This document shows, piece by piece, positions 1-64,000 of a stretch of 64,000 nucleotides of DNA. Within the stretch, counting starts at the first letter, position 1. The number at the start of each line of letters is the position of its first letter. Source of the stretch: Chloroflexota bacterium (GTDB taxonomy: Bacteria; Chloroflexota; Dehalococcoidia; Tepidiformales; Tepidiformaceae). The position numbers and the translations under genes were made by a program. The notes beneath the pieces are model-generated. The model was not told the origin of the DNA. It did no database searches and saw nothing but the letters and a program-made list of their open reading frames with translations. The DNA lies in assembly GCA_016234445.1 (NCBI GenBank), contig JACRBT010000017.1, positions 124,001 through 188,000 of the forward strand. Reading direction: 5' to 3'.

Positions 1-138
1 CTGATGTTGAGGGTCAGGCGGTCCACTATCCCGGCCCTTCCGACCCCTTCGTGGGCTCCGCTTGTGTGAACTCTCCCCCACAGCGCACGGCGGGCAGCGA
101 TGTAGAATGCGCCATCCACCGCCGGCAGAATGAGGACT

Positions 139-192
139 CGCCGTGAGCGAAGAACGCCAGGCAACCTGCGAAGCACTCCAGGCGCGAATCGC
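139..192 (+). repeat. Direct repeat copy A of the kinase gene 5' end
   Basis: 54 bp that match 699-752 at 51 of 54 positions with a constant offset of 560 bp. They include the GTG start (143) and the first 17 or so codons of the histidine kinase gene beginning at 703. After position 192 the similarity stops, and the frame runs on without a recognisable domain. This is either the remnant of a second, deleted kinase gene or a duplication made when the toxin-antitoxin module between the two copies arrived. Confidence 0.85.
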
Positions 193-244
193 GGCCGCCC
201 GGGGCGTGAGCGGGCGCCGTGCGGGCACCTCCGGGACGGGTGCG

Positions 245-403
245 TCAGACGCCGGCCGTTTCGAAGCCGAGCGAGGCCGCCGCGGTGGCGACGACATCGG
301 TTTCGGAGGCGACGGCGGCTTCCCACAAGTCCGGCCGCTCCAGCATCGGGCCATCTCCGATCAGCCGGCGGAGGAGACAGCTGGCGTCAAGGTAGGAGGT
401 CAC
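245..403 (-). pseudogene. PIN-domain (VapC-type) toxin with large internal deletion
   Basis: Frame of 52 codons starting with GTG at 403, overlapping the end of the antitoxin gene by 17 bp in another frame, the usual arrangement for an antitoxin-toxin pair. The N-terminus has the PIN start pattern (SYLDAS, then LLRRL and a WEAAVASE segment). The C-terminus has the PIN ending (VVATAAASLGFETAGV). The roughly 75-85 residues that should lie between, carrying the other catalytic acidic residues, are absent, and the two ends are joined in frame. A normal PIN toxin has about 130 residues, so this product should have no RNase activity. The antitoxin beside it is intact. Not a known short family: the resemblance to both ends of one family is what suggests deletion. 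Confidence 0.7.
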
Positions 404-665
404 GGTCCTCGGTCACCTCGCGCAGTACGTCGAGGATGTCGGTCCCGTCGGAGAGGCGCACTCTCCGAATCTCGATGTCGCGCATGTGCCTGGTCGCCCG
501 CCGCATGCCGGGGAACGCGCGTTCGATGGCCGCGAGGGGGTCGCACGGCGACAGCTCGGCGACGGGCTCGCCGTCGCGTGCGATCAGGAGGCGTTCGCCC
601 GCCTGGACGCGCGCCAGCACCTCGCGGAGGTGGGCTTCGAGTTCCTCGATCGGGATCGTCGTCAT
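387..665 (-). CDS. Phd/YefM-type antitoxin
   Basis: 92 residues. The N-terminus (TTIPIEELEAHLREVLARVQAGE, then LLIARDGEPVAEL) is the Phd/YefM DNA-binding fold: a short strand, a helix, and the 'I.R.G.PVA.L' strand. The C-terminal 40 residues would be the toxin-binding tail. It is followed, with a 17-bp overlap, by a PIN-toxin remnant, so the module probably no longer makes an active toxin. A -10-like hexamer TAGCAT (672-677 on this strand) ends exactly 6 nt before the ATG, so the mRNA is probably leaderless. In intact modules such antitoxins repress their own promoter; whether this one does is inference. Confidence 0.85.
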   Translation of the reverse strand: MTTIPIEELEAHLREVLARVQAGERLLIARDGEPVAELSPCDPLAAIERAFPGMRRATRHMRDIEIRRVRLSDGTDILDVLREVTEDRDLLP

Positions 666-671
666 GCGAAT

Positions 672-677
672 ATGCTA
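672..677 (-). promoter_or_regulatory. -10 hexamer of a leaderless antitoxin mRNA
   Basis: TAGCAT read on the minus strand, followed by 6 nt and the ATG at 665. The same geometry (hexamer, 6 nt, start codon) occurs at the antitoxin genes starting at 7114 and 26387. No clear -35 is visible. Confidence 0.5.
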
Positions 678-698
678 GCACCACCGCGGACGGGGGTG

Positions 699-752
699 CG
701 CCGTGAGCGAAGAACGCCAGCCCACCTACGAAGCACTCCAGGCGCGAATCGC
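699..752 (+). repeat. Direct repeat copy B (5' end of the kinase gene)
   Basis: Matches 139-192 at 51 of 54 positions. This copy is the functional start of the nine-GAF kinase gene (GTG at 703). The sequence just upstream of the two copies is unrelated. Confidence 0.85.
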
Positions 753-3700
753 TGCGCTGGAGTCGGCGCTGGCTGAGTCCGCGAACCACCAGGCGGCAAC
801 CGGCGAGGTCCTCGACGTCATCAGCCGCGCACCGTCGGACCTGCAGTCGGCGCTGGACCAGGTGGTGCTGAAGGCGGCCAACCTGCTGGAGTCCGAATCA
901 GCCGTCGTCCTCAGGGTGACCGCCACAGGCAGCGAACGCGTCGCGCTCGTGTCGAACGGGGTGATCGCGGATCACTCGCGGCTTGACTCGCCGACGCCGG
1001 CGCCCAGTGATGGCGGCGCGAACTCTTCCGACGCTGTCCTGCGGGAGCACCGCACGGTGATGCGCCACGGCGGCCCCGAGGCGATCCTCAACGATGCGCC
1101 GCAGCTCGCCCGGCTGTGGAGAGCCAACAACACCGCATCGTCCCTGATCACCCCGATCGAGACCGCTGATGGCCCCTTCGGTGTGCTCGTCGTGTCGCGC
1201 TCGTCGCCGGAGCCGTATACGCCGCAGCAGGTCGCGCTCTTCGAAACGTTCGCGAAGCAAGCGTCCATCGCCATCGAAAACGCGCGGCTCTTCAACGAGC
1301 AGCGGGAGGCGGTCGAGCGACTTACGGCCACCAGCGAGGTGCTTGCCGTCATCAGCCGCTCGCCGACCGACCTGCAGCCCGTGTTCGAGGCGGTGGCTGA
1401 AAGTGCGGCGGGACTCTTTGAGGACTACGACGCGACGACGATCCTCCTCCGCGATGGGGACGACTTGCGCGTGGTGGCGCACCGCGGGCCTGTGCCGTTC
1501 GCCCCCGGCTTTACGAGGGCCGTAAACACCCGTTGGGCTGCAGGCCGGGCGGTGATCGAGGCCACCACCACCCATGTCCCCGACTTCCTGGCGGCGGCCG
1601 CCGAATACCCCGACGGCGCTGAGTCCGCCCGGGAGGGTGGCTATCGGACCATGATCGCCGTCCCGCTCCTGCGCGGTGTGGAGGCGATCGGCGCCATCAC
1701 CGTCCGGCGCACGGAATTCCGGCCCTTCACTGGCGACGAAATCGCCCTCCTCGAAACCTTCGCGGCGCAGGCGGTCATCGCCATCGAGAACGCGCGGCTC
1801 TTCAACGAACTCCAGGAGCGCCACCGCGACGTCACCGAGGCGCTGGAGCGCGAACAGGCCGTCGCCGCTGTCGCGCAGCGCATCAACGAGAACCCGCTGG
1901 ATACCGGCGGGACGCTCCAACTCATCGCCGAGCACGCCCGCGAGCTGACGGATAGCGACGGCTCGCGGGTCTGGTTGATTGACCGCGGCGAACTGGTTGG
2001 TGGCCAGATGAGCAGCCGTGTGCCTGAACTGGAGGGGTTCTATTCCGGCCTTCCTCAACGGACGCCCCTTGACGGAGCCCATGTTCATGCGATGGCGGCT
2101 CGCCTCAACCGGCGCATCGTCTTGACGGACGCCTGGGAGGAACTGAGTCGAAGAGGGATTACTGACGCCCCCGCTTTTTCCGGGAACCTGCGCTCGATGG
2201 TGGCTGTTCCTATCGTCCGTGAAGGTTCGGTCCTGGGATCCATCTACTGTGTCCGCGTCGAACCCCGTGCCTACGGCAGCCACCAGGTCGCTGCACTGGA
2301 GGCTTTCGCCAGCCAGGCCGCGACCGCGATCGAAAATGCCCGCCTGATCGGCGCGCTCCAGGAGCGCAACCGCGAGGTAACCGAGACCCTCGACCAGCAG
2401 ACGTCGATGGCCGAAGTCCTCAGCATCATCAGCCGCTCCGCGACAGACGCCAAACCAGTGCTCGACAAGGTCACGGAGCGCGCCGCCCACCTTTGCCAGG
2501 CCGACGAAGCCACGCTCCTCATGGTCGACGGGGAGGACACCGTCGTCGTCGCGGTCTTCGGTAGCGTCCAGACTCACACGCTCGGAGATCGACGGCCCCT
2601 GGAGGGAGAGGGTGGCCGCGTGAGCGCCCGGGCCATCCGCGAGCGGCGCGTCATCGAGGTAAACGAGGAGGCCGCCGACTTTGCGGTGCGGTACCCCGGC
2701 TCCGCGTCCAGCGTCCGCCCGGGGGAACAACGGACGGGCGTGCTGATGGTCCCGCTCATCCGCCAGGGGCAGGCAATCGGTGCGCTCGGGCTGACGCGGT
2801 CTGACGGCGCCGGGTTCGGCCCGCAGAAAGCGGCACTCATGCAGGCCTTCGCGGACCAGGCCGTCATCGCCATTGAGAACGCCCGCTTGTTCAACGAGTT
2901 GCAGGAACGGAACCGCGAGGTCAGCGAAGCGCTGGACCAGCAGACGGCGATGGCGGAGGTGCTCAGTGTCATCGCCTCCTCTCCCACCGACGTTTTGCCT
3001 GTCCTGCAGTCGATTGCGGAGACGACGCGGACGCTGCTCAAAGGTGCGAACGCGCTGATCTACCAGGTGACACCCGCCGGGCTCCAGCTTTCCGCGTCCA
3101 CGGCGTCGGGAGATGGGCCGACCCTGCCCGTCGGCACGATCCAGGCGTTGGAGAGCCCCCTGCCCAGTTCGACGGCGTTCCGGGAGCGGCGGATCGTCCG
3201 GATGCATCCCGGCGGGATGACCGCGGAAGAACGCGAAGTGATGGCGGCGACGCCGCAGGTCGCGCGCTTTGGGATGTTCGGTTCGCTCATCGCCGTCCCG
3301 CTGGTGATCGGGGAGACGGCGGTCGGTGTCCTGACGGCGACGAGAGCGGACAACGATCCGTTCTCGGACAAGGAGGCCGCGCTGGCAAGTGCCTTCGCCG
3401 ACCAGGCCGTCATCGCCATCGAGAACGCGCGGCTGTTCAACGAACTCCAGGAGCGCAACCGCGAGGTCACGGAGGCGCTCGAACGGGAGGAGGCGACGAG
3501 CGCTGTGCTTGCGCAGATCAGCCGATCACCCGAAGACCTGTCCCAGACGCTCTCAGCAATTGCCGCTGCTGCCAGGCGCCTGACCAGTTCGGAAGGAGCG
3601 ACCGCATACACGGTCGATGGAACGGACCTCATCTTTGGAGGAGCCGATGTCCAGCCGGGGCCCCGCCTGGTCATCCTTGAGGTCGGACACAGGGAGCCAA

Positions 3701-6432
3701 TCGATGCACACCTGCCCGTGTGTGAGGCGGTTCGACTGGGCCGAACTGTGCTCACGGCGGACTACCGGGAGGCTCCCCGCGACCGGTACCCGGGGCTGGC
3801 CGAGGTGTCGGCCTCCAGGTCCGATGCGCGATCGGGTGTGTCGATTCCGGTCATGAAGGGCCAGACGCCAGTCGGAGCCCTCAACGTTATCCGCACGCGG
3901 GTGGCAGAATTCACGCCCGGCGATGTCGCGCTACTGGAGTCCTTCGCGGACCAGGCGGCGATCGCCATCGAGAACGCGCGGTTGTTCAACGAGCTGCAGG
4001 AACGGAACCGCGAGGTGACGGACGCGCTCGAACTCCAGACCGCTGTAGCTGAAGTGCTCGGAATCATTGCCGGCGCCCCCGCCGACCTCGACGCTGTCCT
4101 GCCCCAACTCGCCGTGACCGCGGCAAGACTCTGCGAGGCAGAGTTAGTGGTCATTACTCACGGCTCGTGGGATGCCCGCCGCGTTTGGACGACAAACGGC
4201 GGCTACTACACCCTGGAGGGTCGGCCGAGCGAGGAGTTCGCCGACCGCCTGCCAGGCGGCGTCGCATACATGACAAACCGGCCAGTGCGCTTCGCCGGGG
4301 GAGTTGACACGGTAGCTCTCGAGTTTCCGCGCTCAGCGGAACAAATGCGGGAACGCGGCGCATCGGAATGGTCCGTGCTCGCTGTCCCCCTGCCCGGCCC
4401 GGACGGCCCTGCCGGCGCGATTGTCGTATCGCGGGATAACGCAGTCCCATTCGCCGACCGCCACGTCGCCATTCTCCAGACGTTCGCGGACCAGGCCGTC
4501 ATCGCCATCGAAAACGCGCGGCTGTTCAACGAGCTTCAGGAGCGCAACCGCGAGGTGACGGAGGCGCTGGAACGAGAGACGACGAGCGCGGAGATCCTGC
4601 GGGAGATTAACGCCCGCCCGGAAGCAATCGACGACATCCTGGCGTCCATCGGCGAAGCCATCCGCGCGACCATCGGGGCGTGGTTTACAACCTGGTGGCT
4701 CATTGAGGGAGATGATGTCGTCCACTACAGCGGCGGCGCCGATCGCCCCAGCCATCGGGGCCCGCGCTCCGACGGCCGCGCTCGGCTCGCCGACGAGCCC
4801 TGGCTCACGGGAGTGATCGCCGGGCGTGAGCCAGTGCAGTTCGACTACCAGGATCATCGCGACATCGCGTCCGCCATCGGTTTGGGTCAGGCACGAAGCT
4901 CCGGGTTTGCCGACGTCGAGAGCCTAATCGAAGTGTCGGGTTTCCGTTCGGCAGCCTGGATCCCACTGCTGCGCGACGACGGCGTGATCGGCGGCTTCGA
5001 GGTCGTCCGCCGGGAGCTGGAGCCCTTCACCGACACGGAGATGGCGCTCCTGCAATCGTTCGTGGCGCAGGGTGCAGTCGCCCTCGCCAATGCCCGCTTG
5101 ATCCGTGAGCTGCGGGAAAGCAACCGCGGGGTGAGTGAGGCGCTGGAACAACAGACGGCCATGGCCGAGGTGCTGGACATCATCAGCCGTTCGACCCAGG
5201 ACGAGAAGCCGGTGCTGGAAGAGATTGCTCGACGCGCTGCGACGCTGCTTGGGGCCGAAATCGCCAATTTCATGCGGCTCGATGGACGAACGATGGGTTA
5301 CACGGCCACGCACTTCGCGCCCGGCTCCCCAATGGAGGATCTCCTGCCGCTCATGGACGCCGTCCGGCTTGACCTCGACGAGGTGGACCCACACACCGAG
5401 GCGCTTCGTACCAATCGACCTCGCAGGTATACCCTCCGACGCGGCCAAACTTTCCACGCCGGCCCGGAACACGCCGCGCGGAGAATGGTCGAGGCTTTGT
5501 TTGAGGTGTCTGCTACGGTATCGGGACTCTCCGTGCCGCTTCTGCGTGACGACGAGGCTATTGGTGTTATCGAGGTCGTCTGGCTTGGCGGGCGAGAGGT
5601 CACGCAAAAGGACATCAAGCTCCTCCAGACGTTCGCCGACCAGGCCGTCATCGCGATCGAGAACGCGCGGCTGTTCCGGGAGATCCAGGAGAAGAGCGAA
5701 CAGCTGGAGGTCGCCAGCCGCCACAAGTCCGAGTTCCTCGCCAACATGAGCCACGAGCTCCGGACGCCGCTCAACGCCATCATCGGCTACGCCGAACTCC
5801 TCCAGGAGGAGTGCGCGGACCTCGGCGACGAGGACTACCTCCCGGACCTCGGCAAGATCCACACCGCCGGCAAGCATCTCCTCGCCCTGATCAGCGGCAT
5901 CCTCGACCTCTCGAAGGTCGAAGCCGGGCGGATGACGATGTACCTGGAGGACTTCGACATCGGCGCCCTGGTCCGGGAAACGGAGGAGATCGTCCGCCCG
6001 CTCGTCGCCAAGAACGGTAACGAATTCGTGGTTTCCTGCCCGGAGGACATCGGGACGATGCACGCTGACCTGGTGAAGACGCGGCAGGTGCTGTTCAACC
6101 TGCTATCGAATGCCGCGAAGTTCACGGAGGCTGGCACCGTCGAGCTGGCCGTCCGCCGCGACGTGGAGGCCGGCCGGGTGTCGTTCGCCGTCCGCGACAC
6201 CGGCATCGGGATCTCGGAGGAACAGATGGAGCGGCTCTTCGAGGCGTTCGCCCAGGCGGACGTTTCGACCACGCGAAAGTATGGCGGGACAGGGCTGGGG
6301 CTCGCCCTCAGCCGCCAGTTCTGCCTGATGATGGGCGGCGACATCACGGTGGAGACCGAGCCCGGCAAAGGCTCGACCTTCACCGCCGCCCTGCCGGTGC
6401 GGGTGGCAGAGCCGGAGGAGGTGCCGGCGTGA
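703..6432 (+). CDS. Giant multi-GAF sensor histidine kinase
   Basis: 1909 residues, no signal peptide or membrane segment, so a cytoplasmic sensor kinase. I count nine GAF domains, each ending in an almost invariant 'AIENARLFNELQERNREV' linker (around residues 190, 360, 542, 723, 905, 1088, 1268, 1461 and 1650). They are joined by short coiled-coil signalling helices. Then come a HisKA domain with the phosphorylated His1684 in SHELRTP and an HATPase domain (N box NLLSNAAKF, G1 DTGIGI, G2 GTGLGL, about 1785-1905). GAF domains bind small ligands or chromophores; the ligands here cannot be read from sequence. The kinase is followed, after an inserted minus-strand VapBC pair, by a single receiver gene and a receiver-cyclase fusion, which are likely partners. 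Start: GTG at 703 (MSEERQPTYEALQ), also preserved in the duplicated fragment at 143. Confidence 0.93.
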   Translation: MSEERQPTYEALQARIAALESALAESANHQAATGEVLDVISRAPSDLQSALDQVVLKAANLLESESAVVLRVTATGSERVALVSNGVIADHSRLDSPTPAPSDGGANSSDAVLREHRTVMRHGGPEAILNDAPQLARLWRANNTASSLITPIETADGPFGVLVVSRSSPEPYTPQQVALFETFAKQASIAIENARLFNEQREAVERLTATSEVLAVISRSPTDLQPVFEAVAESAAGLFEDYDATTILLRDGDDLRVVAHRGPVPFAPGFTRAVNTRWAAGRAVIEATTTHVPDFLAAAAEYPDGAESAREGGYRTMIAVPLLRGVEAIGAITVRRTEFRPFTGDEIALLETFAAQAVIAIENARLFNELQERHRDVTEALEREQAVAAVAQRINENPLDTGGTLQLIAEHARELTDSDGSRVWLIDRGELVGGQMSSRVPELEGFYSGLPQRTPLDGAHVHAMAARLNRRIVLTDAWEELSRRGITDAPAFSGNLRSMVAVPIVREGSVLGSIYCVRVEPRAYGSHQVAALEAFASQAATAIENARLIGALQERNREVTETLDQQTSMAEVLSIISRSATDAKPVLDKVTERAAHLCQADEATLLMVDGEDTVVVAVFGSVQTHTLGDRRPLEGEGGRVSARAIRERRVIEVNEEAADFAVRYPGSASSVRPGEQRTGVLMVPLIRQGQAIGALGLTRSDGAGFGPQKAALMQAFADQAVIAIENARLFNELQERNREVSEALDQQTAMAEVLSVIASSPTDVLPVLQSIAETTRTLLKGANALIYQVTPAGLQLSASTASGDGPTLPVGTIQALESPLPSSTAFRERRIVRMHPGGMTAEEREVMAATPQVARFGMFGSLIAVPLVIGETAVGVLTATRADNDPFSDKEAALASAFADQAVIAIENARLFNELQERNREVTEALEREEATSAVLAQISRSPEDLSQTLSAIAAAARRLTSSEGATAYTVDGTDLIFGGADVQPGPRLVILEVGHREPIDAHLPVCEAVRLGRTVLTADYREAPRDRYPGLAEVSASRSDARSGVSIPVMKGQTPVGALNVIRTRVAEFTPGDVALLESFADQAAIAIENARLFNELQERNREVTDALELQTAVAEVLGIIAGAPADLDAVLPQLAVTAARLCEAELVVITHGSWDARRVWTTNGGYYTLEGRPSEEFADRLPGGVAYMTNRPVRFAGGVDTVALEFPRSAEQMRERGASEWSVLAVPLPGPDGPAGAIVVSRDNAVPFADRHVAILQTFADQAVIAIENARLFNELQERNREVTEALERETTSAEILREINARPEAIDDILASIGEAIRATIGAWFTTWWLIEGDDVVHYSGGADRPSHRGPRSDGRARLADEPWLTGVIAGREPVQFDYQDHRDIASAIGLGQARSSGFADVESLIEVSGFRSAAWIPLLRDDGVIGGFEVVRRELEPFTDTEMALLQSFVAQGAVALANARLIRELRESNRGVSEALEQQTAMAEVLDIISRSTQDEKPVLEEIARRAATLLGAEIANFMRLDGRTMGYTATHFAPGSPMEDLLPLMDAVRLDLDEVDPHTEALRTNRPRRYTLRRGQTFHAGPEHAARRMVEALFEVSATVSGLSVPLLRDDEAIGVIEVVWLGGREVTQKDIKLLQTFADQAVIAIENARLFREIQEKSEQLEVASRHKSEFLANMSHELRTPLNAIIGYAELLQEECADLGDEDYLPDLGKIHTAGKHLLALISGILDLSKVEAGRMTMYLEDFDIGALVRETEEIVRPLVAKNGNEFVVSCPEDIGTMHADLVKTRQVLFNLLSNAAKFTEAGTVELAVRRDVEAGRVSFAVRDTGIGISEEQMERLFEAFAQADVSTTRKYGGTGLGLALSRQFCLMMGGDITVETEPGKGSTFTAALPVRVAEPEEVPA

Positions 6433-6440
6433 GCATGCCG

Positions 6441-6890
6441 TCAGGCGGGGACGAACTCGAGTTGCTGGAGGAGGGGCGAGCCCGGCGGAAGGGCGGCGCC
6501 CACGCGGCGGTCGAAGGTCGCGAATGTGCCGCCATGGGCGGCGGCGAGGGCGAGCAGGTACTGGTCCGTGAGCTGGCCCGGACCCTGTATGTGGACAATG
6601 CTCTCTCGGAGCGGTGTAGTCAGGAAGTCGATGTCGGCAGGCCAGAAGAGGTGGCTGTCGGCCGAGAGGATCTCGACCAACGCTGCGGTCGCGCTCGCCA
6701 CGGTCATGGTGCCGTGCGAGATGCCGGGGCGGGACAGCACGCGAACCGCGCCAAGCTGCGTGATCGGACAGGTGGCCCAGCCCTGCTCCCGCACTCCCGA
6801 GAACCACGCCTGCGCGCGGAGGTGATGCTCATGTGGTGGCCAGAGCAGGGCGACAAGCACGTTCACATCCAGGAGCCGCGTTGTGCTCAC
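6441..6890 (-). CDS. VapC-type PIN-domain toxin
   Basis: 149 residues, full length for the family. PIN domain: first acidic residue in LLDVNVLVALL (Asp8), a central Pro-Ile-Thr-Gln region, then the conserved LTDQYLLALAAAHGG and TFDRR segments that supply the later acidic residues of the Mg-dependent RNase site. The antitoxin gene upstream overlaps it by 4 bp (6887-6890), the typical antitoxin-first layout. The C-terminus lies only 8 bp from the kinase stop codon. The pair is encoded opposite to the flanking kinase and receiver genes, so it looks like an insertion into that operon. Substrate RNA is not predictable. Confidence 0.88.
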   Translation of the reverse strand: MSTTRLLDVNVLVALLWPPHEHHLRAQAWFSGVREQGWATCPITQLGAVRVLSRPGISHGTMTVASATAALVEILSADSHLFWPADIDFLTTPLRESIVHIQGPGQLTDQYLLALAAAHGGTFATFDRRVGAALPPGSPLLQQLEFVPA

Positions 6891-7114
6891 GGAAAGTCCG
6901 CAAGAATTCGGGCCACGTCTTCATCAGTCACGGTGGGGAAGTCATCCGGAGTGTCAAAGACGGGGATGCCGGCCGCCGAAGGCCGCAGTCCCAGGCGCTT
7001 CAACCCGCGCCGCGCGAGTATCGACACCGCCTGGCCCAGCGGCACATGCTCCGCCTCCGCGAGTCCGCGGGCGGCCTCGAGGACGTCGTCGTCGATCGAA
7101 AGTGTGGTGCGCAT
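6887..7114 (-). CDS. VapB-type antitoxin (ribbon-helix-helix)
   Basis: 75 residues from ATG at 7114. The N-terminus MRTTLSIDDDVLEAAR is the ribbon-helix-helix/CopG-type pattern seen in VapB antitoxins; the acidic C-terminal tail (DDFPTVTDEDVARILADF) would wrap around the PIN toxin encoded next. The reading frame extends 15 codons upstream, but a perfect TATAAT lies 6 nt before this ATG, which makes the upstream extension unlikely and indicates a leaderless transcript. It probably autoregulates its promoter together with the toxin. Confidence 0.85.
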   Translation of the reverse strand: MRTTLSIDDDVLEAARGLAEAEHVPLGQAVSILARRGLKRLGLRPSAAGIPVFDTPDDFPTVTDEDVARILADFP

Positions 7115-7120
7115 GACCCC

Positions 7121-7126
7121 ATTATA
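7121..7126 (-). promoter_or_regulatory. -10 TATAAT of the vapBC promoter
   Basis: Consensus TATAAT on the minus strand, 6 nt before the ATG at 7114. Transcription would begin at or within the start codon. The -35 region is not recognisable. Confidence 0.65.
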
Positions 7127-7237
7127 CGGGTTGATGTTCCGGAGGGCCGGGCGCATCACCGGGCAGCACGAGCATCAGGCGTGGCCCCCTGGCGCGGGCG
7201 CGCGCGTCAATCCAGATCGGGCGGAAAGGAGGGACCG

Positions 7238-7612
7238 GTGACGAAGATCCTTTTGGTCGAGGACAACGAGATGAACCGGGACATGCTGTCGCGGCGGCTC
7301 GAACGGCGGGGGTTCGAGGTGGTCATCGCCATCGACGGCGCGGAGGGCGCCGCCAAGGCGAGGACCGAGCGACCGGACCTCGTCCTGATGGACATGAGCC
7401 TGCCGGTGATGAACGGCTGGGAGGCGACGCGCGCGATCAAGGCGGACCCTGCCACCTCGGCGCTGCCGGTCATCGCGCTGACGGCGCATTCGATGCCCGG
7501 CGACCGCGAGAAGGCTATGGAAGCCGGCTGCGACGACTACGACGTGAAGCCCGTCGATCTGCCCCGGCTGCTGGCAAAGATGGCCGCCCTCGGCGTCGAG
7601 GCCCGCCAGTGA
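7238..7612 (+). CDS. Single-domain response regulator (receiver)
   Basis: 124 residues and nothing but a CheY-like receiver. Acidic pocket E8-D9, phosphoryl-accepting Asp52 in LVLMDMSLPVM, the Thr switch in ALTAHS, and the Lys in DVKPVD. GTG start at 7238 with the ribosome site GGAAAGGAGGG just upstream. It overlaps the next gene by 4 bp (GTGA). The nearest kinase on the same strand is the nine-GAF kinase, now separated from it by the vapBC insertion. With no output domain it should act by protein contact or in a phosphorelay. Confidence 0.92.
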   Translation: MTKILLVEDNEMNRDMLSRRLERRGFEVVIAIDGAEGAAKARTERPDLVLMDMSLPVMNGWEATRAIKADPATSALPVIALTAHSMPGDREKAMEAGCDDYDVKPVDLPRLLAKMAALGVEARQ

Positions 7613-9171
7613 CCCCTGACGACGCCCGCCACCTTCGCCACGAACTCCGCACCCCGGTGAACCACCTGATCGGCTATGCCGACCTCCTGCTTGACGAGGA
7701 CGATCTCCCGGCGCCGCTCCGGACCCGCCTCGCCGGGGTGAAGTCGCTGGCGCAGCAGGTGTTCACGGCGACGGCCGGGGTCCTCGACGACGACGCGCAG
7801 GTGTCAAAGCGCAGCGTCGACACGCTCGACACACTCGTCTCGGACCTCCAGGACTGCATGCTCCTCCTCTCGGGGGAGGCGACCGCGGCGACCGCCTCCG
7901 ACATCCAGCGAATCGCCACCGCCACGACGCGGCTCCGCGCCCTGGTCGACGGCCTCCGCTCGCCCCATGGCGCGGCCCCGGCGAAGGGCGAGGCCGGCGG
8001 CGCTTCGGAGGCGGCCGAAGACGCCGGTGTGCCCGCCGCGTCGAACCCCGGCACGATCCTTGTGGTGGACGACGACGAGGCCAACCGGGAAGTGCTCGCC
8101 CGGCGGCTGGCGCGCCTCGGCTACGGCACGGTCGAAGCGCGCAACGGCCGGGAGGCGATCGAGACGATGGCCGCGCAGGCCGTCGACCTCGTCCTTCTCG
8201 ACATCATGATGCCCGTGATGGATGGCTACGCCGTGCTCGACCATCGCCGCGCCGACCCCGCCCTGCGCGACATTCCGGTCGTCATGATCTCCGCCCTCGA
8301 TCAGATGGACAGCGTCGTCCGGTGCATCGAAGCCGGCGCCGAAGACTACCTCCCGAAGCCTTTCGACCCGGTCCTGCTCCAGGCACGCATCACCGCCTGC
8401 CTGGAAAAGAAGCGCCTCCACGACGCCGAAAAGGACCTCCTGGCGACGGTCAGCCGCCAGGCCGCGGAGCTCAGGGACTGGAACCGGGAATTGGAAACGC
8501 GCGTCGCCGAGAAGGTCCGCGAGGTGGAACTTCTCCGCAAACTGGAGGGCTTCGTCGCGCCCCAACTGGCGGAGGTGATCATCAACGGCGGCGACGAGAT
8601 GCTCGAAAGCCACCGCCGGGAGATCACGGTCCTCTTCTGCGACCTCCGTGGCTTCACGTCATTCGCGGAATCGGCCGAGCCCGAGGACGTCAGCAGCGTC
8701 CTTCGCGAGCTTCACCAGGCAATCGGGCCGCTCATTTTCCACTATGAGGGGACGGTCCCGTATTTCACCGGCGACGGGCTCATGGTCATTTTCAACGACC
8801 CGCTGCCCTGCGAAGAACCGGCCTGGAAAGCGGTCCAGCTGGCCGTAGCTATGCGCGACAGTTCGATGGGACTGTCGGAGTCGTGGCGGCGCCGGGGTCA
8901 CCAGCTCGAACTGGGGATCGGGGTCGCCATCGGCCACGCCACCTGCGGGCGCATCGGGTTCGAGGGCCGCTCCGAATACACAGCGATCGGCACGGTTACG
9001 AACCTGTCAGCGCGGCTCTGCGGCGAAGCGAAGGGCGGCCAGGTCCTCGTCACCGAGCGGGTCTATTCCCTGGTGGAAGACCGCGTGAGTGCCGCGCTCG
9101 TCGGCGAGCTCGAATACAAGGGGCTTCGGCGGCCCGTCCCGACGTATACCGTCGACGCGCTTCGCCCGTAG
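7609..9171 (+). CDS. HisKA-like / receiver / class III nucleotide cyclase fusion
   Basis: 520 residues. Residues 1-100: a HisKA-like dimerisation segment with RHELRTPVNHLIGYADLL but no ATPase domain. About 146-265: a receiver with DDDE pocket and LVLLDIMMPVMDG phospho-site. About 270-335: coiled coil. About 340-515: a class III adenylate/guanylate cyclase domain. Visible there are the two metal-binding Asp motifs (FCDLRGFTSF and YFTGDGLMVIF) and the GRIGFEGRSEYTAIG...NLSARL helix. Expected output is a cyclic nucleotide, controlled by phosphorylation; ATP versus GTP preference is not certain. GTG start overlapping the receiver gene, so translationally coupled to it. The kinase-like N-terminus probably serves as docking or phosphotransfer module, which is inference. 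Confidence 0.88.
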   Translation: MTPDDARHLRHELRTPVNHLIGYADLLLDEDDLPAPLRTRLAGVKSLAQQVFTATAGVLDDDAQVSKRSVDTLDTLVSDLQDCMLLLSGEATAATASDIQRIATATTRLRALVDGLRSPHGAAPAKGEAGGASEAAEDAGVPAASNPGTILVVDDDEANREVLARRLARLGYGTVEARNGREAIETMAAQAVDLVLLDIMMPVMDGYAVLDHRRADPALRDIPVVMISALDQMDSVVRCIEAGAEDYLPKPFDPVLLQARITACLEKKRLHDAEKDLLATVSRQAAELRDWNRELETRVAEKVREVELLRKLEGFVAPQLAEVIINGGDEMLESHRREITVLFCDLRGFTSFAESAEPEDVSSVLRELHQAIGPLIFHYEGTVPYFTGDGLMVIFNDPLPCEEPAWKAVQLAVAMRDSSMGLSESWRRRGHQLELGIGVAIGHATCGRIGFEGRSEYTAIGTVTNLSARLCGEAKGGQVLVTERVYSLVEDRVSAALVGELEYKGLRRPVPTYTVDALRP

Positions 9172-9194
9172 CCCGGGGCCTCCCCGGCTGGCTG

Positions 9195-9638
9195 TTAGCG
9201 CGGCTTCTGGAGGACTTCGAAGCCGGCCTTCTCCCAGGCGATCATGCCGCCGCCGAGCTCCCAGACGTTGGTGTAGCCGAGGAGGACGAGGGCCTGGGCG
9301 GCCTCGGTGCTCATCCGCCCGGAACGGCAGTACAGCACGATCTTGGCCGACTTGTCCGCGGGGAGCTGGTCCAGTTCCTCGGCGATGTGGTCGAAGGGGA
9401 TGAAGGCGCCGGTCCCGGCGAGTTCGCCCTCGTAAGGGATGTGGACGTTGACCAGGGGAACATCCTCGGCCTTGAGCATCGCGTCCAGCTCCACGGCGGT
9501 GAGGCGCCGGAAGCCCCCGGCGTCCTTGCCGGGAAGGTTCCCTTCGCCACCGTTCGACGCCGAGTCGCCGCCACCACAGGCGGCGAGGAGCAACAGGCCG
9601 ATGGCTGCGACGAGTGCCCAGGCCCGCGGTCCCTTCAT
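9195..9638 (-). CDS. Rhodanese-like lipoprotein
   Basis: 147 residues. Lipoprotein signal peptide with lipobox LLAAC (Cys about 21), so anchored outside the membrane. Residues 45-145 form a rhodanese domain: VPLVNVHIPYEGELAGTGA (the 'DVR..' strand) and the active-site loop LYCRSGRMS with its nucleophilic Cys, ending in the G..AW..AGF motif. Rhodaneses carry sulfane sulfur or act as thiol redox or sensing proteins. It overlaps the preceding hypothetical gene by 4 bp and is the last gene of the minus-strand cluster with the dehalogenases. Substrate unknown. Confidence 0.88.
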   Translation of the reverse strand: MKGPRAWALVAAIGLLLLAACGGGDSASNGGEGNLPGKDAGGFRRLTAVELDAMLKAEDVPLVNVHIPYEGELAGTGAFIPFDHIAEELDQLPADKSAKIVLYCRSGRMSTEAAQALVLLGYTNVWELGGGMIAWEKAGFEVLQKPR

Positions 9639-10102
9639 CTGCCCATCTCCTCAACGCGCCGCATCCGGGTCACGCGCTTCATCGGCAGCAGGTTCCAGAC
9701 GAGGATGTCGCCTTCAAGGTGCCGGGTGACGGCGACGAAGGCGTTGTTCGGGCGGAGGACGAGAGCCCCGTCTTCGAACGTGGCTGCCACGCTGATGGGC
9801 GCGAACCCGCGGGCGCCGACGTCGTTCACGCCGTTTTCGAGGGTGCCGTCGGCGCGCATGTCGTGGACGACGCCGCCCGCAGTGATGACGACGCGGTTCC
9901 CGGCCTGCTCGACCCGCTCAACGTGCCCGAGGTCGTCGCTGCGCTGGCCGTCGATGGTGACCTCGAACGCCTTCCAGAGTCCCCGGAAGTCCGGGACGCC
10001 CGGCGCCAGCGGCTCGCTGCAACCGGCGAGGACTGGCGGCGGCATCTCGCCCTGCCAGCCGCCAGGGGGCGTATGGGCTACGGGGATATCGTCGACTCGC
10101 AT
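9635..10102 (-). CDS. Hypothetical protein
   Basis: 155 residues from the ATG at 10102 (MRVDDIPVAHTPP); an upstream start at 10141 is possible but would overlap the previous gene. No signal peptide or membrane segment. The sequence looks like a small beta-barrel: PDFRGLWKAFEVTIDG, then alternating strands such as RVVITAGGVVHDMRADGT and GALVLRPNNAFVAVTRHLEGD. The 'G.W' opening recalls lipocalin-like or DUF-type ligand-binding barrels, but I cannot name a family. It lies in the dehalogenase operon between a DUF1330-like gene and the rhodanese lipoprotein, with a 4-bp overlap to the latter. Confidence 0.75.
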   Translation of the reverse strand: MRVDDIPVAHTPPGGWQGEMPPPVLAGCSEPLAPGVPDFRGLWKAFEVTIDGQRSDDLGHVERVEQAGNRVVITAGGVVHDMRADGTLENGVNDVGARGFAPISVAATFEDGALVLRPNNAFVAVTRHLEGDILVWNLLPMKRVTRMRRVEEMGR

Positions 10103-10137
10103 CTCACCCTCCAGATCACGGCAAGGCCGGCCCCGCG

Positions 10138-10935
10138 TCAAGCCGGGAAGGCGGCGGCGAGGCGGTCGACGGTTGGGAGCAGCATCATCGCGTAGGTATC
10201 AGCCAGGGCCTGTTGACGCGTCGCCTGCGCCTGCTGGTGTGCCGGGACCTGGCGCAGCTTCTCGAACGCGGCGTGACTGGGGAAGCGGTTGAACCGCACC
10301 TGGTCCCAGCCGCGGCCGTCGCCGAGGACCGTGCCCTCGACGGCGAAGTACGCTTCCGGCCGGACGCCCAGTTCGAATCCCGCAGCCCCCGCACTCGCGC
10401 CGTAGACGTTCATCCCGTCGACGCCGCCCTCGGCGAACTTCAGCACGTGCAGCATCACGAACGGGCGGTCACCGTCCGCCAGCTCGACCGGGGCCGGCTC
10501 CGGCAGCCGGGGCAGGGGGAGCGGCGTGCAGGCCATGACGATCGTTTGCTCCATACCCGCGTCCTTGTGGACGTGTTTCTCCTGGAAGTCGGGGCGCCGC
10601 TGCATCGCCAGGAATGACCGCCGGGTGGGGTACTTCACGATCCCGATGCGGTCCCAGGCCGGGGCGGCGCCAAGCAGCTGCCGCTCCACGTCGGCGACGA
10701 AGACGACCTCGGCGCCGATGTCGCGCAGGATCCCTGTCGGCGCGTAGAGGTCGTCGGCTTCGCGGCCGCTGCGCACCGGCGCGCCGCTGTCCGCGTAGTC
10801 GGCGACCGCGCGGTACTTCATCAGGTTGACCATGTAGATCGGCCCGTCGCTCTCGGGCGGCGTCGCCGCCATCCGGGAGATGTATTCGAAGTCGGGTTTT
10901 CCGTAACGGACCGGGCCCTGGCGTTGTTCGGACAT
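10138..10935 (-). CDS. DUF1330/dimeric alpha-beta barrel-like protein
   Basis: 265 residues, seemingly two ferredoxin-like halves. The first has PIYMVNLMKYR...DDLYAPTGILRDIGAEVVFVADVERQ and WDRIGIVKYPTRRSFLAM; the second has FVMLHVLKFAEGG, then WDQVRFNRFPSHAAFEKL. The 'VNLMKYR' and 'W..VRFNRFPS' patterns are those of DUF1330 and related dimeric alpha-beta barrel proteins. No catalytic function is established for the family. It lies in the operon after the nitronate-monooxygenase-like gene. Confidence 0.75.
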   Translation of the reverse strand: MSEQRQGPVRYGKPDFEYISRMAATPPESDGPIYMVNLMKYRAVADYADSGAPVRSGREADDLYAPTGILRDIGAEVVFVADVERQLLGAAPAWDRIGIVKYPTRRSFLAMQRRPDFQEKHVHKDAGMEQTIVMACTPLPLPRLPEPAPVELADGDRPFVMLHVLKFAEGGVDGMNVYGASAGAAGFELGVRPEAYFAVEGTVLGDGRGWDQVRFNRFPSHAAFEKLRQVPAHQQAQATRQQALADTYAMMLLPTVDRLAAAFPA

Positions 10936-10962
10936 GACTCCCCTTCGTGCGCCCTTGGAGTG

Positions 10963-11847
10963 CTAGGCGCGGACCGCGGGGGCGAAGACGCCCAGCGCGT
11001 TCGAGGTCCGGGCGGCGACTTCGGCCGACTCCTGGAACATCCGGCGGATGACTTCGGCGGCCGGTGCGACGTCGGTGATGAGCGCGGCCACCTGCCCCAT
11101 CTGGATCCGCTTGACTTCGCCGAGGACCGCTTCCGCGAACTCCGGCTTTGCCACGCGGGGACGGATCCGGCCCTCAGCCGAGGCGGTCGCCGTGTCGTTG
11201 GCCGCGAGGATCAGCTTCTGGTAGTGCGCCGGGAGTTCGGATTCGACCGTCGCGATGAGCCGCGTCCCGAGCTGGATGCCGTCGGCGCCGAGAGCGAAGA
11301 CCGCCGCGATCCCGTGGCCGTCGGCGACCGCGCCCGCGGCGACGAGCGGCATCCCCGGCAGCGCCCGCCGGATCGACGGGATCAGGACCATCATGCTCAC
11401 TTCGTCGTTGCCCCGGTAGCCCCCGGACTCGACGGGCTCGGCGATGACGGCGTCGACTCCCGCCTCCGCCGCCTTCTCCGCGTGGGAGGTCGTCGCCACG
11501 ACGTGGGCGACCCGGATCCCCGCGGCCTTGAGACGCGCGGTCGCCACCCTGGGGCTGCCCGCCGACGTGATCACTGCTTCCACCCGCTCTTCGATGCAGA
11601 GCGCGACCTTCGCTTCGAGCTGGTCCGGCGGCATGAGGGCGATGGGGAAGTTGACCGCGAAGGGGCGGTTCGTGGCGGCCCGGAAGGCGCGGATTCGTTC
11701 CCGGAGCTGGTCGGGCGTCGCCCCGGCGGCGGCGATGGTCCCGAGGCCACCGGCTTCGGAGACGGCGATCCCCAGGCCGGGAAGGGCCGAGACGGCGCCC
11801 ATGATCAGCGGGTATTCGATGGAGTAGAGGTCGCAGATTGGGTTCAC
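10963..11847 (-). CDS. Nitronate monooxygenase-like FMN protein
   Basis: 294 residues with a GTG start at 11847, overlapping the haloalkane dehalogenase stop by 4 bp (11844-11847). TIM-barrel FMN protein of the nitronate monooxygenase/2-nitropropane dioxygenase family: YPLIMGAVSALPG and AVSEAGGLGTIAAAGATPDQL at the N-terminus, a FAVNFPI strand, and the phosphate-binding LVAAGAVADGHGIAAVFALGADGIQLGTRLIAT. In class I enzymes the catalytic His lies in 'EAGGH'; here the segment reads ESGGYRG, so the His is replaced by Tyr. It may therefore oxidise something other than alkyl nitronates (inference). Co-operonic with the dehalogenases. Confidence 0.85.
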   Translation of the reverse strand: MNPICDLYSIEYPLIMGAVSALPGLGIAVSEAGGLGTIAAAGATPDQLRERIRAFRAATNRPFAVNFPIALMPPDQLEAKVALCIEERVEAVITSAGSPRVATARLKAAGIRVAHVVATTSHAEKAAEAGVDAVIAEPVESGGYRGNDEVSMMVLIPSIRRALPGMPLVAAGAVADGHGIAAVFALGADGIQLGTRLIATVESELPAHYQKLILAANDTATASAEGRIRPRVAKPEFAEAVLGEVKRIQMGQVAALITDVAPAAEVIRRMFQESAEVAARTSNALGVFAPAVRA

Positions 11848-12788
11848 GGGTTCCGTCCTTCTTCGTCGATGCGTCGCAACAGGATAGCGCTGACTTCCGC
11901 CCCGTGCGTCTCCTGGAGGAAGTGGCCGGCGTTGACGGTGCCGAAGGTGGCGCCCGGGATGAGCGCGGCCCATTCGCGCCCCCAGGCCTCTGTGAAGACG
12001 AGGTCGCGTGCGCCCCAGATGAAGTGGGCCGGGCCAGTCCATCGCTTCAGCGCCTCGAAGTCCGCCTCCTGGACGGGGGCGTTCCCCACCGAGTCGTCGT
12101 CGATCGGGATCGAAAGCGGGAACCGCCGCGGCCCCGCCTTCGATGCGGCATCGGGGAAGGGGGCTTCGTAGGCGGCGAAGATCTCGTCCGGCGTAAGATC
12201 GGTCGCCGGGTCGCCGGGGAAGTTGGCAAGGAAGTTGCGCATCACGAATCCACAGGCCTGCTCCTCGAGCAGCCGGCCGCCCGGCTTCCAGAGCGACTGC
12301 CACATCCGGATGTTCGGCGTGTATTCGTACCCCGTGTGGTGCAACCACGTGTTCATGATCGCCAGGCGGCCGAACCGTGCCGGCGTGTCCACCACCTGCC
12401 GCAGCCCTATCGGCCCGCCCCAGTCCTGGCAGACCAGCGTCACGCCCTTGAGGTCGAGGGCCTCGACAAGCGCCTTCATCGCCCGGCCGTGGCGGTCAAT
12501 CGAATACCACCTGTCGTCGAGCACCTTGTCGCTCCGGCCGAAGCCGATGTGGTCCGGTGCGACGCAGCGGAAGCCGGCTTCCACCAGCGGGGGGATCATC
12601 CGCCGGTAGAGGTACGACCAGGTTGGCATGCCGTGGAGCATGAGCATGACGCCACGGCTGCCGATGCCTTCGTCGAGGTAGTGCATGCGGAGCGCGGTTC
12701 CGTCGACTTCGACCTGCTGGTAATGCGGCTGGAACGGGAACTCTGGCAGCCCCGCGAAGCGGTCGTCGGGTGTGCGGAAGATCTTCAT
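11844..12788 (-). CDS. Haloalkane dehalogenase (HLD-I-like alpha/beta hydrolase)
   Basis: 314 residues, usual length for the family. Haloalkane dehalogenases hydrolyse carbon-halogen bonds to an alcohol and a halide. Oxyanion/halide loop HGMPTW (52-57), nucleophile elbow CQDWGG with Asp122 followed by the halide-stabilising Trp123, cap domain with Trp163 and Trp167 as second halide-Trp candidates, acid Asp262 in WGARDLVF, and base His289 in NAGHFLQE. The elbow (D-W), the position of the acid and the 'AGHF.QE' end fit subfamily I (DhlA-like) better than epoxide hydrolases, though an epoxide hydrolase cannot be excluded. It begins a transcription unit with a consensus promoter carrying a palindrome at 12817-12846, and overlaps the next gene by 4 bp. 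Confidence 0.85.
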   Translation of the reverse strand: MKIFRTPDDRFAGLPEFPFQPHYQQVEVDGTALRMHYLDEGIGSRGVMLMLHGMPTWSYLYRRMIPPLVEAGFRCVAPDHIGFGRSDKVLDDRWYSIDRHGRAMKALVEALDLKGVTLVCQDWGGPIGLRQVVDTPARFGRLAIMNTWLHHTGYEYTPNIRMWQSLWKPGGRLLEEQACGFVMRNFLANFPGDPATDLTPDEIFAAYEAPFPDAASKAGPRRFPLSIPIDDDSVGNAPVQEADFEALKRWTGPAHFIWGARDLVFTEAWGREWAALIPGATFGTVNAGHFLQETHGAEVSAILLRRIDEEGRNP

Positions 12789-12816
12789 GGAGCCTCCCCG
12801 GCCGGGATAGGCCCGG

Positions 12817-12846
12817 ATCCTAGACCGCTGACACTCACGGTGTCAA
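12817..12846 (-). promoter_or_regulatory. Sigma70-type promoter with overlapping palindromic operator
   Basis: Minus strand: -35 TTGACA (12846-12841), 18-bp spacer, -10 TAGGAT (12822-12817), about 28 nt upstream of the haloalkane dehalogenase ATG. The -35 lies inside a perfect inverted repeat, TGACAC-N5-GTGTCA (12829-12845), a typical shape for a TetR-family operator. A repressor bound there would block the polymerase. No such regulator gene lies in this window. Confidence 0.7.
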
Positions 12847-12904
12847 TTGTTTCGCGGCCACGCGGGCGGGGTTGGACCCGTGTGCACCGGGCGAGGCCCC
12901 GGCA

Positions 12905-13579
12905 CTATGCCCAGCCCCCCGCGAACGGCACGACCTGCCCCACCATGAAGTCGCTCTTGTCCGACGCGAGGAAGAGGGCGAGTTCCGCCGACTCCTCGGG
13001 GCGGGCGAGGCGGCCGAGGGGGATGGCCGCCCGCATTCGTTCGAGCATCACGGGGTCGGCCAGCAGCCCTGGCGGGTAGTAGACGTTGTTCTCGACGTAG
13101 TTCTGGGCGACGGCGTTCACCTGGATGTTGTGGCGGGCGACCTCCAACCCGGCCGACTTCACGAAGGCGTTCTGTGCTCCCCGGGCGGCGGCGTAGGCGG
13201 CCTGCCCGTTGATCCCGCGCAACGGCGCGGCGCTGGTGATGGCGACAATCTTCCCGCGCTGGCGCTCGATCATCTGGGGGAGGACGGCCCGCGTCAGCCG
13301 CATCAGCGGGTGGACCAGCGCCTCGAACAACGCCAGCCAGTCGGCGTCGGCTATCTCTTGTACGCGCGCCCGCCGTGGCGCCAGGGCGAGGTTCGCCACG
13401 AGGACGTCGACGGGGCCCGCCTCGGCGACGCAGGCGGAGGCGGACTCTGCCGGTACGAGGTCGCGGGTGTCGGCCGTCACGATGGCGCCCTCCGTGCGAA
13501 AGAGGTCGACGATGGCCGGCCCCATGTAGAGTTCGGCGCTCGTCACAAGGACCCTGGTCCCGTTCAGCCGGCCGGTCAT
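12905..13579 (-). CDS. Halohydrin dehalogenase-like SDR enzyme
   Basis: 224 residues. A short-chain dehydrogenase fold without the NAD-binding Gly motif or the catalytic YxxxK. Instead it has Ser116-x12-Tyr129-x3-Arg133, and in place of TGxxxGxG it has Thr13-x4-Tyr18-x-Gly20. These two patterns are the published signatures of halohydrin dehalogenases, which convert vicinal haloalcohols to epoxides with release of halide, and open epoxides with anions such as azide, cyanide or nitrite. NYVENNVYYPP (substrate/halide loop) and the GQVVPFAGGW end also fit. It shares a 4-bp ATGA overlap with the F420-type nitroreductase upstream. The neighbouring haloalkane dehalogenase could supply its haloalcohol substrate. 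Confidence 0.85.
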   Translation of the reverse strand: MTGRLNGTRVLVTSAELYMGPAIVDLFRTEGAIVTADTRDLVPAESASACVAEAGPVDVLVANLALAPRRARVQEIADADWLALFEALVHPLMRLTRAVLPQMIERQRGKIVAITSAAPLRGINGQAAYAAARGAQNAFVKSAGLEVARHNIQVNAVAQNYVENNVYYPPGLLADPVMLERMRAAIPLGRLARPEESAELALFLASDKSDFMVGQVVPFAGGWA

Positions 13580-14067
13580 ACGGGCTCGATCCGGTAGGCG
13601 GGGTAACGGTCGGCAATGGCGGCGAATTCGGGCAGCGGCGCGCCCACGGCGACGGGGAAGTGCGTGCGGCCGCTGTAGGCGACGCGGACGTACTCGCGGA
13701 GGATCGGCGCCCTCTCTTCCGTCGGCACCAGCACGAGCCGGACCCGCCGCCGGCGGCCCTGGCGGAGGACAGCCTCGCCATTTGCTGCCTCTGCGTTCCG
13801 CACCCAGTCGGAGTGCGGCCCAAGCATGGAGACGAGATAGCGGCTGCCATCCAGGGTGACGATGACGACCGGGACCGAGCGCGTCCGGCCGGATGTGCGC
13901 CCCCGGGTCTCCAGGGCCGCCACCGACTTCGGCGGCAGCCCGAGGCCGGACAACCAGGCCTGGGACCGGTTCACCCAGCGCCCAAGCAGGGTTGGCCGCC
14001 AGTCGCGGTAGAAGAGCCGCATGATCCGGCGACGCTCGGCGGGGTCCTGTTCCCTTGCGGTGTCCAT
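13576..14067 (-). CDS. F420-type (Ddn/DUF385) nitroreductase-family protein
   Basis: 163 residues from ATG at 14067 (MDTAREQ), preceded by AAGAG; a TTG start at 14097 is an alternative. The core LETRGRTSGRTRSVPVVIV...DGSRYLVSMLGPHSDWVRNAEAA is the signature of the split-beta-barrel Ddn family: deazaflavin F420-dependent nitroreductases and quinone reductases. The GRxTGxxR loop contacts cofactor phosphates and 'WVRN..A' closes the fold. Stop and start overlap with the halohydrin dehalogenase gene (ATGA), so they are cotranscribed. The members of this family differ in substrate, and some bind lipids or FMN, so F420 use is likely rather than shown. Confidence 0.88.
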   Translation of the reverse strand: MDTAREQDPAERRRIMRLFYRDWRPTLLGRWVNRSQAWLSGLGLPPKSVAALETRGRTSGRTRSVPVVIVTLDGSRYLVSMLGPHSDWVRNAEAANGEAVLRQGRRRRVRLVLVPTEERAPILREYVRVAYSGRTHFPVAVGAPLPEFAAIADRYPAYRIEPV

Positions 14068-14234
14068 TGGTGCTGTCTCTTCGCTGGCCCCGGGCAACGC
14101 GGCCGAGGGGCGGAATCGCAGCCAAGGTGCTACGCCGCGGTGCGCCGGTCAAGCAGCGGGCGGTGGCGGTGCCATCACCTCCCGTGGCCCGGGGCCGGGC
14201 CCACCACTATCATCGGGGCGAAGGAGCGTGCCGA

Positions 14235-15101
14235 GTGCGTGCGAAGGTCGTTGTCATCACGGCGCCGGGACATCCCACGCTCCTCCAGAGCGGCTACCTG
14301 GTCCGTCACGTCGCCGAATACTGGCGGGAACGCGGCGTCGACTTCGAGCTGACAACCAACCCCACTGCCACGCCCGGCGGCGACATCGCCTGGCTGCACC
14401 TCGACGTGACGAAAGTGGGAGACGCCTATCGCCGGGCGGCGGCGCGTTTCCCCGTGGTCATCAACGGTGGCGTCCCCGACATCGCGAAGCGCCGCACGGC
14501 TTCGCACCTGGTGACCCGGGACGACAACTGGCCGGGGCCTGTCATCGTCAAGACCGACCTGAACTATGGCGGCCGCGCCGACGACTGGGGCTACCGCTGG
14601 CTGCCGATGCGCCACCCGTGGTTCCACGCGGTCCGTAACCGCCTCCCCGCCCGGGTGACGGGGCGCGTCGACCCCCGCGGCTATCCCATCCACGAGACGA
14701 AGGCGGCGGTGCCCGGCTGGGTCTGGCGCGATCGCAGGTTCGTGGTCCAGCGCTTCCTCGCCGAACGCGAGGGCGAGCGCTACGCGATCCGGCGGTCGTT
14801 CTTCCTGGGCGACCGCGAATTCGCCTACCGGGCACATGGTCCGGAGCCCATCGTCACGGGCGACGACCACGCGGAGTGGGAGCGGCTCGCACAACTCCCG
14901 CAGGGGCTCCTGGACTTCCGCGCCGAACTGGGGCTCGACTACGGGAAGATCGACTACGCGGAAGTCGACGGCGAGCTGGTGATCTACGACGTGAACCCTG
15001 CGGTTAGCGTCGACGGCCCTCCCGGCTGCGTCATCCAGCGGGAGATCATCGCGGAGCTGGTCCCGGGGTTCGAATCGTTCCTCGAACGGGCGGGGTTGTG
15101 A
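14235..15101 (+). CDS. ATP-grasp-like hypothetical protein
   Basis: 288 residues from a GTG at 14235 with the ribosome site AAGGAG 8 nt upstream. The N-terminal third (VVVITAPGHPTLLQSGYLVRHV, then GGDIAWLHLDVTKV) is a Rossmann-like pre-ATP-grasp fold. The rest looks like an ATP-grasp domain: VIVKTDLNYGG (ATP-binding Lys), KAAVPGWVWRDRRFVVQRFLAE (hinge), and LDYGKIDYAEVDGELVIYDVNPAVSV, with the acidic and Asn metal ligands. ATP-grasp enzymes couple a carboxylate to an amine or thiol. Similar genes occur in exopolysaccharide and peptide-modification loci, but the substrate is unknown. Divergent from the dehalogenase cluster. Confidence 0.7.
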   Translation: MRAKVVVITAPGHPTLLQSGYLVRHVAEYWRERGVDFELTTNPTATPGGDIAWLHLDVTKVGDAYRRAAARFPVVINGGVPDIAKRRTASHLVTRDDNWPGPVIVKTDLNYGGRADDWGYRWLPMRHPWFHAVRNRLPARVTGRVDPRGYPIHETKAAVPGWVWRDRRFVVQRFLAEREGERYAIRRSFFLGDREFAYRAHGPEPIVTGDDHAEWERLAQLPQGLLDFRAELGLDYGKIDYAEVDGELVIYDVNPAVSVDGPPGCVIQREIIAELVPGFESFLERAGL

Positions 15102-15194
15102 ATCTGCCCGTTGCTCGACCGCACGGGGGCGCGGGAACCGGTCGCGGGGGCACGGTGTAGGTGTAGCATTCCGCTGACCACCGAGGAGACGCAG

Positions 15195-15752
15195 GTGAAC
15201 AACTGCTGCGTTCAAAGCCTGGGCCTGTCGCTCACGGTCATTATTGCCGCCCTGCTATCGGGTTGTTTCGCAGGTGACGCAACGCCCGGGGAGTCGACTG
15301 TTTCGGGAAACCCGGTGGCGATGGAGCCGTCAGAGTGTCCTGTGACGGTGCCCGGCGAGCCGTTCCTTGCGCCGCCGCCGCAGCCTTCGGTGCCCCCCGC
15401 TTACTACCAATCCGTTTGGTACGGCACGGCGCGGCTTTGGACGATGCTCCGGCCCGAAGGCCAGGTGTGGCGACTGCCGCAGCAACCCCAGGGGTTCGTG
15501 CAGAAGACGTTCTGGTGGAGCGACCAGTTCTCGGTTGACGGAGAGCCCCGCCCCGCAATCACGGTCACCGGCCGCCGGCTTGATGCAACGGGAGTCACCT
15601 TCACCGCCGGGAATCCGGGAACGCACGCAGTTGCCGACTTTGGGAAGGCGATGCTGGTCGGGATCGACATCCCGACTGCCGGTTGCTGGGAGATTCGCGC
15701 CGAGTACAAAGGCGAGGTGCTGAGCTACGTCGTGGCCGTCTCCCAGCAGTGA
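15195..15752 (+). CDS. Hypothetical lipoprotein
   Basis: 185 residues, GTG start with GAGGAG just upstream. Signal peptide with lipobox LLSGC (Cys about 24). The mature part begins with a low-complexity linker, then a beta-rich domain: FLAPPPQPSVPPAYYQSVWYGTARLWTML, WRLPQQPQGFVQKTFWW, RPAITVTGRRLD, and an end resembling an Ig-like sheet (MLVGIDIPTAGCWEIRAEYKGEVLSYVVAV). Two Cys remain near the C-terminus and in the SECPV segment and could pair. No family recognised. A weak -10 TAGCAT lies about 27 nt upstream. Confidence 0.8.
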   Translation: MNNCCVQSLGLSLTVIIAALLSGCFAGDATPGESTVSGNPVAMEPSECPVTVPGEPFLAPPPQPSVPPAYYQSVWYGTARLWTMLRPEGQVWRLPQQPQGFVQKTFWWSDQFSVDGEPRPAITVTGRRLDATGVTFTAGNPGTHAVADFGKAMLVGIDIPTAGCWEIRAEYKGEVLSYVVAVSQQ

Positions 15753-15758
15753 CCGCCC

Positions 15759-16721
15759 CTACGGCTGTTCGTGCCCCGCGGCGGCCGGCTGGAAGAGGTA
15801 GGCGCGCCAGCCGATCCAGTCCAGCGGGTGGCGGTCGACGCGCTCCTGGAGCCATTCCAGCGAAGCCAGGTGGCAGAGGCGCACCGCCTCGTCGTCCGCC
15901 CCGGTGACCGGTAGCGGCGCCCCGATCTCGACTACGGGCACGCGTGCCGAGCCTACCGTGAAGACGGGCAGGAGCACGGCGCCGGTGCTCGCCGCCAATT
16001 CCACCGGGCCGCCGGGGAGCACGATGATGCCACCGAGGAACGGGAACTTCGCGAGGCGCGAGGCCGTGTTCGTCACGGTTATCGAAACCACGCGGTTTTC
16101 GCGGAGGAGCGCCTGGAGGCGGCGCAGCGGGCCAACCGTCCTGGCCGCGTCGATCACGACCCGCTCCGCGAGGAACCGGTTTTCGGCGCGTCGCAAGAAC
16201 GGGTTGGCGACGCGCATGCCAAACGGGAAGCGGGAGAAGCCGTGCGCTGGACGGGTCAGGTGCGCGAGCGGCAAGCCCGCTTCGAACAGCGCCTGCTTCA
16301 CGGAGACGCTGCTCCCGAGGCAGGGATGCACCCAGAGGATCACCCCGCGGCCGGCATCCAACCCGGCCCGGACGTGTTCGATGCCCCGCACGCTCACCCT
16401 GCGCCGCCAGCGCGGGAACAACGCACCACCAAGGACCAGCAGCCGCTGATGGAGCATCCGGGTCTCGGACAGGCGCAAGGCCGCGCCGGGGTTGCCGCGG
16501 GCCAGCCCGGCGAGGATGGGCCTGGGGATCAGCGCCTCCATTTGCCGGCGGTAGCTCGACCCCCGCCGCATGAGGATGGCCGCCAGGACACGGCAGCCCC
16601 ACAGCGCGACCCGCCGCGGCACGAAGATCAGGGGCAGGAGCAGCACCTGGATCCCAAGTTCTCCCCATTCCCACCCGGTTGGGAGCGGGACGCGGTCCCG
16701 AAAGCTCCTAAGCGAGCCCAA
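15759..16721 (-). CDS. LpxL/HtrB-like lysophospholipid acyltransferase family protein
   Basis: 320 residues. The N-terminus carries a hydrophobic segment (LGIQVLLLPLIFVPRRVALWGCRVLAAIL). The body has the arrangement of the LPLAT superfamily branch that includes LpxL and actinobacterial PIM acyltransferases: GVILWVHPCLGSSV at the catalytic block, then VSITVTNTASRLAKFPFLGG and IVLPGGPVELAASTGAVLLPVFTV. The catalytic block normally reads HxxxxD or HxxxxE; here His is followed by PCLGS, with no acid at the expected place, so activity is in doubt. Likely acylates an envelope glycolipid or is a degenerate relative. Overlaps the acyl-CoA synthetase gene end by 14 bp. Confidence 0.75.
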   Translation of the reverse strand: MGSLRSFRDRVPLPTGWEWGELGIQVLLLPLIFVPRRVALWGCRVLAAILMRRGSSYRRQMEALIPRPILAGLARGNPGAALRLSETRMLHQRLLVLGGALFPRWRRRVSVRGIEHVRAGLDAGRGVILWVHPCLGSSVSVKQALFEAGLPLAHLTRPAHGFSRFPFGMRVANPFLRRAENRFLAERVVIDAARTVGPLRRLQALLRENRVVSITVTNTASRLAKFPFLGGIIVLPGGPVELAASTGAVLLPVFTVGSARVPVVEIGAPLPVTGADDEAVRLCHLASLEWLQERVDRHPLDWIGWRAYLFQPAAAGHEQP

Positions 16722-18195
16722 GCCGCCCCGCCATCCCTATCCGCTGCGGCTTCCCGGTTGGGCCCAACGGTATCTGGTCGACCACGACTATCGTCCGGGG
16801 GACCTTGAACGGCGCCAGCTGCTGGCCCGCGAAGGCGCGCAGTTCAGCCGTGCCCGGCGCCGCCGCCCCGGTGACCAGCCGCACCGCCGCGCCGACGTCC
16901 TCCCCAAGCTTGTCATGGGGAACGGAGAACACGACCGCTTCCGCCACCGACGGGTGGGCGAGGAGGGCATCTTCCACCTCCCGTGGGCTGATCTTTTCGC
17001 CGCCGCGGTTGATCATCTCCTTCAGGCGCCCGGTCAGGTAGAGGTAGCCGCCGGCGTCGAAGTAGCCTTCGTCCCCGGTCCGGAGCCAGCCGCCCGGGAA
17101 GGTGAAACCGCTCCGCTCGATGCCCTCGTACCCGGCGGTGACGGAGTCGCCCCGGATCGCGACTTCGCCCGTCGCGCCAGCTGGAACCGGGGACCCGCCG
17201 GCGCCGAACACGCCGACTTCGACGCCGCGGGGAAGACCAACGGAGCCCGGCCGGCGTTCGCTCGGCGGCAGCGGGTTCGAGGCGATCTGATGCGACGCCT
17301 CCGTCATCCCGTAGGCCTCGACGAGGGGGACGCCGAACAGCGCCTCGACCCCGTGCAGCACCGCCGGCGGGAGCGCCGATGACGACGAACGGGCGAAGCG
17401 CAGGCTGTGCGCGACGGTGGTTTCGCGGCCCCGCGCCCGGGCGAGGATGGCCTGGTGCATCGTCGGGACAGCGGAGTACCACGTCGGCCGGAACGTCTCC
17501 AGCCAGCCAAAGACCCGGAAGGCGTCGAACCCCGGGCTGCAGACGACGGCACCGCCGGAGCCCAGGCTCGCGAGGAGCGCGGCGACCAGCCCGTGGATGT
17601 GAAACAGCGGCATCAGGTTCAGGCAGCGGTCGGCCGGGGTCAGCCCGAGCGAGGCGGCGACGTTCCGGGCGGAGGAGGTCAGGTTGGCGTGGGTGAGCGG
17701 CACGCGCTTTGGCCGCCCCGTCGTCCCCGACGTGTGGAGGACGAGGGCGACATCGGTGGCGGCAGGCGGGGCACATTCTCCCGCCGCGATCCCTTCGGCG
17801 ACGAAGCCCGGTCCGAGGCGAATCTCCCGCAGGCCCAGCGCGCGGGCTGCCTCCGATGCCGCCGCAACGGTGCCATCGGTGACGAGCAGGGCCGCGGGCA
17901 GGTCCTCAAGGGCGAAGCGGAACTCGGCCACGGTGTAGGCCGGGTTCAGCGGCGCGGCCACCCCCGCGGCCGCCGCCCCGAGAAACGCGAGTGCCGCCCC
18001 GGGGCCGTTGCTGACGGCGATCGCGACCCGGCCGGTCCGCGTCACGCCGGCGGCGCTGAGCTGTCCCGCGATGGTCCCGGTGATAGTGGCCACGTCCGCG
18101 CGGGTCAGTTCGACGCCTCCCTCACCGGCGAGCGCCACGGCGGGTCCTTCGTGGACGGCAAGCAGCGAGCTGATTGTCTGAGGCCAAGGCGCCAT
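16708..18195 (-). CDS. AMP-forming acyl-CoA synthetase
   Basis: 495 residues from ATG at 18195 (MAPWPQTISSLL); the frame extends 33 codons further without support. ANL-superfamily adenylating enzyme: P-loop LHTSGTTGRPKRVPLTHANL, A4/A5 region ALPPAVLHGVEALFGVPLVEAYGMTEASH, A7 GWLRTGDEGYFD, A8 hinge GRLKEMINRGGEKISPREVE, and the A10 Lys in PTGKPQR. The SNPLPPSERRPGSVG segment and short length resemble the oxalate/medium-chain acyl-CoA ligase branch. It activates a carboxylic acid with ATP and CoA. It runs into the acyltransferase gene with a 14-bp overlap, so the pair may activate and then transfer an acyl group (inference). Confidence 0.9.
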   Translation of the reverse strand: MAPWPQTISSLLAVHEGPAVALAGEGGVELTRADVATITGTIAGQLSAAGVTRTGRVAIAVSNGPGAALAFLGAAAAGVAAPLNPAYTVAEFRFALEDLPAALLVTDGTVAAASEAARALGLREIRLGPGFVAEGIAAGECAPPAATDVALVLHTSGTTGRPKRVPLTHANLTSSARNVAASLGLTPADRCLNLMPLFHIHGLVAALLASLGSGGAVVCSPGFDAFRVFGWLETFRPTWYSAVPTMHQAILARARGRETTVAHSLRFARSSSSALPPAVLHGVEALFGVPLVEAYGMTEASHQIASNPLPPSERRPGSVGLPRGVEVGVFGAGGSPVPAGATGEVAIRGDSVTAGYEGIERSGFTFPGGWLRTGDEGYFDAGGYLYLTGRLKEMINRGGEKISPREVEDALLAHPSVAEAVVFSVPHDKLGEDVGAAVRLVTGAAAPGTAELRAFAGQQLAPFKVPRTIVVVDQIPLGPTGKPQRIGMAGRLGLA

Positions 18196-18273
18196 CGGAG
18201 CACACCACCCCGGTGGAAGCGTAGTCTCGGCGCCCTGAACGATCCACGGTTCGCGACGGCTGGAGGGAGTCGA

Positions 18274-18279
18274 TATGCT
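18274..18279 (+). promoter_or_regulatory. Possible -10 of a leaderless deacetylase mRNA
   Basis: TATGCT followed by exactly 6 nt and the GTG start at 18286, the same geometry as at the three antitoxin genes. A GGAGGGAG at 18262-18269 lies 16 nt from the GTG, too far for a good ribosome site, which favours the leaderless reading. Confidence 0.35.
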
Positions 18280-18285
18280 CTGGTC

Positions 18286-19080
18286 GTGTCGCACGCGCCC
18301 GGGTTCCTGGGATCCTATGCCCGCAAAGTCCGTGACCAGCGCTGGCGGGTTGGCCGCTGGCGGCTACGGGCAGAGCGGGCGGTTCTCCCGCGACTTCGCA
18401 AACCCGGGCCTCGCCCTTCCGGACGCGTGCTTTCGTATCACTCGACGGGAACGCCGGCGTGGGGCGTCAACGACGTTTCCCCGGCGCGTTTCGTTGAACA
18501 GCTCGAGCTTGCGGCCCGGCTCGGCTATCGGTTTGTCCCCGCCGCGGGCGTCGCTGCGGGCGCTGCGGGCCCGCGCGACCTCGCCGTCACCTTCGACGAC
18601 GGCCTCCGGAGCATCCTCGCGGTCGTCCCCTTCCTCGAAAGCCGGGACATCTCCTTCACCGTCTTCGCCGTCGCCGGCTGGGCCTCGGAGCCCGGCGACA
18701 GCTTCCTCTCCTGGGACGACCTCGGCCGCCTTTCCGCCGCCGGGGCCTCCATCGGCAGCCATTCGATGACCCATGCCAACTTCCGCGAACTCGACGAGGG
18801 CCAGCGCCGGGCCGAGCTGGAGCAGTCCCGCGCCGCCATTGCGGATCACCTCGGCGCCGCCCCCGGGCTCTTCGCGATCCCCTTCGGCCGCGCCCGCGAC
18901 TGGGACGCCGGGTGCACCGCCCTCGCCCGCGAGGCCGGCTACGAGGCCGTCTTCGCCCAGTCCGAGGACCGCCGCCCGCCCGGGACGACCGGACGCTCGT
19001 TCATCACCAGCTTCGATGGGCCGCGGCAGTTCCGTGCGGTCCTCGAGGGCCGCTTCGACCGCTGGGAAGAGTGGTTCTGA
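18286..19080 (+). CDS. Polysaccharide deacetylase (NodB homology)
   Basis: 264 residues. Carbohydrate esterase family 4 fold: motif 1 LAVTFDDGLRS (the two Asp are base and metal ligand), FTVFAVAGW, motif 2 GSHSMTHANF (two metal-binding His), and a later FAIPFGRARDWD segment. Such enzymes remove N- or O-acetyl groups from glycans. No signal peptide, so the enzyme may act in the cytoplasm on lipid-linked precursors. Followed directly by a GT2 gene (ATG overlapping the TGA), so this pair is an operon for glycan synthesis or modification. Confidence 0.9.
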   Translation: MSHAPGFLGSYARKVRDQRWRVGRWRLRAERAVLPRLRKPGPRPSGRVLSYHSTGTPAWGVNDVSPARFVEQLELAARLGYRFVPAAGVAAGAAGPRDLAVTFDDGLRSILAVVPFLESRDISFTVFAVAGWASEPGDSFLSWDDLGRLSAAGASIGSHSMTHANFRELDEGQRRAELEQSRAAIADHLGAAPGLFAIPFGRARDWDAGCTALAREAGYEAVFAQSEDRRPPGTTGRSFITSFDGPRQFRAVLEGRFDRWEEWF

Positions 19081-20060
19081 TGGCGGAACAGGGGCAGCCG
19101 CCCGCGCTCTCGGTCCTCGTCCTCAACCACAATTACGGCCGCTTCCTGGGAGAGTGCCTCGACTCCATCCTCGCGCAGTCTTTCGGGGACTACGAGGTCA
19201 TCGTCCTCGACGACGCTTCGAGCGACGACTCGGCCGCGGTCCTCGGCGCCTACGAACGTGACCCGCGTGTCCGGACTGTCCGGCACGACGTGAACCGCGG
19301 ATTCACGGCATCGCTGGTGGAAGGGACCGAGGCACTTTCGCAGGGGGAGTTCCTGGCGGTCATCTCCGCCGACGATTTCGCCATCGACCACGACGCCTTC
19401 GCCCTCCAGGTCGCCCGGTTGCGCGAGGACGCCACGCTCGCCGCCTGCATCTGTGCGTACACGAAAGTCGGCCCCGGCCACGAGCGCAGCGTGCGTAGCC
19501 CCCTCGCCGGCGGCGGCGTGATCGCCGGCCATGCCCTCGTTCGCCGCCAGCTCAGCGACCGCGAATTCGGCATCCTCCATTCCGGGACCGTCATCCGCGC
19601 CGAGGCCTACCGCCGGGCGGGCGGCTACCGTCGCGACCTGAGCAACTACGTCGACTTGGCGATGTGGATCGCCCTCGGGTACGTGGGCCCGGTGGCCTGC
19701 ATCGACCGGCCGCTCTACGGCTACCGCGTCCATGCCAACCAGTTTTCGGGGAGTGCCGCCCGGCGAAGGCAGGTGCTTCGTGAAGGCGTGGGCGTCCTCC
19801 GGGAGGCTGCGGCCGCGGCTGCCGCCGCCGGGATCGACGTGAGCGGCATGGCTGTGCTGCGCGCGCGCATCGCCGATCTCGCCCTTGCCGACGCTTTCGC
19901 CGGGAGACGGATCCGCGGCCTCCAGCGCTGTGCTGACGCGCTCTTCCTTGAACCGCTGCCAGCCCTCACCTCGCCGGGCTGGTGGATGGCGCTCGCCCGT
20001 TCAGTAGCCGGGGGCCGAGGCTGGGCCATCCTCGCCGCGGTCCGCCGCCGCCTCTCCTGA
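19080..20060 (+). CDS. Family 2 glycosyltransferase
   Basis: 326 residues, GT-A fold: LSVLVLNHNYGRFLGECLDSILAQS, YEVIVLDDASSDDS (nucleotide binding) and the metal-binding AVISADDFAID in place of DxD. An acceptor region GYRRDLSNYVDLAMWIALG follows and a basic C-terminus. It transfers a sugar from a nucleotide donor to a growing glycan; donor not predictable. It starts within the stop codon of the deacetylase gene. Its last 60 bp overlap the 3' end of the convergent GNAT gene. Confidence 0.9.
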   Translation: MAEQGQPPALSVLVLNHNYGRFLGECLDSILAQSFGDYEVIVLDDASSDDSAAVLGAYERDPRVRTVRHDVNRGFTASLVEGTEALSQGEFLAVISADDFAIDHDAFALQVARLREDATLAACICAYTKVGPGHERSVRSPLAGGGVIAGHALVRRQLSDREFGILHSGTVIRAEAYRRAGGYRRDLSNYVDLAMWIALGYVGPVACIDRPLYGYRVHANQFSGSAARRRQVLREGVGVLREAAAAAAAAGIDVSGMAVLRARIADLALADAFAGRRIRGLQRCADALFLEPLPALTSPGWWMALARSVAGGRGWAILAAVRRRLS

Positions 20061-20693
20061 CCCGGTCGCCCGCTGCCCCCGCCGGGCGAGGGCGCGGAAC
20101 ACGGCCTCCCATCGCCCCGGGTAGCTCCGGTGCGAACGGAGGTCCGGTACGAACCCCAGGTCGAGGTAGATCGCGATCGCGGTGAGCCGGTGGTCGTCGG
20201 TGTAGAGGTGGACCGGCCGCCGCCCGGGTAACGCCAGCGCCGCCCGCAACGCCCGAATCACCACGGCCCGCCCGAGTTCTTTCCCGCCGTGCGCCGGGTG
20301 CCGCGCCACCCAGGCCAGCTCCAGCGCTGGCTTCCGCCGCAACGACCGGGCAAGGATCCCGGTAGCGGCGACCAGCTTCCCTTCCTGGACGGCGAAGAAC
20401 TGCGCCTCCCGCAGGAGCCCGCGCGTCTCGGCAGCGAGCCGGGCCGGGGTCCAGGACCCGAAGGCCCCGGAGGCATTGAGGAGATCGACCCAGCCCTCGT
20501 CGTCACCGGGCCGCCATGCCCTGATCTCATATCCTGCCGGCGCTTCGATCTCGGTCGGCGCGGCTGGCCGGGCATAGCGCATCAGGAGGCCCGGCCGCTG
20601 GCGGCGGAGCAGCATCCACACTCGCCAGATGGCGACCCGGACGGTCCTGGGTGTCCGCCGACGCAATGCCGCCCGGGTTCGTTGCACGGCCAT
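20001..20693 (-). CDS. GNAT-family N-acetyltransferase
   Basis: 230 residues from ATG at 20693 (MAVQRTRAALRRR). Basic N-terminus, then a GNAT domain: YEIRAWRPGDDEGWVDLLNAS (strand 1), FFAVQEGKLVAATGIL, ALELAWVARHPAHGGKELGRAVVIRAL (acetyl-CoA binding, with the P-loop variant HGGKELG), LYTDDHRLTAIAIYLDLGFVP. It should transfer an acyl group from acyl-CoA to an amine. Next to Gfo/Idh and DegT genes that make amino sugars, an amino-sugar acetyltransferase role is plausible, though it is on the other strand. The long upstream frame extension is antisense to other genes and not real. Confidence 0.85.
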   Translation of the reverse strand: MAVQRTRAALRRRTPRTVRVAIWRVWMLLRRQRPGLLMRYARPAAPTEIEAPAGYEIRAWRPGDDEGWVDLLNASGAFGSWTPARLAAETRGLLREAQFFAVQEGKLVAATGILARSLRRKPALELAWVARHPAHGGKELGRAVVIRALRAALALPGRRPVHLYTDDHRLTAIAIYLDLGFVPDLRSHRSYPGRWEAVFRALARRGQRATGSGEAAADRGEDGPASAPGY

Positions 20694-20789
20694 CGCCGCA
20701 TCATAGGCGACACCGGCAGGGGAAGGCTCCGATGCCGGAGGGAGAGCGCCGGCGTAGACTGAAAGCCAGTCCACTCCGCGAGACGCCTC

Positions 20790-21815
20790 ATTCACGCTCA
20801 AGAGACCATCCGCGCCGGCGTCATAGGCTTCGGGTACTGGGGCCCGAACCTCGCGCGCAACATCGCCGCCTGCGACGAGATGGAGCTGGTGTCTATCGCC
20901 GAGGCGCGAGCGGACCGAAGGAAGGCGGCCTCCCGGGCTCACCCCGCCGCCGCCGTGTCCCCCGACGCCTCGACCCTCATCGCCGACCCGGCCCTCGACC
21001 TCGTCGTCCTCGCCACCCCTCCCGAGACACACTTCGAACTGGCGGCCGAAGCGCTCCGCGCCGGCAAGCACGTGCTCGTCGAGAAGCCTTTCGTCACCAG
21101 TGCCGCCGACGCAGAGGAACTGGTGCTGCTCGCCGATCGCTGCGGGCGCCGTCTCCTCGTCGACCATACCTTCCTCTTCACCGGCGCCGTCCGGAGGATC
21201 CGTGACGACCTCGCGAGCCTCGGCGACCTGCTCTACTACGACGCCACCCGCACGAACCTCGGCACCTTCCAGGCCGGCACCGACGTCCTCTGGGACCTCG
21301 CGCCGCACGACATCTCGATCCTCCTTTCCCTGGTGGACCGGCCGGTCGAGCTCGTCGCCGCGATTGGCGCCCGCCACGCCCAGGCGTCCGGGCCAACGAT
21401 GGCCTACATCACGCTCCGGTTCGCTTCCGGGCCGCTGGCCCACATCCACGTCAACTGGATGGCCCCCGCGAAGGTCCGGCGCACGATCATCGGCGGCTCC
21501 CGGCGCATGCTTGTCTACGACGACGTCGAGTCCAGCGAGAAGCTCAAGGTGTATGAGTCGGCCGGGACGGCCGGCCTTGGCCCGGGCGAGGACATGCTCC
21601 GCCGGATGGTCGACTACCGCGTCGGCGACGTCGTTTCGCCCCAGCTCGACCCAGCCGAGGCGCTGGCGACAGAAGTTGCCCATGTGGCCCGCGTGTTGCT
21701 CCACGGCGAGGCGCCCGTCTCCGATGCCCGGCTCGGCCTGCGGGTGGTCCGGGTCATCGAGGCGGCCCAGCGTTCGATCGCCGGCGATGGCATCCCTCTC
21801 ACGGTGGACCTCTAA
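20790..21815 (+). CDS. Gfo/Idh/MocA-family oxidoreductase, start codon unclear
   Basis: About 340 residues. NAD(P) site GVIGFGYWGPNLARN, followed by DLVVLATPPETHFELAAEALRAGKHVLVEKPFVTSAADAEELV (EKP motif with catalytic Lys) and WDLAPHDISILL (catalytic-site DxxxH). In sugar-nucleotide loci these enzymes oxidise C3 before transamination. Oddity: in this frame there is no ATG, GTG or TTG between the upstream stop at 20760 and the Rossmann motif. The first ATG (20880) would remove the cofactor site. ATT at 20790 or ATC at 20808 are the possible starts; otherwise there is a sequencing or real frameshift error. Followed by an epimerase gene 1 bp after the stop. Confidence 0.85.
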   Translation: MHAQETIRAGVIGFGYWGPNLARNIAACDEMELVSIAEARADRRKAASRAHPAAAVSPDASTLIADPALDLVVLATPPETHFELAAEALRAGKHVLVEKPFVTSAADAEELVLLADRCGRRLLVDHTFLFTGAVRRIRDDLASLGDLLYYDATRTNLGTFQAGTDVLWDLAPHDISILLSLVDRPVELVAAIGARHAQASGPTMAYITLRFASGPLAHIHVNWMAPAKVRRTIIGGSRRMLVYDDVESSEKLKVYESAGTAGLGPGEDMLRRMVDYRVGDVVSPQLDPAEALATEVAHVARVLLHGEAPVSDARLGLRVVRVIEAAQRSIAGDGIPLTVDL

Positions 21816-21816
21816 G

Positions 21817-22794
21817 ATGCCTGACCTCCACGGCGCCCGAATCCTGATCACCGGCGGCGCGGGCTTCGTCGGTTCCCACATCGCCGACCAGGTGCTCGCC
21901 GCCGGGGCGGCTTCGGTCGTGGCCCTCGACGACTTCTCCCGCGGCCGCGCGTCCAACCTCGACTCGGCGCGTGGCACCGGCCGCCTCGAGGTCGTCGACG
22001 GCGACCTCCGCGACCGCGCGCTCGTCGATCGCCTCACTGCCGGCGCCGACTTCGTCTTCCACCAGGCGGCGCTCCGCATCACCCAGGCGGCGGAGGAACC
22101 CCGGCGCGCGGTCGAAGTGATGGTGCTGGGGACCCAGCACGTCCTCGACGCGGCGGTCGCCCACGGGGTCGGGAAGGTGCTTTCCGCGTCGAGCGCGTCC
22201 GTCTACGGCGAGGCCTCCTACCTGCCCATGGATGAGGCGCACCCCTTCAACAACCGGACGCTTTACGGCGCGGCGAAGATCGCGAACGAGCAGATGCACC
22301 GCGCCTACGCCGAGATGTTCGGCCTCCGCTACGTGATGCTCCGGCCGTTCAACGTCTATGGGCCGCGCATGGACGTCCACGGCGTCTACACCGAGGTGAT
22401 GGTGCGCTGGCTCGAACGGCTCTCCCGCGGCGAACCCCCGCTCATCTTCGGCGACGGGCGCCAGACCATGGACTTCGTCGCCGTGGAGGACGTCGCCCGC
22501 GCCTACGTCCTCGCGGCCGCTTCGCCGGTCACGGACGACGTCTTCAACGCCGGAGCCGGCGTCGAAACCGGCCTCCTCGAACTGTGCGGGCTCATGTCTG
22601 GGGCGATGGGTTCGGAACTCCAGCCCGAATTCAGGCCGGCCCGCACGGTCAACGCCGTCAGCCGCCGTTGCGCCAGCACCGTGCGGGCGCGGGATGCGCT
22701 CGGGTTCGAGGCTGCGATCCCGCTCGGCGAGGGCATCGCGGCGCTGGTGGCATGGTTCCGGCAGGAGCAGCTCGCCCTGCCCGCGGCGACATGA
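21817..22794 (+). CDS. NAD-dependent sugar-nucleotide epimerase/dehydratase
   Basis: 325 residues, extended SDR. ILITGGAGFVGSHIADQVL (TGxxGxxG), DDFSRGRASNL, catalytic Ser-Ser-Ala-Ser before VYG, and Tyr265-type YxxxK in LYGAAKIANEQ. RPFNVYGPRMDVHGVYTEV and GDGRQTMDFVAVEDVARA are the nucleotide-sugar part. Closest in layout to UDP-glucose/UDP-GlcNAc 4-epimerases. Stop overlaps the DegT start (ATGA). Together with the oxidoreductase before and the aminotransferase after, it probably makes a modified amino sugar for a surface glycan. Confidence 0.9.
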   Translation: MPDLHGARILITGGAGFVGSHIADQVLAAGAASVVALDDFSRGRASNLDSARGTGRLEVVDGDLRDRALVDRLTAGADFVFHQAALRITQAAEEPRRAVEVMVLGTQHVLDAAVAHGVGKVLSASSASVYGEASYLPMDEAHPFNNRTLYGAAKIANEQMHRAYAEMFGLRYVMLRPFNVYGPRMDVHGVYTEVMVRWLERLSRGEPPLIFGDGRQTMDFVAVEDVARAYVLAAASPVTDDVFNAGAGVETGLLELCGLMSGAMGSELQPEFRPARTVNAVSRRCASTVRARDALGFEAAIPLGEGIAALVAWFRQEQLALPAAT

Positions 22795-23906
22795 TCCCCA
22801 TCACCCGTCCCGTTGTGGGCGACCAGGAAGTCGCCGCCGCGGCCGCCGTCATCCGCTCCGGCTGGTTGACCCAGGGCGCGAAAGTGGCCGAATTCGAGCG
22901 GGCAGTTTGCGCCTACGTGGGTGCGGGGCATGCTGTCGCCACCTCCAGCTGCACGGCCGCGCTCCACCTCGCCCTCGTCGCCGCCGGGGTTGGTCCTGGC
23001 GACGAAGTGATCTGCCCCTCCCTCAGCTTCATCGCCACCGCGAACGCGGTCCTCCACGCCGGGGCGACGCCGGTCTTCGTCGACATCGAACCCGCGACCC
23101 TCAACATCGACGCCAGGGCGGTCGAAGCGGCCATCACCCCGAGGACCGCCTGCATCATGCCTGTGGACCAGCTGGGCCTCGCCGCGGACATCGACGCGAT
23201 CGGCGCCATCGCCCGGCGCCACGGCCTGCCCGTCGTCGAAGACGCCGCCCCCGCCCTCGGGGCGAACGTGGGGGCCCGGCGCGTCGGCTCGCTGAGCACC
23301 CTCACCTGCTTCAGTTTCCACCCGCGCAAGGTGATCACCACGGGCGAGGGCGGCATGATCACCACCGGTGACGAAGGGATGGCCGCGCGGCTCCGCAGCC
23401 TCCGCTCGCACGCCGCCTCGACCTCCGACCTCGCCCGCCATGGTTCCGCCGCACCCGACTTCGAGGAGTACCGCGAGGTTGGCTACAACTACCGGATGAC
23501 GGACATCCAGGCGGCGATCGGCCTCGTCCAGGTGGACCGGCTGGAGGGCATCCTCGCCGAGCGGCGGCGCCTCGGGCTGCGTTACAACACCCTGCTCGCC
23601 GGCCTCGTCGTCACGCCGGTGGACGCTCCCGGCCGCGAGCACACGTTTCAGAGCTACTGCGTCCGCCTGCCGGACGCTGCCCGGCGCCCGGCGGTGATGG
23701 CCCACCTCGCCGCGCGCGGGATCGCCACCCGCCGGGGGGTCATGGCCATTCACCTCGAACCCGCCTACCGCGGGCGCTTCCCCGGCCTGTCGCTCCCTGA
23801 AACAGAGTCGGCGGCGGCGAGCACGATGCTTCTCCCCCTCTTCCCCGGGATGGGAGACGCCGCCCAGGACGAAGTCGTTGCGGCGCTGCGGGAGGCGCTG
23901 GGGTGA
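22791..23906 (+). CDS. DegT/DnrJ/EryC1 sugar aminotransferase
   Basis: 371 residues, PLP-dependent fold I. ITRPVVGDQEVAAAAAVIRSGWLTQG opening, TSSCTAALHLAL (phosphate grip), VDQLGLAADID, EDAAPALGA and the Schiff-base Lys180 in CFSFHPRKVITTGEGG. The YNYRMTDIQAAIGLVQ segment is typical of the sugar branch. It transaminates a keto-sugar nucleotide, presumably the one made by the adjacent oxidoreductase or epimerase. Last gene of the Gfo/Idh-epimerase-DegT operon. Confidence 0.92.
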   Translation: MIPITRPVVGDQEVAAAAAVIRSGWLTQGAKVAEFERAVCAYVGAGHAVATSSCTAALHLALVAAGVGPGDEVICPSLSFIATANAVLHAGATPVFVDIEPATLNIDARAVEAAITPRTACIMPVDQLGLAADIDAIGAIARRHGLPVVEDAAPALGANVGARRVGSLSTLTCFSFHPRKVITTGEGGMITTGDEGMAARLRSLRSHAASTSDLARHGSAAPDFEEYREVGYNYRMTDIQAAIGLVQVDRLEGILAERRRLGLRYNTLLAGLVVTPVDAPGREHTFQSYCVRLPDAARRPAVMAHLAARGIATRRGVMAIHLEPAYRGRFPGLSLPETESAAASTMLLPLFPGMGDAAQDEVVAALREALG

Positions 23907-23913
23907 GGGGGCG

Positions 23914-24249
23914 TTAGGCCTCGTGCCTCCGGGCGCTGATGACGTAGCCGACGGCTCCCTTGAAGGCCTTGAAGTCGAGCGCGACGTGGAGGACGGTTAC
24001 GGCCACGGCGGCGACGCAGATCCACCAGTGGATGTCGCCCCACTCGCGCGTCGTCAGGCCCCAGAGCATGATCTTCTCGCCCCTCCCCGGGCTGTCGGGG
24101 ACCACTCCCAGCGGCTGCCAGAGGAGCACCCCCGTGAGCGCCGCCGGCAGCCAGAGCAGCACCAGGAGGATGTCCGTCAGGGCCCGGGTGTAGACGCGGA
24201 TCCGCGTCTTGAGCGGGCGACCGTGCTTCGTTCTCGCGTACTTTTCCAC
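23914..24249 (-). CDS. DUF4405/cytochrome b561-like membrane protein
   Basis: 111 residues from GTG at 24249. Two membrane helices: ALTDILLVLLWLPAALTGVLLW and HWWICVAAVAVTVLHVALDF. Loop between them carries TTREWGDIHWW. The His at the start of helix 2 and the His near its end sit 13 residues apart, as in DUF4405 proteins thought to bind heme like the cytochrome b561/formate dehydrogenase gamma group. Small for a complete cytochrome, so it may pair with itself. Function unknown. Divergent from the Tat/SH3 gene. Confidence 0.75.
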   Translation of the reverse strand: MEKYARTKHGRPLKTRIRVYTRALTDILLVLLWLPAALTGVLLWQPLGVVPDSPGRGEKIMLWGLTTREWGDIHWWICVAAVAVTVLHVALDFKAFKGAVGYVISARRHEA

Positions 24250-24475
24250 TGGCGGTGTCGGCAGAACTGCCACTTTCGACCTCGTTGCCGCGGGGGCGGC
24301 GCTTGTTCCGGACCCATCGGGCCCAAGCCCGAGGGTATCGGGGAGCGGCTCGGCGTCACAGGCCCAGAGGGCGCGAATACGCGTCCCCCTGCGGACCGCT
24401 CTCACGGCGGCCCGAGGCGAGAGACATACCCGCTGCCAGTGGAACCGGATCGACGCGAGGTTCGTCGTAGATGGT

Positions 24476-26287
24476 GTGGGTACGGACGAACGGCGGAGAC
24501 TAACGCGGCGCCGGCTGCTGATCGCCGCGACCGGCGGGGCGGGAGCGATGGCGGCCTCCGCCCTCGGCGCCGTACTGTTCGGGCGCGGCGGTGGCCACCC
24601 GCGGATACCGCCGGAGACCGCCCTCCCGCCGGAAAACGTCCTGCCCGTCCCCGCCACGCCAGAGCCGGCCGCCAGCCCCCAGCCGTACGGCAACCTCTTC
24701 TTCCTCGAATCGTCGAGGTCCGTGTTCGAAAGGGTCGAGTTCGCGCCCAATGACGTCATCGGCTGGCGGACCGGGGTCTTCTTCATGGACACGGGGACGG
24801 GGGCGATGACGGGCTACCGCCTCCGGGACGAATTCCAGGGCCATGGAAACCAGGTGACGGTCGCCGGCCCCCGCTTCGTCCTCGCACGGGACTCCCGGGA
24901 CGGCTCATCGTTCCTCCTCGACCGGACGACGGGGCAGGAGCGGCGCTGGGATGGCCAGCGTTGGGAAGTCGTGGCGGCAACAGAGACCTTTCTTGTGTTC
25001 GCGGAAAGAAAGGAGGGCAGCCAAACAGGGCGGCATGTCATCGCCCGGGCCGACCTGGCGGAGGGGGTGGAGTACAACTCTCGCGACACCGTCTGGACCT
25101 TCCGGCTGACACGAGGTGGCCGCGCCGCTGTGACCTCACACGGGCGGCCGAACGAGGTGGTACTGGTGAACCTTGCCGATGGCACGTCGGCGGTCGTCTT
25201 CACCGCCCCCGTGGAGCTGGATGGGAAGCCCGCCATCTCCGTGCAAGCACTGGAGGGGACCGCCGACTCGTTCACCGCAATCGTCGAGTACTATCGCTCA
25301 CCTGCTGGCGCCGAGGGCCCTCCCGGCACGCCCGTGTTCCTCACCCAGCACGTCTCCTGGGACGGGGCACTCCTCGACTCGTCGGTTGGCCTGTCCCCGG
25401 TCGAGAGCACCAGCCCCGACGGCCGTCACGTGGTCCGCGAGACGCTGCTTCACTTCAAGCCCTTCATGGGTGAGGGGAGCGGCGAGATCTGGCCCGCCAC
25501 TGTCCTGTTCGATGCCGCTGGCCGCGAACTCCTGCGGCTGCGCTCGGCCGGGCTTTCCTACGGCGACAACCTGCCCCGGAACCGCTGGCTTGCGGACAGC
25601 TCCGGTTTCGTCGCGATCATCCGGGACCCGGGCGAGCCTCCCGTGCCATTGCTCCCGTACCGCTATGCCGTCGTCTCGCTCAAGGGCGAGATCGACATCC
25701 TGCCGATGCCGCCGGTTGGCACGGAGGCGTGGCATACCCGTCCCAACATCAACGGCCCCGTGCCCTCGCCGCTTGACCCGGACCTTCTCTGCTTCGGTCG
25801 CGGCTACCTCTACAACCGCCGGACCGGGCTCTGGTTCATCCCCAGGCTCACCGACCCGAACGGCCCGGCCCACCTCTTCCCGAACGACTCCCCATGGGCG
25901 GCTGCGCCCGGCGAGATGGTTTTCGCGCCGGGCCATGGCGGTCACGGCGGTTTCTATGCTCCCGCCCTCCTTGCGCCATTCCTCGAAGCGGCGCCGTTTC
26001 CCGCGGACCCGCCGATGCGCTTCCGCGTGGAACGTACGGGCGCCTGCCTGAATCTGCGGGAGAAGCCCGGCGAGGCGGAGCCGATTATCACCTGCCTCCC
26101 GGAAGGCACGGTCGTTGAGCTCGACCTGGCCGGCCAGATCCTTGATCCGCGTTCGTCGCAGCCCACCAGCTACGTCGAGAGCCCTGCCGGCACCTGGGCT
26201 CGGGTCGCCGTCCCCGGCGGCCGCCAGGGCTGGGTGGCGACGGACTACCTGGGCTGGGCTCCGGCCGCGGATTCAGGTTTGCGGTAA
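24476..26287 (+). CDS. Tat-exported protein with C-terminal SH3b domain
   Basis: 603 residues from GTG at 24476. The N-terminus ERRRLTRRRLLIAATGGAGAMAASALG is a twin-arginine signal (RR followed by a hydrophobic core), so export is of a folded protein. A Pro-rich linker follows (IPPETALPPENVLPVPATPEPAAS). The middle, about 60-510, consists of repeated beta strands resembling a propeller (FFMDTGTGAMTGYRL, FLLDRTTGQERRWDG, TVWTFRLTRGGRAAV, and so on). Residues 515-595 are an SH3b domain (ACLNLREKPG..II.CLPEGTVVEL...WARVAVPGGRQGWVATDYL), which commonly binds peptidoglycan or peptides. Function otherwise unknown. Confidence 0.8.
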   Translation: MGTDERRRLTRRRLLIAATGGAGAMAASALGAVLFGRGGGHPRIPPETALPPENVLPVPATPEPAASPQPYGNLFFLESSRSVFERVEFAPNDVIGWRTGVFFMDTGTGAMTGYRLRDEFQGHGNQVTVAGPRFVLARDSRDGSSFLLDRTTGQERRWDGQRWEVVAATETFLVFAERKEGSQTGRHVIARADLAEGVEYNSRDTVWTFRLTRGGRAAVTSHGRPNEVVLVNLADGTSAVVFTAPVELDGKPAISVQALEGTADSFTAIVEYYRSPAGAEGPPGTPVFLTQHVSWDGALLDSSVGLSPVESTSPDGRHVVRETLLHFKPFMGEGSGEIWPATVLFDAAGRELLRLRSAGLSYGDNLPRNRWLADSSGFVAIIRDPGEPPVPLLPYRYAVVSLKGEIDILPMPPVGTEAWHTRPNINGPVPSPLDPDLLCFGRGYLYNRRTGLWFIPRLTDPNGPAHLFPNDSPWAAAPGEMVFAPGHGGHGGFYAPALLAPFLEAAPFPADPPMRFRVERTGACLNLREKPGEAEPIITCLPEGTVVELDLAGQILDPRSSQPTSYVESPAGTWARVAVPGGRQGWVATDYLGWAPAADSGLR

Positions 26288-26374
26288 GCGTGGCCCGTCC
26301 AAGGCGCAGGGTCTGGGGCAGGCACCGCACCGGGGAGGCGGCCCGGCCCGAAAGAGATGGTGCATCACGTCTGC

Positions 26375-26380
26375 TAGCAT
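26375..26380 (+). promoter_or_regulatory. -10 hexamer of a leaderless antitoxin mRNA
   Basis: TAGCAT, then GGTGAC, then ATG at 26387. The hexamer and the 6-nt spacing equal those at the Phd-type antitoxin gene (start 665). Confidence 0.5.
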
Positions 26381-26386
26381 GGTGAC

Positions 26387-26617
26387 ATGCGCCGCACCAC
26401 TATTTCGCTCGACGACCACCTCCTCCGAGACCTTCATCGGATGGCTACGGAACGGCAGACGTCGATCGCTGCGCTCGTCCGGGAGGCCCTGGAGGAGAAG
26501 CTGTTGACCTTCCGGCCGCGTCCTCGCAGCCTGGGTATCGGTGCGTCCGGCCACCGGGACACCGCCGCCCGCGCGGGCGACACACTGGTTCTCCTCCCCG
26601 AGCCACCGGGGAGATAG
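26387..26617 (+). CDS. Orphan ribbon-helix-helix antitoxin
   Basis: 76 residues. MRRTTISLDDHLLRDLHRMATERQTSIAALVREALEEKL is a ribbon-helix-helix DNA-binding domain. The tail (RPRSLGIGASGHRDTAARAGD) is that of VapB antitoxins which normally precede a PIN toxin. No toxin follows: the frame ends 4 bp from the convergent monooxygenase stop. So it is an orphan, or a relic of a lost pair. It could still repress its own promoter or buffer other VapC toxins in the cell. Confidence 0.8.
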   Translation: MRRTTISLDDHLLRDLHRMATERQTSIAALVREALEEKLLTFRPRPRSLGIGASGHRDTAARAGDTLVLLPEPPGR

Positions 26618-26620
26618 CCC

Positions 26621-28123
26621 CTACCCGTAGACGAATTCGGGGCCGTCGAGGTCGATGACGGGCAGTTCGTCCTTTTCGCGCCAGTAGTCCTGCGAATGCT
26701 GCCATTCGGGCTTTTCGCCGCGCTTGGGCAGGAGGTCCATCGCCCGCATCAGGTAGCCGGGGTTGAAGTTCTCCGGGTCGATCCAGGGGAGGAGCTTCAT
26801 GTCCTTGTCTTCTGGCCGGAGGGCCACTTCCACCCGCTTCGCCCCCCGCTTTTCCATGTGCGCGAGGAGGCGGCAGACGAAGTCGGCGAGGAGGTCGGCC
26901 CGCAGCGTCCAGCTCGCCCGGAAGTAGCCGAACACCCAGAGCATGTTCGGGATGCCCGTGAACATCATCCCGCGATAGGTGATGGTGTCGTTGAAGACGA
27001 GCGGCTTGCCGTCGATCTGGAACTTGATGTCGCCGAGGACGTTCATGTTGAAGCCGGTCGCCGTGACGATGATGTCGCCCTGGAGCTCTTCGCCCGACTT
27101 CAGGCGGATGCCACGTTCGGTGAACGTCTCGATCTCGTCCGTGACAATCGAAGCCTTGCCGGCGTTGATGCCCTGGAAGATGTCGCCATCGGGCACGAAG
27201 GCGATGCGCTGGCGCCAGGGACGATACCGCGGGGTGAAGTGGGTTTCGATGTCGAAGTCGGGGCCAAGGTAGGCGCGGACGCCACCGATCAGCTCCCGCT
27301 TCACCGCCTCGGGCTCTTCGAAGGCACGCTTTGTGAAGGCGGCCTGGTCGAAGAGGATCTTCCGGCGGACGATCTCGTGGATCCAGGTCTCGTCGATGCC
27401 CAGCTCGCGCAGCGTCTCGGCGAGGTCGTTCTGGTTGCGCCCGGGGATGAAGTAGGTGGGCGAACGCTGGAGCACGGTGACGTGGGCGCAGTCGGCCGCG
27501 ATCGCTGGGACGAGGGTGGCGGTCGTCGCGCCGGAGCCGATGACGATGACGTGCTTGCCCTTGTAGTCGAGGTCTTCGGGCCACGTCTGGGGGTGGACGA
27601 TCTGCCCCTGGTAGCGGTCCATGCCCGGCCATTCGGGGGTGTAGCCCTGGGAGTGGCGGTAGTAGCCCTGGCACATCCAGAGGAAGTTGGCGGTGAAGCG
27701 CCGCGTCTCGCCCGTGTCCGCCCGGGTCGCCTCGATCGTCCAGAGGTTCTCTTCGCTCGACCACTGGGCGGAGGTGATCTTGTGGTTGTAGCGGATGTGG
27801 CGACCGAGGTCGTTCTCCTCGATCACTTCGCCCATGTACTTGCGGATCTCTTCCGCGCTGGCGATCGGGGCGCCGACCCAGGGCTTGAAGCGGTAGCCGA
27901 AGGTGTAGAGGTCGCTGTCGGAACGGATGCCCGGGTAGCGGTGCATCCACCACGTGCCGCCAAAGCTATCGAGCGCCTCCAGGACGACGAAGCTGGTGCC
28001 CGGCCGTTGCTTCGTGAGGTGGTAGGCCCCCCCGATGCCGGAGATCCCTGCCCCGACGATGAGGACGTCGAAGTGCTCGGTCCTGGCCTCCCCTGGCCTG
28101 GCGGTCGTCTGGCTTGCGGTCAT
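26621..28123 (-). CDS. Flavin-containing (Baeyer-Villiger-type) monooxygenase
   Basis: 500 residues. FAD site VLIVGAGISGIGGAYHL, then FGGTWWMHRYPGIRSDSDLYTFGY, the Baeyer-Villiger fingerprint in the variant form YQGQIVHPQTWP (consensus FxGxxxHxxxWP), and the NADPH site VIVIGSGATTATLVP. TATGFNMN near the C-terminus is the usual ATG motif. It inserts oxygen next to a ketone or oxidises soft nucleophiles, using NADPH, FAD and O2. Single-gene unit convergent with the orphan antitoxin. Substrate not predictable. Confidence 0.9.
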   Translation of the reverse strand: MTASQTTARPGEARTEHFDVLIVGAGISGIGGAYHLTKQRPGTSFVVLEALDSFGGTWWMHRYPGIRSDSDLYTFGYRFKPWVGAPIASAEEIRKYMGEVIEENDLGRHIRYNHKITSAQWSSEENLWTIEATRADTGETRRFTANFLWMCQGYYRHSQGYTPEWPGMDRYQGQIVHPQTWPEDLDYKGKHVIVIGSGATTATLVPAIAADCAHVTVLQRSPTYFIPGRNQNDLAETLRELGIDETWIHEIVRRKILFDQAAFTKRAFEEPEAVKRELIGGVRAYLGPDFDIETHFTPRYRPWRQRIAFVPDGDIFQGINAGKASIVTDEIETFTERGIRLKSGEELQGDIIVTATGFNMNVLGDIKFQIDGKPLVFNDTITYRGMMFTGIPNMLWVFGYFRASWTLRADLLADFVCRLLAHMEKRGAKRVEVALRPEDKDMKLLPWIDPENFNPGYLMRAMDLLPKRGEKPEWQHSQDYWREKDELPVIDLDGPEFVYG

Positions 28124-28312
28124 TCAGTCACACCTGTCCCTGGCGCCGCTCGTGGCGGCCGAATGTGGGGGACGTTCCCATCCCTTTGGCCATGCTACCA
28201 CGGCCACCCGGACGTAATTTCGGGTCCGATCGGTCCCTCGGGGGGGCGGACTTGCGAACACCGGAATCGCAATCGTGACGGTGCTCAGGCGGCGCGTGCT
28301 GCCGCGGCTGAA

Positions 28313-28714
28313 TCAGCCGGGACGCGGCCCGAGAAGGTCCCAACGATTTCCGGCGACGTCCAGGAAGACGGCCACTCGCCCGTACGGTTCGTCTCGAGGC
28401 AGTGTCACAAACTCAACCCCGTTCGCCCGAAAGCGGTCGTAGCTCGCCTCGAAGTCTTCGACGCGCAGAAAGAATCCGACTCGACCAGCAGCCTGGTTCC
28501 CGACAACTTCACGTTGCTGAACGCCGTCTGCCTGCGCCAGCAACAGCCCGGTCTCGCCGCCAGGGAGTCGGACGACCACCCACCGCTTCGCCCGCCCGTC
28601 GTTCGTCAGGGCGGGCGAGTCCTCGTCCAGCGAGAAGTCCAGCCGATCGACAAAGAAGCGAATGGCGGAGTCGTAGTCGTCCACGACCAGTGCTACCAGT
28701 TCGAGGAAAGACAT
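28313..28714 (-). CDS. VOC (glyoxalase/bleomycin resistance) family protein
   Basis: 133 residues from ATG at 28714 (MSFLELVALVVDD), which has AGGA 9 nt upstream; a TTG 6 codons earlier is less likely. One vicinal-oxygen-chelate domain: two beta-alpha-beta-beta-beta modules (LVALVVDDYDSAIRFFVDRL and GFFLRVEDFEASYDRF..NGV), ending in VAVFLDVAGNRWDLLG. Metal-binding residues are not all evident, so enzymatic (lyase, dioxygenase) or resistance role is open. Confidence 0.85.
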   Translation of the reverse strand: MSFLELVALVVDDYDSAIRFFVDRLDFSLDEDSPALTNDGRAKRWVVVRLPGGETGLLLAQADGVQQREVVGNQAAGRVGFFLRVEDFEASYDRFRANGVEFVTLPRDEPYGRVAVFLDVAGNRWDLLGPRPG

Positions 28715-28911
28715 CGTCCCGGGATCCTGCAACGTTTGGGGCTACCGAACCATCACGGGTCCGTCATTCATCCGATTTCACGGCGACGATCACAATGCTC
28801 CAGCCGTGCCCCGCAGTTCCCGGCGCTCGCGCGGGGCGCTGTGGTCTTGACCGCCCCATTGAAAGCGCCGTCCGCTGGCTCTATCGTCGCCAGCATCCCC
28901 GGAGGTGGCGG

Positions 28912-29646
28912 ATGGCATCAGCAAGAGACCAGGTACTGGCCGCGGAGACGCGCGCGGCGCTCCTCCCGGGCGTGAATGAGCGCTTCAGCGGCTGGGGCAT
29001 CATGGGCCTGCCGTTCCGTTCCGGGGACGTGCTCGCGACGCGGCGGTTCCCGGCGTCGTCGATCGGCCCGGGCTACACCTCCGTCTGGTATCGCAACCCG
29101 GCGGGGGAGTGGACCTTCTACGCCGACGTCCCCCCGGAGACCGCCTGTACCCGCTTCTTCGGCAGCGCCGTGGCCCGCGCGGTCGTGTGCCCCATCGTCC
29201 TGGAGTGGACGGGCGAGGACCGCCTCCACGTCGAGGTCCCCGAGGACGGGCTCGCTTGCGACATCGTGGTCGGCCCGACGCTTGCAAGCCGCGCGATGAA
29301 CCTGGTGTCCGCGGCCTTCCCGGAATGGGCCTGGCGCAACCCGCGGGCACTGAGGCTGACCGCTGCGATGGCTGGCCCGATGCTCGGGGCGGGGAAGCTT
29401 TCGATGGCCGGGACCGCCCCGAACCGCCAGGCATTCGTCGCCAATCCCCGCAGGATCTGGGTGGTGAAGGCGGCGCGGCTCAGGGCCGGCGGACGCGAGG
29501 TCAACGAGCCCGGGCCGGTGACGCCCCAGGCGCAGCTGGGCGACTTCCGCATCCCCCAGCGCGGAATCCTCGCGATCGGGAACGCTGGATTCGACGCGCT
29601 CGACCCGGCCCTCCATTCGACGGCAGTCAGCAGCGCCGGCACGTAG
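28912..29646 (+). CDS. Hypothetical protein
   Basis: 244 residues from ATG at 28912 with GGAGG 6 nt upstream. Cytoplasmic by appearance. Beta-rich: WGIMGLPFRSGDVLATRRFPASSIGPGYTSVWYRNPAGEWTFYAD, then VLEWTGEDRLHVEVP and later RQAFVANPRRIWVVKAARL. The 'SVW.R.P.G.W.F' and 'I.W' patterns suggest a large beta-barrel like the hydroxyneurosporene-synthase/AttH group, but I am not sure. The Ala-Met-Asn-rich middle helix is unremarkable. Followed by an enoyl-CoA hydratase gene 63 bp later. Confidence 0.75.
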   Translation: MASARDQVLAAETRAALLPGVNERFSGWGIMGLPFRSGDVLATRRFPASSIGPGYTSVWYRNPAGEWTFYADVPPETACTRFFGSAVARAVVCPIVLEWTGEDRLHVEVPEDGLACDIVVGPTLASRAMNLVSAAFPEWAWRNPRALRLTAAMAGPMLGAGKLSMAGTAPNRQAFVANPRRIWVVKAARLRAGGREVNEPGPVTPQAQLGDFRIPQRGILAIGNAGFDALDPALHSTAVSSAGT

Positions 29647-29709
29647 TTCGCCATATCATCTCTCCCGGGCGCGGCCCCATCGCCGCGGCGAGAAGGCGAG
29701 GGAGCAACG

Positions 29710-30456
29710 ATGACTGAGCAGGGGCCTGCCTATCTCATTCGCAACGGCGCCGTCGCCGAGATCGTCCTCAACCGGCCGGAGCGGAAGAACGCCGTCACGG
29801 GGCCGCTCGTCGCGGCGGTCCGCCAGGCGCTGGCCGAAGCCGAGGCGGACGAAGGGGTACGCGCTGTCATCCTCCGCGGGGCGGGCGGTTCGTTTTGTTC
29901 CGGGCTCGACCTGAAGGAGTTCAACGCGGAGCCGCGGCCTGAGTGGGCGCCGGGCTTCCAGGCGGGTTGGCGGGGCCTGCATCAGCAGCTCTTCGACTTC
30001 CCGAAGCCGGTTATCTGCGCCCTCGAAGGCTACGCCATCAACGCCGGCTCGGCGCTCGCCCTCGCGGCGGACTTTCTGGTGACGGGGAGGGAGGCGTTTC
30101 TCCAGGTGGGCGAAGTGCGGCAGGGGAGGCCGGCGCCGATGAATCTTGCCTGGCTTCGGTTCAAGTTTGGTGACGCCATCACCCGGCGAGTGACGCTCCT
30201 CGGCCGCCGGATCCCAGGCCCGGAGCTGGAGCGGCTGGGCATCGCCTTCCAGTGTGTGGACGACGCGGCGGTCCTGGACACTGCCCGGGCGATCGCGGCC
30301 GAACTCGCCGAGATGCCGCCCGCTGGCCTGGCGACGACGAAGGCCGCCCTCCGCGCCCTCGACCTGCCGGGCGGGCCGAACTCCTGGTTCGAACTCGCCG
30401 GGCGCGCCGTCGCCGGGGCCGCGCCCGCCGGCCCGATCCCCAGCCTCAAGCGCTGA
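29710..30456 (+). CDS. Enoyl-CoA hydratase/isomerase family protein
   Basis: 248 residues, crotonase fold. IVLNRPERKNAVTGPLVAAVRQAL (CoA adenine pocket), VILRGAGGSFCSGLDLKEF (oxyanion loop 1), ICALEGYAINAGSALALAADF (second oxyanion part) and FLQVGEVRQGRPAPMN. One of the two catalytic acids of the classical hydratase is replaced (Leu-Glu-Gly then Asn-Ala-Gly instead of E-A-A...G.G.E), so the reaction could be isomerisation or hydrolysis rather than hydration. Ribosome site GGGAGCAACG before ATG. Confidence 0.85.
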   Translation: MTEQGPAYLIRNGAVAEIVLNRPERKNAVTGPLVAAVRQALAEAEADEGVRAVILRGAGGSFCSGLDLKEFNAEPRPEWAPGFQAGWRGLHQQLFDFPKPVICALEGYAINAGSALALAADFLVTGREAFLQVGEVRQGRPAPMNLAWLRFKFGDAITRRVTLLGRRIPGPELERLGIAFQCVDDAAVLDTARAIAAELAEMPPAGLATTKAALRALDLPGGPNSWFELAGRAVAGAAPAGPIPSLKR

Positions 30457-30657
30457 GGGAGCGCCCCCGCCGGGGTGGGGTCACAGCGCGGTCCCCGAGG
30501 CTCCGTCCGCGACCGAAGGGACGGCCTGTTCATGGGCCGGATGGGCCACGAAAACAGGGTCGTCCGGCCCTATCCACGCCCCGTGGCCCCGCCCAGCCTC
30601 GATGACCTGCCCGGACGCGGGCAAGTGTCTTTCCAGATGGATGAAAGGAGTCTTCCC

Positions 30658-30897
30658 ATGGGCGAAAAAGCAACAGCAGAGACCGCCGGGGCATCGGGCG
30701 GGGCCGTCGTCGGGACTGGGGCACACGTGCCTGGCCTGGCCACGCCCTCGGGGCCGGGTCCGCTGGGGTCGTTCTTCGACGCACCGCCATCGGCCGTGAG
30801 CGAGACGCTGGCTCCGCAAACGTCGGGCGCGGTGAGCGGGGTTCGCGAGGCTGCCACGGGCGCGGCCGAGACCACCCGCTCCCGCATGCCGGAGTGA
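30658..30897 (+). CDS. Small Gly/Ala/Thr-rich protein
   Basis: 79 residues, from the ATG at 30658 with AAAGGAG 7 nt upstream, a very good ribosome site. No signal peptide, Cys or membrane segment; composition mostly Gly, Ala, Ser, Thr and Pro (GASGGAVVGTGAHVPG, APPSAVSETLAPQTSGAVSG), so probably disordered. No relative recognised. It ends 45 bp before the amidoligase-like gene on the same strand, so the two may be cotranscribed, and it could be its substrate or partner. It could also be chance in GC-rich DNA. Confidence 0.45.
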   Translation: MGEKATAETAGASGGAVVGTGAHVPGLATPSGPGPLGSFFDAPPSAVSETLAPQTSGAVSGVREAATGAAETTRSRMPE

Positions 30898-30942
30898 TCC
30901 TGCCGGGCCGAGGCACCACCGAGGCCTGGGGGCGCTCATGAC

Positions 30943-33123
30943 ATGATCCCGCCCCGGGGGAGTCCCGCCCCGCGAGATCGGCTCGCCCTCCTCGTCGAGG
31001 GCGGACTTCCCCGTGGGCCGGACTCGCCGGCGTCGCTGGTCGGTCTCGAGCACGAGTACGTGCTTCGGCGTGGCGAGACAAAGGTCGACTTCCGCTCGCT
31101 CATCCACGCCCTCCCCGTCGACGGCCTCCGGCTCGATCCCGGCGACATCAACGCCTACCGGTGCGCGTCGGGGATGGTTCTCACCTGCGACGACGCCGAG
31201 GCCGAGATCGCCAGCCCTCCCTTGCCGGTCTCGCCGCGATTCCCGGAGAGAGTTGTCGAGTGGTCGACTTTCGGCGGGCAAGAACTCGGGCGGCTCCTGG
31301 CTGGAACCGCAGAGGTTGAGGGCTACTCCACCCACTTGAGCGCAGCGATGCCCTCGAACATCAACGATGCGGTGTGTTCGCTCTACGCGAGGACGTTTGC
31401 ACCCGCGCTCATGCTCCTGATCGACCGCCCCGACTCGCACGGCATCTTCATCCGGCCGCGGCCGGCACGCGCTGAGTTCTGCGGGGAGTTCGTCACCGGG
31501 GACCGCCTGGCGGCGACGGCTGCCTTCGTAGCCGGGAGCGCCCGCGCCTGTGCCAACGCGGTGGCCCGCGGGCACCCCGGCGCCTCGGGGGCATTGCCGC
31601 CGGAACTCCGGGCGTCGCCGGGGTCCGCGCCGGATCGTTTCGGTCTCTACCTTCCGCGGACCGCCTTCGGGGACGATCTCTATCGCAACGGCCGGAGGAC
31701 GACGTTGCACCGGGCCGGCGGCGGCACCATCACGGCCCAGGAGCAGCTGGAAAGTGCGTGGGAGTCGGCTCGGACCGCCCTTCGGGGGAGTGCCAGCGAC
31801 GCGGATCTCGCGACGATGGACCGGATCGTCAGCGGCGCGGATGGGCTTGGTGTCGAAGGTCAGCAGGAGACGGCCGCCTCCTGCCATGAGCCGCCCCCCG
31901 GAAACGTGCTCGGCGCGGTCACCAGCGCGCGGGCGAGGGCAGGGTTCACGGTCGCCTGCGCCGCCGCTACCTGGGACTGGTCGCTGTTCCGCCTGGCCTC
32001 GGGGAGCCGACAGGCGTACCTGCTCATCCCCCGGCGGCCCCTCGCCCGGTTCCTTGAACTGCTTGACGCCGGGGACCTGGACGAGGTGCTGCTGGCCTGC
32101 CTGGACGCTCCCGGCGAGACGATCCTTGCCAGTCATGCCCAGACGCGGGAAGTCGGCGTCTTCAGCGCGGTTGGCCCAACCGCGGGCCTGCTTGCACCCG
32201 AACGGGAGCCGAGCACGTCGGCCGCCCTCGAACTGAGCACCGCCGCGCGGGCCGTGGAAGCCGCGGCAGCCATCGAAGGCGCAACCCGGCCCGGGAAGCG
32301 GCCCGGGAAACGCAGCACTCCGGTTCCGCCCGAAACCGTGCCGGCGCCCCCTCCGCCTCCGTCGTTGCCGCTGCGCCGGGCCTGGCGGCGGCCGCTCATG
32401 CCGCTTGTGGTCACCCTGGGGGCGCTCGTCCTCCTGGCTGGCGGCGTCACGACGGTCGTGGTCGCCACCAACAACGGTGGCGGGCCGTCACCCTCGCCGA
32501 CCGCCACGTCCGGGTCCCCGAACGCCGAGTCGCCCCAGTCCGGCGCGACGACCACAACGGCCCCGTCCCGGACGGCACCTGGCGGCGCTTCCCCCACAGC
32601 CACCGCGACATGTGCGCCAAATGCCGACTGTCCGGGTACTTCTCCGGTGCCATCGCAGACCGTCCAGGGGGGCTCGGGCTGCCCGTCCGGCCCGAATTGC
32701 GTGAATGGAACCCCGGTGTCGCCGCAGGCATCGCCCACTTCGCCGAATCAACCACCCCTGCAGGCATCACCCACGGCGACGAGCGGCTGTACGCCAGGGC
32801 CGAACTGCCCGAACGGCACCCCGTTGCCGGGGCCCACGCCCTCGCCGACTTCGGCCAATCCGCCACCCGTGCAGCCGACGCCGACCGCGACCGAGGGGTG
32901 CACGCCCGGGCCGAACTGCCCCAACGGCACGCCCCTGCCACAGCCCACTGCCACGGCGACCACGCCGAGCCAGCCCCCGCCGCAACCAACGCCGACGCCG
33001 ACCTCACCCAACCAGCCGCCGCCTCAGCCAACGCCGACGCCGACGCCGACCTCGCCCAACCAGCCACCGCCGCAGCCAACCCCGACGCAGTGCATACCCG
33101 GGCCTAACGACCCCTGCCAATGA
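30943..33123 (+). CDS. Membrane-anchored amidoligase/carboxylate-amine-ligase-like protein with Pro/Thr/Cys surface repeats
   Basis: 726 residues. Residues 1-370: a cytoplasmic domain with the landmarks of the glutamine-synthetase/GCS2/amidoligase fold: LVGLEHEYVLR (Glu-x-Glu metal ligands), DDAEAEIASPPL (like the 'ElxSPP' block), EGYSTHLSAAMP (like 'GxHxH') and RPARAEFCGEF (Arg and Glu). Then a Pro-rich linker, one membrane helix (about 488-510, PLVVTLGALVLLAGGVTTVVVAT) and about 215 residues of Ser/Thr/Pro-rich repeat. The repeats contain C-x5-C units (CTPGPNC twice, plus CPSGPNC and others) each followed by NGTP, so the tail is likely outside the cell and glycosylated or cross-linked. Such enzymes couple carboxylates to amines using ATP. 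I know no characterised protein with this architecture, and the domain call rests on motifs only. Confidence 0.6.
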   Translation: MIPPRGSPAPRDRLALLVEGGLPRGPDSPASLVGLEHEYVLRRGETKVDFRSLIHALPVDGLRLDPGDINAYRCASGMVLTCDDAEAEIASPPLPVSPRFPERVVEWSTFGGQELGRLLAGTAEVEGYSTHLSAAMPSNINDAVCSLYARTFAPALMLLIDRPDSHGIFIRPRPARAEFCGEFVTGDRLAATAAFVAGSARACANAVARGHPGASGALPPELRASPGSAPDRFGLYLPRTAFGDDLYRNGRRTTLHRAGGGTITAQEQLESAWESARTALRGSASDADLATMDRIVSGADGLGVEGQQETAASCHEPPPGNVLGAVTSARARAGFTVACAAATWDWSLFRLASGSRQAYLLIPRRPLARFLELLDAGDLDEVLLACLDAPGETILASHAQTREVGVFSAVGPTAGLLAPEREPSTSAALELSTAARAVEAAAAIEGATRPGKRPGKRSTPVPPETVPAPPPPPSLPLRRAWRRPLMPLVVTLGALVLLAGGVTTVVVATNNGGGPSPSPTATSGSPNAESPQSGATTTTAPSRTAPGGASPTATATCAPNADCPGTSPVPSQTVQGGSGCPSGPNCVNGTPVSPQASPTSPNQPPLQASPTATSGCTPGPNCPNGTPLPGPTPSPTSANPPPVQPTPTATEGCTPGPNCPNGTPLPQPTATATTPSQPPPQPTPTPTSPNQPPPQPTPTPTPTSPNQPPPQPTPTQCIPGPNDPCQ

Positions 33124-33156
33124 CGCGCACCGCCGGGCGCCTCCCCACCCCGCCGG

Positions 33157-34410
33157 TTACGGCCGCCGCCCGAAGGTCCCTGCGAGGTACCGCGGCGAGC
33201 GGACGAAGTCGGAGATCATCGCCAGCGCCTGAAGGCGGCCAACCCACGGGTCGCGGGGGTCGGAGAAGGGATCGACGAGATGCCCCCGGTGGTCCCGGCG
33301 CCACTTTCGCCACTCGCGGGCTTCGCGTCGCGTCATCCCGCCGGAAAGGCGCTGCCCCAGGAGCATCACCTGGAAGGCGAAGCCCAGGCAGAAGACCGCC
33401 TCCAGGTCGCCCTGTTCCGCGTCTGCCCGGGCGATCTCCTCGTCGAGGCGCTCCCACTCTCCGAGCCCGGCAAGATAGGCCAACCAGGGGAGCGGCATCC
33501 CGCGGGCGATTTCGAGCGTCATGCCGTTGTAGAAGCGGGGGTTGAAGTCGATGAGGAGGTGCTCTTCGCCGACGGTGAGGAACTCCGCCTCGAAGACCCC
33601 GTAGTAGCCCACCGAGCGGCAGAGTTGCAGCACCCGCGCTCGCAATTCGGGCACGACCTCGTCCGCGGCGAAGCAGAGCCCGTTGCCGATGCGCCGCGGG
33701 TATTGCAGCAGCGTGCGCTTCGCCCGCATCACAGAGGCCCCGCTCGGGGAGATGAAGCCGCAGAGGTGGTAGAGCGAACCCGTGCGGAACGGGTGGTACT
33801 CCTGGACCAGCGGGAGGACCACGTCGGGGTCGGCCGCGACCGTCTCTGGCGTGTAGTGGAGGAGGCCGCGGAACTCGTCGAGCGCCGCCGGGAGGCCGGC
33901 AGGGTCCTGGGCGACGATGGCGCGGACCCAGTGGCGGCCGCCGGCGCGGCCCTGTGGCTTCACAACAACCGGGAAGCGCAGGCCCTCGACCAGGCTGTCG
34001 AGCGGCTGTTCGCCGTCGACGACCACCGTGCCGGGAGTCGGGATGCCGAGCCTGGCGCACTCCTGGTAGAGCAACCGCTTGTTCAGGAGGCCGTAGATCG
34101 CGTCGTGGCCGGGGAGCGAGAAGCGCAGCGGCGGGAGGTGTTCACGGTTTCGCGACGCCCAGAGCACCGTCCCGTCGCTGCCGGGAATGAGCACGGCGCC
34201 GGGGAACTGGGTTGCGATGGAGCGGACCGCGTCGAGCGGCGCGCCCTCGCCCTGATCGAGGTAGGGCAGGGGCACGGCCGTGGGCGCTGCCCTCCGGAAC
34301 GGCTCGAAACGGCCCGGCGGGCGCACGAGCACGCGCACACCGTGGGCCTGGAGGATCCTGATCGCGTCCATGTTGGGGACGAGGAGGAGCGCGGGCGGCA
34401 CTTCACCCAT
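33157..34410 (-). CDS. ATP-grasp carboligase-like protein
   Basis: 417 residues from ATG at 34410. N-terminal Rossmann-like part (ALLLVPNMDAIRILQAHGVRVLV, VLIPGSDGTVLW, KRLLYQECARLGIPTPGTVVV as the pre-ATP-grasp). ATP-grasp core: FPVVVKPQGRAGG (ATP-binding Lys), VLPLVQEY hinge, GYYGVFEAEFL and LIDFNPRFYNG (Glu and Asn metal ligands in the DFNPR motif). These are the features of the carbamoyl-phosphate-synthetase-like carboligase branch. It overlaps the GNAT gene upstream by 8 bp. It probably joins a carboxylate to an amine in a surface-glycan or peptide path. Confidence 0.88.
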   Translation of the reverse strand: MGEVPPALLLVPNMDAIRILQAHGVRVLVRPPGRFEPFRRAAPTAVPLPYLDQGEGAPLDAVRSIATQFPGAVLIPGSDGTVLWASRNREHLPPLRFSLPGHDAIYGLLNKRLLYQECARLGIPTPGTVVVDGEQPLDSLVEGLRFPVVVKPQGRAGGRHWVRAIVAQDPAGLPAALDEFRGLLHYTPETVAADPDVVLPLVQEYHPFRTGSLYHLCGFISPSGASVMRAKRTLLQYPRRIGNGLCFAADEVVPELRARVLQLCRSVGYYGVFEAEFLTVGEEHLLIDFNPRFYNGMTLEIARGMPLPWLAYLAGLGEWERLDEEIARADAEQGDLEAVFCLGFAFQVMLLGQRLSGGMTRREAREWRKWRRDHRGHLVDPFSDPRDPWVGRLQALAMISDFVRSPRYLAGTFGRRP

Positions 34411-35335
34411 CAGAGGAGCCCAGCGCCGAAAGGCGGCCCTGGCGGAGCCGGAGGAGGGTGGTCCCCACGGTAGTTCGCACCCGCTCTTCCAGGCGCTGGG
34501 CGGCTGTCTGGACGCCGAGCGGCCCGAGGACGCGGGCATGCGTGGCGTAGGACCACTTGTACCGCTCCGCCCCGCCGAGGAAGTCGAACTGCTCGTCGCC
34601 TGACTCGAAGCTCTCCCGCAGGAGGTGATGCAGCAGCACGGTCCCGGGCGAGTACCGGCCGAGATCCGGGTCGTGCGCGACGAGCCGGGCATAGAACCGC
34701 CGATTCCAGCGGTACCCGGCGTGCCCGGCGACCACGCGTCCGCCTGCGCGGACGGTGGAGACCAGGAGCACTCCCTCGTCCCGGAGCGCCTCGTAGAACT
34801 TCCGCGAGGCCGCCGGCGCGAACGGGTCCGGGTAGCCGGAGCGCCGGTACTGACGGGACTTCCAGTTGAAGAGGGCCGGGAGCACGTCCGGGCCGGCGTC
34901 GTCGAGGACGAACTCCACCTCGCCCACGTCCCGCGCCAGCCCTCTTCCCCCGCGCGCCACGGTGGCCCACGTCGCCGGGTAGGGGCCGCTGCGCCTGGAC
35001 TGCTGGTATGCCTCGAACGACGCAACCCCTCGCCAGTCGACGAACGGCGCCGGGTACAACGGCCACTTCAGCGTCTCCTCTGGCGCGGGCACCACGCCGT
35101 GCACAACCTTCGCGAGGAACCTGTGCTGGCGGGAGCACGGCGTCCCGGGCGGGAGCGGCTCATAGGAGAAAGGGTGCGTCCACTGTGCGTCGATCACGCG
35201 CCCGCGCACCGTGAGCACCCGGAACGGGAGCCCTTCGACTTCGACCGTCTCCAGCGCCCAGGGTTGGCCGGGGAAGTGGCATCGCGCGACGGCGCCCAGG
35301 AATGCCTCGGAAGAGAAGAACGGCGTGTCGCACAC
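34403..35335 (-). CDS. GNAT/CelD (BcsL)-type acyltransferase
   Basis: 310 residues. The region AGHAGYRWNRRFYARLVAHDPDLGRYSPGTVLLHHLLRESF is the conserved core of the CelD/BcsL acetyltransferase domain, which is related to FemAB peptidyl transferases, and FDFLGGAERYKWSYATH follows it. Members acylate sugars or transfer amino acids in envelope polymers. Located between the DegT gene and the ATP-grasp gene, with an 8-bp overlap into the latter. It fits a small pathway: amino sugar formed by DegT, then acylated, then amide-coupled (inference). Confidence 0.8.
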   Translation of the reverse strand: MCDTPFFSSEAFLGAVARCHFPGQPWALETVEVEGLPFRVLTVRGRVIDAQWTHPFSYEPLPPGTPCSRQHRFLAKVVHGVVPAPEETLKWPLYPAPFVDWRGVASFEAYQQSRRSGPYPATWATVARGGRGLARDVGEVEFVLDDAGPDVLPALFNWKSRQYRRSGYPDPFAPAASRKFYEALRDEGVLLVSTVRAGGRVVAGHAGYRWNRRFYARLVAHDPDLGRYSPGTVLLHHLLRESFESGDEQFDFLGGAERYKWSYATHARVLGPLGVQTAAQRLEERVRTTVGTTLLRLRQGRLSALGSSDG

Positions 35336-35344
35336 GGGAAAACC

Positions 35345-36550
35345 CTAGCGGCTGGCCCCCGAAGAATCCACGGCGGAGGCCGCGGCGTCGACCGTTGCCC
35401 GCCGATCCGGCCCGCGGAGTGCGCGGACCGCCGCCGCGAGCGTGTCCGCGTCGATATCCTGGCGGACCGCGGCCGCAACGAGATGGGTTTTGAGGTAGAC
35501 GGCTTCGGGGAACGACTCCCAGGGGCACTGCGGATGGAAGCGAAACCACCACCGCTGCGCCGGGATGCCGCGGGCTTCGAGCACCGTCACCAGGCGTTCG
35601 GGGTCTTCCGCGAGGAAGGGGAAGACAAGGGGGACGGTGCCCTCGGGAAGGCGCGCGAAAAGCGGCCGGAAGCCCTCCCCCGGGAAGGCGTTTTCGAGGA
35701 TGGCGGAGAAGTTCTCTCGCCGCCGGGCGGTGACTTCGGCGGGGTTGGCGCGGGCCGCCACCCGCTCTGCCAGCAGCGACATGCCTCCCCGTTCGTGCCA
35801 CGCCGGGACGAACCGGTGTTCCAGGGGCAGGAGCGGCCCCGGGAGGTCGACGCCGGCGCCTGGTGGTTTCGCCGGTACTACAGGCGCCGCGCGTCCGCTG
35901 CCGACGTGCGATCGGAGCGCGTGGTAGGCGCGGGACGGGGTGTGTCGCCAGGTCGCGACCGAGGGCGGGAGGAGCGTATGGCGGAGTGCCCCCCGTGGCC
36001 CGGGCAGGTCCGGCCGGTTGAGGACGAGCGCCGCGCCATCGCCGATTGGGAGGGTCTTCCGGAAGCTGAAAACGGCGATGTCGCCCAGGGTGCCCAGCGG
36101 CTGGCCGTCTTCGTAGCGGCCGAAGAGTCCGTGGGCGCAGTCTTCGATGAGCGTGACGCCGCTGCTCTTGCAGGTCGCGGCGAGTTCCCGCGCATGCTTC
36201 TGGGGGAAGCCCAGGTAGTGGGTGAGGTAGAGCGCTTTCGTGCGGGGCGTGATCAGCGCCGCGATCTCGGCCGACCGGGCGTCCAGGGCTTCGTCGACGT
36301 TGTAGTAGACGAGCGTCAGCCCCGCCTGGATGAGGGGGTCGATCTCCGAGCCGCAGTTGTAGGCGGGGACGAGGACTTCGTCGCCCGGCCGCAATCCCAG
36401 CACCTGGACGCCGTACCAGATGGCCGTCCGGGCCAGGCCGAAGGTGTGCATCCTCGGACCCGAGAAGGGAAACATCGCGGCTGCGCCCCGGTTCGGGAGC
36501 AGTGCCCGCGGGTCGAACGAGACGCCGGGGTAGAGGCCGGCCCTGGCCAT
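35345..36550 (-). CDS. DegT/DnrJ/EryC1 aminotransferase
   Basis: 401 residues, PLP fold I. FGLARTAIWYGVQVLGLRPGDEVLVPAYNCGSEIDPL (N-terminal substrate part), EDCAHGLFG with the conserved Asp, DIAVFSFRKTLPIGDG with Schiff-base Lys165. It is the second such enzyme in the window and about 30 residues longer than the one at 22.8 kb. It probably makes an amino sugar, but related enzymes also aminate other cyclic ketones. First gene of a minus-strand trio with the GNAT and ATP-grasp genes (10 bp to the GNAT gene). Confidence 0.9.
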   Translation of the reverse strand: MARAGLYPGVSFDPRALLPNRGAAAMFPFSGPRMHTFGLARTAIWYGVQVLGLRPGDEVLVPAYNCGSEIDPLIQAGLTLVYYNVDEALDARSAEIAALITPRTKALYLTHYLGFPQKHARELAATCKSSGVTLIEDCAHGLFGRYEDGQPLGTLGDIAVFSFRKTLPIGDGAALVLNRPDLPGPRGALRHTLLPPSVATWRHTPSRAYHALRSHVGSGRAAPVVPAKPPGAGVDLPGPLLPLEHRFVPAWHERGGMSLLAERVAARANPAEVTARRRENFSAILENAFPGEGFRPLFARLPEGTVPLVFPFLAEDPERLVTVLEARGIPAQRWWFRFHPQCPWESFPEAVYLKTHLVAAAVRQDIDADTLAAAVRALRGPDRRATVDAAASAVDSSGASR

Positions 36551-36639
36551 TGGCTCACACCCTGGTGGGGATGACAGGCAGCTTGCCGACCGCGCCGCGG
36601 AATAGCAAGCGCGGCGGCGAACCGGCCAGCGGCCTCCTC

Positions 36640-37776
36640 CTATACCAGGTTCCAGAGGTCGACGGCGGTGCCGCCGATGACCTTCTTGCCGACGTCAGGC
36701 CCGCAGGCGGCGATGACGTCCCGCACGGTCTGGGCCGAGTAGCCGAGCGTGCTCTCCGGGTGCGGGTAGTCCGAGGCCCAGATCGCCTTGCCGTGCCCCA
36801 CCTGGTCGATGAGCTGCATGCCGACGGGGTCTTCCTGGAAGGTGGCGTAGCAGTTCTGCCACCAGTAGTAGCTCGGCATGTTGGCGAGCTTCGGGTTCAC
36901 TTCGGTTTCGAAGTCGCGGTAGATGCGGTCGGCGTCGAAGAGGGCGGCAGGCACCCAGTGGACGCCGCCCTCCGTGAAGACGACCTTCAGTTTCGGGTGG
37001 CGTTCGAGGATGCCGGAGAAGGCGAGGAGGCCAAAGAGCCGCCGGAAGGGCGAGAACTGCTGCATCTGGAAGGTGCCGAGGGCGCCGAGCCCGCGCGTCT
37101 GGACGTTTTCGCCGATGTGGAAGGACAGCGGGTAGCCGCTCTCTTCGATGGCGTCCCAGAGCGGCTCGGAGGCGCGGGAGTTGTAGTACACGCCCGGCGG
37201 CGAAGAGGGGATCTCGATGGCGTGGTAGCCGAGGCCCTTCAGCTCCTGGAGGTTGTCCTTCGCCTTCTCGGGCTCCCACCAGTTCAGGATGCCGACGCCG
37301 TAGAACCGATCAGGCGCGAACTTGCAGTAGTCCGCCAGCCATTCGTTGTAGGTTTTCATGCAGGCGTCGCGGAGTTCGAGGTCCTGAAGGCCGGCGAGCG
37401 AAAGCGTCCGCTGGGGGAAGATGATCTCCTTGTCGACGCCCTCCGCGTCGATGTCGCGAATCCGGACGTGGGGGTCGCGCATCCCTTCGCGGCCCTCGAC
37501 GAGCATGGTGTTCAGGCCGGGGGTGTCGAGGAGGCGTCCTTCCGCTTCGAGGTGGCTGAAGCCGTCGTCGTCGTAGTAGAGGCGGGGCGCGCGGTCCTTG
37601 AATCGGTCTGGGAGGCGGTCCTTCCAGAGGTCCTCGGTCTCCATGATGTGGCTGTCGGCCGAGACGACGACCGACCCGGCGGGCAGGGGGTCGCCCTGCG
37701 GCGGGATTTCCCGCTCACGGGGCCACGCGATCGTGGTGCCCGCGGCGGATGGGAGCATGACTCCGGCGTGGACCAT
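36640..37776 (-). CDS. Amidohydrolase-2 family metal-dependent hydrolase
   Basis: 378 residues. TIM-barrel metal hydrolase of the ACMSD/amidohydrolase-2 type: VVSADSHIME (metal-binding D-x-H), HVRIRDIDAEGVDKEIIFP, GYHAIEIPSS, SFHIGEN, HPKLKVVFTEGGVHWVPAAL and ASDYPHPES with the final Asp. The first His of the usual HxH pair is Asp here, common in this branch. It decarboxylates or hydrolyses an aromatic or unsaturated acid. The ILNWWEPEKA region is typical of bacterial catabolic versions. It stands alone between the envelope operon and a methyltransferase gene. Confidence 0.88.
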   Translation of the reverse strand: MVHAGVMLPSAAGTTIAWPREREIPPQGDPLPAGSVVVSADSHIMETEDLWKDRLPDRFKDRAPRLYYDDDGFSHLEAEGRLLDTPGLNTMLVEGREGMRDPHVRIRDIDAEGVDKEIIFPQRTLSLAGLQDLELRDACMKTYNEWLADYCKFAPDRFYGVGILNWWEPEKAKDNLQELKGLGYHAIEIPSSPPGVYYNSRASEPLWDAIEESGYPLSFHIGENVQTRGLGALGTFQMQQFSPFRRLFGLLAFSGILERHPKLKVVFTEGGVHWVPAALFDADRIYRDFETEVNPKLANMPSYYWWQNCYATFQEDPVGMQLIDQVGHGKAIWASDYPHPESTLGYSAQTVRDVIAACGPDVGKKVIGGTAVDLWNLV

Positions 37777-38038
37777 TTCTGTGCCTCTTCCACGGAAGTG
37801 ATGGGCGGGAGTCTACCAGAAGGAGCCTGCCGGGCGTCACCCCGGCTGCCCTGGCGCGAGCGCCGTGGCGAGGGCGAAGAAAACGGCCTCGCGGCGCCCG
37901 TAGGAGCCGGGGATGGGGCCCTTCAGCTTTACCGTTTGCCGTCTTGAGCGCTCGCGAAGCGTTGACGACCGGCCGCGACCGGGGCAGAATCCGGCGCTAC
38001 GGCAGTTCAAGACGAACGGCCACGGATGGGAGGATCCA

Positions 38039-38851
38039 ATGAATCCAAACAAGGAACTCTGGGAGAAAGGCGACTTCACTCGCATCGCACGGAGCATGCG
38101 AGAGAGCGGTGAAGCGCTCGTCAACAGCATCGGGGTCACCAAGGGGCTCAAGGTCCTGGATCTCGGGTGCGGCGATGGGACCACGGCACTGCCGGAGGCG
38201 AAGCTCGGAGCCGATGTCCTGGGCGTCGACATCGCCCAGAACCTGGTTGCGGCCGGGAACAAGCGTGCACAGGAAGCGGGCCTCACGAACTGCAAGTTCC
38301 AGGAAGGCGACGCGTCCAACCTGGAGGACCTGAAGGCTGGCAGCTTCGACCTCGTCGTGAGCATCTTCGGGGCGATGTTCGCGCCAAGGCCGTTCGACGT
38401 GGCGAAGGAGATGGTCCGCGTGACCAGGCCCGGTGGCCGGGTGATCATGGGGAACTGGATTCCCGGCGACCCGACGCTGGTGGCTCAGATCCTGAAGATC
38501 AGCTCGGCCTACTCGCCGCCACCCCCGGAAGGGTTCATCAGCCCCATGACCTGGGGCGTGGAGAGCAACGTGACCGAGCGATTCGCCGCGGCTGGCGTCC
38601 CGGCGGAGAAAGTGTCCTTCGCCAGGGAGACCTACACCTTCAACTTTCCCGGCACGCCCTCCGAATTCGTCGCCGCGTTCCGGACTTACTACGGGCCGAC
38701 GATGAACGCATTCGAAGCCGCGGGGAAGAACGGCCGGGCCGACGACCTGCAGAAGGAACTCGAAGCGCTGTTCGATAGCCAGAACACGAGCAAGAGCAAG
38801 GACCTCACGAGCATCCCGGCGACCTTCTTGCGGGTGACCGTTTCGGTCTGA
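38039..38851 (+). CDS. Class I SAM-dependent methyltransferase
   Basis: 270 residues from ATG at 38039, with GGGAGG upstream. LKVLDLGCGDGTTALPEAKLG (motif I), VLGVDIAQNLVAAG, EGDASNL, FDLVVSIFGAMFAPRPFDVAKEMVRVTRPGGRVIMGNW (motif II/III). The C-terminal part (FSPFIS...AFRTYYGPTMNAFEAA) is like UbiE/Coq5-type and related small-molecule methyltransferases. Acceptor unknown. Convergent with the carboxylase gene. Confidence 0.9.
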   Translation: MNPNKELWEKGDFTRIARSMRESGEALVNSIGVTKGLKVLDLGCGDGTTALPEAKLGADVLGVDIAQNLVAAGNKRAQEAGLTNCKFQEGDASNLEDLKAGSFDLVVSIFGAMFAPRPFDVAKEMVRVTRPGGRVIMGNWIPGDPTLVAQILKISSAYSPPPPEGFISPMTWGVESNVTERFAAAGVPAEKVSFARETYTFNFPGTPSEFVAAFRTYYGPTMNAFEAAGKNGRADDLQKELEALFDSQNTSKSKDLTSIPATFLRVTVSV

Positions 38852-38871
38852 CGCCGCGCGGGCCGGTTCGA

Positions 38872-41800
38872 TCAGGGCCTGAACTGGAGCGCCCTTGGCC
38901 CGAGCCGGCCCGGCTGCCCGACGATCCGGAAGGCGTTTTCCGCCCACTCGCAGACCAGCCGCCGGGTGTCACGCGGGTCGATCATCTCTTCGATCTGGAA
39001 GCGCGAAAGCGGCCCCAGCGGCCCCCTCGCGCTCTCGATCCGGGCGTTGATCTCGGCCCGCAGCGCGGCGGGGTCGGCGGCCTCGGCCAGCTGCCGCTTG
39101 TAGGCCGCCTCGATGCCGCCCTCGGGTGGGATCCCGCCGACGTCCGCCGCCGGCCAGGCGACGCGCACCGACGGCCCGGACTTCGGCGTCGCGTAGTTGT
39201 TGCCGGCCACGCCGAAGCTCCGCCGCATCAACACCGTGAAGATCGGCACGCTCACCTGGGCGAAGGCCACCATCCACTCCCCGCCCTTGCGGATGGCGCC
39301 CAGGGTTTCGTGCTCCAGCCCGACGGCGAATCCGGGGTTGTCGACCAGGTTCAGGACCGGGATGTGGAAGAGGTCGCAGACGTCGAGGTGGCGGGTGAGC
39401 TTGCTGCAGCCGTCCGCCGTCAGGGCGCCGCCGTTGACGTGGCGGCTGTCCGAGGCGATGACGCCCAGCGGGTAGCCGTTGAAGCGGACGAACCCGGTCA
39501 CCTGGTCGGTGCCCCAGAGCCCGCCGGTTTCGAAGAACGACCCCTTGTCCGCCATGAGGCGGATGGCCTCGCGGATGTCGAAGGTGGTCGTCCGCTTCCG
39601 GGGGACCAGGGTGAAAAGCTTCTCCTCGCGGCGGCCGGGCGGGTCCGCCGGGTTCGGGGGAAGCACCGGCGGCGCCTCGTAGACGCTCGAGGGCAGGTAG
39701 GAGAGGAAGCGCCGCGCCATCCCGGCCGCCTCTTCCTCGGTCTCGGCCAGGTTGTCGACCGACCCGTTGCGGCAGTGGATCTGCCAGCCGCCGAGGTCCT
39801 CCTTCGAGATGTCGTAGCCCATCGCGTGGCTCACGACCGGGGGCCCGGCGACGAAGAGCTGGGCGATGTCGCGGACCATCACCGAGAAGTGACCGAGCAC
39901 GGCTTTCGCCGCGCCGATGCCGACGACGCTCCCGAGGAGCACGTTGACGACCGGCACCGTCGCCAGTTGCTCCGCGAACATCGAGCTCCCGAGGTGCCCG
40001 GGGAGGAACGAGCCGCCGCCGCCGGTGACCCGCGGCCTGCCCGCCTTGATCGCGCCGCTGCTCTCCTGGGCGCTGCTTTCGCCTTCCGTCCGCTGGGCCG
40101 GCACCATCGCCGCCACGCTGCCGCCGCCGGAGGAGCCGTCCAACAGGCGCACCGACGGGACCAGCATCTCCAGCGAGAGGCGGTCGAGGTAGCCGCTCTT
40201 GGCGCTGATCGCGCCGTCGGCGTGCCCGCCGCGAGAGGTGAAGTCGTCGGCGCAGACGATCGCGGCACGGCCCGTGATCCTGCCCCAGCCGCCGACGTGG
40301 TTGGCGGGGGTAAAGTCCACGACGTTGCCGTCGTCGTCGTAGGAGGCGAAGCCGGCCACGCTACCAACTTCGCGGAAGGAGCCTTCGTCGAGGAGGAGCG
40401 TGATCCGCTCCCGGCAGGTGAGCTTGCCGCGGCTGCGCTGGCGGACCACCCCGGGGTCCTCCGAGCCGGGAGCAAGGCGTGCGTGGGCGAGCTCCTGCAG
40501 GGTACGGACCGCATCGAGGGTCGGCGCCCAGGTGCTCTCGCTGCCCTGCGACCTGGCGGTCGTGGCCGGCGCCGCGTCATCGTCGGCCGGCGTAAGAACG
40601 GCGACCATCTGCCCCGCCTCGACGCTGTCCCCCGGGCGCAGGCTCGCGAGCGCCGTGACCACCCCCGCGCAGGGGGCGGCCACGACCGTTTCCATCTTCA
40701 TTGCGGCGATCACGAGGATGGCGTCGCCGGCGGCAACCCGGTCGCCTGCCGCGACGCTGAGCTCAACGACCTGCGCCGTTATCGGTGACTCCAACCAGAC
40801 CTGGCCCTCCTCGACGTCCAGGGACGGCAAGGCTGCCGGGGCCGCTCCCGGGCGCGTGGCCGTCGCGGCAGCGGAATCCGACGCCAGCTGGTCGAGGAAG
40901 GGGAGGGGGCCGCTCCCGTTCGCCGAGGTGCCGTTCATGGCTGCCGCGTGCTCGATCAGGAACGTCGTCCTCGCGTCGCCGCCGCGGAGGGTGGGATGGT
41001 TCAGGATCGCCCGGAGCTGTTGGAGGTTCGCCGGCAGGCCCGCTATCTGGAACTCGTTGAGCGCCGCGAGGGTGCGGTCGAGCGCGGAAACGAACGAAGC
41101 CGTGGAGTTCGACGTCCCGATGACCTTCGCGAGGAGCGGGTCGAACTGCGGCGGCGGCGTGTAGCCGAGGTAGCCGCAGCCATCCACGCGCACCCCGGGG
41201 CCGGCCGGTTCCCGGTAGGAGGTGATGCTGCCGGGTCCTGTCGCCACGACGCGGGCCTGGACAGCGAAGCCCCGCGGCTGGCCGACCGCCTGCTGGTCCC
41301 CCAGCCCCAGCGAGGCGAGCGTCGCGCCGGAGGCGATCTGGAACTGCGCCTCAACGATGTCGACGCCGGTCACCTGCTCGGTGACGGTGTGCTCCACCTG
41401 GAGGCGGGGGTTGCATTCGATGAAGTAGTGTTCGCCGCTTTCGGGCGCGACGAGGAATTCGACGGTGCCGGCGTTGACGAACCCGGCGGCCCTGGCGAGC
41501 CTGGTGGCGTCGGCCAGGATCCGTTCGCGAAGGGCCCTGTCCAGCCCCGGCGCCGGGGCGATTTCCACGACCTTCTGGTTTCGCTGCTGGACCGAGCAAT
41601 CGCGCTCGTGGAGGTGGACCACGTTGCCGGCGCCGTCCGCCAGGATCTGCACCTCGATGTGCCGCGGCCGGGCGACGACCTTTTCAAGGAAGAGCGAGCC
41701 ATCACCGAAGGCGGCCGCGGCCTCGCTCCGGCAGCGGAGGAACGACTCCGCCATGTCCTCTGCCCGTTCGACCCGGCGCATCCCCCGCCCGCCGCCGCCG

Positions 41801-42324
41801 GCCGACGCCTTGAGCATCACGGGGTAGCCGAGTTCGCGCGCCACCGCCGCGGCAGCGTCCGGTGACGCCAGGGCTTCGGCGCTCCCCGGCACCACCGGGA
41901 TGCCGAGCGACATCGCGAAGGCGCGCGCCCGGACCTTGTCTCCGAAGAGCGAGAGGGCTGCCGGCGAGGGGCCCACGAAGGCCAGGCCCGCGGCCGCGCA
42001 CAGCTCGGCGAAGGCGGCGTTCTCCGCGAGGAAGCCGTAGCCGGGGTGGACGCAATCGCAGCCGGTCACTTTCGCTGCCCGGATCAGCGCCGCGGCGTCG
42101 AGGTAAGCGGCGACCGGATCGCCCGCGTTCGTCCCCGGGCCGCCAAGCTCCACCGCCCGGGTCGTGAACTTCGTGTGGAGGCCCAGGGAGTCGACGGGAG
42201 CGTAGACGCCCACCGACTCCATCCCGAGGCCGGACGCCGCCCTGGCGATCCGGATTGCGATTTCGCCGCGGTTGGCGATGAGCACACGCTTGAGGAGTGC
42301 CACCCCTGTTCCTGTCTGAGCCAT
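38872..42324 (-). CDS. Single-chain acyl-CoA carboxylase (biotin carboxylase-BCCP-carboxyltransferase)
   Basis: 1150 residues from ATG at 42324 (MAQTGTGVALLKRV); a frame extension of 22 codons is less likely. Order: biotin carboxylase (RVLIANRGEIAIRIARA; GFLAENAAF; the ATP loop SAGGGGRGMR; FIECNPRLQVEHTVTE), biotinyl domain about 510-600 with the biotin site AMKMETVV near residue 545, then two carboxyltransferase halves (RERITLLLDEGSF; GGSFLPGHLG; ISKEDLGGWQIHC; FDIREAIRLMADKGSFFE; VNLVDNPGFAVGLEHE). It carboxylates an acyl-CoA (acetyl-, propionyl- or longer) from bicarbonate and ATP. Having all three parts in one chain is typical of the long-chain and some archaeal/actinobacterial carboxylases; more often they are separate. 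Confidence 0.93.
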   Translation of the reverse strand: MAQTGTGVALLKRVLIANRGEIAIRIARAASGLGMESVGVYAPVDSLGLHTKFTTRAVELGGPGTNAGDPVAAYLDAAALIRAAKVTGCDCVHPGYGFLAENAAFAELCAAAGLAFVGPSPAALSLFGDKVRARAFAMSLGIPVVPGSAEALASPDAAAAVARELGYPVMLKASAGGGGRGMRRVERAEDMAESFLRCRSEAAAAFGDGSLFLEKVVARPRHIEVQILADGAGNVVHLHERDCSVQQRNQKVVEIAPAPGLDRALRERILADATRLARAAGFVNAGTVEFLVAPESGEHYFIECNPRLQVEHTVTEQVTGVDIVEAQFQIASGATLASLGLGDQQAVGQPRGFAVQARVVATGPGSITSYREPAGPGVRVDGCGYLGYTPPPQFDPLLAKVIGTSNSTASFVSALDRTLAALNEFQIAGLPANLQQLRAILNHPTLRGGDARTTFLIEHAAAMNGTSANGSGPLPFLDQLASDSAAATATRPGAAPAALPSLDVEEGQVWLESPITAQVVELSVAAGDRVAAGDAILVIAAMKMETVVAAPCAGVVTALASLRPGDSVEAGQMVAVLTPADDDAAPATTARSQGSESTWAPTLDAVRTLQELAHARLAPGSEDPGVVRQRSRGKLTCRERITLLLDEGSFREVGSVAGFASYDDDGNVVDFTPANHVGGWGRITGRAAIVCADDFTSRGGHADGAISAKSGYLDRLSLEMLVPSVRLLDGSSGGGSVAAMVPAQRTEGESSAQESSGAIKAGRPRVTGGGGSFLPGHLGSSMFAEQLATVPVVNVLLGSVVGIGAAKAVLGHFSVMVRDIAQLFVAGPPVVSHAMGYDISKEDLGGWQIHCRNGSVDNLAETEEEAAGMARRFLSYLPSSVYEAPPVLPPNPADPPGRREEKLFTLVPRKRTTTFDIREAIRLMADKGSFFETGGLWGTDQVTGFVRFNGYPLGVIASDSRHVNGGALTADGCSKLTRHLDVCDLFHIPVLNLVDNPGFAVGLEHETLGAIRKGGEWMVAFAQVSVPIFTVLMRRSFGVAGNNYATPKSGPSVRVAWPAADVGGIPPEGGIEAAYKRQLAEAADPAALRAEINARIESARGPLGPLSRFQIEEMIDPRDTRRLVCEWAENAFRIVGQPGRLGPRALQFRP

Positions 42325-42536
42325 TGCGTCCCCTCTTGCTGCGCCGATTGTCCCGGCGACGGGTTGGACTGCGACTATGTCACCATCCACCGGTCGCCAT
42401 CAAGACGCGACACAGGAAACGCGGCGGGGGAGCCGGCCGGGGACACCAAACAAGCGCCGGGGCGGGTTGCGGCCCGCCGGGCTCGAATCAAGCAGACAGC
42501 CCGGGGCAGGCGACCGGCGCCCGTCCGGAGGAGGTC

Positions 42537-42902
42537 TCAGCCCGACTTGGCGTATTGACCCACGCTCGCGCCGAAGTCGAGGAAGAGACAGGTTTCGGTG
42601 CCCGGGATCCAGGCGTCGTGCCCCGGGGCGATAACCACGACATCGCCCGGTCCGGCCTCAGCCTCGGTGCCGTCATCCATCCGCACGACCATCCGCCCCG
42701 CGAGCATGTAGCCCACGTGGGCGGCCTGGCACGAGTTCGTCCCGGCGATGGGCTTGACGTTGACCGACCACCGCCAGCCTGGCTCGAACCTGCCCAGGCC
42801 GACTGTCACGCCGGCGACGTTGACGATGTCCATGTGCCCTTTCCCGGCAAATTGCCGGACTTCGTCGGGGGCGCTGAATTTGCCTGCTGCAATACCACTC
42901 AT
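42537..42902 (-). CDS. Cupin-domain protein
   Basis: 121 residues. A single cupin barrel: VTVGLGRFEPGWRWSVNVKP, then CQAAHVGYMLAGRMVVRMDDGTEAEAGPGDVVVIAPGHDAWIPG. The first cupin motif, G(X)5HXH(X)3,4E, is only partly kept (one His in QAAHVGY and no clear Glu), so metal binding is uncertain. Role open: small-molecule binding, isomerase or regulator. Single gene; the carboxylase gene is downstream on the same strand, 212 bp away. Confidence 0.85.
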   Translation of the reverse strand: MSGIAAGKFSAPDEVRQFAGKGHMDIVNVAGVTVGLGRFEPGWRWSVNVKPIAGTNSCQAAHVGYMLAGRMVVRMDDGTEAEAGPGDVVVIAPGHDAWIPGTETCLFLDFGASVGQYAKSG

Positions 42903-43030
42903 GTTCGGGTGCTCCTATCCGAGTTCGGGCGACTCCCCTCCCACGGGGTCCGTCCGCTGGCCGCCCATTACACGCCGCGGAGTAGAGGAATGCAAGGAGT
43001 TTGCCGGGGGGAGTCGTCGGGCGACGCGGG

Positions 43031-44026
43031 TCAGGTGGGGATGGCCGCCGAGAGCGCGAAGCCGAGGGCGAAACAGGCGGGGAAGGTGAACACCCAGGCG
43101 AGGAGGATGTTGTAGGCGATCCCCCAGCGCACCGCCGAGAGCCGGCGGGTGGCGCCGACGCCCATGATCGCCGAGCCGATGGTGTGGGTCGTGCTCACGG
43201 GGATGCCGAAGCGGGCCGTGACCGCCAGCGTTGCCGCGGCCGCCGTCTCCGCGGCGAAGCCCTGGTAGGTTTCGAGATGGGTGATGTCCATCCCGAGGGT
43301 CTTGATGATCCGCCAGCCGCCGGCGAGGGTGCTGATGCCCATCGTTGCGGCTGCAAGCCCGATCACCCAGACGGGGACGCTGAAGTCCTTCGAAGGCGTG
43401 TCGTGGTAGATGGCGAGCGCCATCGCCATCGCCCCCATGGCCTTCTGCCCGTCGGAAGTCCCGTGGCTCCAGGCCATGAAGGCCGACGAACAGATCTGGG
43501 CATAGCCAAAGTGCCGCCGCATCCCTGACGGCCCCGCGCCCCGGAAGAACCAGAGGATTGTCAGCATGACGAGGAAGGCCCCACCGAAGCCAAGGAGCAG
43601 GGAGATACCCATCCCGGTGAAGACCTTCTCCCAGCCGCTCCAGATGAGCGAGTCGAACCCCGCCTGCTGGACCGCTGCCCCCGCCAGCCCCGCGACCAGC
43701 CCGTGGCTCTTGCTCACCGGCATGCGCAGGTAGGCGGCGAGTCCGCCCCAGCAAACGACGGCGAGGCCGCCCGCCGCGACCGTCTTCAAGCTCAGCCCGG
43801 CGTCGATGTCGATGACGCCTTTGCCGACGGTCGCGGCCACGGCGGTCCCGGAGAGGGCGCCAATGAGATTGAGTGCCCCGGCCATGATCACGGCGGCTGC
43901 TGGCGGAAGCACGCGCGTCGACACGACGGTGGCAACGGCGTTGGGGGCGTCAGTCCAGCCGTTCAGGGCTTCGAAGGCGACGAGGATGACGAACGTGATA
44001 ACCAGGAAGCCGAACGAGTCGGTCAT
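43031..44026 (-). CDS. PiT-family inorganic phosphate transporter
   Basis: 331 residues, mostly membrane. FEALNGWTDAPNAVATVVSTRVL (the GxNDxANA-type signature) near the N-terminus and a second repeat MAWSHGTSDGQKAMGAMAMAL, then IPVSTTHTIGSAIMGVG. About 8-9 membrane helices. PiT proteins cotransport phosphate (often as a metal-phosphate complex) with protons or sodium. The DUF47 gene lies upstream in the same orientation, 33 bp away, a standard pair. Confidence 0.93.
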   Translation of the reverse strand: MTDSFGFLVITFVILVAFEALNGWTDAPNAVATVVSTRVLPPAAAVIMAGALNLIGALSGTAVAATVGKGVIDIDAGLSLKTVAAGGLAVVCWGGLAAYLRMPVSKSHGLVAGLAGAAVQQAGFDSLIWSGWEKVFTGMGISLLLGFGGAFLVMLTILWFFRGAGPSGMRRHFGYAQICSSAFMAWSHGTSDGQKAMGAMAMALAIYHDTPSKDFSVPVWVIGLAAATMGISTLAGGWRIIKTLGMDITHLETYQGFAAETAAAATLAVTARFGIPVSTTHTIGSAIMGVGATRRLSAVRWGIAYNILLAWVFTFPACFALGFALSAAIPT

Positions 44027-44059
44027 GATGCGTCGCTCGGTCCGTGTATCACGACCGGG

Positions 44060-44695
44060 TTACCCGTTCTTCAGGACGATGGCTTCGAGGATGTGGGCCA
44101 CGTTTTCACAGCTGTCGATGGAACTTTCGAGTTCGCTGTAGATCTCCCGCCATTTGATGATGTCGGTAATCGGCATCTCGCCGTCAAAGAGGTGGGCGTT
44201 CGCCTGGAGGAAGAGTGAGTCGCCTTCGTTTTCGAGCCGATTTATTTCCTTCGCAAGGACGAGAATCTCCTTGAGCTGCCGCTTGTGGCGAAGGACGTCG
44301 ATCGCCTTCGCCAGTTGGATGCATTGCAGTCGAGTCAGGTCGGCGAGTCCCAGCGCACTCGGTGTTGGACTGGGAATGCGATACATCGAAATGGATGTGG
44401 CGGTCGCCTCGATGTGGTCGATGACGTCGTCCATCCGTTGGGCGAGGGCGACGATGTCTTCGCGGTCCAGCGGCGTCACAAACGTCCTGTTGACGAGCGT
44501 GTAGACGTCGTGAGTGATGTTGTCGGCCTCGGACTCTATCTCCTGGATTCGCCTCGTCTTCATCTCGACGTTTTCGAAGTGTTCGAGGAGATCGACCATC
44601 TCTTCGCTGGCCTGGACCAGCAAGCGGGCCTGTTCGGCGAAGAGATCGTAAAAGCGGCCATTGCGGGGAAAGATGGAGAAGCGAAGACTCGACAT
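44060..44695 (-). CDS. DUF47 (PhoU-like) regulator of the phosphate transporter
   Basis: 211 residues, all helical. RFSIFPRNGRFYDLFAEQARLLVQASEEMVDLLEH opening, then IQEIESEADNITHDVYTLVNRTFVTPLDREDIVALAQRMDDVIDHIE. This is the DUF47/PhoU-like fold, which binds metals and partners PiT transporters. It precedes the PiT gene in the same orientation. It probably gates or modulates phosphate uptake. Confidence 0.92.
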   Translation of the reverse strand: MSSLRFSIFPRNGRFYDLFAEQARLLVQASEEMVDLLEHFENVEMKTRRIQEIESEADNITHDVYTLVNRTFVTPLDREDIVALAQRMDDVIDHIEATATSISMYRIPSPTPSALGLADLTRLQCIQLAKAIDVLRHKRQLKEILVLAKEINRLENEGDSLFLQANAHLFDGEMPITDIIKWREIYSELESSIDSCENVAHILEAIVLKNG

Positions 44696-44945
44696 AAATG
44701 GTCACCGTGCTCGCATCGCGTGCCAGGAAAGGCCACGCAAAGTCTACTCTTCGCGCATCCGCACGGCTATTCGCGGGGGGTGGGATTGTCACTGCGCCCG
44801 GCGCCGCTCCGAGGGCTCCGGCGGCGCGGTTGAGCGCGGAGCCAGCCGAGCCTCGATACTGGCGGGGAGGCGGCCAGACCGCGGCCCCGCGCCGTGCGAG
44901 AATGCTCCACGGCGGCCGCCACGAGGCCCGGTGGGAGGGATTCGC

Positions 44946-47354
44946 TTGCGCGCATTGGCCGGGGTACGCGTCCTCGACTGCACGGGTTTCGTTGCCGGGC
45001 CCTACTGTGCCCGGCTCCTCGCCGGGCTCGGCGCCGACGTCATCAAGATAGAGCCGCCGGGGGGCGACCCGGCACGGTCCCACGGGCCGTTCCCGGGGAA
45101 CCGGCCCCACCCCGAGAAGAGCGCGATCTTCGTCCACCTGAACACGAACAAGCGGGGCGCCGTCCTTGACCTGGGGACGGAAGATGGCCGCGCTGCCTTT
45201 CGCGACCTCGCAAGTGGCGCTCACGTCGTCATCGAGGATCGGTCGCCCGGCGAGCTTGCCGCGCTTGGCCTGGGATACGACGTGCTCGCGAAGCACAATC
45301 CCGGGCTGGTGATGACCTCGATCACCGCGTTCGGTCAGGACGGCCCCTATCGTGACTACCGCGCCCACCACATCAACCTCTTCAACGCCACGGAAGGGAG
45401 CACGGCGGCGCGCGCCCGGGACGGCCGGCCGACGATGGCTGGCGGCTTCCTCGGCGAGTACGACGCCGGCCTGAACGCCGGGGTGGCGACGCTCGCGGCA
45501 CTCCACGCCAGCCGGCTCAGCGGCCGGGGCCAGCACGTCGACATTTCGAGGTTCGAATCGCTGGCGGCCCTCCAGCGCGTCGACATTTCGATCCAGCGGA
45601 ACAAGGACCAGGCGGCCGGTTACCGAAACGTCTCCCGGATCGGCGGGCTCGTGCCCTGCAAGGACGGCCACGTGGTCATCATCGCCGTCGAGGACCACCA
45701 GTGGACGTCGCTCGCCGAACTCATCGGCCGGCCGGAGTGGACGACGGACCCGCGCTTCACCAGCCGCGAAGAGCGGCCCCGCCACGCGCCGGAGATCCAG
45801 CGTGCCATCCTCGACTGGGCGAAGCAGCACCCCAAGGACGAGGTCTACCACCTCGGCCAGGCGGCGAAGGTCCCCGTGGGGGCGGTGCTGAACGTCCCCG
45901 AACTGCTGGCTTCGCCCCAGTTGCGCGCGCGGGACTTCTTCCACGAGGTCGACCACCCTGACGCGGGCGCACACCTCCAGCCGGGGATGGGATTCCTGCT
46001 GTCGAAGTCCCCGTGGCGGGCAGAACGCCCGGCGCCCCGGCTGGGGGAGCACAACGGGGAGGTGCTGGGGCAGCGACCCTGGGGGCATGCTTCAACCGCT
46101 GCTCCCGCCGGACAAAGCCTCCCGGGGGGCACGGCGTCTCACCCCCGCACGAAGGCGCTCGAGGGCGTCCGCGTCGTCGACTTCACCTGGGCCTGGGCGG
46201 GCGCCTACGCGACCTTCCAGCTCGGTTTGCTCGGCGCCGAGGTCATCAAGGTCGAGAGCCTGAAGCGGCTCGACCTGTCGCGGACGCAGTCGCTCACCAC
46301 CGGCCAGCGCTTCGCGGGATACGACTCGTCGACGATCTTCAACGACCTCAACGCCAACAAGCGCAGCCTCCAGCTGGACCTGAGCCGGCCCGAAGCCGTC
46401 GCCATCGCCAAACGGCTCGTGGCGGAGAGCGACGTGGTCGCCCAGAACATGCGGCCCGGGGTGATGGAGCGGCTGGGGCTTGGCTACGAAGACCTGCGCG
46501 CGGTGAAGCCGGACATCATCATGCTCTCGTCGTCGGCGCTCGGCTCAACCGGCCCCGAACGGACGTACTCGGGGTACGCCCCCGTGTTCTCGGCACTCGG
46601 CGGCCTGGCCTACATCACCGGGCAGGCTGGCGGTCCACCGGTCCCTCTCTACGGCTCCGTCGACCTTCGTTCGGCCACGATGAGCGCCTTCGCCGTGATG
46701 GCCGCCCTCCACCAGCGCGACGCGACGGGCGAAGGGCAGCACATCGACCTGTCGTCGGTGGAGTCGGTGGCCTCCCTGATCGGCCACGTTTTCGCCGAGT
46801 ACCAGTTGACGGGGAAGATGCCGCGCCGCCGCGGGAACGACGACTTCCACATGGCGCCGCACAACACCTACCCCTGCGCCGGCGGGGAGTGGGTGACGAT
46901 TGCGGTCGAGACCGATGCCGAGTGGCAGTCGTTCTGCGCGGCGCTGGGGAATCCCGGGTGGACGAACGACGCGCGCTTCGCCGAGGCACGTAGCCGGTGG
47001 CGGAACCGCCGGACGCTCGACAGGCATGTCGAGGGATGGACGAGGGAGCGCGGCGCGGCGGAGATCACGACCCTTCTCCAGCGAGCAGGAGTGGCGGCCC
47101 TCCCCGGTTGGGGACCGGAAGGACTCGCGCACGACGCCCATCTCGAAGCGCGCGGCTTCTTCCAGCCGGTGGTACACCCCGTCCTGGGCCGCCGGGAAGT
47201 CGTGGGGGCGCCATGGACGCTCCCGGGGACGCCGCCCGCCATCGAGCGGCCCGCCCCCCTGCTCGGTGAACACAACGGTTACGTGCTAGCGGACCTCCTC
47301 GGCATGTCGCCGGCCGAGGTCGCGTCGCTCCAGGAGCAGGGGATCGTCCACTGA
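44946..47354 (+). CDS. Fused tandem type III (CaiB/BaiF) CoA-transferase
   Basis: 802 residues from TTG at 44946, GGGAGGGA 5 nt upstream. Two homologous CaiB/BaiF domains, about 1-385 and 400-800. Domain 1: LAGVRVLDCTGFVAGPYCARLLAGLGADVIKIEPPGGD, FVHLNTNKRGAVLDLG, MTSITAFGQDGPYRDY and the likely Asp of GEYDAGLNAG. Domain 2: LEGVRVVDFTWAWAGAYATFQLGLLGAEVIKVES, FNDLNANKRSLQLDLS, YGSVDLRSATMSAFA. Type III enzymes move CoA between acids via an aspartyl-CoA adduct and form interlocked dimers; fusing two copies could give an internal dimer with two different sites. Not in an obvious operon; the thiolase gene is convergent. Confidence 0.92.
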   Translation: MRALAGVRVLDCTGFVAGPYCARLLAGLGADVIKIEPPGGDPARSHGPFPGNRPHPEKSAIFVHLNTNKRGAVLDLGTEDGRAAFRDLASGAHVVIEDRSPGELAALGLGYDVLAKHNPGLVMTSITAFGQDGPYRDYRAHHINLFNATEGSTAARARDGRPTMAGGFLGEYDAGLNAGVATLAALHASRLSGRGQHVDISRFESLAALQRVDISIQRNKDQAAGYRNVSRIGGLVPCKDGHVVIIAVEDHQWTSLAELIGRPEWTTDPRFTSREERPRHAPEIQRAILDWAKQHPKDEVYHLGQAAKVPVGAVLNVPELLASPQLRARDFFHEVDHPDAGAHLQPGMGFLLSKSPWRAERPAPRLGEHNGEVLGQRPWGHASTAAPAGQSLPGGTASHPRTKALEGVRVVDFTWAWAGAYATFQLGLLGAEVIKVESLKRLDLSRTQSLTTGQRFAGYDSSTIFNDLNANKRSLQLDLSRPEAVAIAKRLVAESDVVAQNMRPGVMERLGLGYEDLRAVKPDIIMLSSSALGSTGPERTYSGYAPVFSALGGLAYITGQAGGPPVPLYGSVDLRSATMSAFAVMAALHQRDATGEGQHIDLSSVESVASLIGHVFAEYQLTGKMPRRRGNDDFHMAPHNTYPCAGGEWVTIAVETDAEWQSFCAALGNPGWTNDARFAEARSRWRNRRTLDRHVEGWTRERGAAEITTLLQRAGVAALPGWGPEGLAHDAHLEARGFFQPVVHPVLGRREVVGAPWTLPGTPPAIERPAPLLGEHNGYVLADLLGMSPAEVASLQEQGIVH

Positions 47355-47385
47355 CGATCCCCTGCGGCAGCGCCGATCGCCGGTT

Positions 47386-48576
47386 CTAGAGGCCGGGCGC
47401 CGAACCGACGATGGAGACGAACGAGACGCAGTTGCCCGGGGCGCCGCCGAGGTTGTGGGTCATCGCGAGCTTCTTGCCGTTGTCTATCTGGCGCTTGCCG
47501 GCCTCGCCGCGGAGCTGCAGCCAGCATTCGAAGAGCATGCGCAGGCCGGAGGCGCCGATCGGGTGGCCGAACGACTTGAGGCCGCCGTCCGGGTTCACCG
47601 GGAGTTCGCCATCGAGGTCGAAGGTGCCACTGAGGACGTCCTTCCAGCCGTCACCGCGCTTCGAGAACCCGAGGTCCTCCATCAGCACGAGCTCGGTCGG
47701 CGTGAAGCAGTCGTGCACCTCGGCCATCGCCAGCTGGTTGCGGGGGTCGGTGATGCCGCACTGCTGGTAGGCGTCCTGGGCGACGGCGACGCACTCTTCG
47801 AAGGTCGTGTAGTCGTACTCAGGGTCGACGGGGCCGCGCGAGGGGCCGGCCACGAAGGAGAGCGCCTTCACGTACATCGGCTTGTCGGTGTACTTGTGGG
47901 CGTCCTCGGCACGGACGATGATCGCGGCCGCGGAGCCATCGGAAACGCCGGAGCAGTCGAAGATCCCGAGGTTCCCGGCGACGAGCGGCGAGTTCGCGAT
48001 CGTCTCCATGGAGACTTCCTTCTTGAACTGCGCCCGTGGGTTCAAGGCGCCGTTCTTGTGGTTCTTCCAGGCGATGCGCGTCATGACTTCCTTCAGCTGC
48101 GGCATCGACACCCCGTACTTGTTGGCGTAGGCCGGGGCGAGGAGGCTGAAGCTGGCGGGGGCGGAGGTGCCGGAGGCGGTGCCGTCGCTGGTCGGGGCGG
48201 CGCTGACGAGCCCGGAGTAGCCGGAGTCCTTCAGCTTCTCGACGCCGATCGCCATGACCATGTCATAGGCGCCGGAGGCCACGGCGTAGCAAGCGTTGCG
48301 GAACGACTCCGAGCCCGTGGCGCACATGTTTTCGTTCCGGCTGACCGGCTTGTAGTCGATTTTGAGCGGCCGGGAGAGGGTCAGGCCACTAACGCCGGAG
48401 CCCATTGTCCCGAGCCAGAAGGCGTCGATCTGGTCGATGGTCACCCCGGCGGAGCGGAGGGCGGCCTCCGAGGCGTCGATGAGCATGTCGTCGACGCTCT
48501 TGTCCCAGTGCTCACCGAACTCGGTGCAGCCCATGCCGATGACGGCGACGCGGTCCATGATGCCCTTGGAACTCAT
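47386..48576 (-). CDS. Thiolase-family (SCP-x/acetyl-CoA acetyltransferase-like) protein
   Basis: 396 residues. DRVAVIGMGCTEFGEHW start; the nucleophilic Cys in NENMCATGSESFRNA; AEVHDCFTPTEL; GHPIGASGLRM (catalytic His); and NLGGAPGNCVSFVSI where most thiolases have CxGGG. These are features of the SCP-x/'non-specific lipid transfer' branch of degradative thiolases, which often work with a partner DUF35 protein. The upstream gene encodes exactly such a DUF35 fusion and ends 1 bp before this start. Likely cleaves or forms a branched or steroid/aromatic side-chain acyl-CoA. Confidence 0.9.
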   Translation of the reverse strand: MSSKGIMDRVAVIGMGCTEFGEHWDKSVDDMLIDASEAALRSAGVTIDQIDAFWLGTMGSGVSGLTLSRPLKIDYKPVSRNENMCATGSESFRNACYAVASGAYDMVMAIGVEKLKDSGYSGLVSAAPTSDGTASGTSAPASFSLLAPAYANKYGVSMPQLKEVMTRIAWKNHKNGALNPRAQFKKEVSMETIANSPLVAGNLGIFDCSGVSDGSAAAIIVRAEDAHKYTDKPMYVKALSFVAGPSRGPVDPEYDYTTFEECVAVAQDAYQQCGITDPRNQLAMAEVHDCFTPTELVLMEDLGFSKRGDGWKDVLSGTFDLDGELPVNPDGGLKSFGHPIGASGLRMLFECWLQLRGEAGKRQIDNGKKLAMTHNLGGAPGNCVSFVSIVGSAPGL

Positions 48577-48577
48577 C

Positions 48578-49987
48578 TCAGCTGGCCCTCCTTATCGGGC
48601 GTGCCTTCCAGAAGTAGTTGTGAATGCTCTGCGCAGTATAGAGCCTTCGGAATGTCATCTCTACCTTATCACCGATCCCGATGCGCTCGGGGTCGACGTC
48701 GGTCAGCTCGGCGTTGAAGCGCCCGCCGCCTTCGAAGTCGATGACGGCAGCGACCAGCGGCGGGGCCGGCGAGAAGGCGAGGCGGTCGACGGTGTAGGTG
48801 GCGACGGTCGCCTTGAGGTCGGCGATGCGCTCGCTCGCCATCTGGTCGACGGCGTGGCAGTGGACGCAGACGCGCGAGGGCGGGAGGTGGCGGAAGCCGC
48901 AGGCCTGGCAGCGGCTCCCGGAGAAGCCGAACTTCCAGTCCTCGGCGCGGAAGGCATTGGGCGCGCCCGGCCTGTCCGGGTCCGGGCGGCGGGGGCCTTC
49001 GCGGACCAGGAAGTTCCGCCAGGTGAGGAACGAGGCGTAGCTGACGGGGCGGCTCGAGGCGATCTGTTCCGCCACCGTCGAAGTCCGTTTGTAGCCAGCG
49101 ATGGCCTCGGTCGTCCGGAAGAGCATGAGGTCGGCGCCGTCGGCGAGGAGAAGGACAGCGATGAGCTGGTTTGGCTGGGCGCGGTCGAGGGCGTCGGCGA
49201 GCATCAGGCCGAGGTGGGCGGTGCCCGTGTTCCCCACCGTCGCCGAGAGGTCGTCAGCGATCGCTTCCTTGCGGACGCCGGCCGAGGCGATGACGGTCCG
49301 CGCCGCGCGGGGGCTCACGCTCGCGACCACGAGGCAGTCCAGGTGCTCGGCGGTGGTGCCGGTCGCCTTCAGCCCGTTGGCAAGGACCTGCCGGGCGAGC
49401 GGGACATAGACGTATTCGCCGAAGCGCTCCTCCCAGCCGAGGGAGGCGTGCTGCCCGGGGATGCGCCAGCGGTCGAGAAACTCCTCCGTGGCGGAAGCGC
49501 CGCCAAGGTACTCGGCGATGACCTGGTCACCTTCGCCGCAGACGAAGGCGACCGCGCCGTCGCCGCCATTGGCCTCGTCGCCGCTGCCCGGGAGGCCGGT
49601 GCGGATGTCACTGAGGACGGCCATCGCCGGCTGGCGGGCGTCGAGTGCGGCCTTGAACGCGCCGGCGCCCGAACGGACGGAGCCGGCCATGTCGGCCGCG
49701 AAGACCGACGGTTCGAGCGCCAGGGCGGCATGGATGGCGGTGGCGTTTGTCTTGTCGAGGTAGGCGGGGTCGGCGGTGGCGAAGTAGAGGGAGGCAGGGT
49801 GGACGCCCGGGGCGAGGCTGGCGAGGGCGGCGCGCCCTGCTTCCACCCCCATCGAGGTCGTGTCCTCGTCGTAGTTGGCGACACTGCGGAAACCGCGCCC
49901 GGAGCCGGAGCCGAGGACTTCGGCGATGGCCCTGCGATCGAGACGATGGTAGGGGACGTAGCCGCCGTAACTAATGATGCCCCTCAC
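48578..49987 (-). CDS. HMG-CoA synthase-like protein fused to DUF35 OB-fold
   Basis: 469 residues. Residues 1-330: a thiolase-fold HMG-CoA-synthase-like domain (GYVPYHRLDRRAIAEVLG, DEDTTSMGVEAGRAAL, LYFATADPAYLDKTNA, SVGN..AHLGLMLADAL). The catalytic Cys expected in 'FACKAGT' is missing: the place reads GSVRSGAGAF. Residues 355-455: a zinc-ribbon/OB domain (CQACGFRHLPPSRVCVHCHA, two CxxC pairs, then VDPERIGIGDKVEMTF). In archaea and actinobacteria DUF35 proteins partner with thiolases and help acyl-CoA channelling. Here the partner thiolase follows at once. So this may be a non-catalytic partner that carries the OB domain. Confidence 0.85.
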   Translation of the reverse strand: MRGIISYGGYVPYHRLDRRAIAEVLGSGSGRGFRSVANYDEDTTSMGVEAGRAALASLAPGVHPASLYFATADPAYLDKTNATAIHAALALEPSVFAADMAGSVRSGAGAFKAALDARQPAMAVLSDIRTGLPGSGDEANGGDGAVAFVCGEGDQVIAEYLGGASATEEFLDRWRIPGQHASLGWEERFGEYVYVPLARQVLANGLKATGTTAEHLDCLVVASVSPRAARTVIASAGVRKEAIADDLSATVGNTGTAHLGLMLADALDRAQPNQLIAVLLLADGADLMLFRTTEAIAGYKRTSTVAEQIASSRPVSYASFLTWRNFLVREGPRRPDPDRPGAPNAFRAEDWKFGFSGSRCQACGFRHLPPSRVCVHCHAVDQMASERIADLKATVATYTVDRLAFSPAPPLVAAVIDFEGGGRFNAELTDVDPERIGIGDKVEMTFRRLYTAQSIHNYFWKARPIRRAS

Positions 49988-50252
49988 GGATCCTCCTCCG
50001 CCGTCCCAGGGCGTCGCGGCGCGAGCGGGCGGCCAGTTGACGTTCGGTGGCGAGTATATGGAGGGGCGAAGGCGATTGCCAATTCGCTCCCCTGTTCCCG
50101 GCCCGGCTTCCCGGACGCTGGGGCGCCGGCTTCTACTCCGGGGTGTGCCGGAGCGTGAGCGTGGTGCTCTCCTGGCCCGTCGCGGTCGTCTGCGAGTACG
50201 TCTTCAACGGTAAGTTCCTGATCAGGCGCGCCTCCCCAGGGTGCGGTCCGGG

Positions 50253-51353
50253 TCAACCGGGAGTCCCGCGGGCGTCGTCACGGCCCGACCTGCGGTTTCG
50301 CCAGAGGACGAAGACGAGCGCCCAGGTCATGAGCGCAAGCGCGGCCACGAGGGCGAGGATGAGGAGCGAGGCGCCGCCGCTGAAGTCCTGGATTGTCTGG
50401 ACGGCGAAGTTGTCGTCGCTGCCTTCATCGCGGGCGCCTCTGACGGCGGCCTCGCGCGCACAACCGTTCACCTTCTCTTCGGGGATGGTGAGCTGGGTGT
50501 GGCGTTCGACCTCGACGCCGTCGGACTGGCGGAGGGTGAGCCGCGCGACGTACCGGCCGGGTGGCGGGTCCTGGGGAGAGTGGACGCGGATCACCGTGTC
50601 GAGGGTGGGGACCACGCTCCCGAGTTCGACGCTGCGTTCGAAGACCGGTTGCCCGGGTTCTGTTTCGAGCCGGAAGCGGCCGGTGCCCTTCGACAGGATG
50701 GTGCCCTGGTTGAGCACGGAGATTTCGAAGTAACGGCTGCCCGTCTCCTGGTTGAAGCAGAACTCGCCGAGGGCCAGCTTCTCTACCGTCTCCCCCGGCA
50801 CGCGGACGACGACCGCCACCCCCGCACGTTCGACGATCACGGTGTTGACGTTGCCGGCGGCGCCGGGCCTGGGCGCGGCTTCCACGACGATGCCTGCGAC
50901 GTGGTCGCCGGGGGTCGCGGCTGCCGGCGCGGCGACCGTTATCGAGACGACTTCTTGCTGGCCGGGCCCCACCGTGACCTGGCCGGCGCTGACGGAAACC
51001 CAGCCGGCGGCGCCGGTGGGAGATTCGCCGCCGTTGGCGAACCCGGTGCCGCCCCCGCTGGCGGTGATCGCGTCGGCAGCGTAGACGCGGAGGGTGACCG
51101 CGGTAGCCCCTTCGTTGGTCACGATCGCCTGGCCGGTCGCCTTCGCTCCGGGCGCCAGGGTGTAGGTGAAATACCCTCCCGTGCCGGTTGCCCCGGGGCC
51201 GCCGGGCATGGGCTGGATGCCGAATGAGATGCCGGCCTGGGCGGCGGTGTGGCCTGGCGCGGCGAGGAGCGTCCCCGCGAGGACGAGGGCGCCGAGGAGG
51301 ATGGGCGCAAGCCGCCTGATCCGCGTGGGTGAGAGCGTCAGTGGTCGTCTCAT
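50253..51353 (-). CDS. DUF916-like WxL-interacting-type surface protein
   Basis: 366 residues. Signal peptide (LAPILLGALVLAGTLLAAPGHTAAQA). Residues 30-150: FGIQPMPGG...GYFTYTLAPGAKATGQAIVTNEGATAVTLRVYAADAITASGG and WVSVSAGQVTVGPGQQEVVSITVAAPAAATPGDHVAGIVV, i.e. the Ig-like fold of DUF916, the peptidoglycan-binding domain of WxL-interacting proteins (WxLIP). A second Ig-like domain follows (about 170-300). One membrane helix near 330-352 (LLILALVAALALMTWALVFVLW) with an RRNRR-type basic tail inside. In Bacillota these proteins hold WxL proteins on the surface. It is the third gene of a minus-strand operon after two cupredoxin/WxL-like genes. Confidence 0.75.
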   Translation of the reverse strand: MRRPLTLSPTRIRRLAPILLGALVLAGTLLAAPGHTAAQAGISFGIQPMPGGPGATGTGGYFTYTLAPGAKATGQAIVTNEGATAVTLRVYAADAITASGGGTGFANGGESPTGAAGWVSVSAGQVTVGPGQQEVVSITVAAPAAATPGDHVAGIVVEAAPRPGAAGNVNTVIVERAGVAVVVRVPGETVEKLALGEFCFNQETGSRYFEISVLNQGTILSKGTGRFRLETEPGQPVFERSVELGSVVPTLDTVIRVHSPQDPPPGRYVARLTLRQSDGVEVERHTQLTIPEEKVNGCAREAAVRGARDEGSDDNFAVQTIQDFSGGASLLILALVAALALMTWALVFVLWRNRRSGRDDARGTPG

Positions 51354-51407
51354 GGTGTTCCGCCTCCTGGTCGCCGGGCGTCTCCGGCGGCCGAATTGCT
51401 CACCGGG

Positions 51408-52310
51408 CTACGGCCCGGAAACGATGGTGACAACAAGGCTCGCTGTGTAGGTGCCTTCCTTCACGTTCGCCGGGACGGTCAGCCGGAATTCGGGCGCGAG
51501 GTCATAGGTCCCCATCCCGGTGCCTGTGGCGGCACGCACCAGGGTCGTCGCGCTCGCCTGGCTGAGGGACTGGTAGCTGGTCACCAGGCTCTGGGGGGCC
51601 GTGTTCCCGCTCACGGTGGTGATGCGGTTCTGGAGCAGGCGGACCTTCAGGTTCGAAGCCGGAATCGTCGAGGAACCGGCCGAGAGCTCGCCGCCGGAAA
51701 TGGTGATGCGCCAGCCGCTGCCGCTCCCGGTCGCGTCGCTGGCACGCCAGGTCACGGGCTGGGCGTCGACATCCTGGCTGACTCCCGTGATGACCACCGG
51801 GGCAAAGGACACCGCAGCCGTCAGCAACGAGAGCCCGGACGGCGAACCCGCGGGAAGGACCGTGACCTTGCCGACCATCTTGTTGCCGGACGCGATGTTG
51901 GCGTCGATGTTCGCGGGGTCGGCGTCGCCGGGGCCGGCGTGCTCGTCGCAGTAGTAGGTGTAGGTCCCGGCGGTCGAGAAGGTGAAGGAGTAGGTCTCGC
52001 CGGCGGAGTTGATGCCGCCCTTCGGGCCGGAACTCAGGCTCGGATAGTTGTAGCCGTGGACATCGTGGGCGCCGTTGAACCACTCCCAGCGAACCGTGTC
52101 GCCGGCGGTGATGGTAATCGCGGCGGCGTTGAACCGCTGGGCCGCAGTGCCGCTGGGAGATTGGCCCACCTTGACCGTCGTCGTTGCCGCGCTGCCGGGG
52201 GCGAATGCCGCGAACTGGAGGAGGATGACGCTCGCCAGTGCGGCCACGACCGCCACGACCGTCCGACGGAAGTGGCTGCGAGGGTGCCCGGGGGAGGCCT
52301 TGGCGTCCAT
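51408..52310 (-). CDS. Secreted cupredoxin with C-terminal WxL-like domain
   Basis: 300 residues. Signal peptide (TVVAVVAALASVILLQFAAFAPGSAA). Residues about 44-150: plastocyanin-like domain with HDVHGYNY (His ligand), YTYYCDEHAGPG (Cys and His ligands) and a Met in NKMVG (type 1 copper). Residues about 165-300: a second beta domain, FAPVVITGVSQDVDAQPVTW..., DATGSGSGWRITI, ending YTASLVVTIVSGP. The GxGW[x][IV]T[IV] block and the Y-T-A-S-L...P end match the layout of the WxL domain of Bacillota (WxL motif near the start and 'YTATLTWTL...P' at the end), although the second Trp is Val here. Encoded with another such protein and a WxLIP-type protein. Confidence 0.75.
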   Translation of the reverse strand: MDAKASPGHPRSHFRRTVVAVVAALASVILLQFAAFAPGSAATTTVKVGQSPSGTAAQRFNAAAITITAGDTVRWEWFNGAHDVHGYNYPSLSSGPKGGINSAGETYSFTFSTAGTYTYYCDEHAGPGDADPANIDANIASGNKMVGKVTVLPAGSPSGLSLLTAAVSFAPVVITGVSQDVDAQPVTWRASDATGSGSGWRITISGGELSAGSSTIPASNLKVRLLQNRITTVSGNTAPQSLVTSYQSLSQASATTLVRAATGTGMGTYDLAPEFRLTVPANVKEGTYTASLVVTIVSGP

Positions 52311-52396
52311 GTCGTCAGCTGCTCCGGGAGTGCCGTGACCCGCCCCGGGATGCCGGGGCGGGCCATGGTCTCCGTTCTAGGGGATGGTCCCGGTCC

Positions 52397-53611
52397 TCAC
52401 GGGCCGGAAGTGATGGTGACGGCGATGCTCGCGGTGTAGCTGCCTGGGGCGGCGCTCGCCGGGACGGTGAGCTGGAAGTCGGGGGAGTACTCGTAGCTCC
52501 CCATGCCCGCACCGCCGGCGGACGCCTGGAGGATCTTCAGGGCGGTGCCAAGCGGGGCGTAGCTGGAGTTCGGGGTCGAGGGAGCCGCGCTCCCGGACAC
52601 CGTGGTGACCGCTGAGAGTCGGGCCTTGAAGTCCTGGCCGGCCATCGGGCCGCCGGTGGAGGAGAACCCGGTCGACTGGACGGTGACGTTCCAGCCGGCG
52701 CCGGTGCCGCGCGCGTCGACGGCGTTCCATGGGGTGGCCGGGGCCGCGGCCACGACCTGGGCGAGGCCGGTGAGGGTGATGCCCGGCAGAGTGATGTTGC
52801 TGGTGGAGTTGCTCAGGCCGCCGCCGGTGATCGAGATCGTGGCGGTGACTGCTCCAGCCGGGAGGCCGGTGACGTCGAGACCGCCGCTGAGGGCGACCCA
52901 TGTGCTTACGTTCCCGGCGGCGTCTTCCGACTGCACTTCCACCGTGTGGACGCCGAGGCTGAGAGCGCCCGTGGGGATCGAGGCCGAAGCCGTGGTGCTG
53001 ACGACCGACATGGCGACGGAAGCGCCGCCGTCGATCCGGTAACGGGCCTGGGTGACGCCGATGTTGTCGCCAACGGTGGCGCTCAGGGCGACCCCGGCGG
53101 CGCCGGCCGTGGGGTTCGGGCTGGCGGCTACGCCACTCACGGTCGGGTTGGTGGTGTCAGGAGCGGGGGGGTTGACGGTGATCCTGCCCACCATCGTCGT
53201 GTTGAACGACATCGCGGCGGCTTCCGCGGGGTCCGAATGGAGGCTGCAGTAGTAAAGGTAGGTGCCGGCCGTGGGGAAAGTCCGGCTCCAGGTGTTGGTA
53301 CCACTGCTCCGCAGGAGCGGAGACGCCCAGGCGCCTGATTGCTCAGTGACGTCGTGCTGCCTCCCGTCCGGCGCACTGTTCCAGGTGACTGTGTCGCCGG
53401 TCGTGATGGTGATGTCGGCGGGGTTATACCGGTCGACGCCGTTGGTGCCACCACTATTTTGGCCGACGACGACGGTGATAGTGGCGGCGCCGGCCGTGGT
53501 CTGCCCGCGGAACATGCCGATCCCGGCGACGATGACGAGCAGGGGCAGCGCCAACAGCGGCAGCCAGGCTGCGGTCCCCCTCTTGATTCGGCGTTGATGG
53601 TGCGTAGACAT
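52397..53611 (-). CDS. Secreted cupredoxin/Ig-like protein with C-terminal WxL-like domain
   Basis: 404 residues from ATG at 53611, with AAGGAAG 7 nt upstream. Signal peptide (TAAWLPLLALPLLVIVAGIGMFRGQTTAGA). Residues about 42-150: cupredoxin with QHDVTEQ, YLYYCSLHSDP and NTTMVG as His, Cys, His and Met ligands. About 155-255: Ig-like domain (TNPTVSGVAASPNP..GVALSATVGDNIGVTQARYRIDGG). About 262-404: the same WxL-like domain as its neighbour (ITLTGLAQVV, DARGTGAGWNVTV, ending YTASIAVTITSGP). First gene of the operon; expression probably depends on the palindrome at 53865-53878. Confidence 0.75.
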   Translation of the reverse strand: MSTHHQRRIKRGTAAWLPLLALPLLVIVAGIGMFRGQTTAGAATITVVVGQNSGGTNGVDRYNPADITITTGDTVTWNSAPDGRQHDVTEQSGAWASPLLRSSGTNTWSRTFPTAGTYLYYCSLHSDPAEAAAMSFNTTMVGRITVNPPAPDTTNPTVSGVAASPNPTAGAAGVALSATVGDNIGVTQARYRIDGGASVAMSVVSTTASASIPTGALSLGVHTVEVQSEDAAGNVSTWVALSGGLDVTGLPAGAVTATISITGGGLSNSTSNITLPGITLTGLAQVVAAAPATPWNAVDARGTGAGWNVTVQSTGFSSTGGPMAGQDFKARLSAVTTVSGSAAPSTPNSSYAPLGTALKILQASAGGAGMGSYEYSPDFQLTVPASAAPGSYTASIAVTITSGP

Positions 53612-54078
53612 CGGATTCTTCCTTCTCTCGTTCCGGTTGGTCACCGGATTACCGGTCGTTTTGGGCACGGCGAAGCTACGGCCGCCTGGTAGAGCCTCGT
53701 CTGCGGTTGCTGGCCTGGGATTGCGGGGTTCACCCCTTGCCGTTGTTGGTGATCGTTCTCCTCCGCCTCCCGGTCCTGGCCGGGGTAGGGGCTCCGTAAT
53801 GGTTTCCCCCACATCCTTTACCTCACAAACGCCCCCGGAAACCGACCAACTGCGCCAAATAGGTGCGACTTAGGTCGCGGTCTACCGGGCCCTGCCGGGC
53901 CAGCCGAATCGGGCTCACGTGTGGGCTATGCCCAAAGACGGGGTCCCGCGACCGGCCGGGTCACCGAGCCGATAGCCCTGGTGTTCTCCGTGGACGAATC
54001 CGCCACTACCCGGCGGTGACGTACCGGAAGTAGCATGCTGGGCGATCCCGGCGCGAAATCTCACGGAGGGAGGGGCTG
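53612..54078. other. Long intergenic region between divergent genes, with possible leader RNA
   Basis: 467 bp without a gene. On the minus strand the 250 bp before the cupredoxin/WxL-like gene can pair with itself: CCGG..TAAT..CCGG (53644-53655) and a GGCGG...CCGCC-type arm near 53680-53695. There is a longer pairing between a GGCAAGG and a CCGTGCC. This could be a structured 5' leader or simply GC-rich DNA; I do not recognise a known riboswitch. A TAGCAT at 54031-54036 could be a -10 for the plus-strand kinase gene. Confidence 0.35.
53865..53878. promoter_or_regulatory. Candidate operator GCGAC-N4-GTCGC (site 1)
   Basis: Inverted repeat GCGACTTAGGTCGC, about 254 bp upstream of the start of the cupredoxin/WxL-like operon and 200 bp upstream of the two-component kinase gene. 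A near-identical, better palindrome lies upstream of the five-cupredoxin gene (56728-56743). NarL/LuxR-type response regulators bind such repeats. Confidence 0.45.
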
Positions 54079-55551
54079 ATGGTCACAGGCGCTGAACCGC
54101 GGCGACGGCTGCCGGACCTCGCCGGCCTGCCCGGTGGCCGGTGGCTGGTGCGCGCGCTTGGCCCGCTCGGGCGGCTGAGCCTCGCCCAACGTTTCGCCCT
54201 TGCCTGCCTCGCGGTGCTGCTCACGGGGGCGCTCGTCATCGGCAGATGGGTTTCGCAGGAGATTCAGTCGGGCGTGATCCACCGGACTTCGGCGATCACC
54301 GCGTTGTACGTCGACAGCTTCGTGACGCCCCAACTTGGGGGACTCGAGACGGGTGATGGGATCAGCGACTACGACGCTGCCACCCTGACCAGCCTGATGC
54401 ACAACACGCCGCTCGGCGAAAAGATCGTGTCCTTCAAGGTCTGGTCGCCCGACGGAGAGGTGCTGTTCGCGCTCGAGCCGCTCGAGGTAGGCAAGCGATA
54501 CCCGATCTCTGGCGAACTGGAGGTCGCCCTTGACGGCCAGATATCCTCCCATCTCTCCAACCTGGACGAGGTCGAAAACCAGCGCGAGCGCGAACAACAC
54601 GAGCGCCTTGTGGAGACCTACATGCCGGTCCGTTCAGGCAACGGCCAGGTCATGGCCGTCGTCGAGTTCTACCAGCTCCCTGACGACCTGGTGGCCGCGA
54701 TCCGGAGTTCGCAGAGGACCGGCTGGGGGATCGTGGGCGCCAGCACCGTCGTCATGTATGCCCTCCTGGTCGGCCTCGTGACCGGCGCCAGCCGGACCAT
54801 CACCCGCCAGAACCGCAGCCTCCAGGCCGCGGTCGACCAGCGGACCGCCCTCGAACAGCGCATCCGTGCCCTCAACGGGCGCCTGCGGCGGGCGGCCGGC
54901 GCCAAGGCCCAGACGGACGAGCAGGTGCTCCAGCGGATCACGCAGGACCTCCACGACGGCCCCGCCCAGGACCTCGCGCTCGCGCTGCTCCGGTTCGAAG
55001 AAGTGCGCCGGCCGGATGCCACCGCGGAGGAGCAGCAGTCGCTCGCCACCATCCAGTTCGCCGTCGAGCATGCCCTCACGGAGGTCCGCAGCATCAGCAC
55101 GGGCCTCCATCTGCCCCAGATCGACGGGATGGGCTGGAAGGCGACGGTCGAAAAGGCCGCGTCCGAACACCAGCGCCGGACCTCGGCGGTGGTCCACGTC
55201 GAGGCGGAGGAAGTCCCCGGCGCCCCGAGCCCGGCGCAACGGATCGCGGCCTACCGGATCGTCCACGAGGCGCTGAGCAACGCGTCGCGGCATTCGGGCG
55301 CCCAGGAAGCCTGGGTACGGCTGAAGGCGGAGGATGGAAGTGCGGTCATCGCCATCGAGGACCACGGTTCCGGGTTCAACGTCGGCCGCGAACGCGCCTC
55401 CCAGGGGCGGAGGGCGCGGCTTGGCCTCCAGGGCATGCGCGAACGGGCGGAGCTGCTCGGCGGCGCCTTCGCGGTGAGGTCGGCTCCGGGGCGGGGGACT
55501 ACCGTCGAAGTCCGGATCCCGCTGACCCAGGGAGATGACCATGTCCGCTGA
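54079..55551 (+). CDS. NarL-type sensor histidine kinase
   Basis: 490 residues, membrane-bound. Ribosome site GGAGGGA upstream. Helix 1 about 36-58 (FALACLAVLLTGALVIGRWV), an extracytoplasmic sensor of about 155 residues (no PAS or CACHE motif recognised) and helix 2 about 215-237 (GIVGASTVVMYALLVGLVTGA). HisKA_3 domain with phospho-His292 in DLHDGPAQDLALALLRF, and an HATPase with EALSNASRHSGA, DHGSGF and GLQGMRERAELLGG. This is the NarX/DesK family, whose partner is nearly always a NarL-type regulator, which is the next gene (17-bp overlap). Likely controls the adjacent surface-cupredoxin genes. Confidence 0.92.
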   Translation: MVTGAEPRRRLPDLAGLPGGRWLVRALGPLGRLSLAQRFALACLAVLLTGALVIGRWVSQEIQSGVIHRTSAITALYVDSFVTPQLGGLETGDGISDYDAATLTSLMHNTPLGEKIVSFKVWSPDGEVLFALEPLEVGKRYPISGELEVALDGQISSHLSNLDEVENQREREQHERLVETYMPVRSGNGQVMAVVEFYQLPDDLVAAIRSSQRTGWGIVGASTVVMYALLVGLVTGASRTITRQNRSLQAAVDQRTALEQRIRALNGRLRRAAGAKAQTDEQVLQRITQDLHDGPAQDLALALLRFEEVRRPDATAEEQQSLATIQFAVEHALTEVRSISTGLHLPQIDGMGWKATVEKAASEHQRRTSAVVHVEAEEVPGAPSPAQRIAAYRIVHEALSNASRHSGAQEAWVRLKAEDGSAVIAIEDHGSGFNVGRERASQGRRARLGLQGMRERAELLGGAFAVRSAPGRGTTVEVRIPLTQGDDHVR

Positions 55552-56188
55552 TCTCCGGGTCCTCGTTGTCGACGATCACCCGCTCTTCCGCGAAGGAGTG
55601 GTGGCCACGCTCACCCGCGAACCGGGGTTCGAGGTGGTTGGCGAGGCCGAGACGATCGCGGAGGCGCTGGTGCGGGTGCGGTTGACGCGGCCCGACGTCG
55701 TCCTGCTGGACGTGGCCCTCCCCGACGGGAGCGGGATCGAGGCCGTGGCCCCCATCCTGGCGGAGCTTCCGGCAACCAGGATCGCGGTCCTCACGAGTTC
55801 GGACGACAGCGACACCGTCCTGGCGGCGCTCCGGGCGGGGGCCGCCGGCTACCTCCTGAAAGGCACGGGGAGCACGGAGCTGATCGCGGCGCTGCGGGCC
55901 ATCTGCCGCGGCGAGAGTTACACCTCGCCGAAGGCGGCCTCGCGCCTGCTGGCGGAAGCGGCCCACCCGCACCCGGTCCCGGGGGACGACCTGAGCCCCC
56001 GCGAGCGCACGGTGCTGGAGATGCTCGGCCAGGGCCTGACGAACCGCGAAATCGCCCAGAAACTCTACCTGAGCGAGAAGACGGTGAAGCGCCACGTCAC
56101 GGTCGTGATGCAGAAGCTGGGTGTCCGCAACCGGGTCGAGGCCGCCCTCCTCGCTTCGCGTTCCCGTCGCCCGGGGCAGCCGCGCTAG
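55535..56188 (+). CDS. NarL/LuxR-family response regulator
   Basis: 217 residues. Receiver with VVDDHPLFREG (acidic pocket), phospho-Asp59 in VVLLDVALPDGSG and VLTSSDDSDTV. HTH domain at the C-terminus: LSPRERTVLEMLGQGLTNREIAQKLYLSEKTVKRHVTVVMQKLGVRNRVEA. Start at 55535 (MTMSADL), or the ATG two codons later. It overlaps the kinase gene by 17 bp, so both come from one transcript. The probable targets are the palindromes at 53865-53878 and 56728-56743 (inference). Confidence 0.93.
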   Translation: MTMSADLRVLVVDDHPLFREGVVATLTREPGFEVVGEAETIAEALVRVRLTRPDVVLLDVALPDGSGIEAVAPILAELPATRIAVLTSSDDSDTVLAALRAGAAGYLLKGTGSTELIAALRAICRGESYTSPKAASRLLAEAAHPHPVPGDDLSPRERTVLEMLGQGLTNREIAQKLYLSEKTVKRHVTVVMQKLGVRNRVEAALLASRSRRPGQPR

Positions 56189-56224
56189 CCACAAGCCCGC
56201 CCCGATCGCCGCCGAAGAATGAGA

Positions 56225-56274
56225 CCATCGTCGCGCCATCGTCGCGACCAACGGGGTTCGCAATCGGGGTTCGC
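56225..56274 (+). repeat. Short direct repeats upstream of the LuxR-type gene
   Basis: CCATCGTCGCG twice in tandem (56225-56235 and 56236-56246), then CGGGGTTCGC twice (56252-56261 and 56265-56274). They are in the 157-bp gap between the response regulator and the small HTH gene and could be binding sites. Alternatively chance repeats in GC-rich DNA. Confidence 0.4.
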
Positions 56275-56345
56275 GGGGCCAACCATGACCCCAGCGCCCA
56301 TGGCCCTCTGCAGCAAGAAGGCCCCGGCGCCCGGGGTGGACGACC

Positions 56346-56654
56346 ATGAGAGCCGCCGACGAAGTCCAGTCGAACAGGCCGGATAGCACCGAAGCCGCCG
56401 TCGCCAGCCGAAAACGGGCACCGCACGGCGGTCGCAGCGGCCGGGGGTTCGGCCTGACCCCGAGAGAGCGCGACGTGTTCGAGCTGGTCGGCCTGGCGCT
56501 GACCAACCGCGAGATTGCGCGCCGCCTCAGCCTTAGCGAGAAGACCGTGAAGAGCCACCTCACCGCGGTCATGCGGAAGCTTGGCGCGCACAACCGCGTG
56601 GAGGCTGCGCTCGCCGCCGCCCGCGAGCGGGGCCCACGAACTGTCCGGGACTGA
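56346..56654 (+). CDS. Small LuxR-type HTH protein
   Basis: 102 residues. No receiver domain. The LuxR HTH occupies about 35-95: FGLTPRERDVFELVGLALTNREIARRLSLSEKTVKSHLTAVMRKLGAHNRVEAALAAA. The first 30 residues are basic and low in structure. It is very similar to the HTH of the response regulator just upstream, so it may have come from its duplication and compete for, or share, the same DNA sites. Confidence 0.85.
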   Translation: MRAADEVQSNRPDSTEAAVASRKRAPHGGRSGRGFGLTPRERDVFELVGLALTNREIARRLSLSEKTVKSHLTAVMRKLGAHNRVEAALAAARERGPRTVRD

Positions 56655-56727
56655 CCCACGCATGGCCGCGGCCTGCCCCGATGCCGTCGCGATCCCGCTC
56701 ATTCGCGCCCACGGCAGATTCGAAGAT

Positions 56728-56743
56728 TGCGACCAAGGTCGCA
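56728..56743. promoter_or_regulatory. Candidate operator TGCGACC-AA-GGTCGCA (site 2)
   Basis: Perfect 7-bp inverted repeat, 112 bp upstream of the five-cupredoxin gene. A second, weaker copy (CGACCTTGGTGG) follows at 56752-56763. The same GCGAC...GTCGC element is upstream of the cupredoxin/WxL-like operon at 53865-53878, the other half of the surface system. Confidence 0.5.
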
Positions 56744-56854
56744 CATGCTCCACGACCTTGGTGGGTTCGCCGGGGCGGCGCGAAGTTTGAGGATGGCGAG
56801 TGGGAGACCAGCAGAGCCGGCTGGGAATGCCACTTAAATCCAGGAGCAATCGGG

Positions 56855-59035
56855 ATGCCGAGCGCGTTCATCACTCCACCACCGGCCCGGGCCCGGCGCC
56901 TCCCGCTGCACCTGTCCGGCCTCGCCATCGCCGCGTGCGCGACCGTGCTCATTGGCGCGGGGCTCCTTGGCGGCGTCACGGCCGAAGCAGCGACGTCCAC
57001 GGTGCAGGTCGGACAAAAGCCCGACGGCACCAGCGGCAACCGCTACAACCCGGCTTCCGTGACGATCAACCTCGGCGACACGGTCAGCTTCGTTCGATTC
57101 GCGGGGACGCACGACGTCGCCTCGGCGGTGGTCCCGTCGGGCGGCAGCGCCTTCGCCTCGGCGTCGCCGATGCCCACCGGCGGGACCTTCGCCGTTACCC
57201 CGGCGGCGGCCGGCACCTACACGTACTACTGCACGATCCATTCGGACCCGACCGAAGCGACGCTGGCGAACATCGACGCGAACATCGCCGCCGGGAGCAT
57301 GGTCGGCAAGATCGTCGTGAACGCGCCGGCGGCCACCGCCACGCCAACCTCCGCCCCGGCCACGGCCACCCCAACAGCAACCACAGCCGGACCGACCGCC
57401 ACGCCCACGACCGGGGGTGGGGGCGCGACCGCGACGCCAACCCGGACTTCGACACCCACGTCCACGCCGACCGTTGGCGGCGGGGCGACCGCTACCCCAA
57501 CGCGGACCGCGACGCGGACCCCCACCCGGGGCAGCGGCACCGCGACGCCAACCCTGCCGCCGGGGGCGACCCCAACACCGCCGCCCCCGGCGGCAGGCGA
57601 CGTCCAGATCGTCGACTTCGCCTTCGCGCCGGCGTCGCTTTCGGTGGCGCCGGGGACCTCGGTGCGATGGGTCAACGCGGGCGCGAAACCCCACACGGTG
57701 ACGGCCCGGGACGGCTCCTTCGACAGCGGCTTCATGGCCAAGGGCGACGCTTACAGCCGCACCTTCCAGTCGGCGGGCACGTACGAGTATTTCTGCGACT
57801 TCCACCCGGAGATGGTGGCGACCATCACGGTCGCGGGCGGTGGATCGCCCCCCGGTGGCGCGACGCCGACGACGGCCCCGGGTGCAACGGCGACGGCGAC
57901 GGCGACCGCCACCGCCACGGCCACGGCGGTGCCGCCACCGCCTCCCGCCCCCGGCGACGTGAACGTCGTGGACTTCGACTATTCGCCGCGCCTGCTCACG
58001 GTCGCTCCGGGCACGAATGTGAGATTCCTGAACGCCGGGCTCGCACCTCACACGGTGACCGCGAACGACGGCTCTTTCGACAGCGGCTTCATGGCGAAGG
58101 GAGACGCCTACCGGCACACGTTCTCCACGCCCGGCACCTACGACTACTTCTGCGTGATTCACCCCAACATGACCGGGACGGTGCGCGTGGCCGACGGTCT
58201 TAGCCCGGCCCCGACCGCAGCCCCCCGGCCCACGGCGACGCTGCCTCCGCCTTCGCCTCCGCCACCTCCCGCGACCGCGCCGGGCGACGTCCAGGTGCTG
58301 GACTTCGACTACGGTCCGCGGACCATCTCCGTCGCGGCCGGTTCGCACGTGCGCTTCGTGAACGTGGGGATCGCGCCCCACACGGTCACCGCCCGCGACG
58401 GCTCCTTTGACAGCGGCTTCATGAGCACCGGCGACGCCTTCACGCACACGTTCTCCAGTGCCGGTACCTATGAATACTTCTGTGTCATCCACCCGGCCAT
58501 GACCGGGACCGTCCGGGTCGCGGGGGCCGGCGGCGGAGTCCCGGCGGCCGCGACCGCCGTTGCCACCTCGACCCCGACGGCGGCTGCGCCCGCTTCCTCC
58601 TCGCCCGGAGGGACGGCCGTCACCATGGTCGACTTCGCCTTCGCCCCAGAGACGATAGCCATCCGCACCGGCGGGAGCATTACCTGGGAAAACGCAGGGG
58701 TCGCGCCCCACACCGTGACGGACAGGGGAGGGAAGTTCGACAGCGGCTTCGTGAAGAAGGGCGAGTCATACACCCGCCAATTCGAGTCGGCAGGCACATT
58801 CGACTACTACTGCACCCTGCACCCCCAGATGGTGGGGAAGGTGGTCGTCAGCGATGCTGCTGCTCCCACGGCTGCCCCCTCGGCCGCGCCCCAATCCGGC
58901 TCCACGGCCTCGCCAGCCGGGGGCGCGGACTCGACGTTCGGGGAGGCGTGGATGCTCGTCTGGGGGCTGGTGGCGCTGGTTGGCGTCGTCGCTCTCCCGA
59001 CCGTGCTGATCACCTCGCGGGGGCGTGCCTCGTGA
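56855..59035 (+). CDS. Membrane-anchored protein with five cupredoxin domains
   Basis: 726 residues from ATG at 56855 (AGGAG upstream). Signal peptide (SGLAIAACATVLIGAGLLGGVTAEA). Cupredoxin 1 (about 45-150) resembles the copper domains of the cupredoxin/WxL-like proteins (THDVASAV, YTYYCTIHSDP, GSMVGK). Then a Thr/Pro-rich stalk with TATPT repeats and four shorter cupredoxins (about 250-330, 365-445, 475-555, 590-665). Each short one has P-H-T-V-T, F-D-S-G-F and Y-[ED]-Y-F-C-x2-H-P-x-M or close variants (type 1 His, Cys, His, Met copper site), joined by Ala/Thr/Pro linkers. One membrane helix at 695-720 anchors the C-terminus. No sorting signal. A chain of blue-copper sites suggests electron transfer across the cell wall (inference). 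Confidence 0.88.
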   Translation: MPSAFITPPPARARRLPLHLSGLAIAACATVLIGAGLLGGVTAEAATSTVQVGQKPDGTSGNRYNPASVTINLGDTVSFVRFAGTHDVASAVVPSGGSAFASASPMPTGGTFAVTPAAAGTYTYYCTIHSDPTEATLANIDANIAAGSMVGKIVVNAPAATATPTSAPATATPTATTAGPTATPTTGGGGATATPTRTSTPTSTPTVGGGATATPTRTATRTPTRGSGTATPTLPPGATPTPPPPAAGDVQIVDFAFAPASLSVAPGTSVRWVNAGAKPHTVTARDGSFDSGFMAKGDAYSRTFQSAGTYEYFCDFHPEMVATITVAGGGSPPGGATPTTAPGATATATATATATATAVPPPPPAPGDVNVVDFDYSPRLLTVAPGTNVRFLNAGLAPHTVTANDGSFDSGFMAKGDAYRHTFSTPGTYDYFCVIHPNMTGTVRVADGLSPAPTAAPRPTATLPPPSPPPPPATAPGDVQVLDFDYGPRTISVAAGSHVRFVNVGIAPHTVTARDGSFDSGFMSTGDAFTHTFSSAGTYEYFCVIHPAMTGTVRVAGAGGGVPAAATAVATSTPTAAAPASSSPGGTAVTMVDFAFAPETIAIRTGGSITWENAGVAPHTVTDRGGKFDSGFVKKGESYTRQFESAGTFDYYCTLHPQMVGKVVVSDAAAPTAAPSAAPQSGSTASPAGGADSTFGEAWMLVWGLVALVGVVALPTVLITSRGRAS

Positions 59036-59057
59036 GGACCGGGGAAGGAAGTCTGCG

Positions 59058-59513
59058 ATGAAACCCACACTCCTTGTTTGGCTCGCCGCGGTGGCAAGCC
59101 TGCCCTTGCTGGCCTCGTGCACAGGGGATACGCCGAAGGTGGCCGACGCGGTCAACGCCTCTGCACCGGAGCCGGCGGCCCAACCCACGCGCCTGACCGT
59201 GGCCCTGAGCGAATGGGACGTGAAGCCGGACCAGGCGAGGATCCCCGCGGGCGGGCTGACGATGATCGCCACGAACGAGGGCGCACAGCTCCATGACCTC
59301 GTGATTGTGCGAACCGAGGTCGAGGTCATGGCCCTGCCGGTCGCCGGGGGCACTGTGGACGAGTCAAAGATCACCATCATCGGGCGCTTCCGGGAGTTCA
59401 AGTCGGGCGAAAAGGAGAAGCAGTTCGCCCTCGCGGCCGGCCGGTACCTGCTGATCTGCAACCTCCCGGGCCACTACCAGTTGGGGATGGTGACGCCACT
59501 CTCGGTCGAGTGA
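59058..59513 (+). CDS. Cupredoxin-like lipoprotein
   Basis: 151 residues from ATG at 59058. Lipobox LLASC (Cys about 19). Single cupredoxin domain, residues 50-150: LTVALSEWDVKPDQARIPAGGLTMIATNEG, His in QLHDLVIVR, Cys, His and Met in LLICNLPGHYQLGM. The domain matches the sulfocyanin/auracyanin-like type with the ligand set His-Cys-His-Met. Its stop overlaps a 54-bp direct repeat that is copied at 60283 (see findings). It probably passes electrons to or from the five-cupredoxin protein. Confidence 0.85.
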   Translation: MKPTLLVWLAAVASLPLLASCTGDTPKVADAVNASAPEPAAQPTRLTVALSEWDVKPDQARIPAGGLTMIATNEGAQLHDLVIVRTEVEVMALPVAGGTVDESKITIIGRFREFKSGEKEKQFALAAGRYLLICNLPGHYQLGMVTPLSVE

Positions 59514-59527
59514 CCTCACGGCCCGGC
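59482..59527 (+). repeat. Direct repeat copy A (3' end of cupredoxin lipoprotein gene)
   Basis: 46 bp that match 60283-60328 with 44 identities; one single-base gap extends the match by about 7 bp. Includes the last 10 codons and stop codon of the lipoprotein gene. Confidence 0.8.
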
Positions 59528-59622
59528 CTCGCGGGCAGAAGCGCTGTGCTTCCATGCCCGCCAGGCCTTCGACCGCGGCCAGCGCATCCTAACCGGGGGC
59601 CCGGCTGAGCACAGATAGCCAG

Positions 59623-59656
59623 GAGCGCCCGGAGCCAGTGAGGCTTCCGGGCGCTC
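59623..59656. terminator. Hairpin terminator
   Basis: GAGCGCCCGGA-GCC, 5-nt loop AGTGA, then GGC-TTCCGGGCGCTC: a 14-bp stem with one bulge, followed by GTTAG but no T-run. It lies between the cupredoxin lipoprotein gene and the convergent small secreted protein gene. Confidence 0.55.
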
Positions 59657-59676
59657 GTTAGATCGACGGAATAGAC

Positions 59677-59946
59677 TTACGGCAGTCCCGGGTGCTCCGC
59701 GCAAATCCCGCCAGCGAGCCAGTAGCCAGTCAGCCACTGGCCGTAAGGCTGATTGCTCTGAACGAAGTCAGCTTGCCCCTGCCCAAACCCGGACGCGGGG
59801 CTGGTTGGCAGGACGTGGGAGCGTTCCCAACCAAGGCAGTTAGCGTCGTTATCGTTGACTGCCGAAACGTCGGCCAGGGCGACTCCACCGCCGAGAGTCG
59901 CAGCCAGCACGCCGGCAGCTACCAGCCCAACAATCTGTGTTCTCAC
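59677..59946 (-). CDS. Small secreted protein
   Basis: 89 residues from GTG at 59946 (or the adjacent GTG at 59949), GGAGG 7 nt upstream. Signal peptide IVGLVAAGVLAATLGGGVALA with cleavage before DVSAVND. The mature part of about 65 residues has two Cys (DANCLGW and GGICAEH), probably a disulfide, and three Gln and Trp-rich segments (SNQPYGQWLTGYWLAGG). No family recognised. It is between the two copies of the 46-bp repeat. Confidence 0.6.
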   Translation of the reverse strand: MRTQIVGLVAAGVLAATLGGGVALADVSAVNDNDANCLGWERSHVLPTSPASGFGQGQADFVQSNQPYGQWLTGYWLAGGICAEHPGLP

Positions 59947-60282
59947 CACTGCACCTCCATGAATGTCCCCATCCCAGGGGGTCGAGGGCCCCGGCTCCGG
60001 GCACACCCGTTCGAGCGTCCAGGCCAGGGCTATGGACGATGGGAGTCCCGTGTTCGGGGTGAACTTGGTTCGAGTAGGACTGTGTGAGGCCTCGACGCCG
60101 CGGCGACATCCAATCTACTTCGTGCCCTGCTTCACCAAAGGTCCACCTGACCCAGAAATACCGGGTCGGATGGCCGGAATCGGATTCGACGGCGAGGGCA
60201 GCGGCTGTGGTCCCTTCGCGGCCGGTCACGCCCGCGTAGCTATTGGGTCTCCTGGGGACCAGTCCTGCTCCATCCCAGCAGA

Positions 60283-60328
60283 TGGGGATGGTGACGCCAC
60301 TCTCGGTCGGGTGACCACACGGCCCGGC
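60283..60328 (+). repeat. Direct repeat copy B, fragment of the cupredoxin lipoprotein gene
   Basis: Matches 59482-59527 at 44 of 46 positions, offset 801 bp. In frame it reads MGMVTPLSVG and stop, versus LGMVTPLSVE and stop in the intact gene. The sequence before it is not clearly related to the gene, so only the very 3' end was copied or survives. Confidence 0.75.
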
Positions 60329-60344
60329 TCGCGGAACGCAAGCA

Positions 60345-60375
60345 GGCCATCGGGGCGAGGGATGCCCCGATGGCC
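60345..60375. terminator. Hairpin terminator
   Basis: Perfect 12-bp stem GGCCATCGGGGC / GCCCCGATGGCC with a 7-nt loop. It stands between the gene fragment and the 3' end of the minus-strand Thr/Pro-rich gene, and could end transcription from either side. Confidence 0.6.
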
Positions 60376-60395
60376 TTCTGGAGGTTGCGGTTCGC

Positions 60396-61535
60396 CTAGC
60401 GGCGGGGGTGGAGGGCCACGGCGCCGAGGGCGATGGTCCCGAGCCCGATCAGGATGAAGATCGCCAGGTTGAGCCCAGCCCCCGAGGAGGTGTGGCCGGA
60501 GCCTGTTTCACCAACGATCGGCGTGGGTGGGCGTGGGGTGGCTGCGGCTGCGGCCGTCTGGCCAGCGGCCGCGGTCATCTCGGCCGGGGCGAGCGTGCTG
60601 GTCGGGGTCGGCGAAGGTGGAGGCGAAGTGGGGGTCGCCGTCGGTGTGATGACCGGCTCCGGCTCCGTCGTCGCCTGGGGGGTGCTGGTCGGCGTGGATG
60701 TGGGCAGCGGCGTCGAAGTCGGGGGCTGGGTCCCGGTCGGCGTGGCCGTGGCGGTGGCAGTCGCAGTTGCGGTAGCCGTCGCGGTGGCCGTGGGGGTTGC
60801 GGTGTTGGTCGGCGTGGCTGTGGCGGTTGCGGTGGGAGTGGGGGTGTTGGTTGGGGTGTTCGTGGGGGTGTTGGTCGGGGTGTTGGTGGGAGTGTTCGTG
60901 GGGGTGTTGGTCGGCGTGTTCGTCGGGGTATTGGTCGGCGTGTTCGTCGGGGTGGTGGTTGAGGTAGGTGTTGGCGTGGGCGTCACGGGCCGGTCGAAGG
61001 CGCAGACGTGGACGGTCCCATTGTTGTTGTGGTCCTGGTCGGTGAAGTAGGCCGCGAGCACCTGCGCCGACGTCGCGCGCTGGCCTTCGGGGCGCGGGCC
61101 GTTGAGCTCGCACTGGTCGTTGCCCCCGCCCGGGGTGTCGTTCCCGCCGTGCGCCGGGATGTAGATGTCGAGCAGCTCCCATTCGAGCGAGGACTGCTCG
61201 GTGATGACGTAGTCGTCCTGGTCCACGAGGGTGGAGTCGTTGTTGTGCACGGTGTAGTCAGTCGTGCCGTCGACGAGGAAGGTCCAGTTCTTCGGCCCCT
61301 CGTGCTGCCAACCGGAGCCGCCCTGGGGGTTCGGCTTCGGTGTGTACTTGTGAATGTGGATGTGGCCCGTGTCTTCGTCCGGCTGCTTCGCCTCGCAGAC
61401 GTCGGGCCCGCCGCAGTCATCCGAGAGCGGCCCTCCAATAAATAGCCAGGCGATGACCGCAGCGACCGCCGCCACGACAGCGACGGCGACTATGGTCTGG
61501 GTACGGGTCAGTCGGCGAGGGCGCAAGGTACTCAT
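60396..61535 (-). CDS. Membrane-anchored Thr/Pro/Ala-rich surface protein
   Basis: 379 residues. N-terminal hydrophobic segment ([22 protein letters not shown]) without a clear cleavage site. Residues 40-190: globular domain [58 protein letters not shown], then [10 protein letters not shown] and VHVCAF (four Cys). Residues 195-340: low complexity, PTN[TP] and ATATP repeats (about 10 tandem NTPT units), then a C-terminal membrane helix ([21 protein letters not shown]) and HPRR. So it is anchored at one or both ends, with an extended stalk. Divergent from the sigma-factor gene. Function unknown. Confidence 0.8.
60745..60960 (-). repeat. Tandem repeats encoding NTPT and ATATP stalk
   Basis: 12-bp units (minus-strand reading AAC ACC CCC ACC and variants) repeated about ten times at 60845-60955. 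Next to it, toward lower coordinates, is a block of 6-bp Ala-Thr units. Such repeats expand and contract by slippage, so stalk length probably varies between strains. Confidence 0.7.
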
Positions 61536-61642
61536 ATAGATACCTTCGACCGCGCCAGGGGCGTTTCAAGGGGAATTTCGGCCTTGCGACAACAAGATCG
61601 TGGCCGCTTCCGGGCGACCGGAACGCCACGTGTCAGGGTGCT

Positions 61643-61671
61643 CCCCCCATTTGTATCAGGGTTTTTCCCCC
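61643..61671. promoter_or_regulatory. CCCCCC-N9-AGGGTTTTTCCCCC element (copy 1)
   Basis: 140 bp upstream of the sigma-factor start. A closely similar element with a 7-nt gap occurs at 63469-63495 upstream of the zinc-ribbon-like gene. This may be a shared operator or promoter element for genes in the terminal signalling group. Confidence 0.4.
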
Positions 61672-61810
61672 TCCCCGTGGAGGGCTGGCCCCCTCGGGAG
61701 TTGGGGAAACTTTGCCGGCAACTCCCCGCACATTTCAGGCTGCCACCGCCGCCCGCGATTCCCCAGGCTAAGAGCACGCGATTGAGTCGCCAATCACCCA
61801 GGAGAAACCG

Positions 61811-62581
61811 ATGGAAACCGCAAGCTCAACCCAGGACGCAACCGCCCCGGCAAGCCCCGCGAGGCTCGACCCCGGCCTTCGCGAACGCCTCATCTCCCAG
61901 CACATGGGGCTGGTCCACCACGCCGCCCGGAAGATGATCGCCGCTGGCAATGGCGTCCTCGAAATGGAAGACCTCGTGAGCTACGGGACCATCGGCCTGA
62001 TCGAGGCGGTCGACCGCTTCGACCACGACCTCGGCCCTTCCTTCGCCGGCTATGCGCTTCACCGCATCCGCGGCGCCATGCTCGACGCCGCTCGCTCCTT
62101 CGACCCGCTGCCCCGCTCGGTCCGCCACAAGGTGAAGGAGATCGGCTCGGCGAGGAACGCCCTGAGCCTCTCGCTTGGGCGCGAACCCCTCGACAGCGAA
62201 GTCTGCGAGAGCACCGGCATCCCGCAGCGGGAATACCAGGAAACGATGACTGTCGTCTCCCGCATCGCCATCCCCCTGGAGTCGATCACCGGGGACCACG
62301 ACGCCGGCGAAGGCCAGTCCGAGGGGCTCATCCTCGCGGACCCGGCGGACGCCGACTTCACGGAGGAGATCGAGCACCGGGAGCTCATCGACGACCTTGG
62401 CCTCGCCATCAGCCGGCTCCCCGAGCGCGAGAAGCTGGTGGTTGCGCTCTACTTCAAGGAACGGCTGACGCTCGACCAGATCGCCTCGGTCCTCGAGATT
62501 TCCGCCAGCAGGGTTGCCCAGCTCAAGGGGCGGGCGATCGAACGGCTCCGCGTCGCGCTCGGCCGCCAGTGGGCGGCGTAA
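61811..62581 (+). CDS. RNA polymerase sigma factor (FliA/WhiG type)
   Basis: 256 residues, ATG with AGGAG 10 nt upstream. Regions 2 (HHAARKMIAAGNGVLEMEDLVSYGTIGLIEAVDRFDHDLG, FAGYALHRIRGAMLDAARSFDPLPR), 3 (REPLDSEVCESTGIPQREY) and 4 (EIEHRELIDDLGLAISRLPEREKLVVALYFKERLTLDQIASVLEISASRVAQLKGRAIERLR). Lack of region 1 and the 'LPREVR' part put it in the FliA/WhiG/SigB-like group of the sigma70 family, which controls motility, development or stress. No flagellar gene is in the window. An inverted repeat at 61696-61726 (GGGAGTTG/CAACTCCC) is in its leader. Confidence 0.9.
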   Translation: METASSTQDATAPASPARLDPGLRERLISQHMGLVHHAARKMIAAGNGVLEMEDLVSYGTIGLIEAVDRFDHDLGPSFAGYALHRIRGAMLDAARSFDPLPRSVRHKVKEIGSARNALSLSLGREPLDSEVCESTGIPQREYQETMTVVSRIAIPLESITGDHDAGEGQSEGLILADPADADFTEEIEHRELIDDLGLAISRLPEREKLVVALYFKERLTLDQIASVLEISASRVAQLKGRAIERLRVALGRQWAA

Positions 62582-62600
62582 GGCCCGGGCGGGAGCGTCG

Positions 62601-63347
62601 TCAGGCGGCTTCGAGCGCGGCGAAAGGCTCGCTGCGTTCGACACGGCGCGGCGCGGGCCGCGAAGGGCCCGCCGCGATTGCCGCCATCAGGTCGTCCGGG
62701 TCGGTGGTTTCGCTGTTGTAGCGTTCGGTCCCGACGACAACCTGGACTGGTTCCCCGCCCGCTATCGCGGTGACGAACGCGGGGACGCGCCGGACGAATT
62801 GCGAGCTCTCGTCGAATGAGCAGTCCAGGAGGAGGACGGCGAACCGGCCCGAACCAAGGTAGGCGGCGAGGTCGTCGCCCCTGGTGATGCGGCGGAGCGT
62901 CTTCGAGAACTCGGTCACGGCGTTGGAGCCCAGGTGGTCGCCATGGCGGTCGCGGATCTCTTCCAGGTTGGAAAGCCAGACACCGACGACGACGGAGGGA
63001 GTGCCGGAACGCCGGGTCACGTCCCGCGAATGCTTGAGGTCGGCGAGGAACGTCGTGCTGTCGGCAAAGCCGCGGATCTCGGTCATATACCGGGTGGTGT
63101 AGAGGAAGCTGATGCTCGCGCGGAGGCCGCGGTCGTGGGCGCGCTTGAGGGCGCCGGCCTGGAGATGGGTGACGAGGAAGAGGGCGAGCAGGACCCCAAG
63201 GGTGACGTAGGTGACCGTCGAGCCGTCGCGCCAGGCGGCGAGGGACAGGGAGGTGATGGCGACGAACCAGAGCGCGAGGCTTGCTGGGCCGAACAGGCGG
63301 CTCCGGCGGTCGACGGCGTGGGTGGTCCTGGCAAGAAAGGTTCGCAA
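62601..63347 (-). CDS. Degenerate GGDEF-like membrane protein
   Basis: 248 residues from TTG at 63347, preceded by GAGGAG. Two membrane helices (FGPASLALWFVAITSLSLAAW and TYVTLGVLLALFLVTHL). Residues about 90-230: GGDEF fold recognisable from DLKHSRDVTRRSG..SVVVGVWLSNLEEIRDRHG...NAVTEFSKTLRRITRGDDLAAYLGSGRFAVLL; the GGDEF signature itself is replaced by GSGRF. So it should not make c-di-GMP but could bind GTP or act as a regulator. Convergent with the sigma-factor gene (19 bp between stops). Confidence 0.8.
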   Translation of the reverse strand: MRTFLARTTHAVDRRSRLFGPASLALWFVAITSLSLAAWRDGSTVTYVTLGVLLALFLVTHLQAGALKRAHDRGLRASISFLYTTRYMTEIRGFADSTTFLADLKHSRDVTRRSGTPSVVVGVWLSNLEEIRDRHGDHLGSNAVTEFSKTLRRITRGDDLAAYLGSGRFAVLLLDCSFDESSQFVRRVPAFVTAIAGGEPVQVVVGTERYNSETTDPDDLMAAIAAGPSRPAPRRVERSEPFAALEAA

Positions 63348-63468
63348 AGCTTGGCTCCTCGGCGGATGGCTCGCCTGTTGGAGAAGCTCGGCCGGCCGTT
63401 CGTGGTTTGGGTAGCGCCGGCGTGGTGTCTGCGTGGCGGGACGGTTGAAAGCTGGCAAGCGGACTCTT

Positions 63469-63495
63469 CCCCCCGGGAGTGAGGGGTTTTCCCCC
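63469..63495. promoter_or_regulatory. CCCCCC-N7-AGGGGTTTTCCCCC element (copy 2)
   Basis: Upstream of the zinc-ribbon-like gene (start 63598) and of the minus-strand degenerate GGDEF gene (start 63347). Similar to the element at 61643-61671. Confidence 0.4.
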
Positions 63496-63597
63496 GGGGG
63501 CGTCGCGGAACTCTCCCCGTCGCGGGCGGCCGCGCCAAGGCCGAGCATGCAGGTGTCAGCGCGGTGGACGCCGCGGAACAACCAGGAGGACACGGCC

Positions 63598-63816
63598 ATG
63601 ATGATGAAGTGCACCCGCTGCGGGATCGCCTATAGCCACACGCGCAGCACCTCGGCGCTTGTGCTCACGTACTGCGGGATGCTTTGCGAAGTGTCCGACC
63701 TCGGCTATTCGATGGCCGCCTTCGAAAAGGCGCCGATCGTCGAGCTCCGCCGGGCCATCCGCCGTCGCCAGGAACGCGAAGAAGTCATCGGGCTTGCTGC
63801 ACGGATGGCCGCCTGA
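63598..63816 (+). CDS. Small zinc-ribbon-like protein
   Basis: 72 residues. AGGAGG 8 nt before the first of three possible ATGs (63598, 63601, 63604). CTRCGIAYSH near the N-terminus and YCGMLCEVSDLGYS give a CxxC...CxxxC pattern suited to one zinc ion. A helix follows (AFEKAPIVELRRAIRRRQEREEVIG). No family recognised. Small zinc-ribbon proteins often act as adaptors or in regulation. Confidence 0.6.
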   Translation: MMMKCTRCGIAYSHTRSTSALVLTYCGMLCEVSDLGYSMAAFEKAPIVELRRAIRRRQEREEVIGLAARMAA

Positions 63817-63835
63817 GATGCCCGCCAATAGCTGG

Positions 63836-64000
63836 TTAGCCAGCCCCCGTGTGGGCGAAAGACTCCGTCTGCTCCAGCTGAACCAGTTCCGCCTTCAGGG
63901 CGAAGCGCAGCAGGTCGGTCCGGTTTTTCGCCCCCACTTTGGCCATCAGGCGCGCCTTGTGGCCCTCGACAGTCTTGGGGCTGATCACAAGCCGTTCGGC
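63836..64000 (-). CDS. LuxR/NarL-family regulator, C-terminal part (runs off the end)
   Basis: 54 codons at the very end of the window, open at 64000. AERLVISPKTVEGHKARLMAKVGAKNRTDLLRFAL is the second half of a LuxR-type HTH (recognition helix ISPKTVEGHKARL). The rest of the gene, including any receiver domain, lies beyond the window. Stop TAA at 63836-63838. Confidence 0.85.
   Translation of the reverse strand, partial: AERLVISPKTVEGHKARLMAKVGAKNRTDLLRFALKAELVQLEQTESFAHTGAG

Follow-up and report, generated by a model that had tools for sequence, protein, structure and literature searches.

A DosR-like two-component system and a conserved operator suggest one envelope blue-copper regulon with WxL-type display in a Chloroflexota genome

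Genes A to H, at positions 50253 to 59513 of the window (the whole stretch of 64,000 nucleotides that was analyzed, on contig C5 of G000, the 3.54-Mb genome, 97% complete, of an uncultured Chloroflexota bacterium), are best filed as a WxL-type display cluster with blue-copper cargo and DosR-like two-component control. We read the cluster as one envelope regulon, in which DosR-like control of cupredoxins placed at several depths would serve electron transfer, and we give this reading a probability of about 0.55. The membrane kinase D, with its extracytoplasmic PAS-type sensor, would phosphorylate the DosR-like, NarL-family regulator E, which would bind CGACYWARGTCG sites in a divergent region (D-E on one side, C-B-A on the other) and in front of the G-H pair. 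The type-1 copper proteins would then lie at several depths, with the lipoprotein H at the membrane, the five sites of G on a membrane-anchored flexible stalk and two wall-bound cupredoxin-WxL proteins (B and C) held by the membrane-anchored A. Electrons might move between membrane and wall, the cupredoxins acting as electron carriers that serve respiratory enzymes or a surface donor or acceptor. Electron transfer is the most likely role of the cupredoxins. The features of the cluster, in window coordinates, are as follows.

A, 50253 to 51353, minus strand: WxL-interacting protein (WxLIP/DUF916) with a signal peptide and a C-terminal transmembrane (TM) helix
B, 51408 to 52310, minus strand: 300 amino acids; cupredoxin at about 51930-52139, then a C-terminal WxL-like domain
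C, 52397 to 53611, minus strand: 404 amino acids; cupredoxin at about 53234-53437, Ig-like spacer, C-terminal WxL domain
Operator 1, 53864 to 53879, no strand: TGCGACTTAGGTCGCG, in the divergent C/D intergenic region
D, 54079 to 55551, plus strand: HisKA_3/HATPase histidine kinase; two TM helices, PAS-type sensor on the extracytoplasmic side
E, 55535 to 56188, plus strand: NarL/DosR-type response regulator (Response_reg-GerE) with a SEKTVK recognition helix
F, 56346 to 56654, plus strand: GerE only; paralogous to the DNA-binding part of E, with no receiver
Operator 2, 56728 to 56743, no strand: TGCGACCAAGGTCGCA, an inverted repeat of 7-2-7 with no mismatch, 120 bp upstream of G
G, 56855 to 59035, plus strand: five-cupredoxin protein with T/P/A-rich linkers and a C-terminal TM helix
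Cupredoxin domains of G, plus strand: at about 57041-57244, 57602-57832, 57968-58189, 58301-58519 and 58622-58849
H, 59058 to 59513, plus strand: lipoprotein with a SoxE/sulfocyanin-like cupredoxin (lipobox LASC), 22 bp downstream of G

Profile matches in Pfam and NCBIfam agree with the gene content and coordinates of the original prediction; the starts of C, G and H are most likely ATG 53611, ATG 56855 and ATG 59058, replacing those of the longest open reading frames. Transcription runs in the order C (53611-52397), B (52310-51408), A (51353-50253) on the minus strand, and D, E, F, G, H follow one another on the plus strand. The flanking genes are unrelated and encode CoA transferases, a thiolase, a phosphate transporter, a sigma factor and a GGDEF protein. 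No oxidase or other obvious redox partner lies within the cluster, and scans for sigma-70 promoters and terminators gave no signal above chance.

The count of eight blue-copper domains made in the original prediction holds, since the sequences of all eight contain the complete His-Cys-His-Met set of type-1 ligands, and the sets are also complete in homologues of the cluster's cupredoxins; the sites are presumably loaded with copper. The ligand pattern consists of an N-terminal His and a C-x2-H...M loop, with H having a C-x4-H-x4-M-type loop instead. Canonical domains read C-x2-H-x2-M. In three of the eight, namely those of B and C and the first one in G, the His-Met loop is unusually long (x8 to x21), and the G010 and L074 homologues, from two relatives described below, show this type as well. 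For C, the shortest pattern match gives x8, but the alignment instead sets the Met at the KMVGK position (M140), like that of the other long-loop domains. The copper site of this variant is putative, because it has no close solved structure. By Pfam, G contains five Copper-bind stretches (151 bits), and H has a weak match to SoxE (E=0.002, below the cut-off). Copper-bind matches number 16 in the genome, 7 of them in the cluster, a tally from which H is absent because it is too divergent for that model. The cupredoxin part of C matches plastocyanin both by profile and by fold; G shares 35% identity with L074's protein of three cupredoxins, and H likewise 35% with a cupredoxin encoded next to a kinase locus of another class (L180). 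Fold and ligand set are those of the single-domain proteins plastocyanin, amicyanin and halocyanin, as sequence matches in PDB and NCBIfam indicate; unlike these, the domains here include five in tandem on a membrane stalk, fusions to WxL domains and the long-loop variant.

The evidence for joint control comes from the palindrome CGACYWARGTCG, which occurs between the divergent genes C and D, again in front of G, and nowhere else in the 3.5-Mb genome. Its two copies read TGCGACTTAGGTCGC (53864) and TGCGACCAAGGTCGC (56728), and even when one mismatch to TGCGACYWARGTCGY is allowed, these remain the only two places in G000. Because the palindrome was first spotted by eye, other genomes were then used as a test. 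G010 belongs to the same family but another genus ("Anaerolinea sp. PR.017," PNKC01000052 and PNKC01000026) and has TGCGACTTAAGTCGC upstream of an orthologous C-B-A operon and TGCGACCAAGGTCGT upstream of a gene for a three-cupredoxin-WxL fusion. In G244, from another family, the only exact core of the genome lies inside ATCGACCAAGGTCGAT, in the divergent region of that genome's own version of the system (locus L074, JACRBR010000354.1). In G065, also from another family, the sole match with one mismatch falls between the divergently oriented genes for a kinase homologue and a cupredoxin. With a core taken from the window alone, four of ten corresponding upstream regions contain it at no more than one mismatch, against 0.03 expected. 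Control counts put the genome-wide totals of the core at chance level, and it is the placement that departs from chance. Operator-like matches on contigs C122 and C48 of G010, C294 and C295 of G018 and C100 of G065 were discarded, as they lie inside coding regions.

The core extends beyond the class. In Chloroflexota from outside it (loci L174 to L200), the variant GACCAARGTC lies upstream of members of the kinase family, with 16 sites in 15 of 27 such upstream regions (10.7 kb) against one site in the remaining 84.6 kb of the same loci; shuffled sequences give 0.03. Both cluster sites and the phylum-wide sites fit GACYWARGTC, which matches the DosR-type core and is a putative binding site. 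The kinase sensor family is itself present across the phylum, and together with the operator it looks like a phylum-wide regulon. The divergently transcribed neighbors of these kinases are often secreted proteins, namely, cupredoxins in L177, L180 and L182, Lipoprotein_15 and YceI in L194, and DUF11 in L188. A kinase family specific for cupredoxins was rejected, since most homologues outside the class lack a cupredoxin neighbor at a distance of up to about 1.5 kb. A separate variation is seen in G018, where a kinase-regulator-cupredoxin operon (L061, 2689-2841) encodes a regulator with SENTVK, the first lysine being replaced by Asn, and the spacer between regulator and cupredoxin holds another palindrome, CTACCC-CCAT-GGGTAG; this one case hints that operator specificity and recognition helix change together.

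The closest regulatory parallel is DosR/DevR of Mycobacterium tuberculosis (PMC2275270, PMC5999986), which likewise pairs a NarL-family regulator with a HisKA_3 kinase. DosR contacts DNA through K179, K182 and N183 (PMC5999986), and the SEKTVK motif common to E-type regulators contains the equivalents of both contact lysines, K179 and K182. The DosR consensus is TTSGGGACTWWAGTCCCSAA (PMC2275270), with a GACTWWAGTC core as opposed to GACYWWRGTC here, and the outer operator bases differ. We infer that E binds the operator, and we likewise infer the direction of control. The gene F encodes a domain 66% identical to the DNA-binding domain of E over 64 residues and, being without a receiver, its product could compete for or modulate the sites of E. 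Two further differences are that the regulon here comprises envelope cupredoxins and that the DosR kinases (DevS/DosT) are cytosolic with haem-GAF domains, whereas D is a transmembrane kinase whose extracytoplasmic sensor models as a PAS domain of the WalK/CitA/DctB type, in an alignment of two sequences only. A GAF match, and with it a haem-GAF sensor, was not found in D. Given this and the extracytoplasmic PAS model, we call the system DosR-like and not DosRS.

The sensor also bears on whether the cluster serves copper defense, as in the copper-responsive variant of the original prediction. The kinase would then sense excess copper, and the cupredoxins would buffer or sequester it outside the membrane. 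The eight copper-binding domains under one regulator are in keeping with such a role, and cupredoxins such as CopI are known from copper resistance, with G and H giving weak NCBIfam matches to CopI. However, a comparison of five homologues shows no invariant Cys, His or Met in the extracytoplasmic part of D, and the PAS fold is typical of small-ligand or envelope sensors, so that direct copper sensing by D is disfavored on sequence grounds. A conserved sensor His, hinted at by three homologues, was ruled out because it is missing in L074. Moreover, a YHS/P-type ATPase-cupredoxin locus elsewhere in the same genome (L039) lacks an operator site. Cys-ligated type-1 sites are also better suited to electron transfer than to storage. 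We therefore consider copper defense unlikely. The original prediction of one system under a shared two-component regulator is supported by the operator at both regulated regions, the presence of both halves together in another family and the phylum-wide core next to the kinase family; its copper-responsive variant is weakened.

Electron transfer is favored over copper defense also because of the respiratory company that related genes keep. In G002, the neighbors of a three-cupredoxin protein are SCO1, a COX2/CuA-like protein and a cupredoxin lipoprotein; L182 combines cupredoxins with a cytochrome bd-like subunit; and G000 itself has a locus in which a cupredoxin accompanies NosZ, NosL and NosD. 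These neighbors point to respiration. In a rival reading, the cupredoxins would not carry electrons but deliver copper, loading exported cuproenzymes such as the CuA site of an oxidase or nitrous oxide reductase. In favor of delivery are the SCO1 and COX2-like neighbors in G002, as well as a heme-copper oxidase and a NosZ-NosL-NosD locus in the genome itself. The latter (L043, 6851-13762, on C5) encodes a cupredoxin, a NosZ-like propeller-cupredoxin protein, NosL, NosD and ABC genes, and is likely to serve nitrous oxide reduction with a cupredoxin partner. Yet the cluster contains no SCO, NosL or CuA protein, and complete, Cys-bearing type-1 sites and wall anchoring would be odd in a chaperone, which makes delivery a serious but distinctly improbable rival. 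Sulfocyanin, an Fe(II)-oxidizing blue copper protein of Ferroplasma (PMC8280799), offers a comparison for electron transfer, being an electron carrier outside the membrane to which the weakly SoxE-like H bears some resemblance; in contrast to that case, the present cluster lacks an oxidase and has wall-bound WxL carriers, and a role in iron oxidation is without support. Molybdopterin oxidoreductase genes near the L074 system (16120-19265) are possibly a redox partner and possibly a chance neighbor.

Genes A, B and C make up the scaffold. WxL clusters are defined by two WxL proteins and one WxLIP (PMC10599100), and C, B and A agree with this definition of at least two WxL proteins and one adjacent WxLIP. 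Gene A matches PF06030 with 36.8 bits (cut-off, 27.3) and has a PGBD match above cut-off at about 50880-51188; its C-terminal TM helix is predicted from sequence, and HBD (PF11797) is matched weakly (E=0.027) in its G010 orthologue. Against a Pfam WxL cut-off of 25 bits, C scores 27.3 and B 23.1, so that C alone passes. The first motif is present as W-x-V/I (W374 of C and W200 of B, in ORF numbering), and the second is V-T-I without Trp, so that two W-x-L motifs were not found. The loss of the second Trp motif and the single score above cut-off are the reasons for the label "WxL-like." Sequence identity to the G010 and L074 orthologues is 54% and 43%, respectively, for A and 53% in both cases for C. 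A wall target for the WxL domains is plausible because the genome encodes Mur ligases, and B and C are accordingly pictured as probably wall-bound through these domains and held by A.

Like the clusters of Enterococcus, Lactobacillus and Listeria (PMC10599100, PMC9772566), the present one has two WxL proteins with C-terminal WxL domains and one membrane-anchored WxLIP, with the residue D at W-8 and, in protein C, also the residue R at W-6. It differs from them in its cupredoxin cargo, the Trp-less second motif, the linked regulator and membrane-anchored multi-cupredoxin protein, and an environmental Chloroflexota host. Since the literature treats WxL clusters as platforms for display (PMC9772566, PMC10599100), and an ordinary WxL-WxL-WxLIP cluster without cupredoxins or linked kinase exists in the same genome (L037, 8294-10643, on C9), the cluster might be one more display cluster for adhesion or surface architecture, its cupredoxins being folded spacers or binding modules. 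Mere spacers would be expected to lose some copper ligands, but every domain and its homologues retain them all, and we hold this explanation to be highly unlikely.

The linkage of the two halves can be followed in L074. There, genes for a cupredoxin lipoprotein and for a three-cupredoxin protein that has a TM helix at its end stand next to the operator, the kinase and the regulator, and these are joined by genes for a cupredoxin-WxL protein, a further WxL protein whose N terminus differs and a WxLIP. A second family thus also has the two halves linked, in a rearranged orientation. This linkage and the common operator indicate the co-occurrence and joint regulation on which the original prediction depended. 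Strong kinase-sensor matches were found in 5 of 393 class genomes (G000, G018, G065, G235 and G244), and in all five a cupredoxin gene adjoins the kinase. Full-length cupredoxin-WxL proteins were detected only in G000, G010 and G244. In G010 the WxL operon keeps the order C-B-A and has the operator, and no kinase homologue was found in this assembly, which is 77% complete and whose contig stops 26 bp past the operator. The same genome encodes, at 12852-14843 of L035 (contig C26), a single protein in which three cupredoxins are combined with a WxL domain at the C terminus, and its gene has the operator upstream. A scan of 84,980 species with two short peptide patterns, which may miss other variants, returned 67 loci that encode relatives of the query. 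Most of these are ordinary WxL/WxLIP clusters, and L074 and G010 were the only ones with cupredoxin-WxL fusions. That the cluster joins two unrelated modules without common function, as the WxL half of G010 without a detected kinase and multi-cupredoxin/lipoprotein pairs without WxL genes (L038 and L173) might suggest, is barely credible in view of the operator common to both halves and their co-occurrence in another family. A membrane-protein fragment in L173 (8919-9341), considered as oxidase subunit I, was dropped for want of a Pfam match.

Returning to electron transfer by envelope cupredoxins, a more specific form of it would be a haem-free relay across the cell wall, in which the copper sites on the stalk of G pass electrons to or from the WxL-tethered wall cupredoxins under DosR-like control; we regard this as rather doubtful. 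A continuous conductive chain to outside acceptors, as proposed in the original prediction, is possible and is consistent with the placement and redox-site content of the proteins. The suggestion that the system may be new applies to the combination, the parts being known already. In the open-access literature, we found no earlier description of cupredoxins with WxL domains, including cupredoxin cargo on a WxL scaffold, of tandem cupredoxins or of Chloroflexi with DosR; a paper pairing DUF916 with metalloproteins was set aside, as it deals with other proteins. WxL domains have been described as a display platform of mostly gut-associated Firmicutes, and blue-copper cargo in an environmental Chloroflexota suggests that redox proteins, too, can be displayed in this way. 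The conserved operator offers a practical entry to a two-component family that spans the phylum and has no assigned function that we could find, and through it copper-based electron transfer across the cell wall becomes a directly testable idea.

Three other genes in the window are worth recording. Just past H, on the minus strand (60396-61535), lies a gene whose product resembles G in build, having a long PT-repeat stalk and a TM helix at the C terminus, but contains no cupredoxins. On the plus strand, positions 703-6432 encode a 1909-amino-acid histidine kinase with eight tandem GAF-domain matches, and positions 44955-47354 encode a single protein that fuses two CoA-transferase family III domains.
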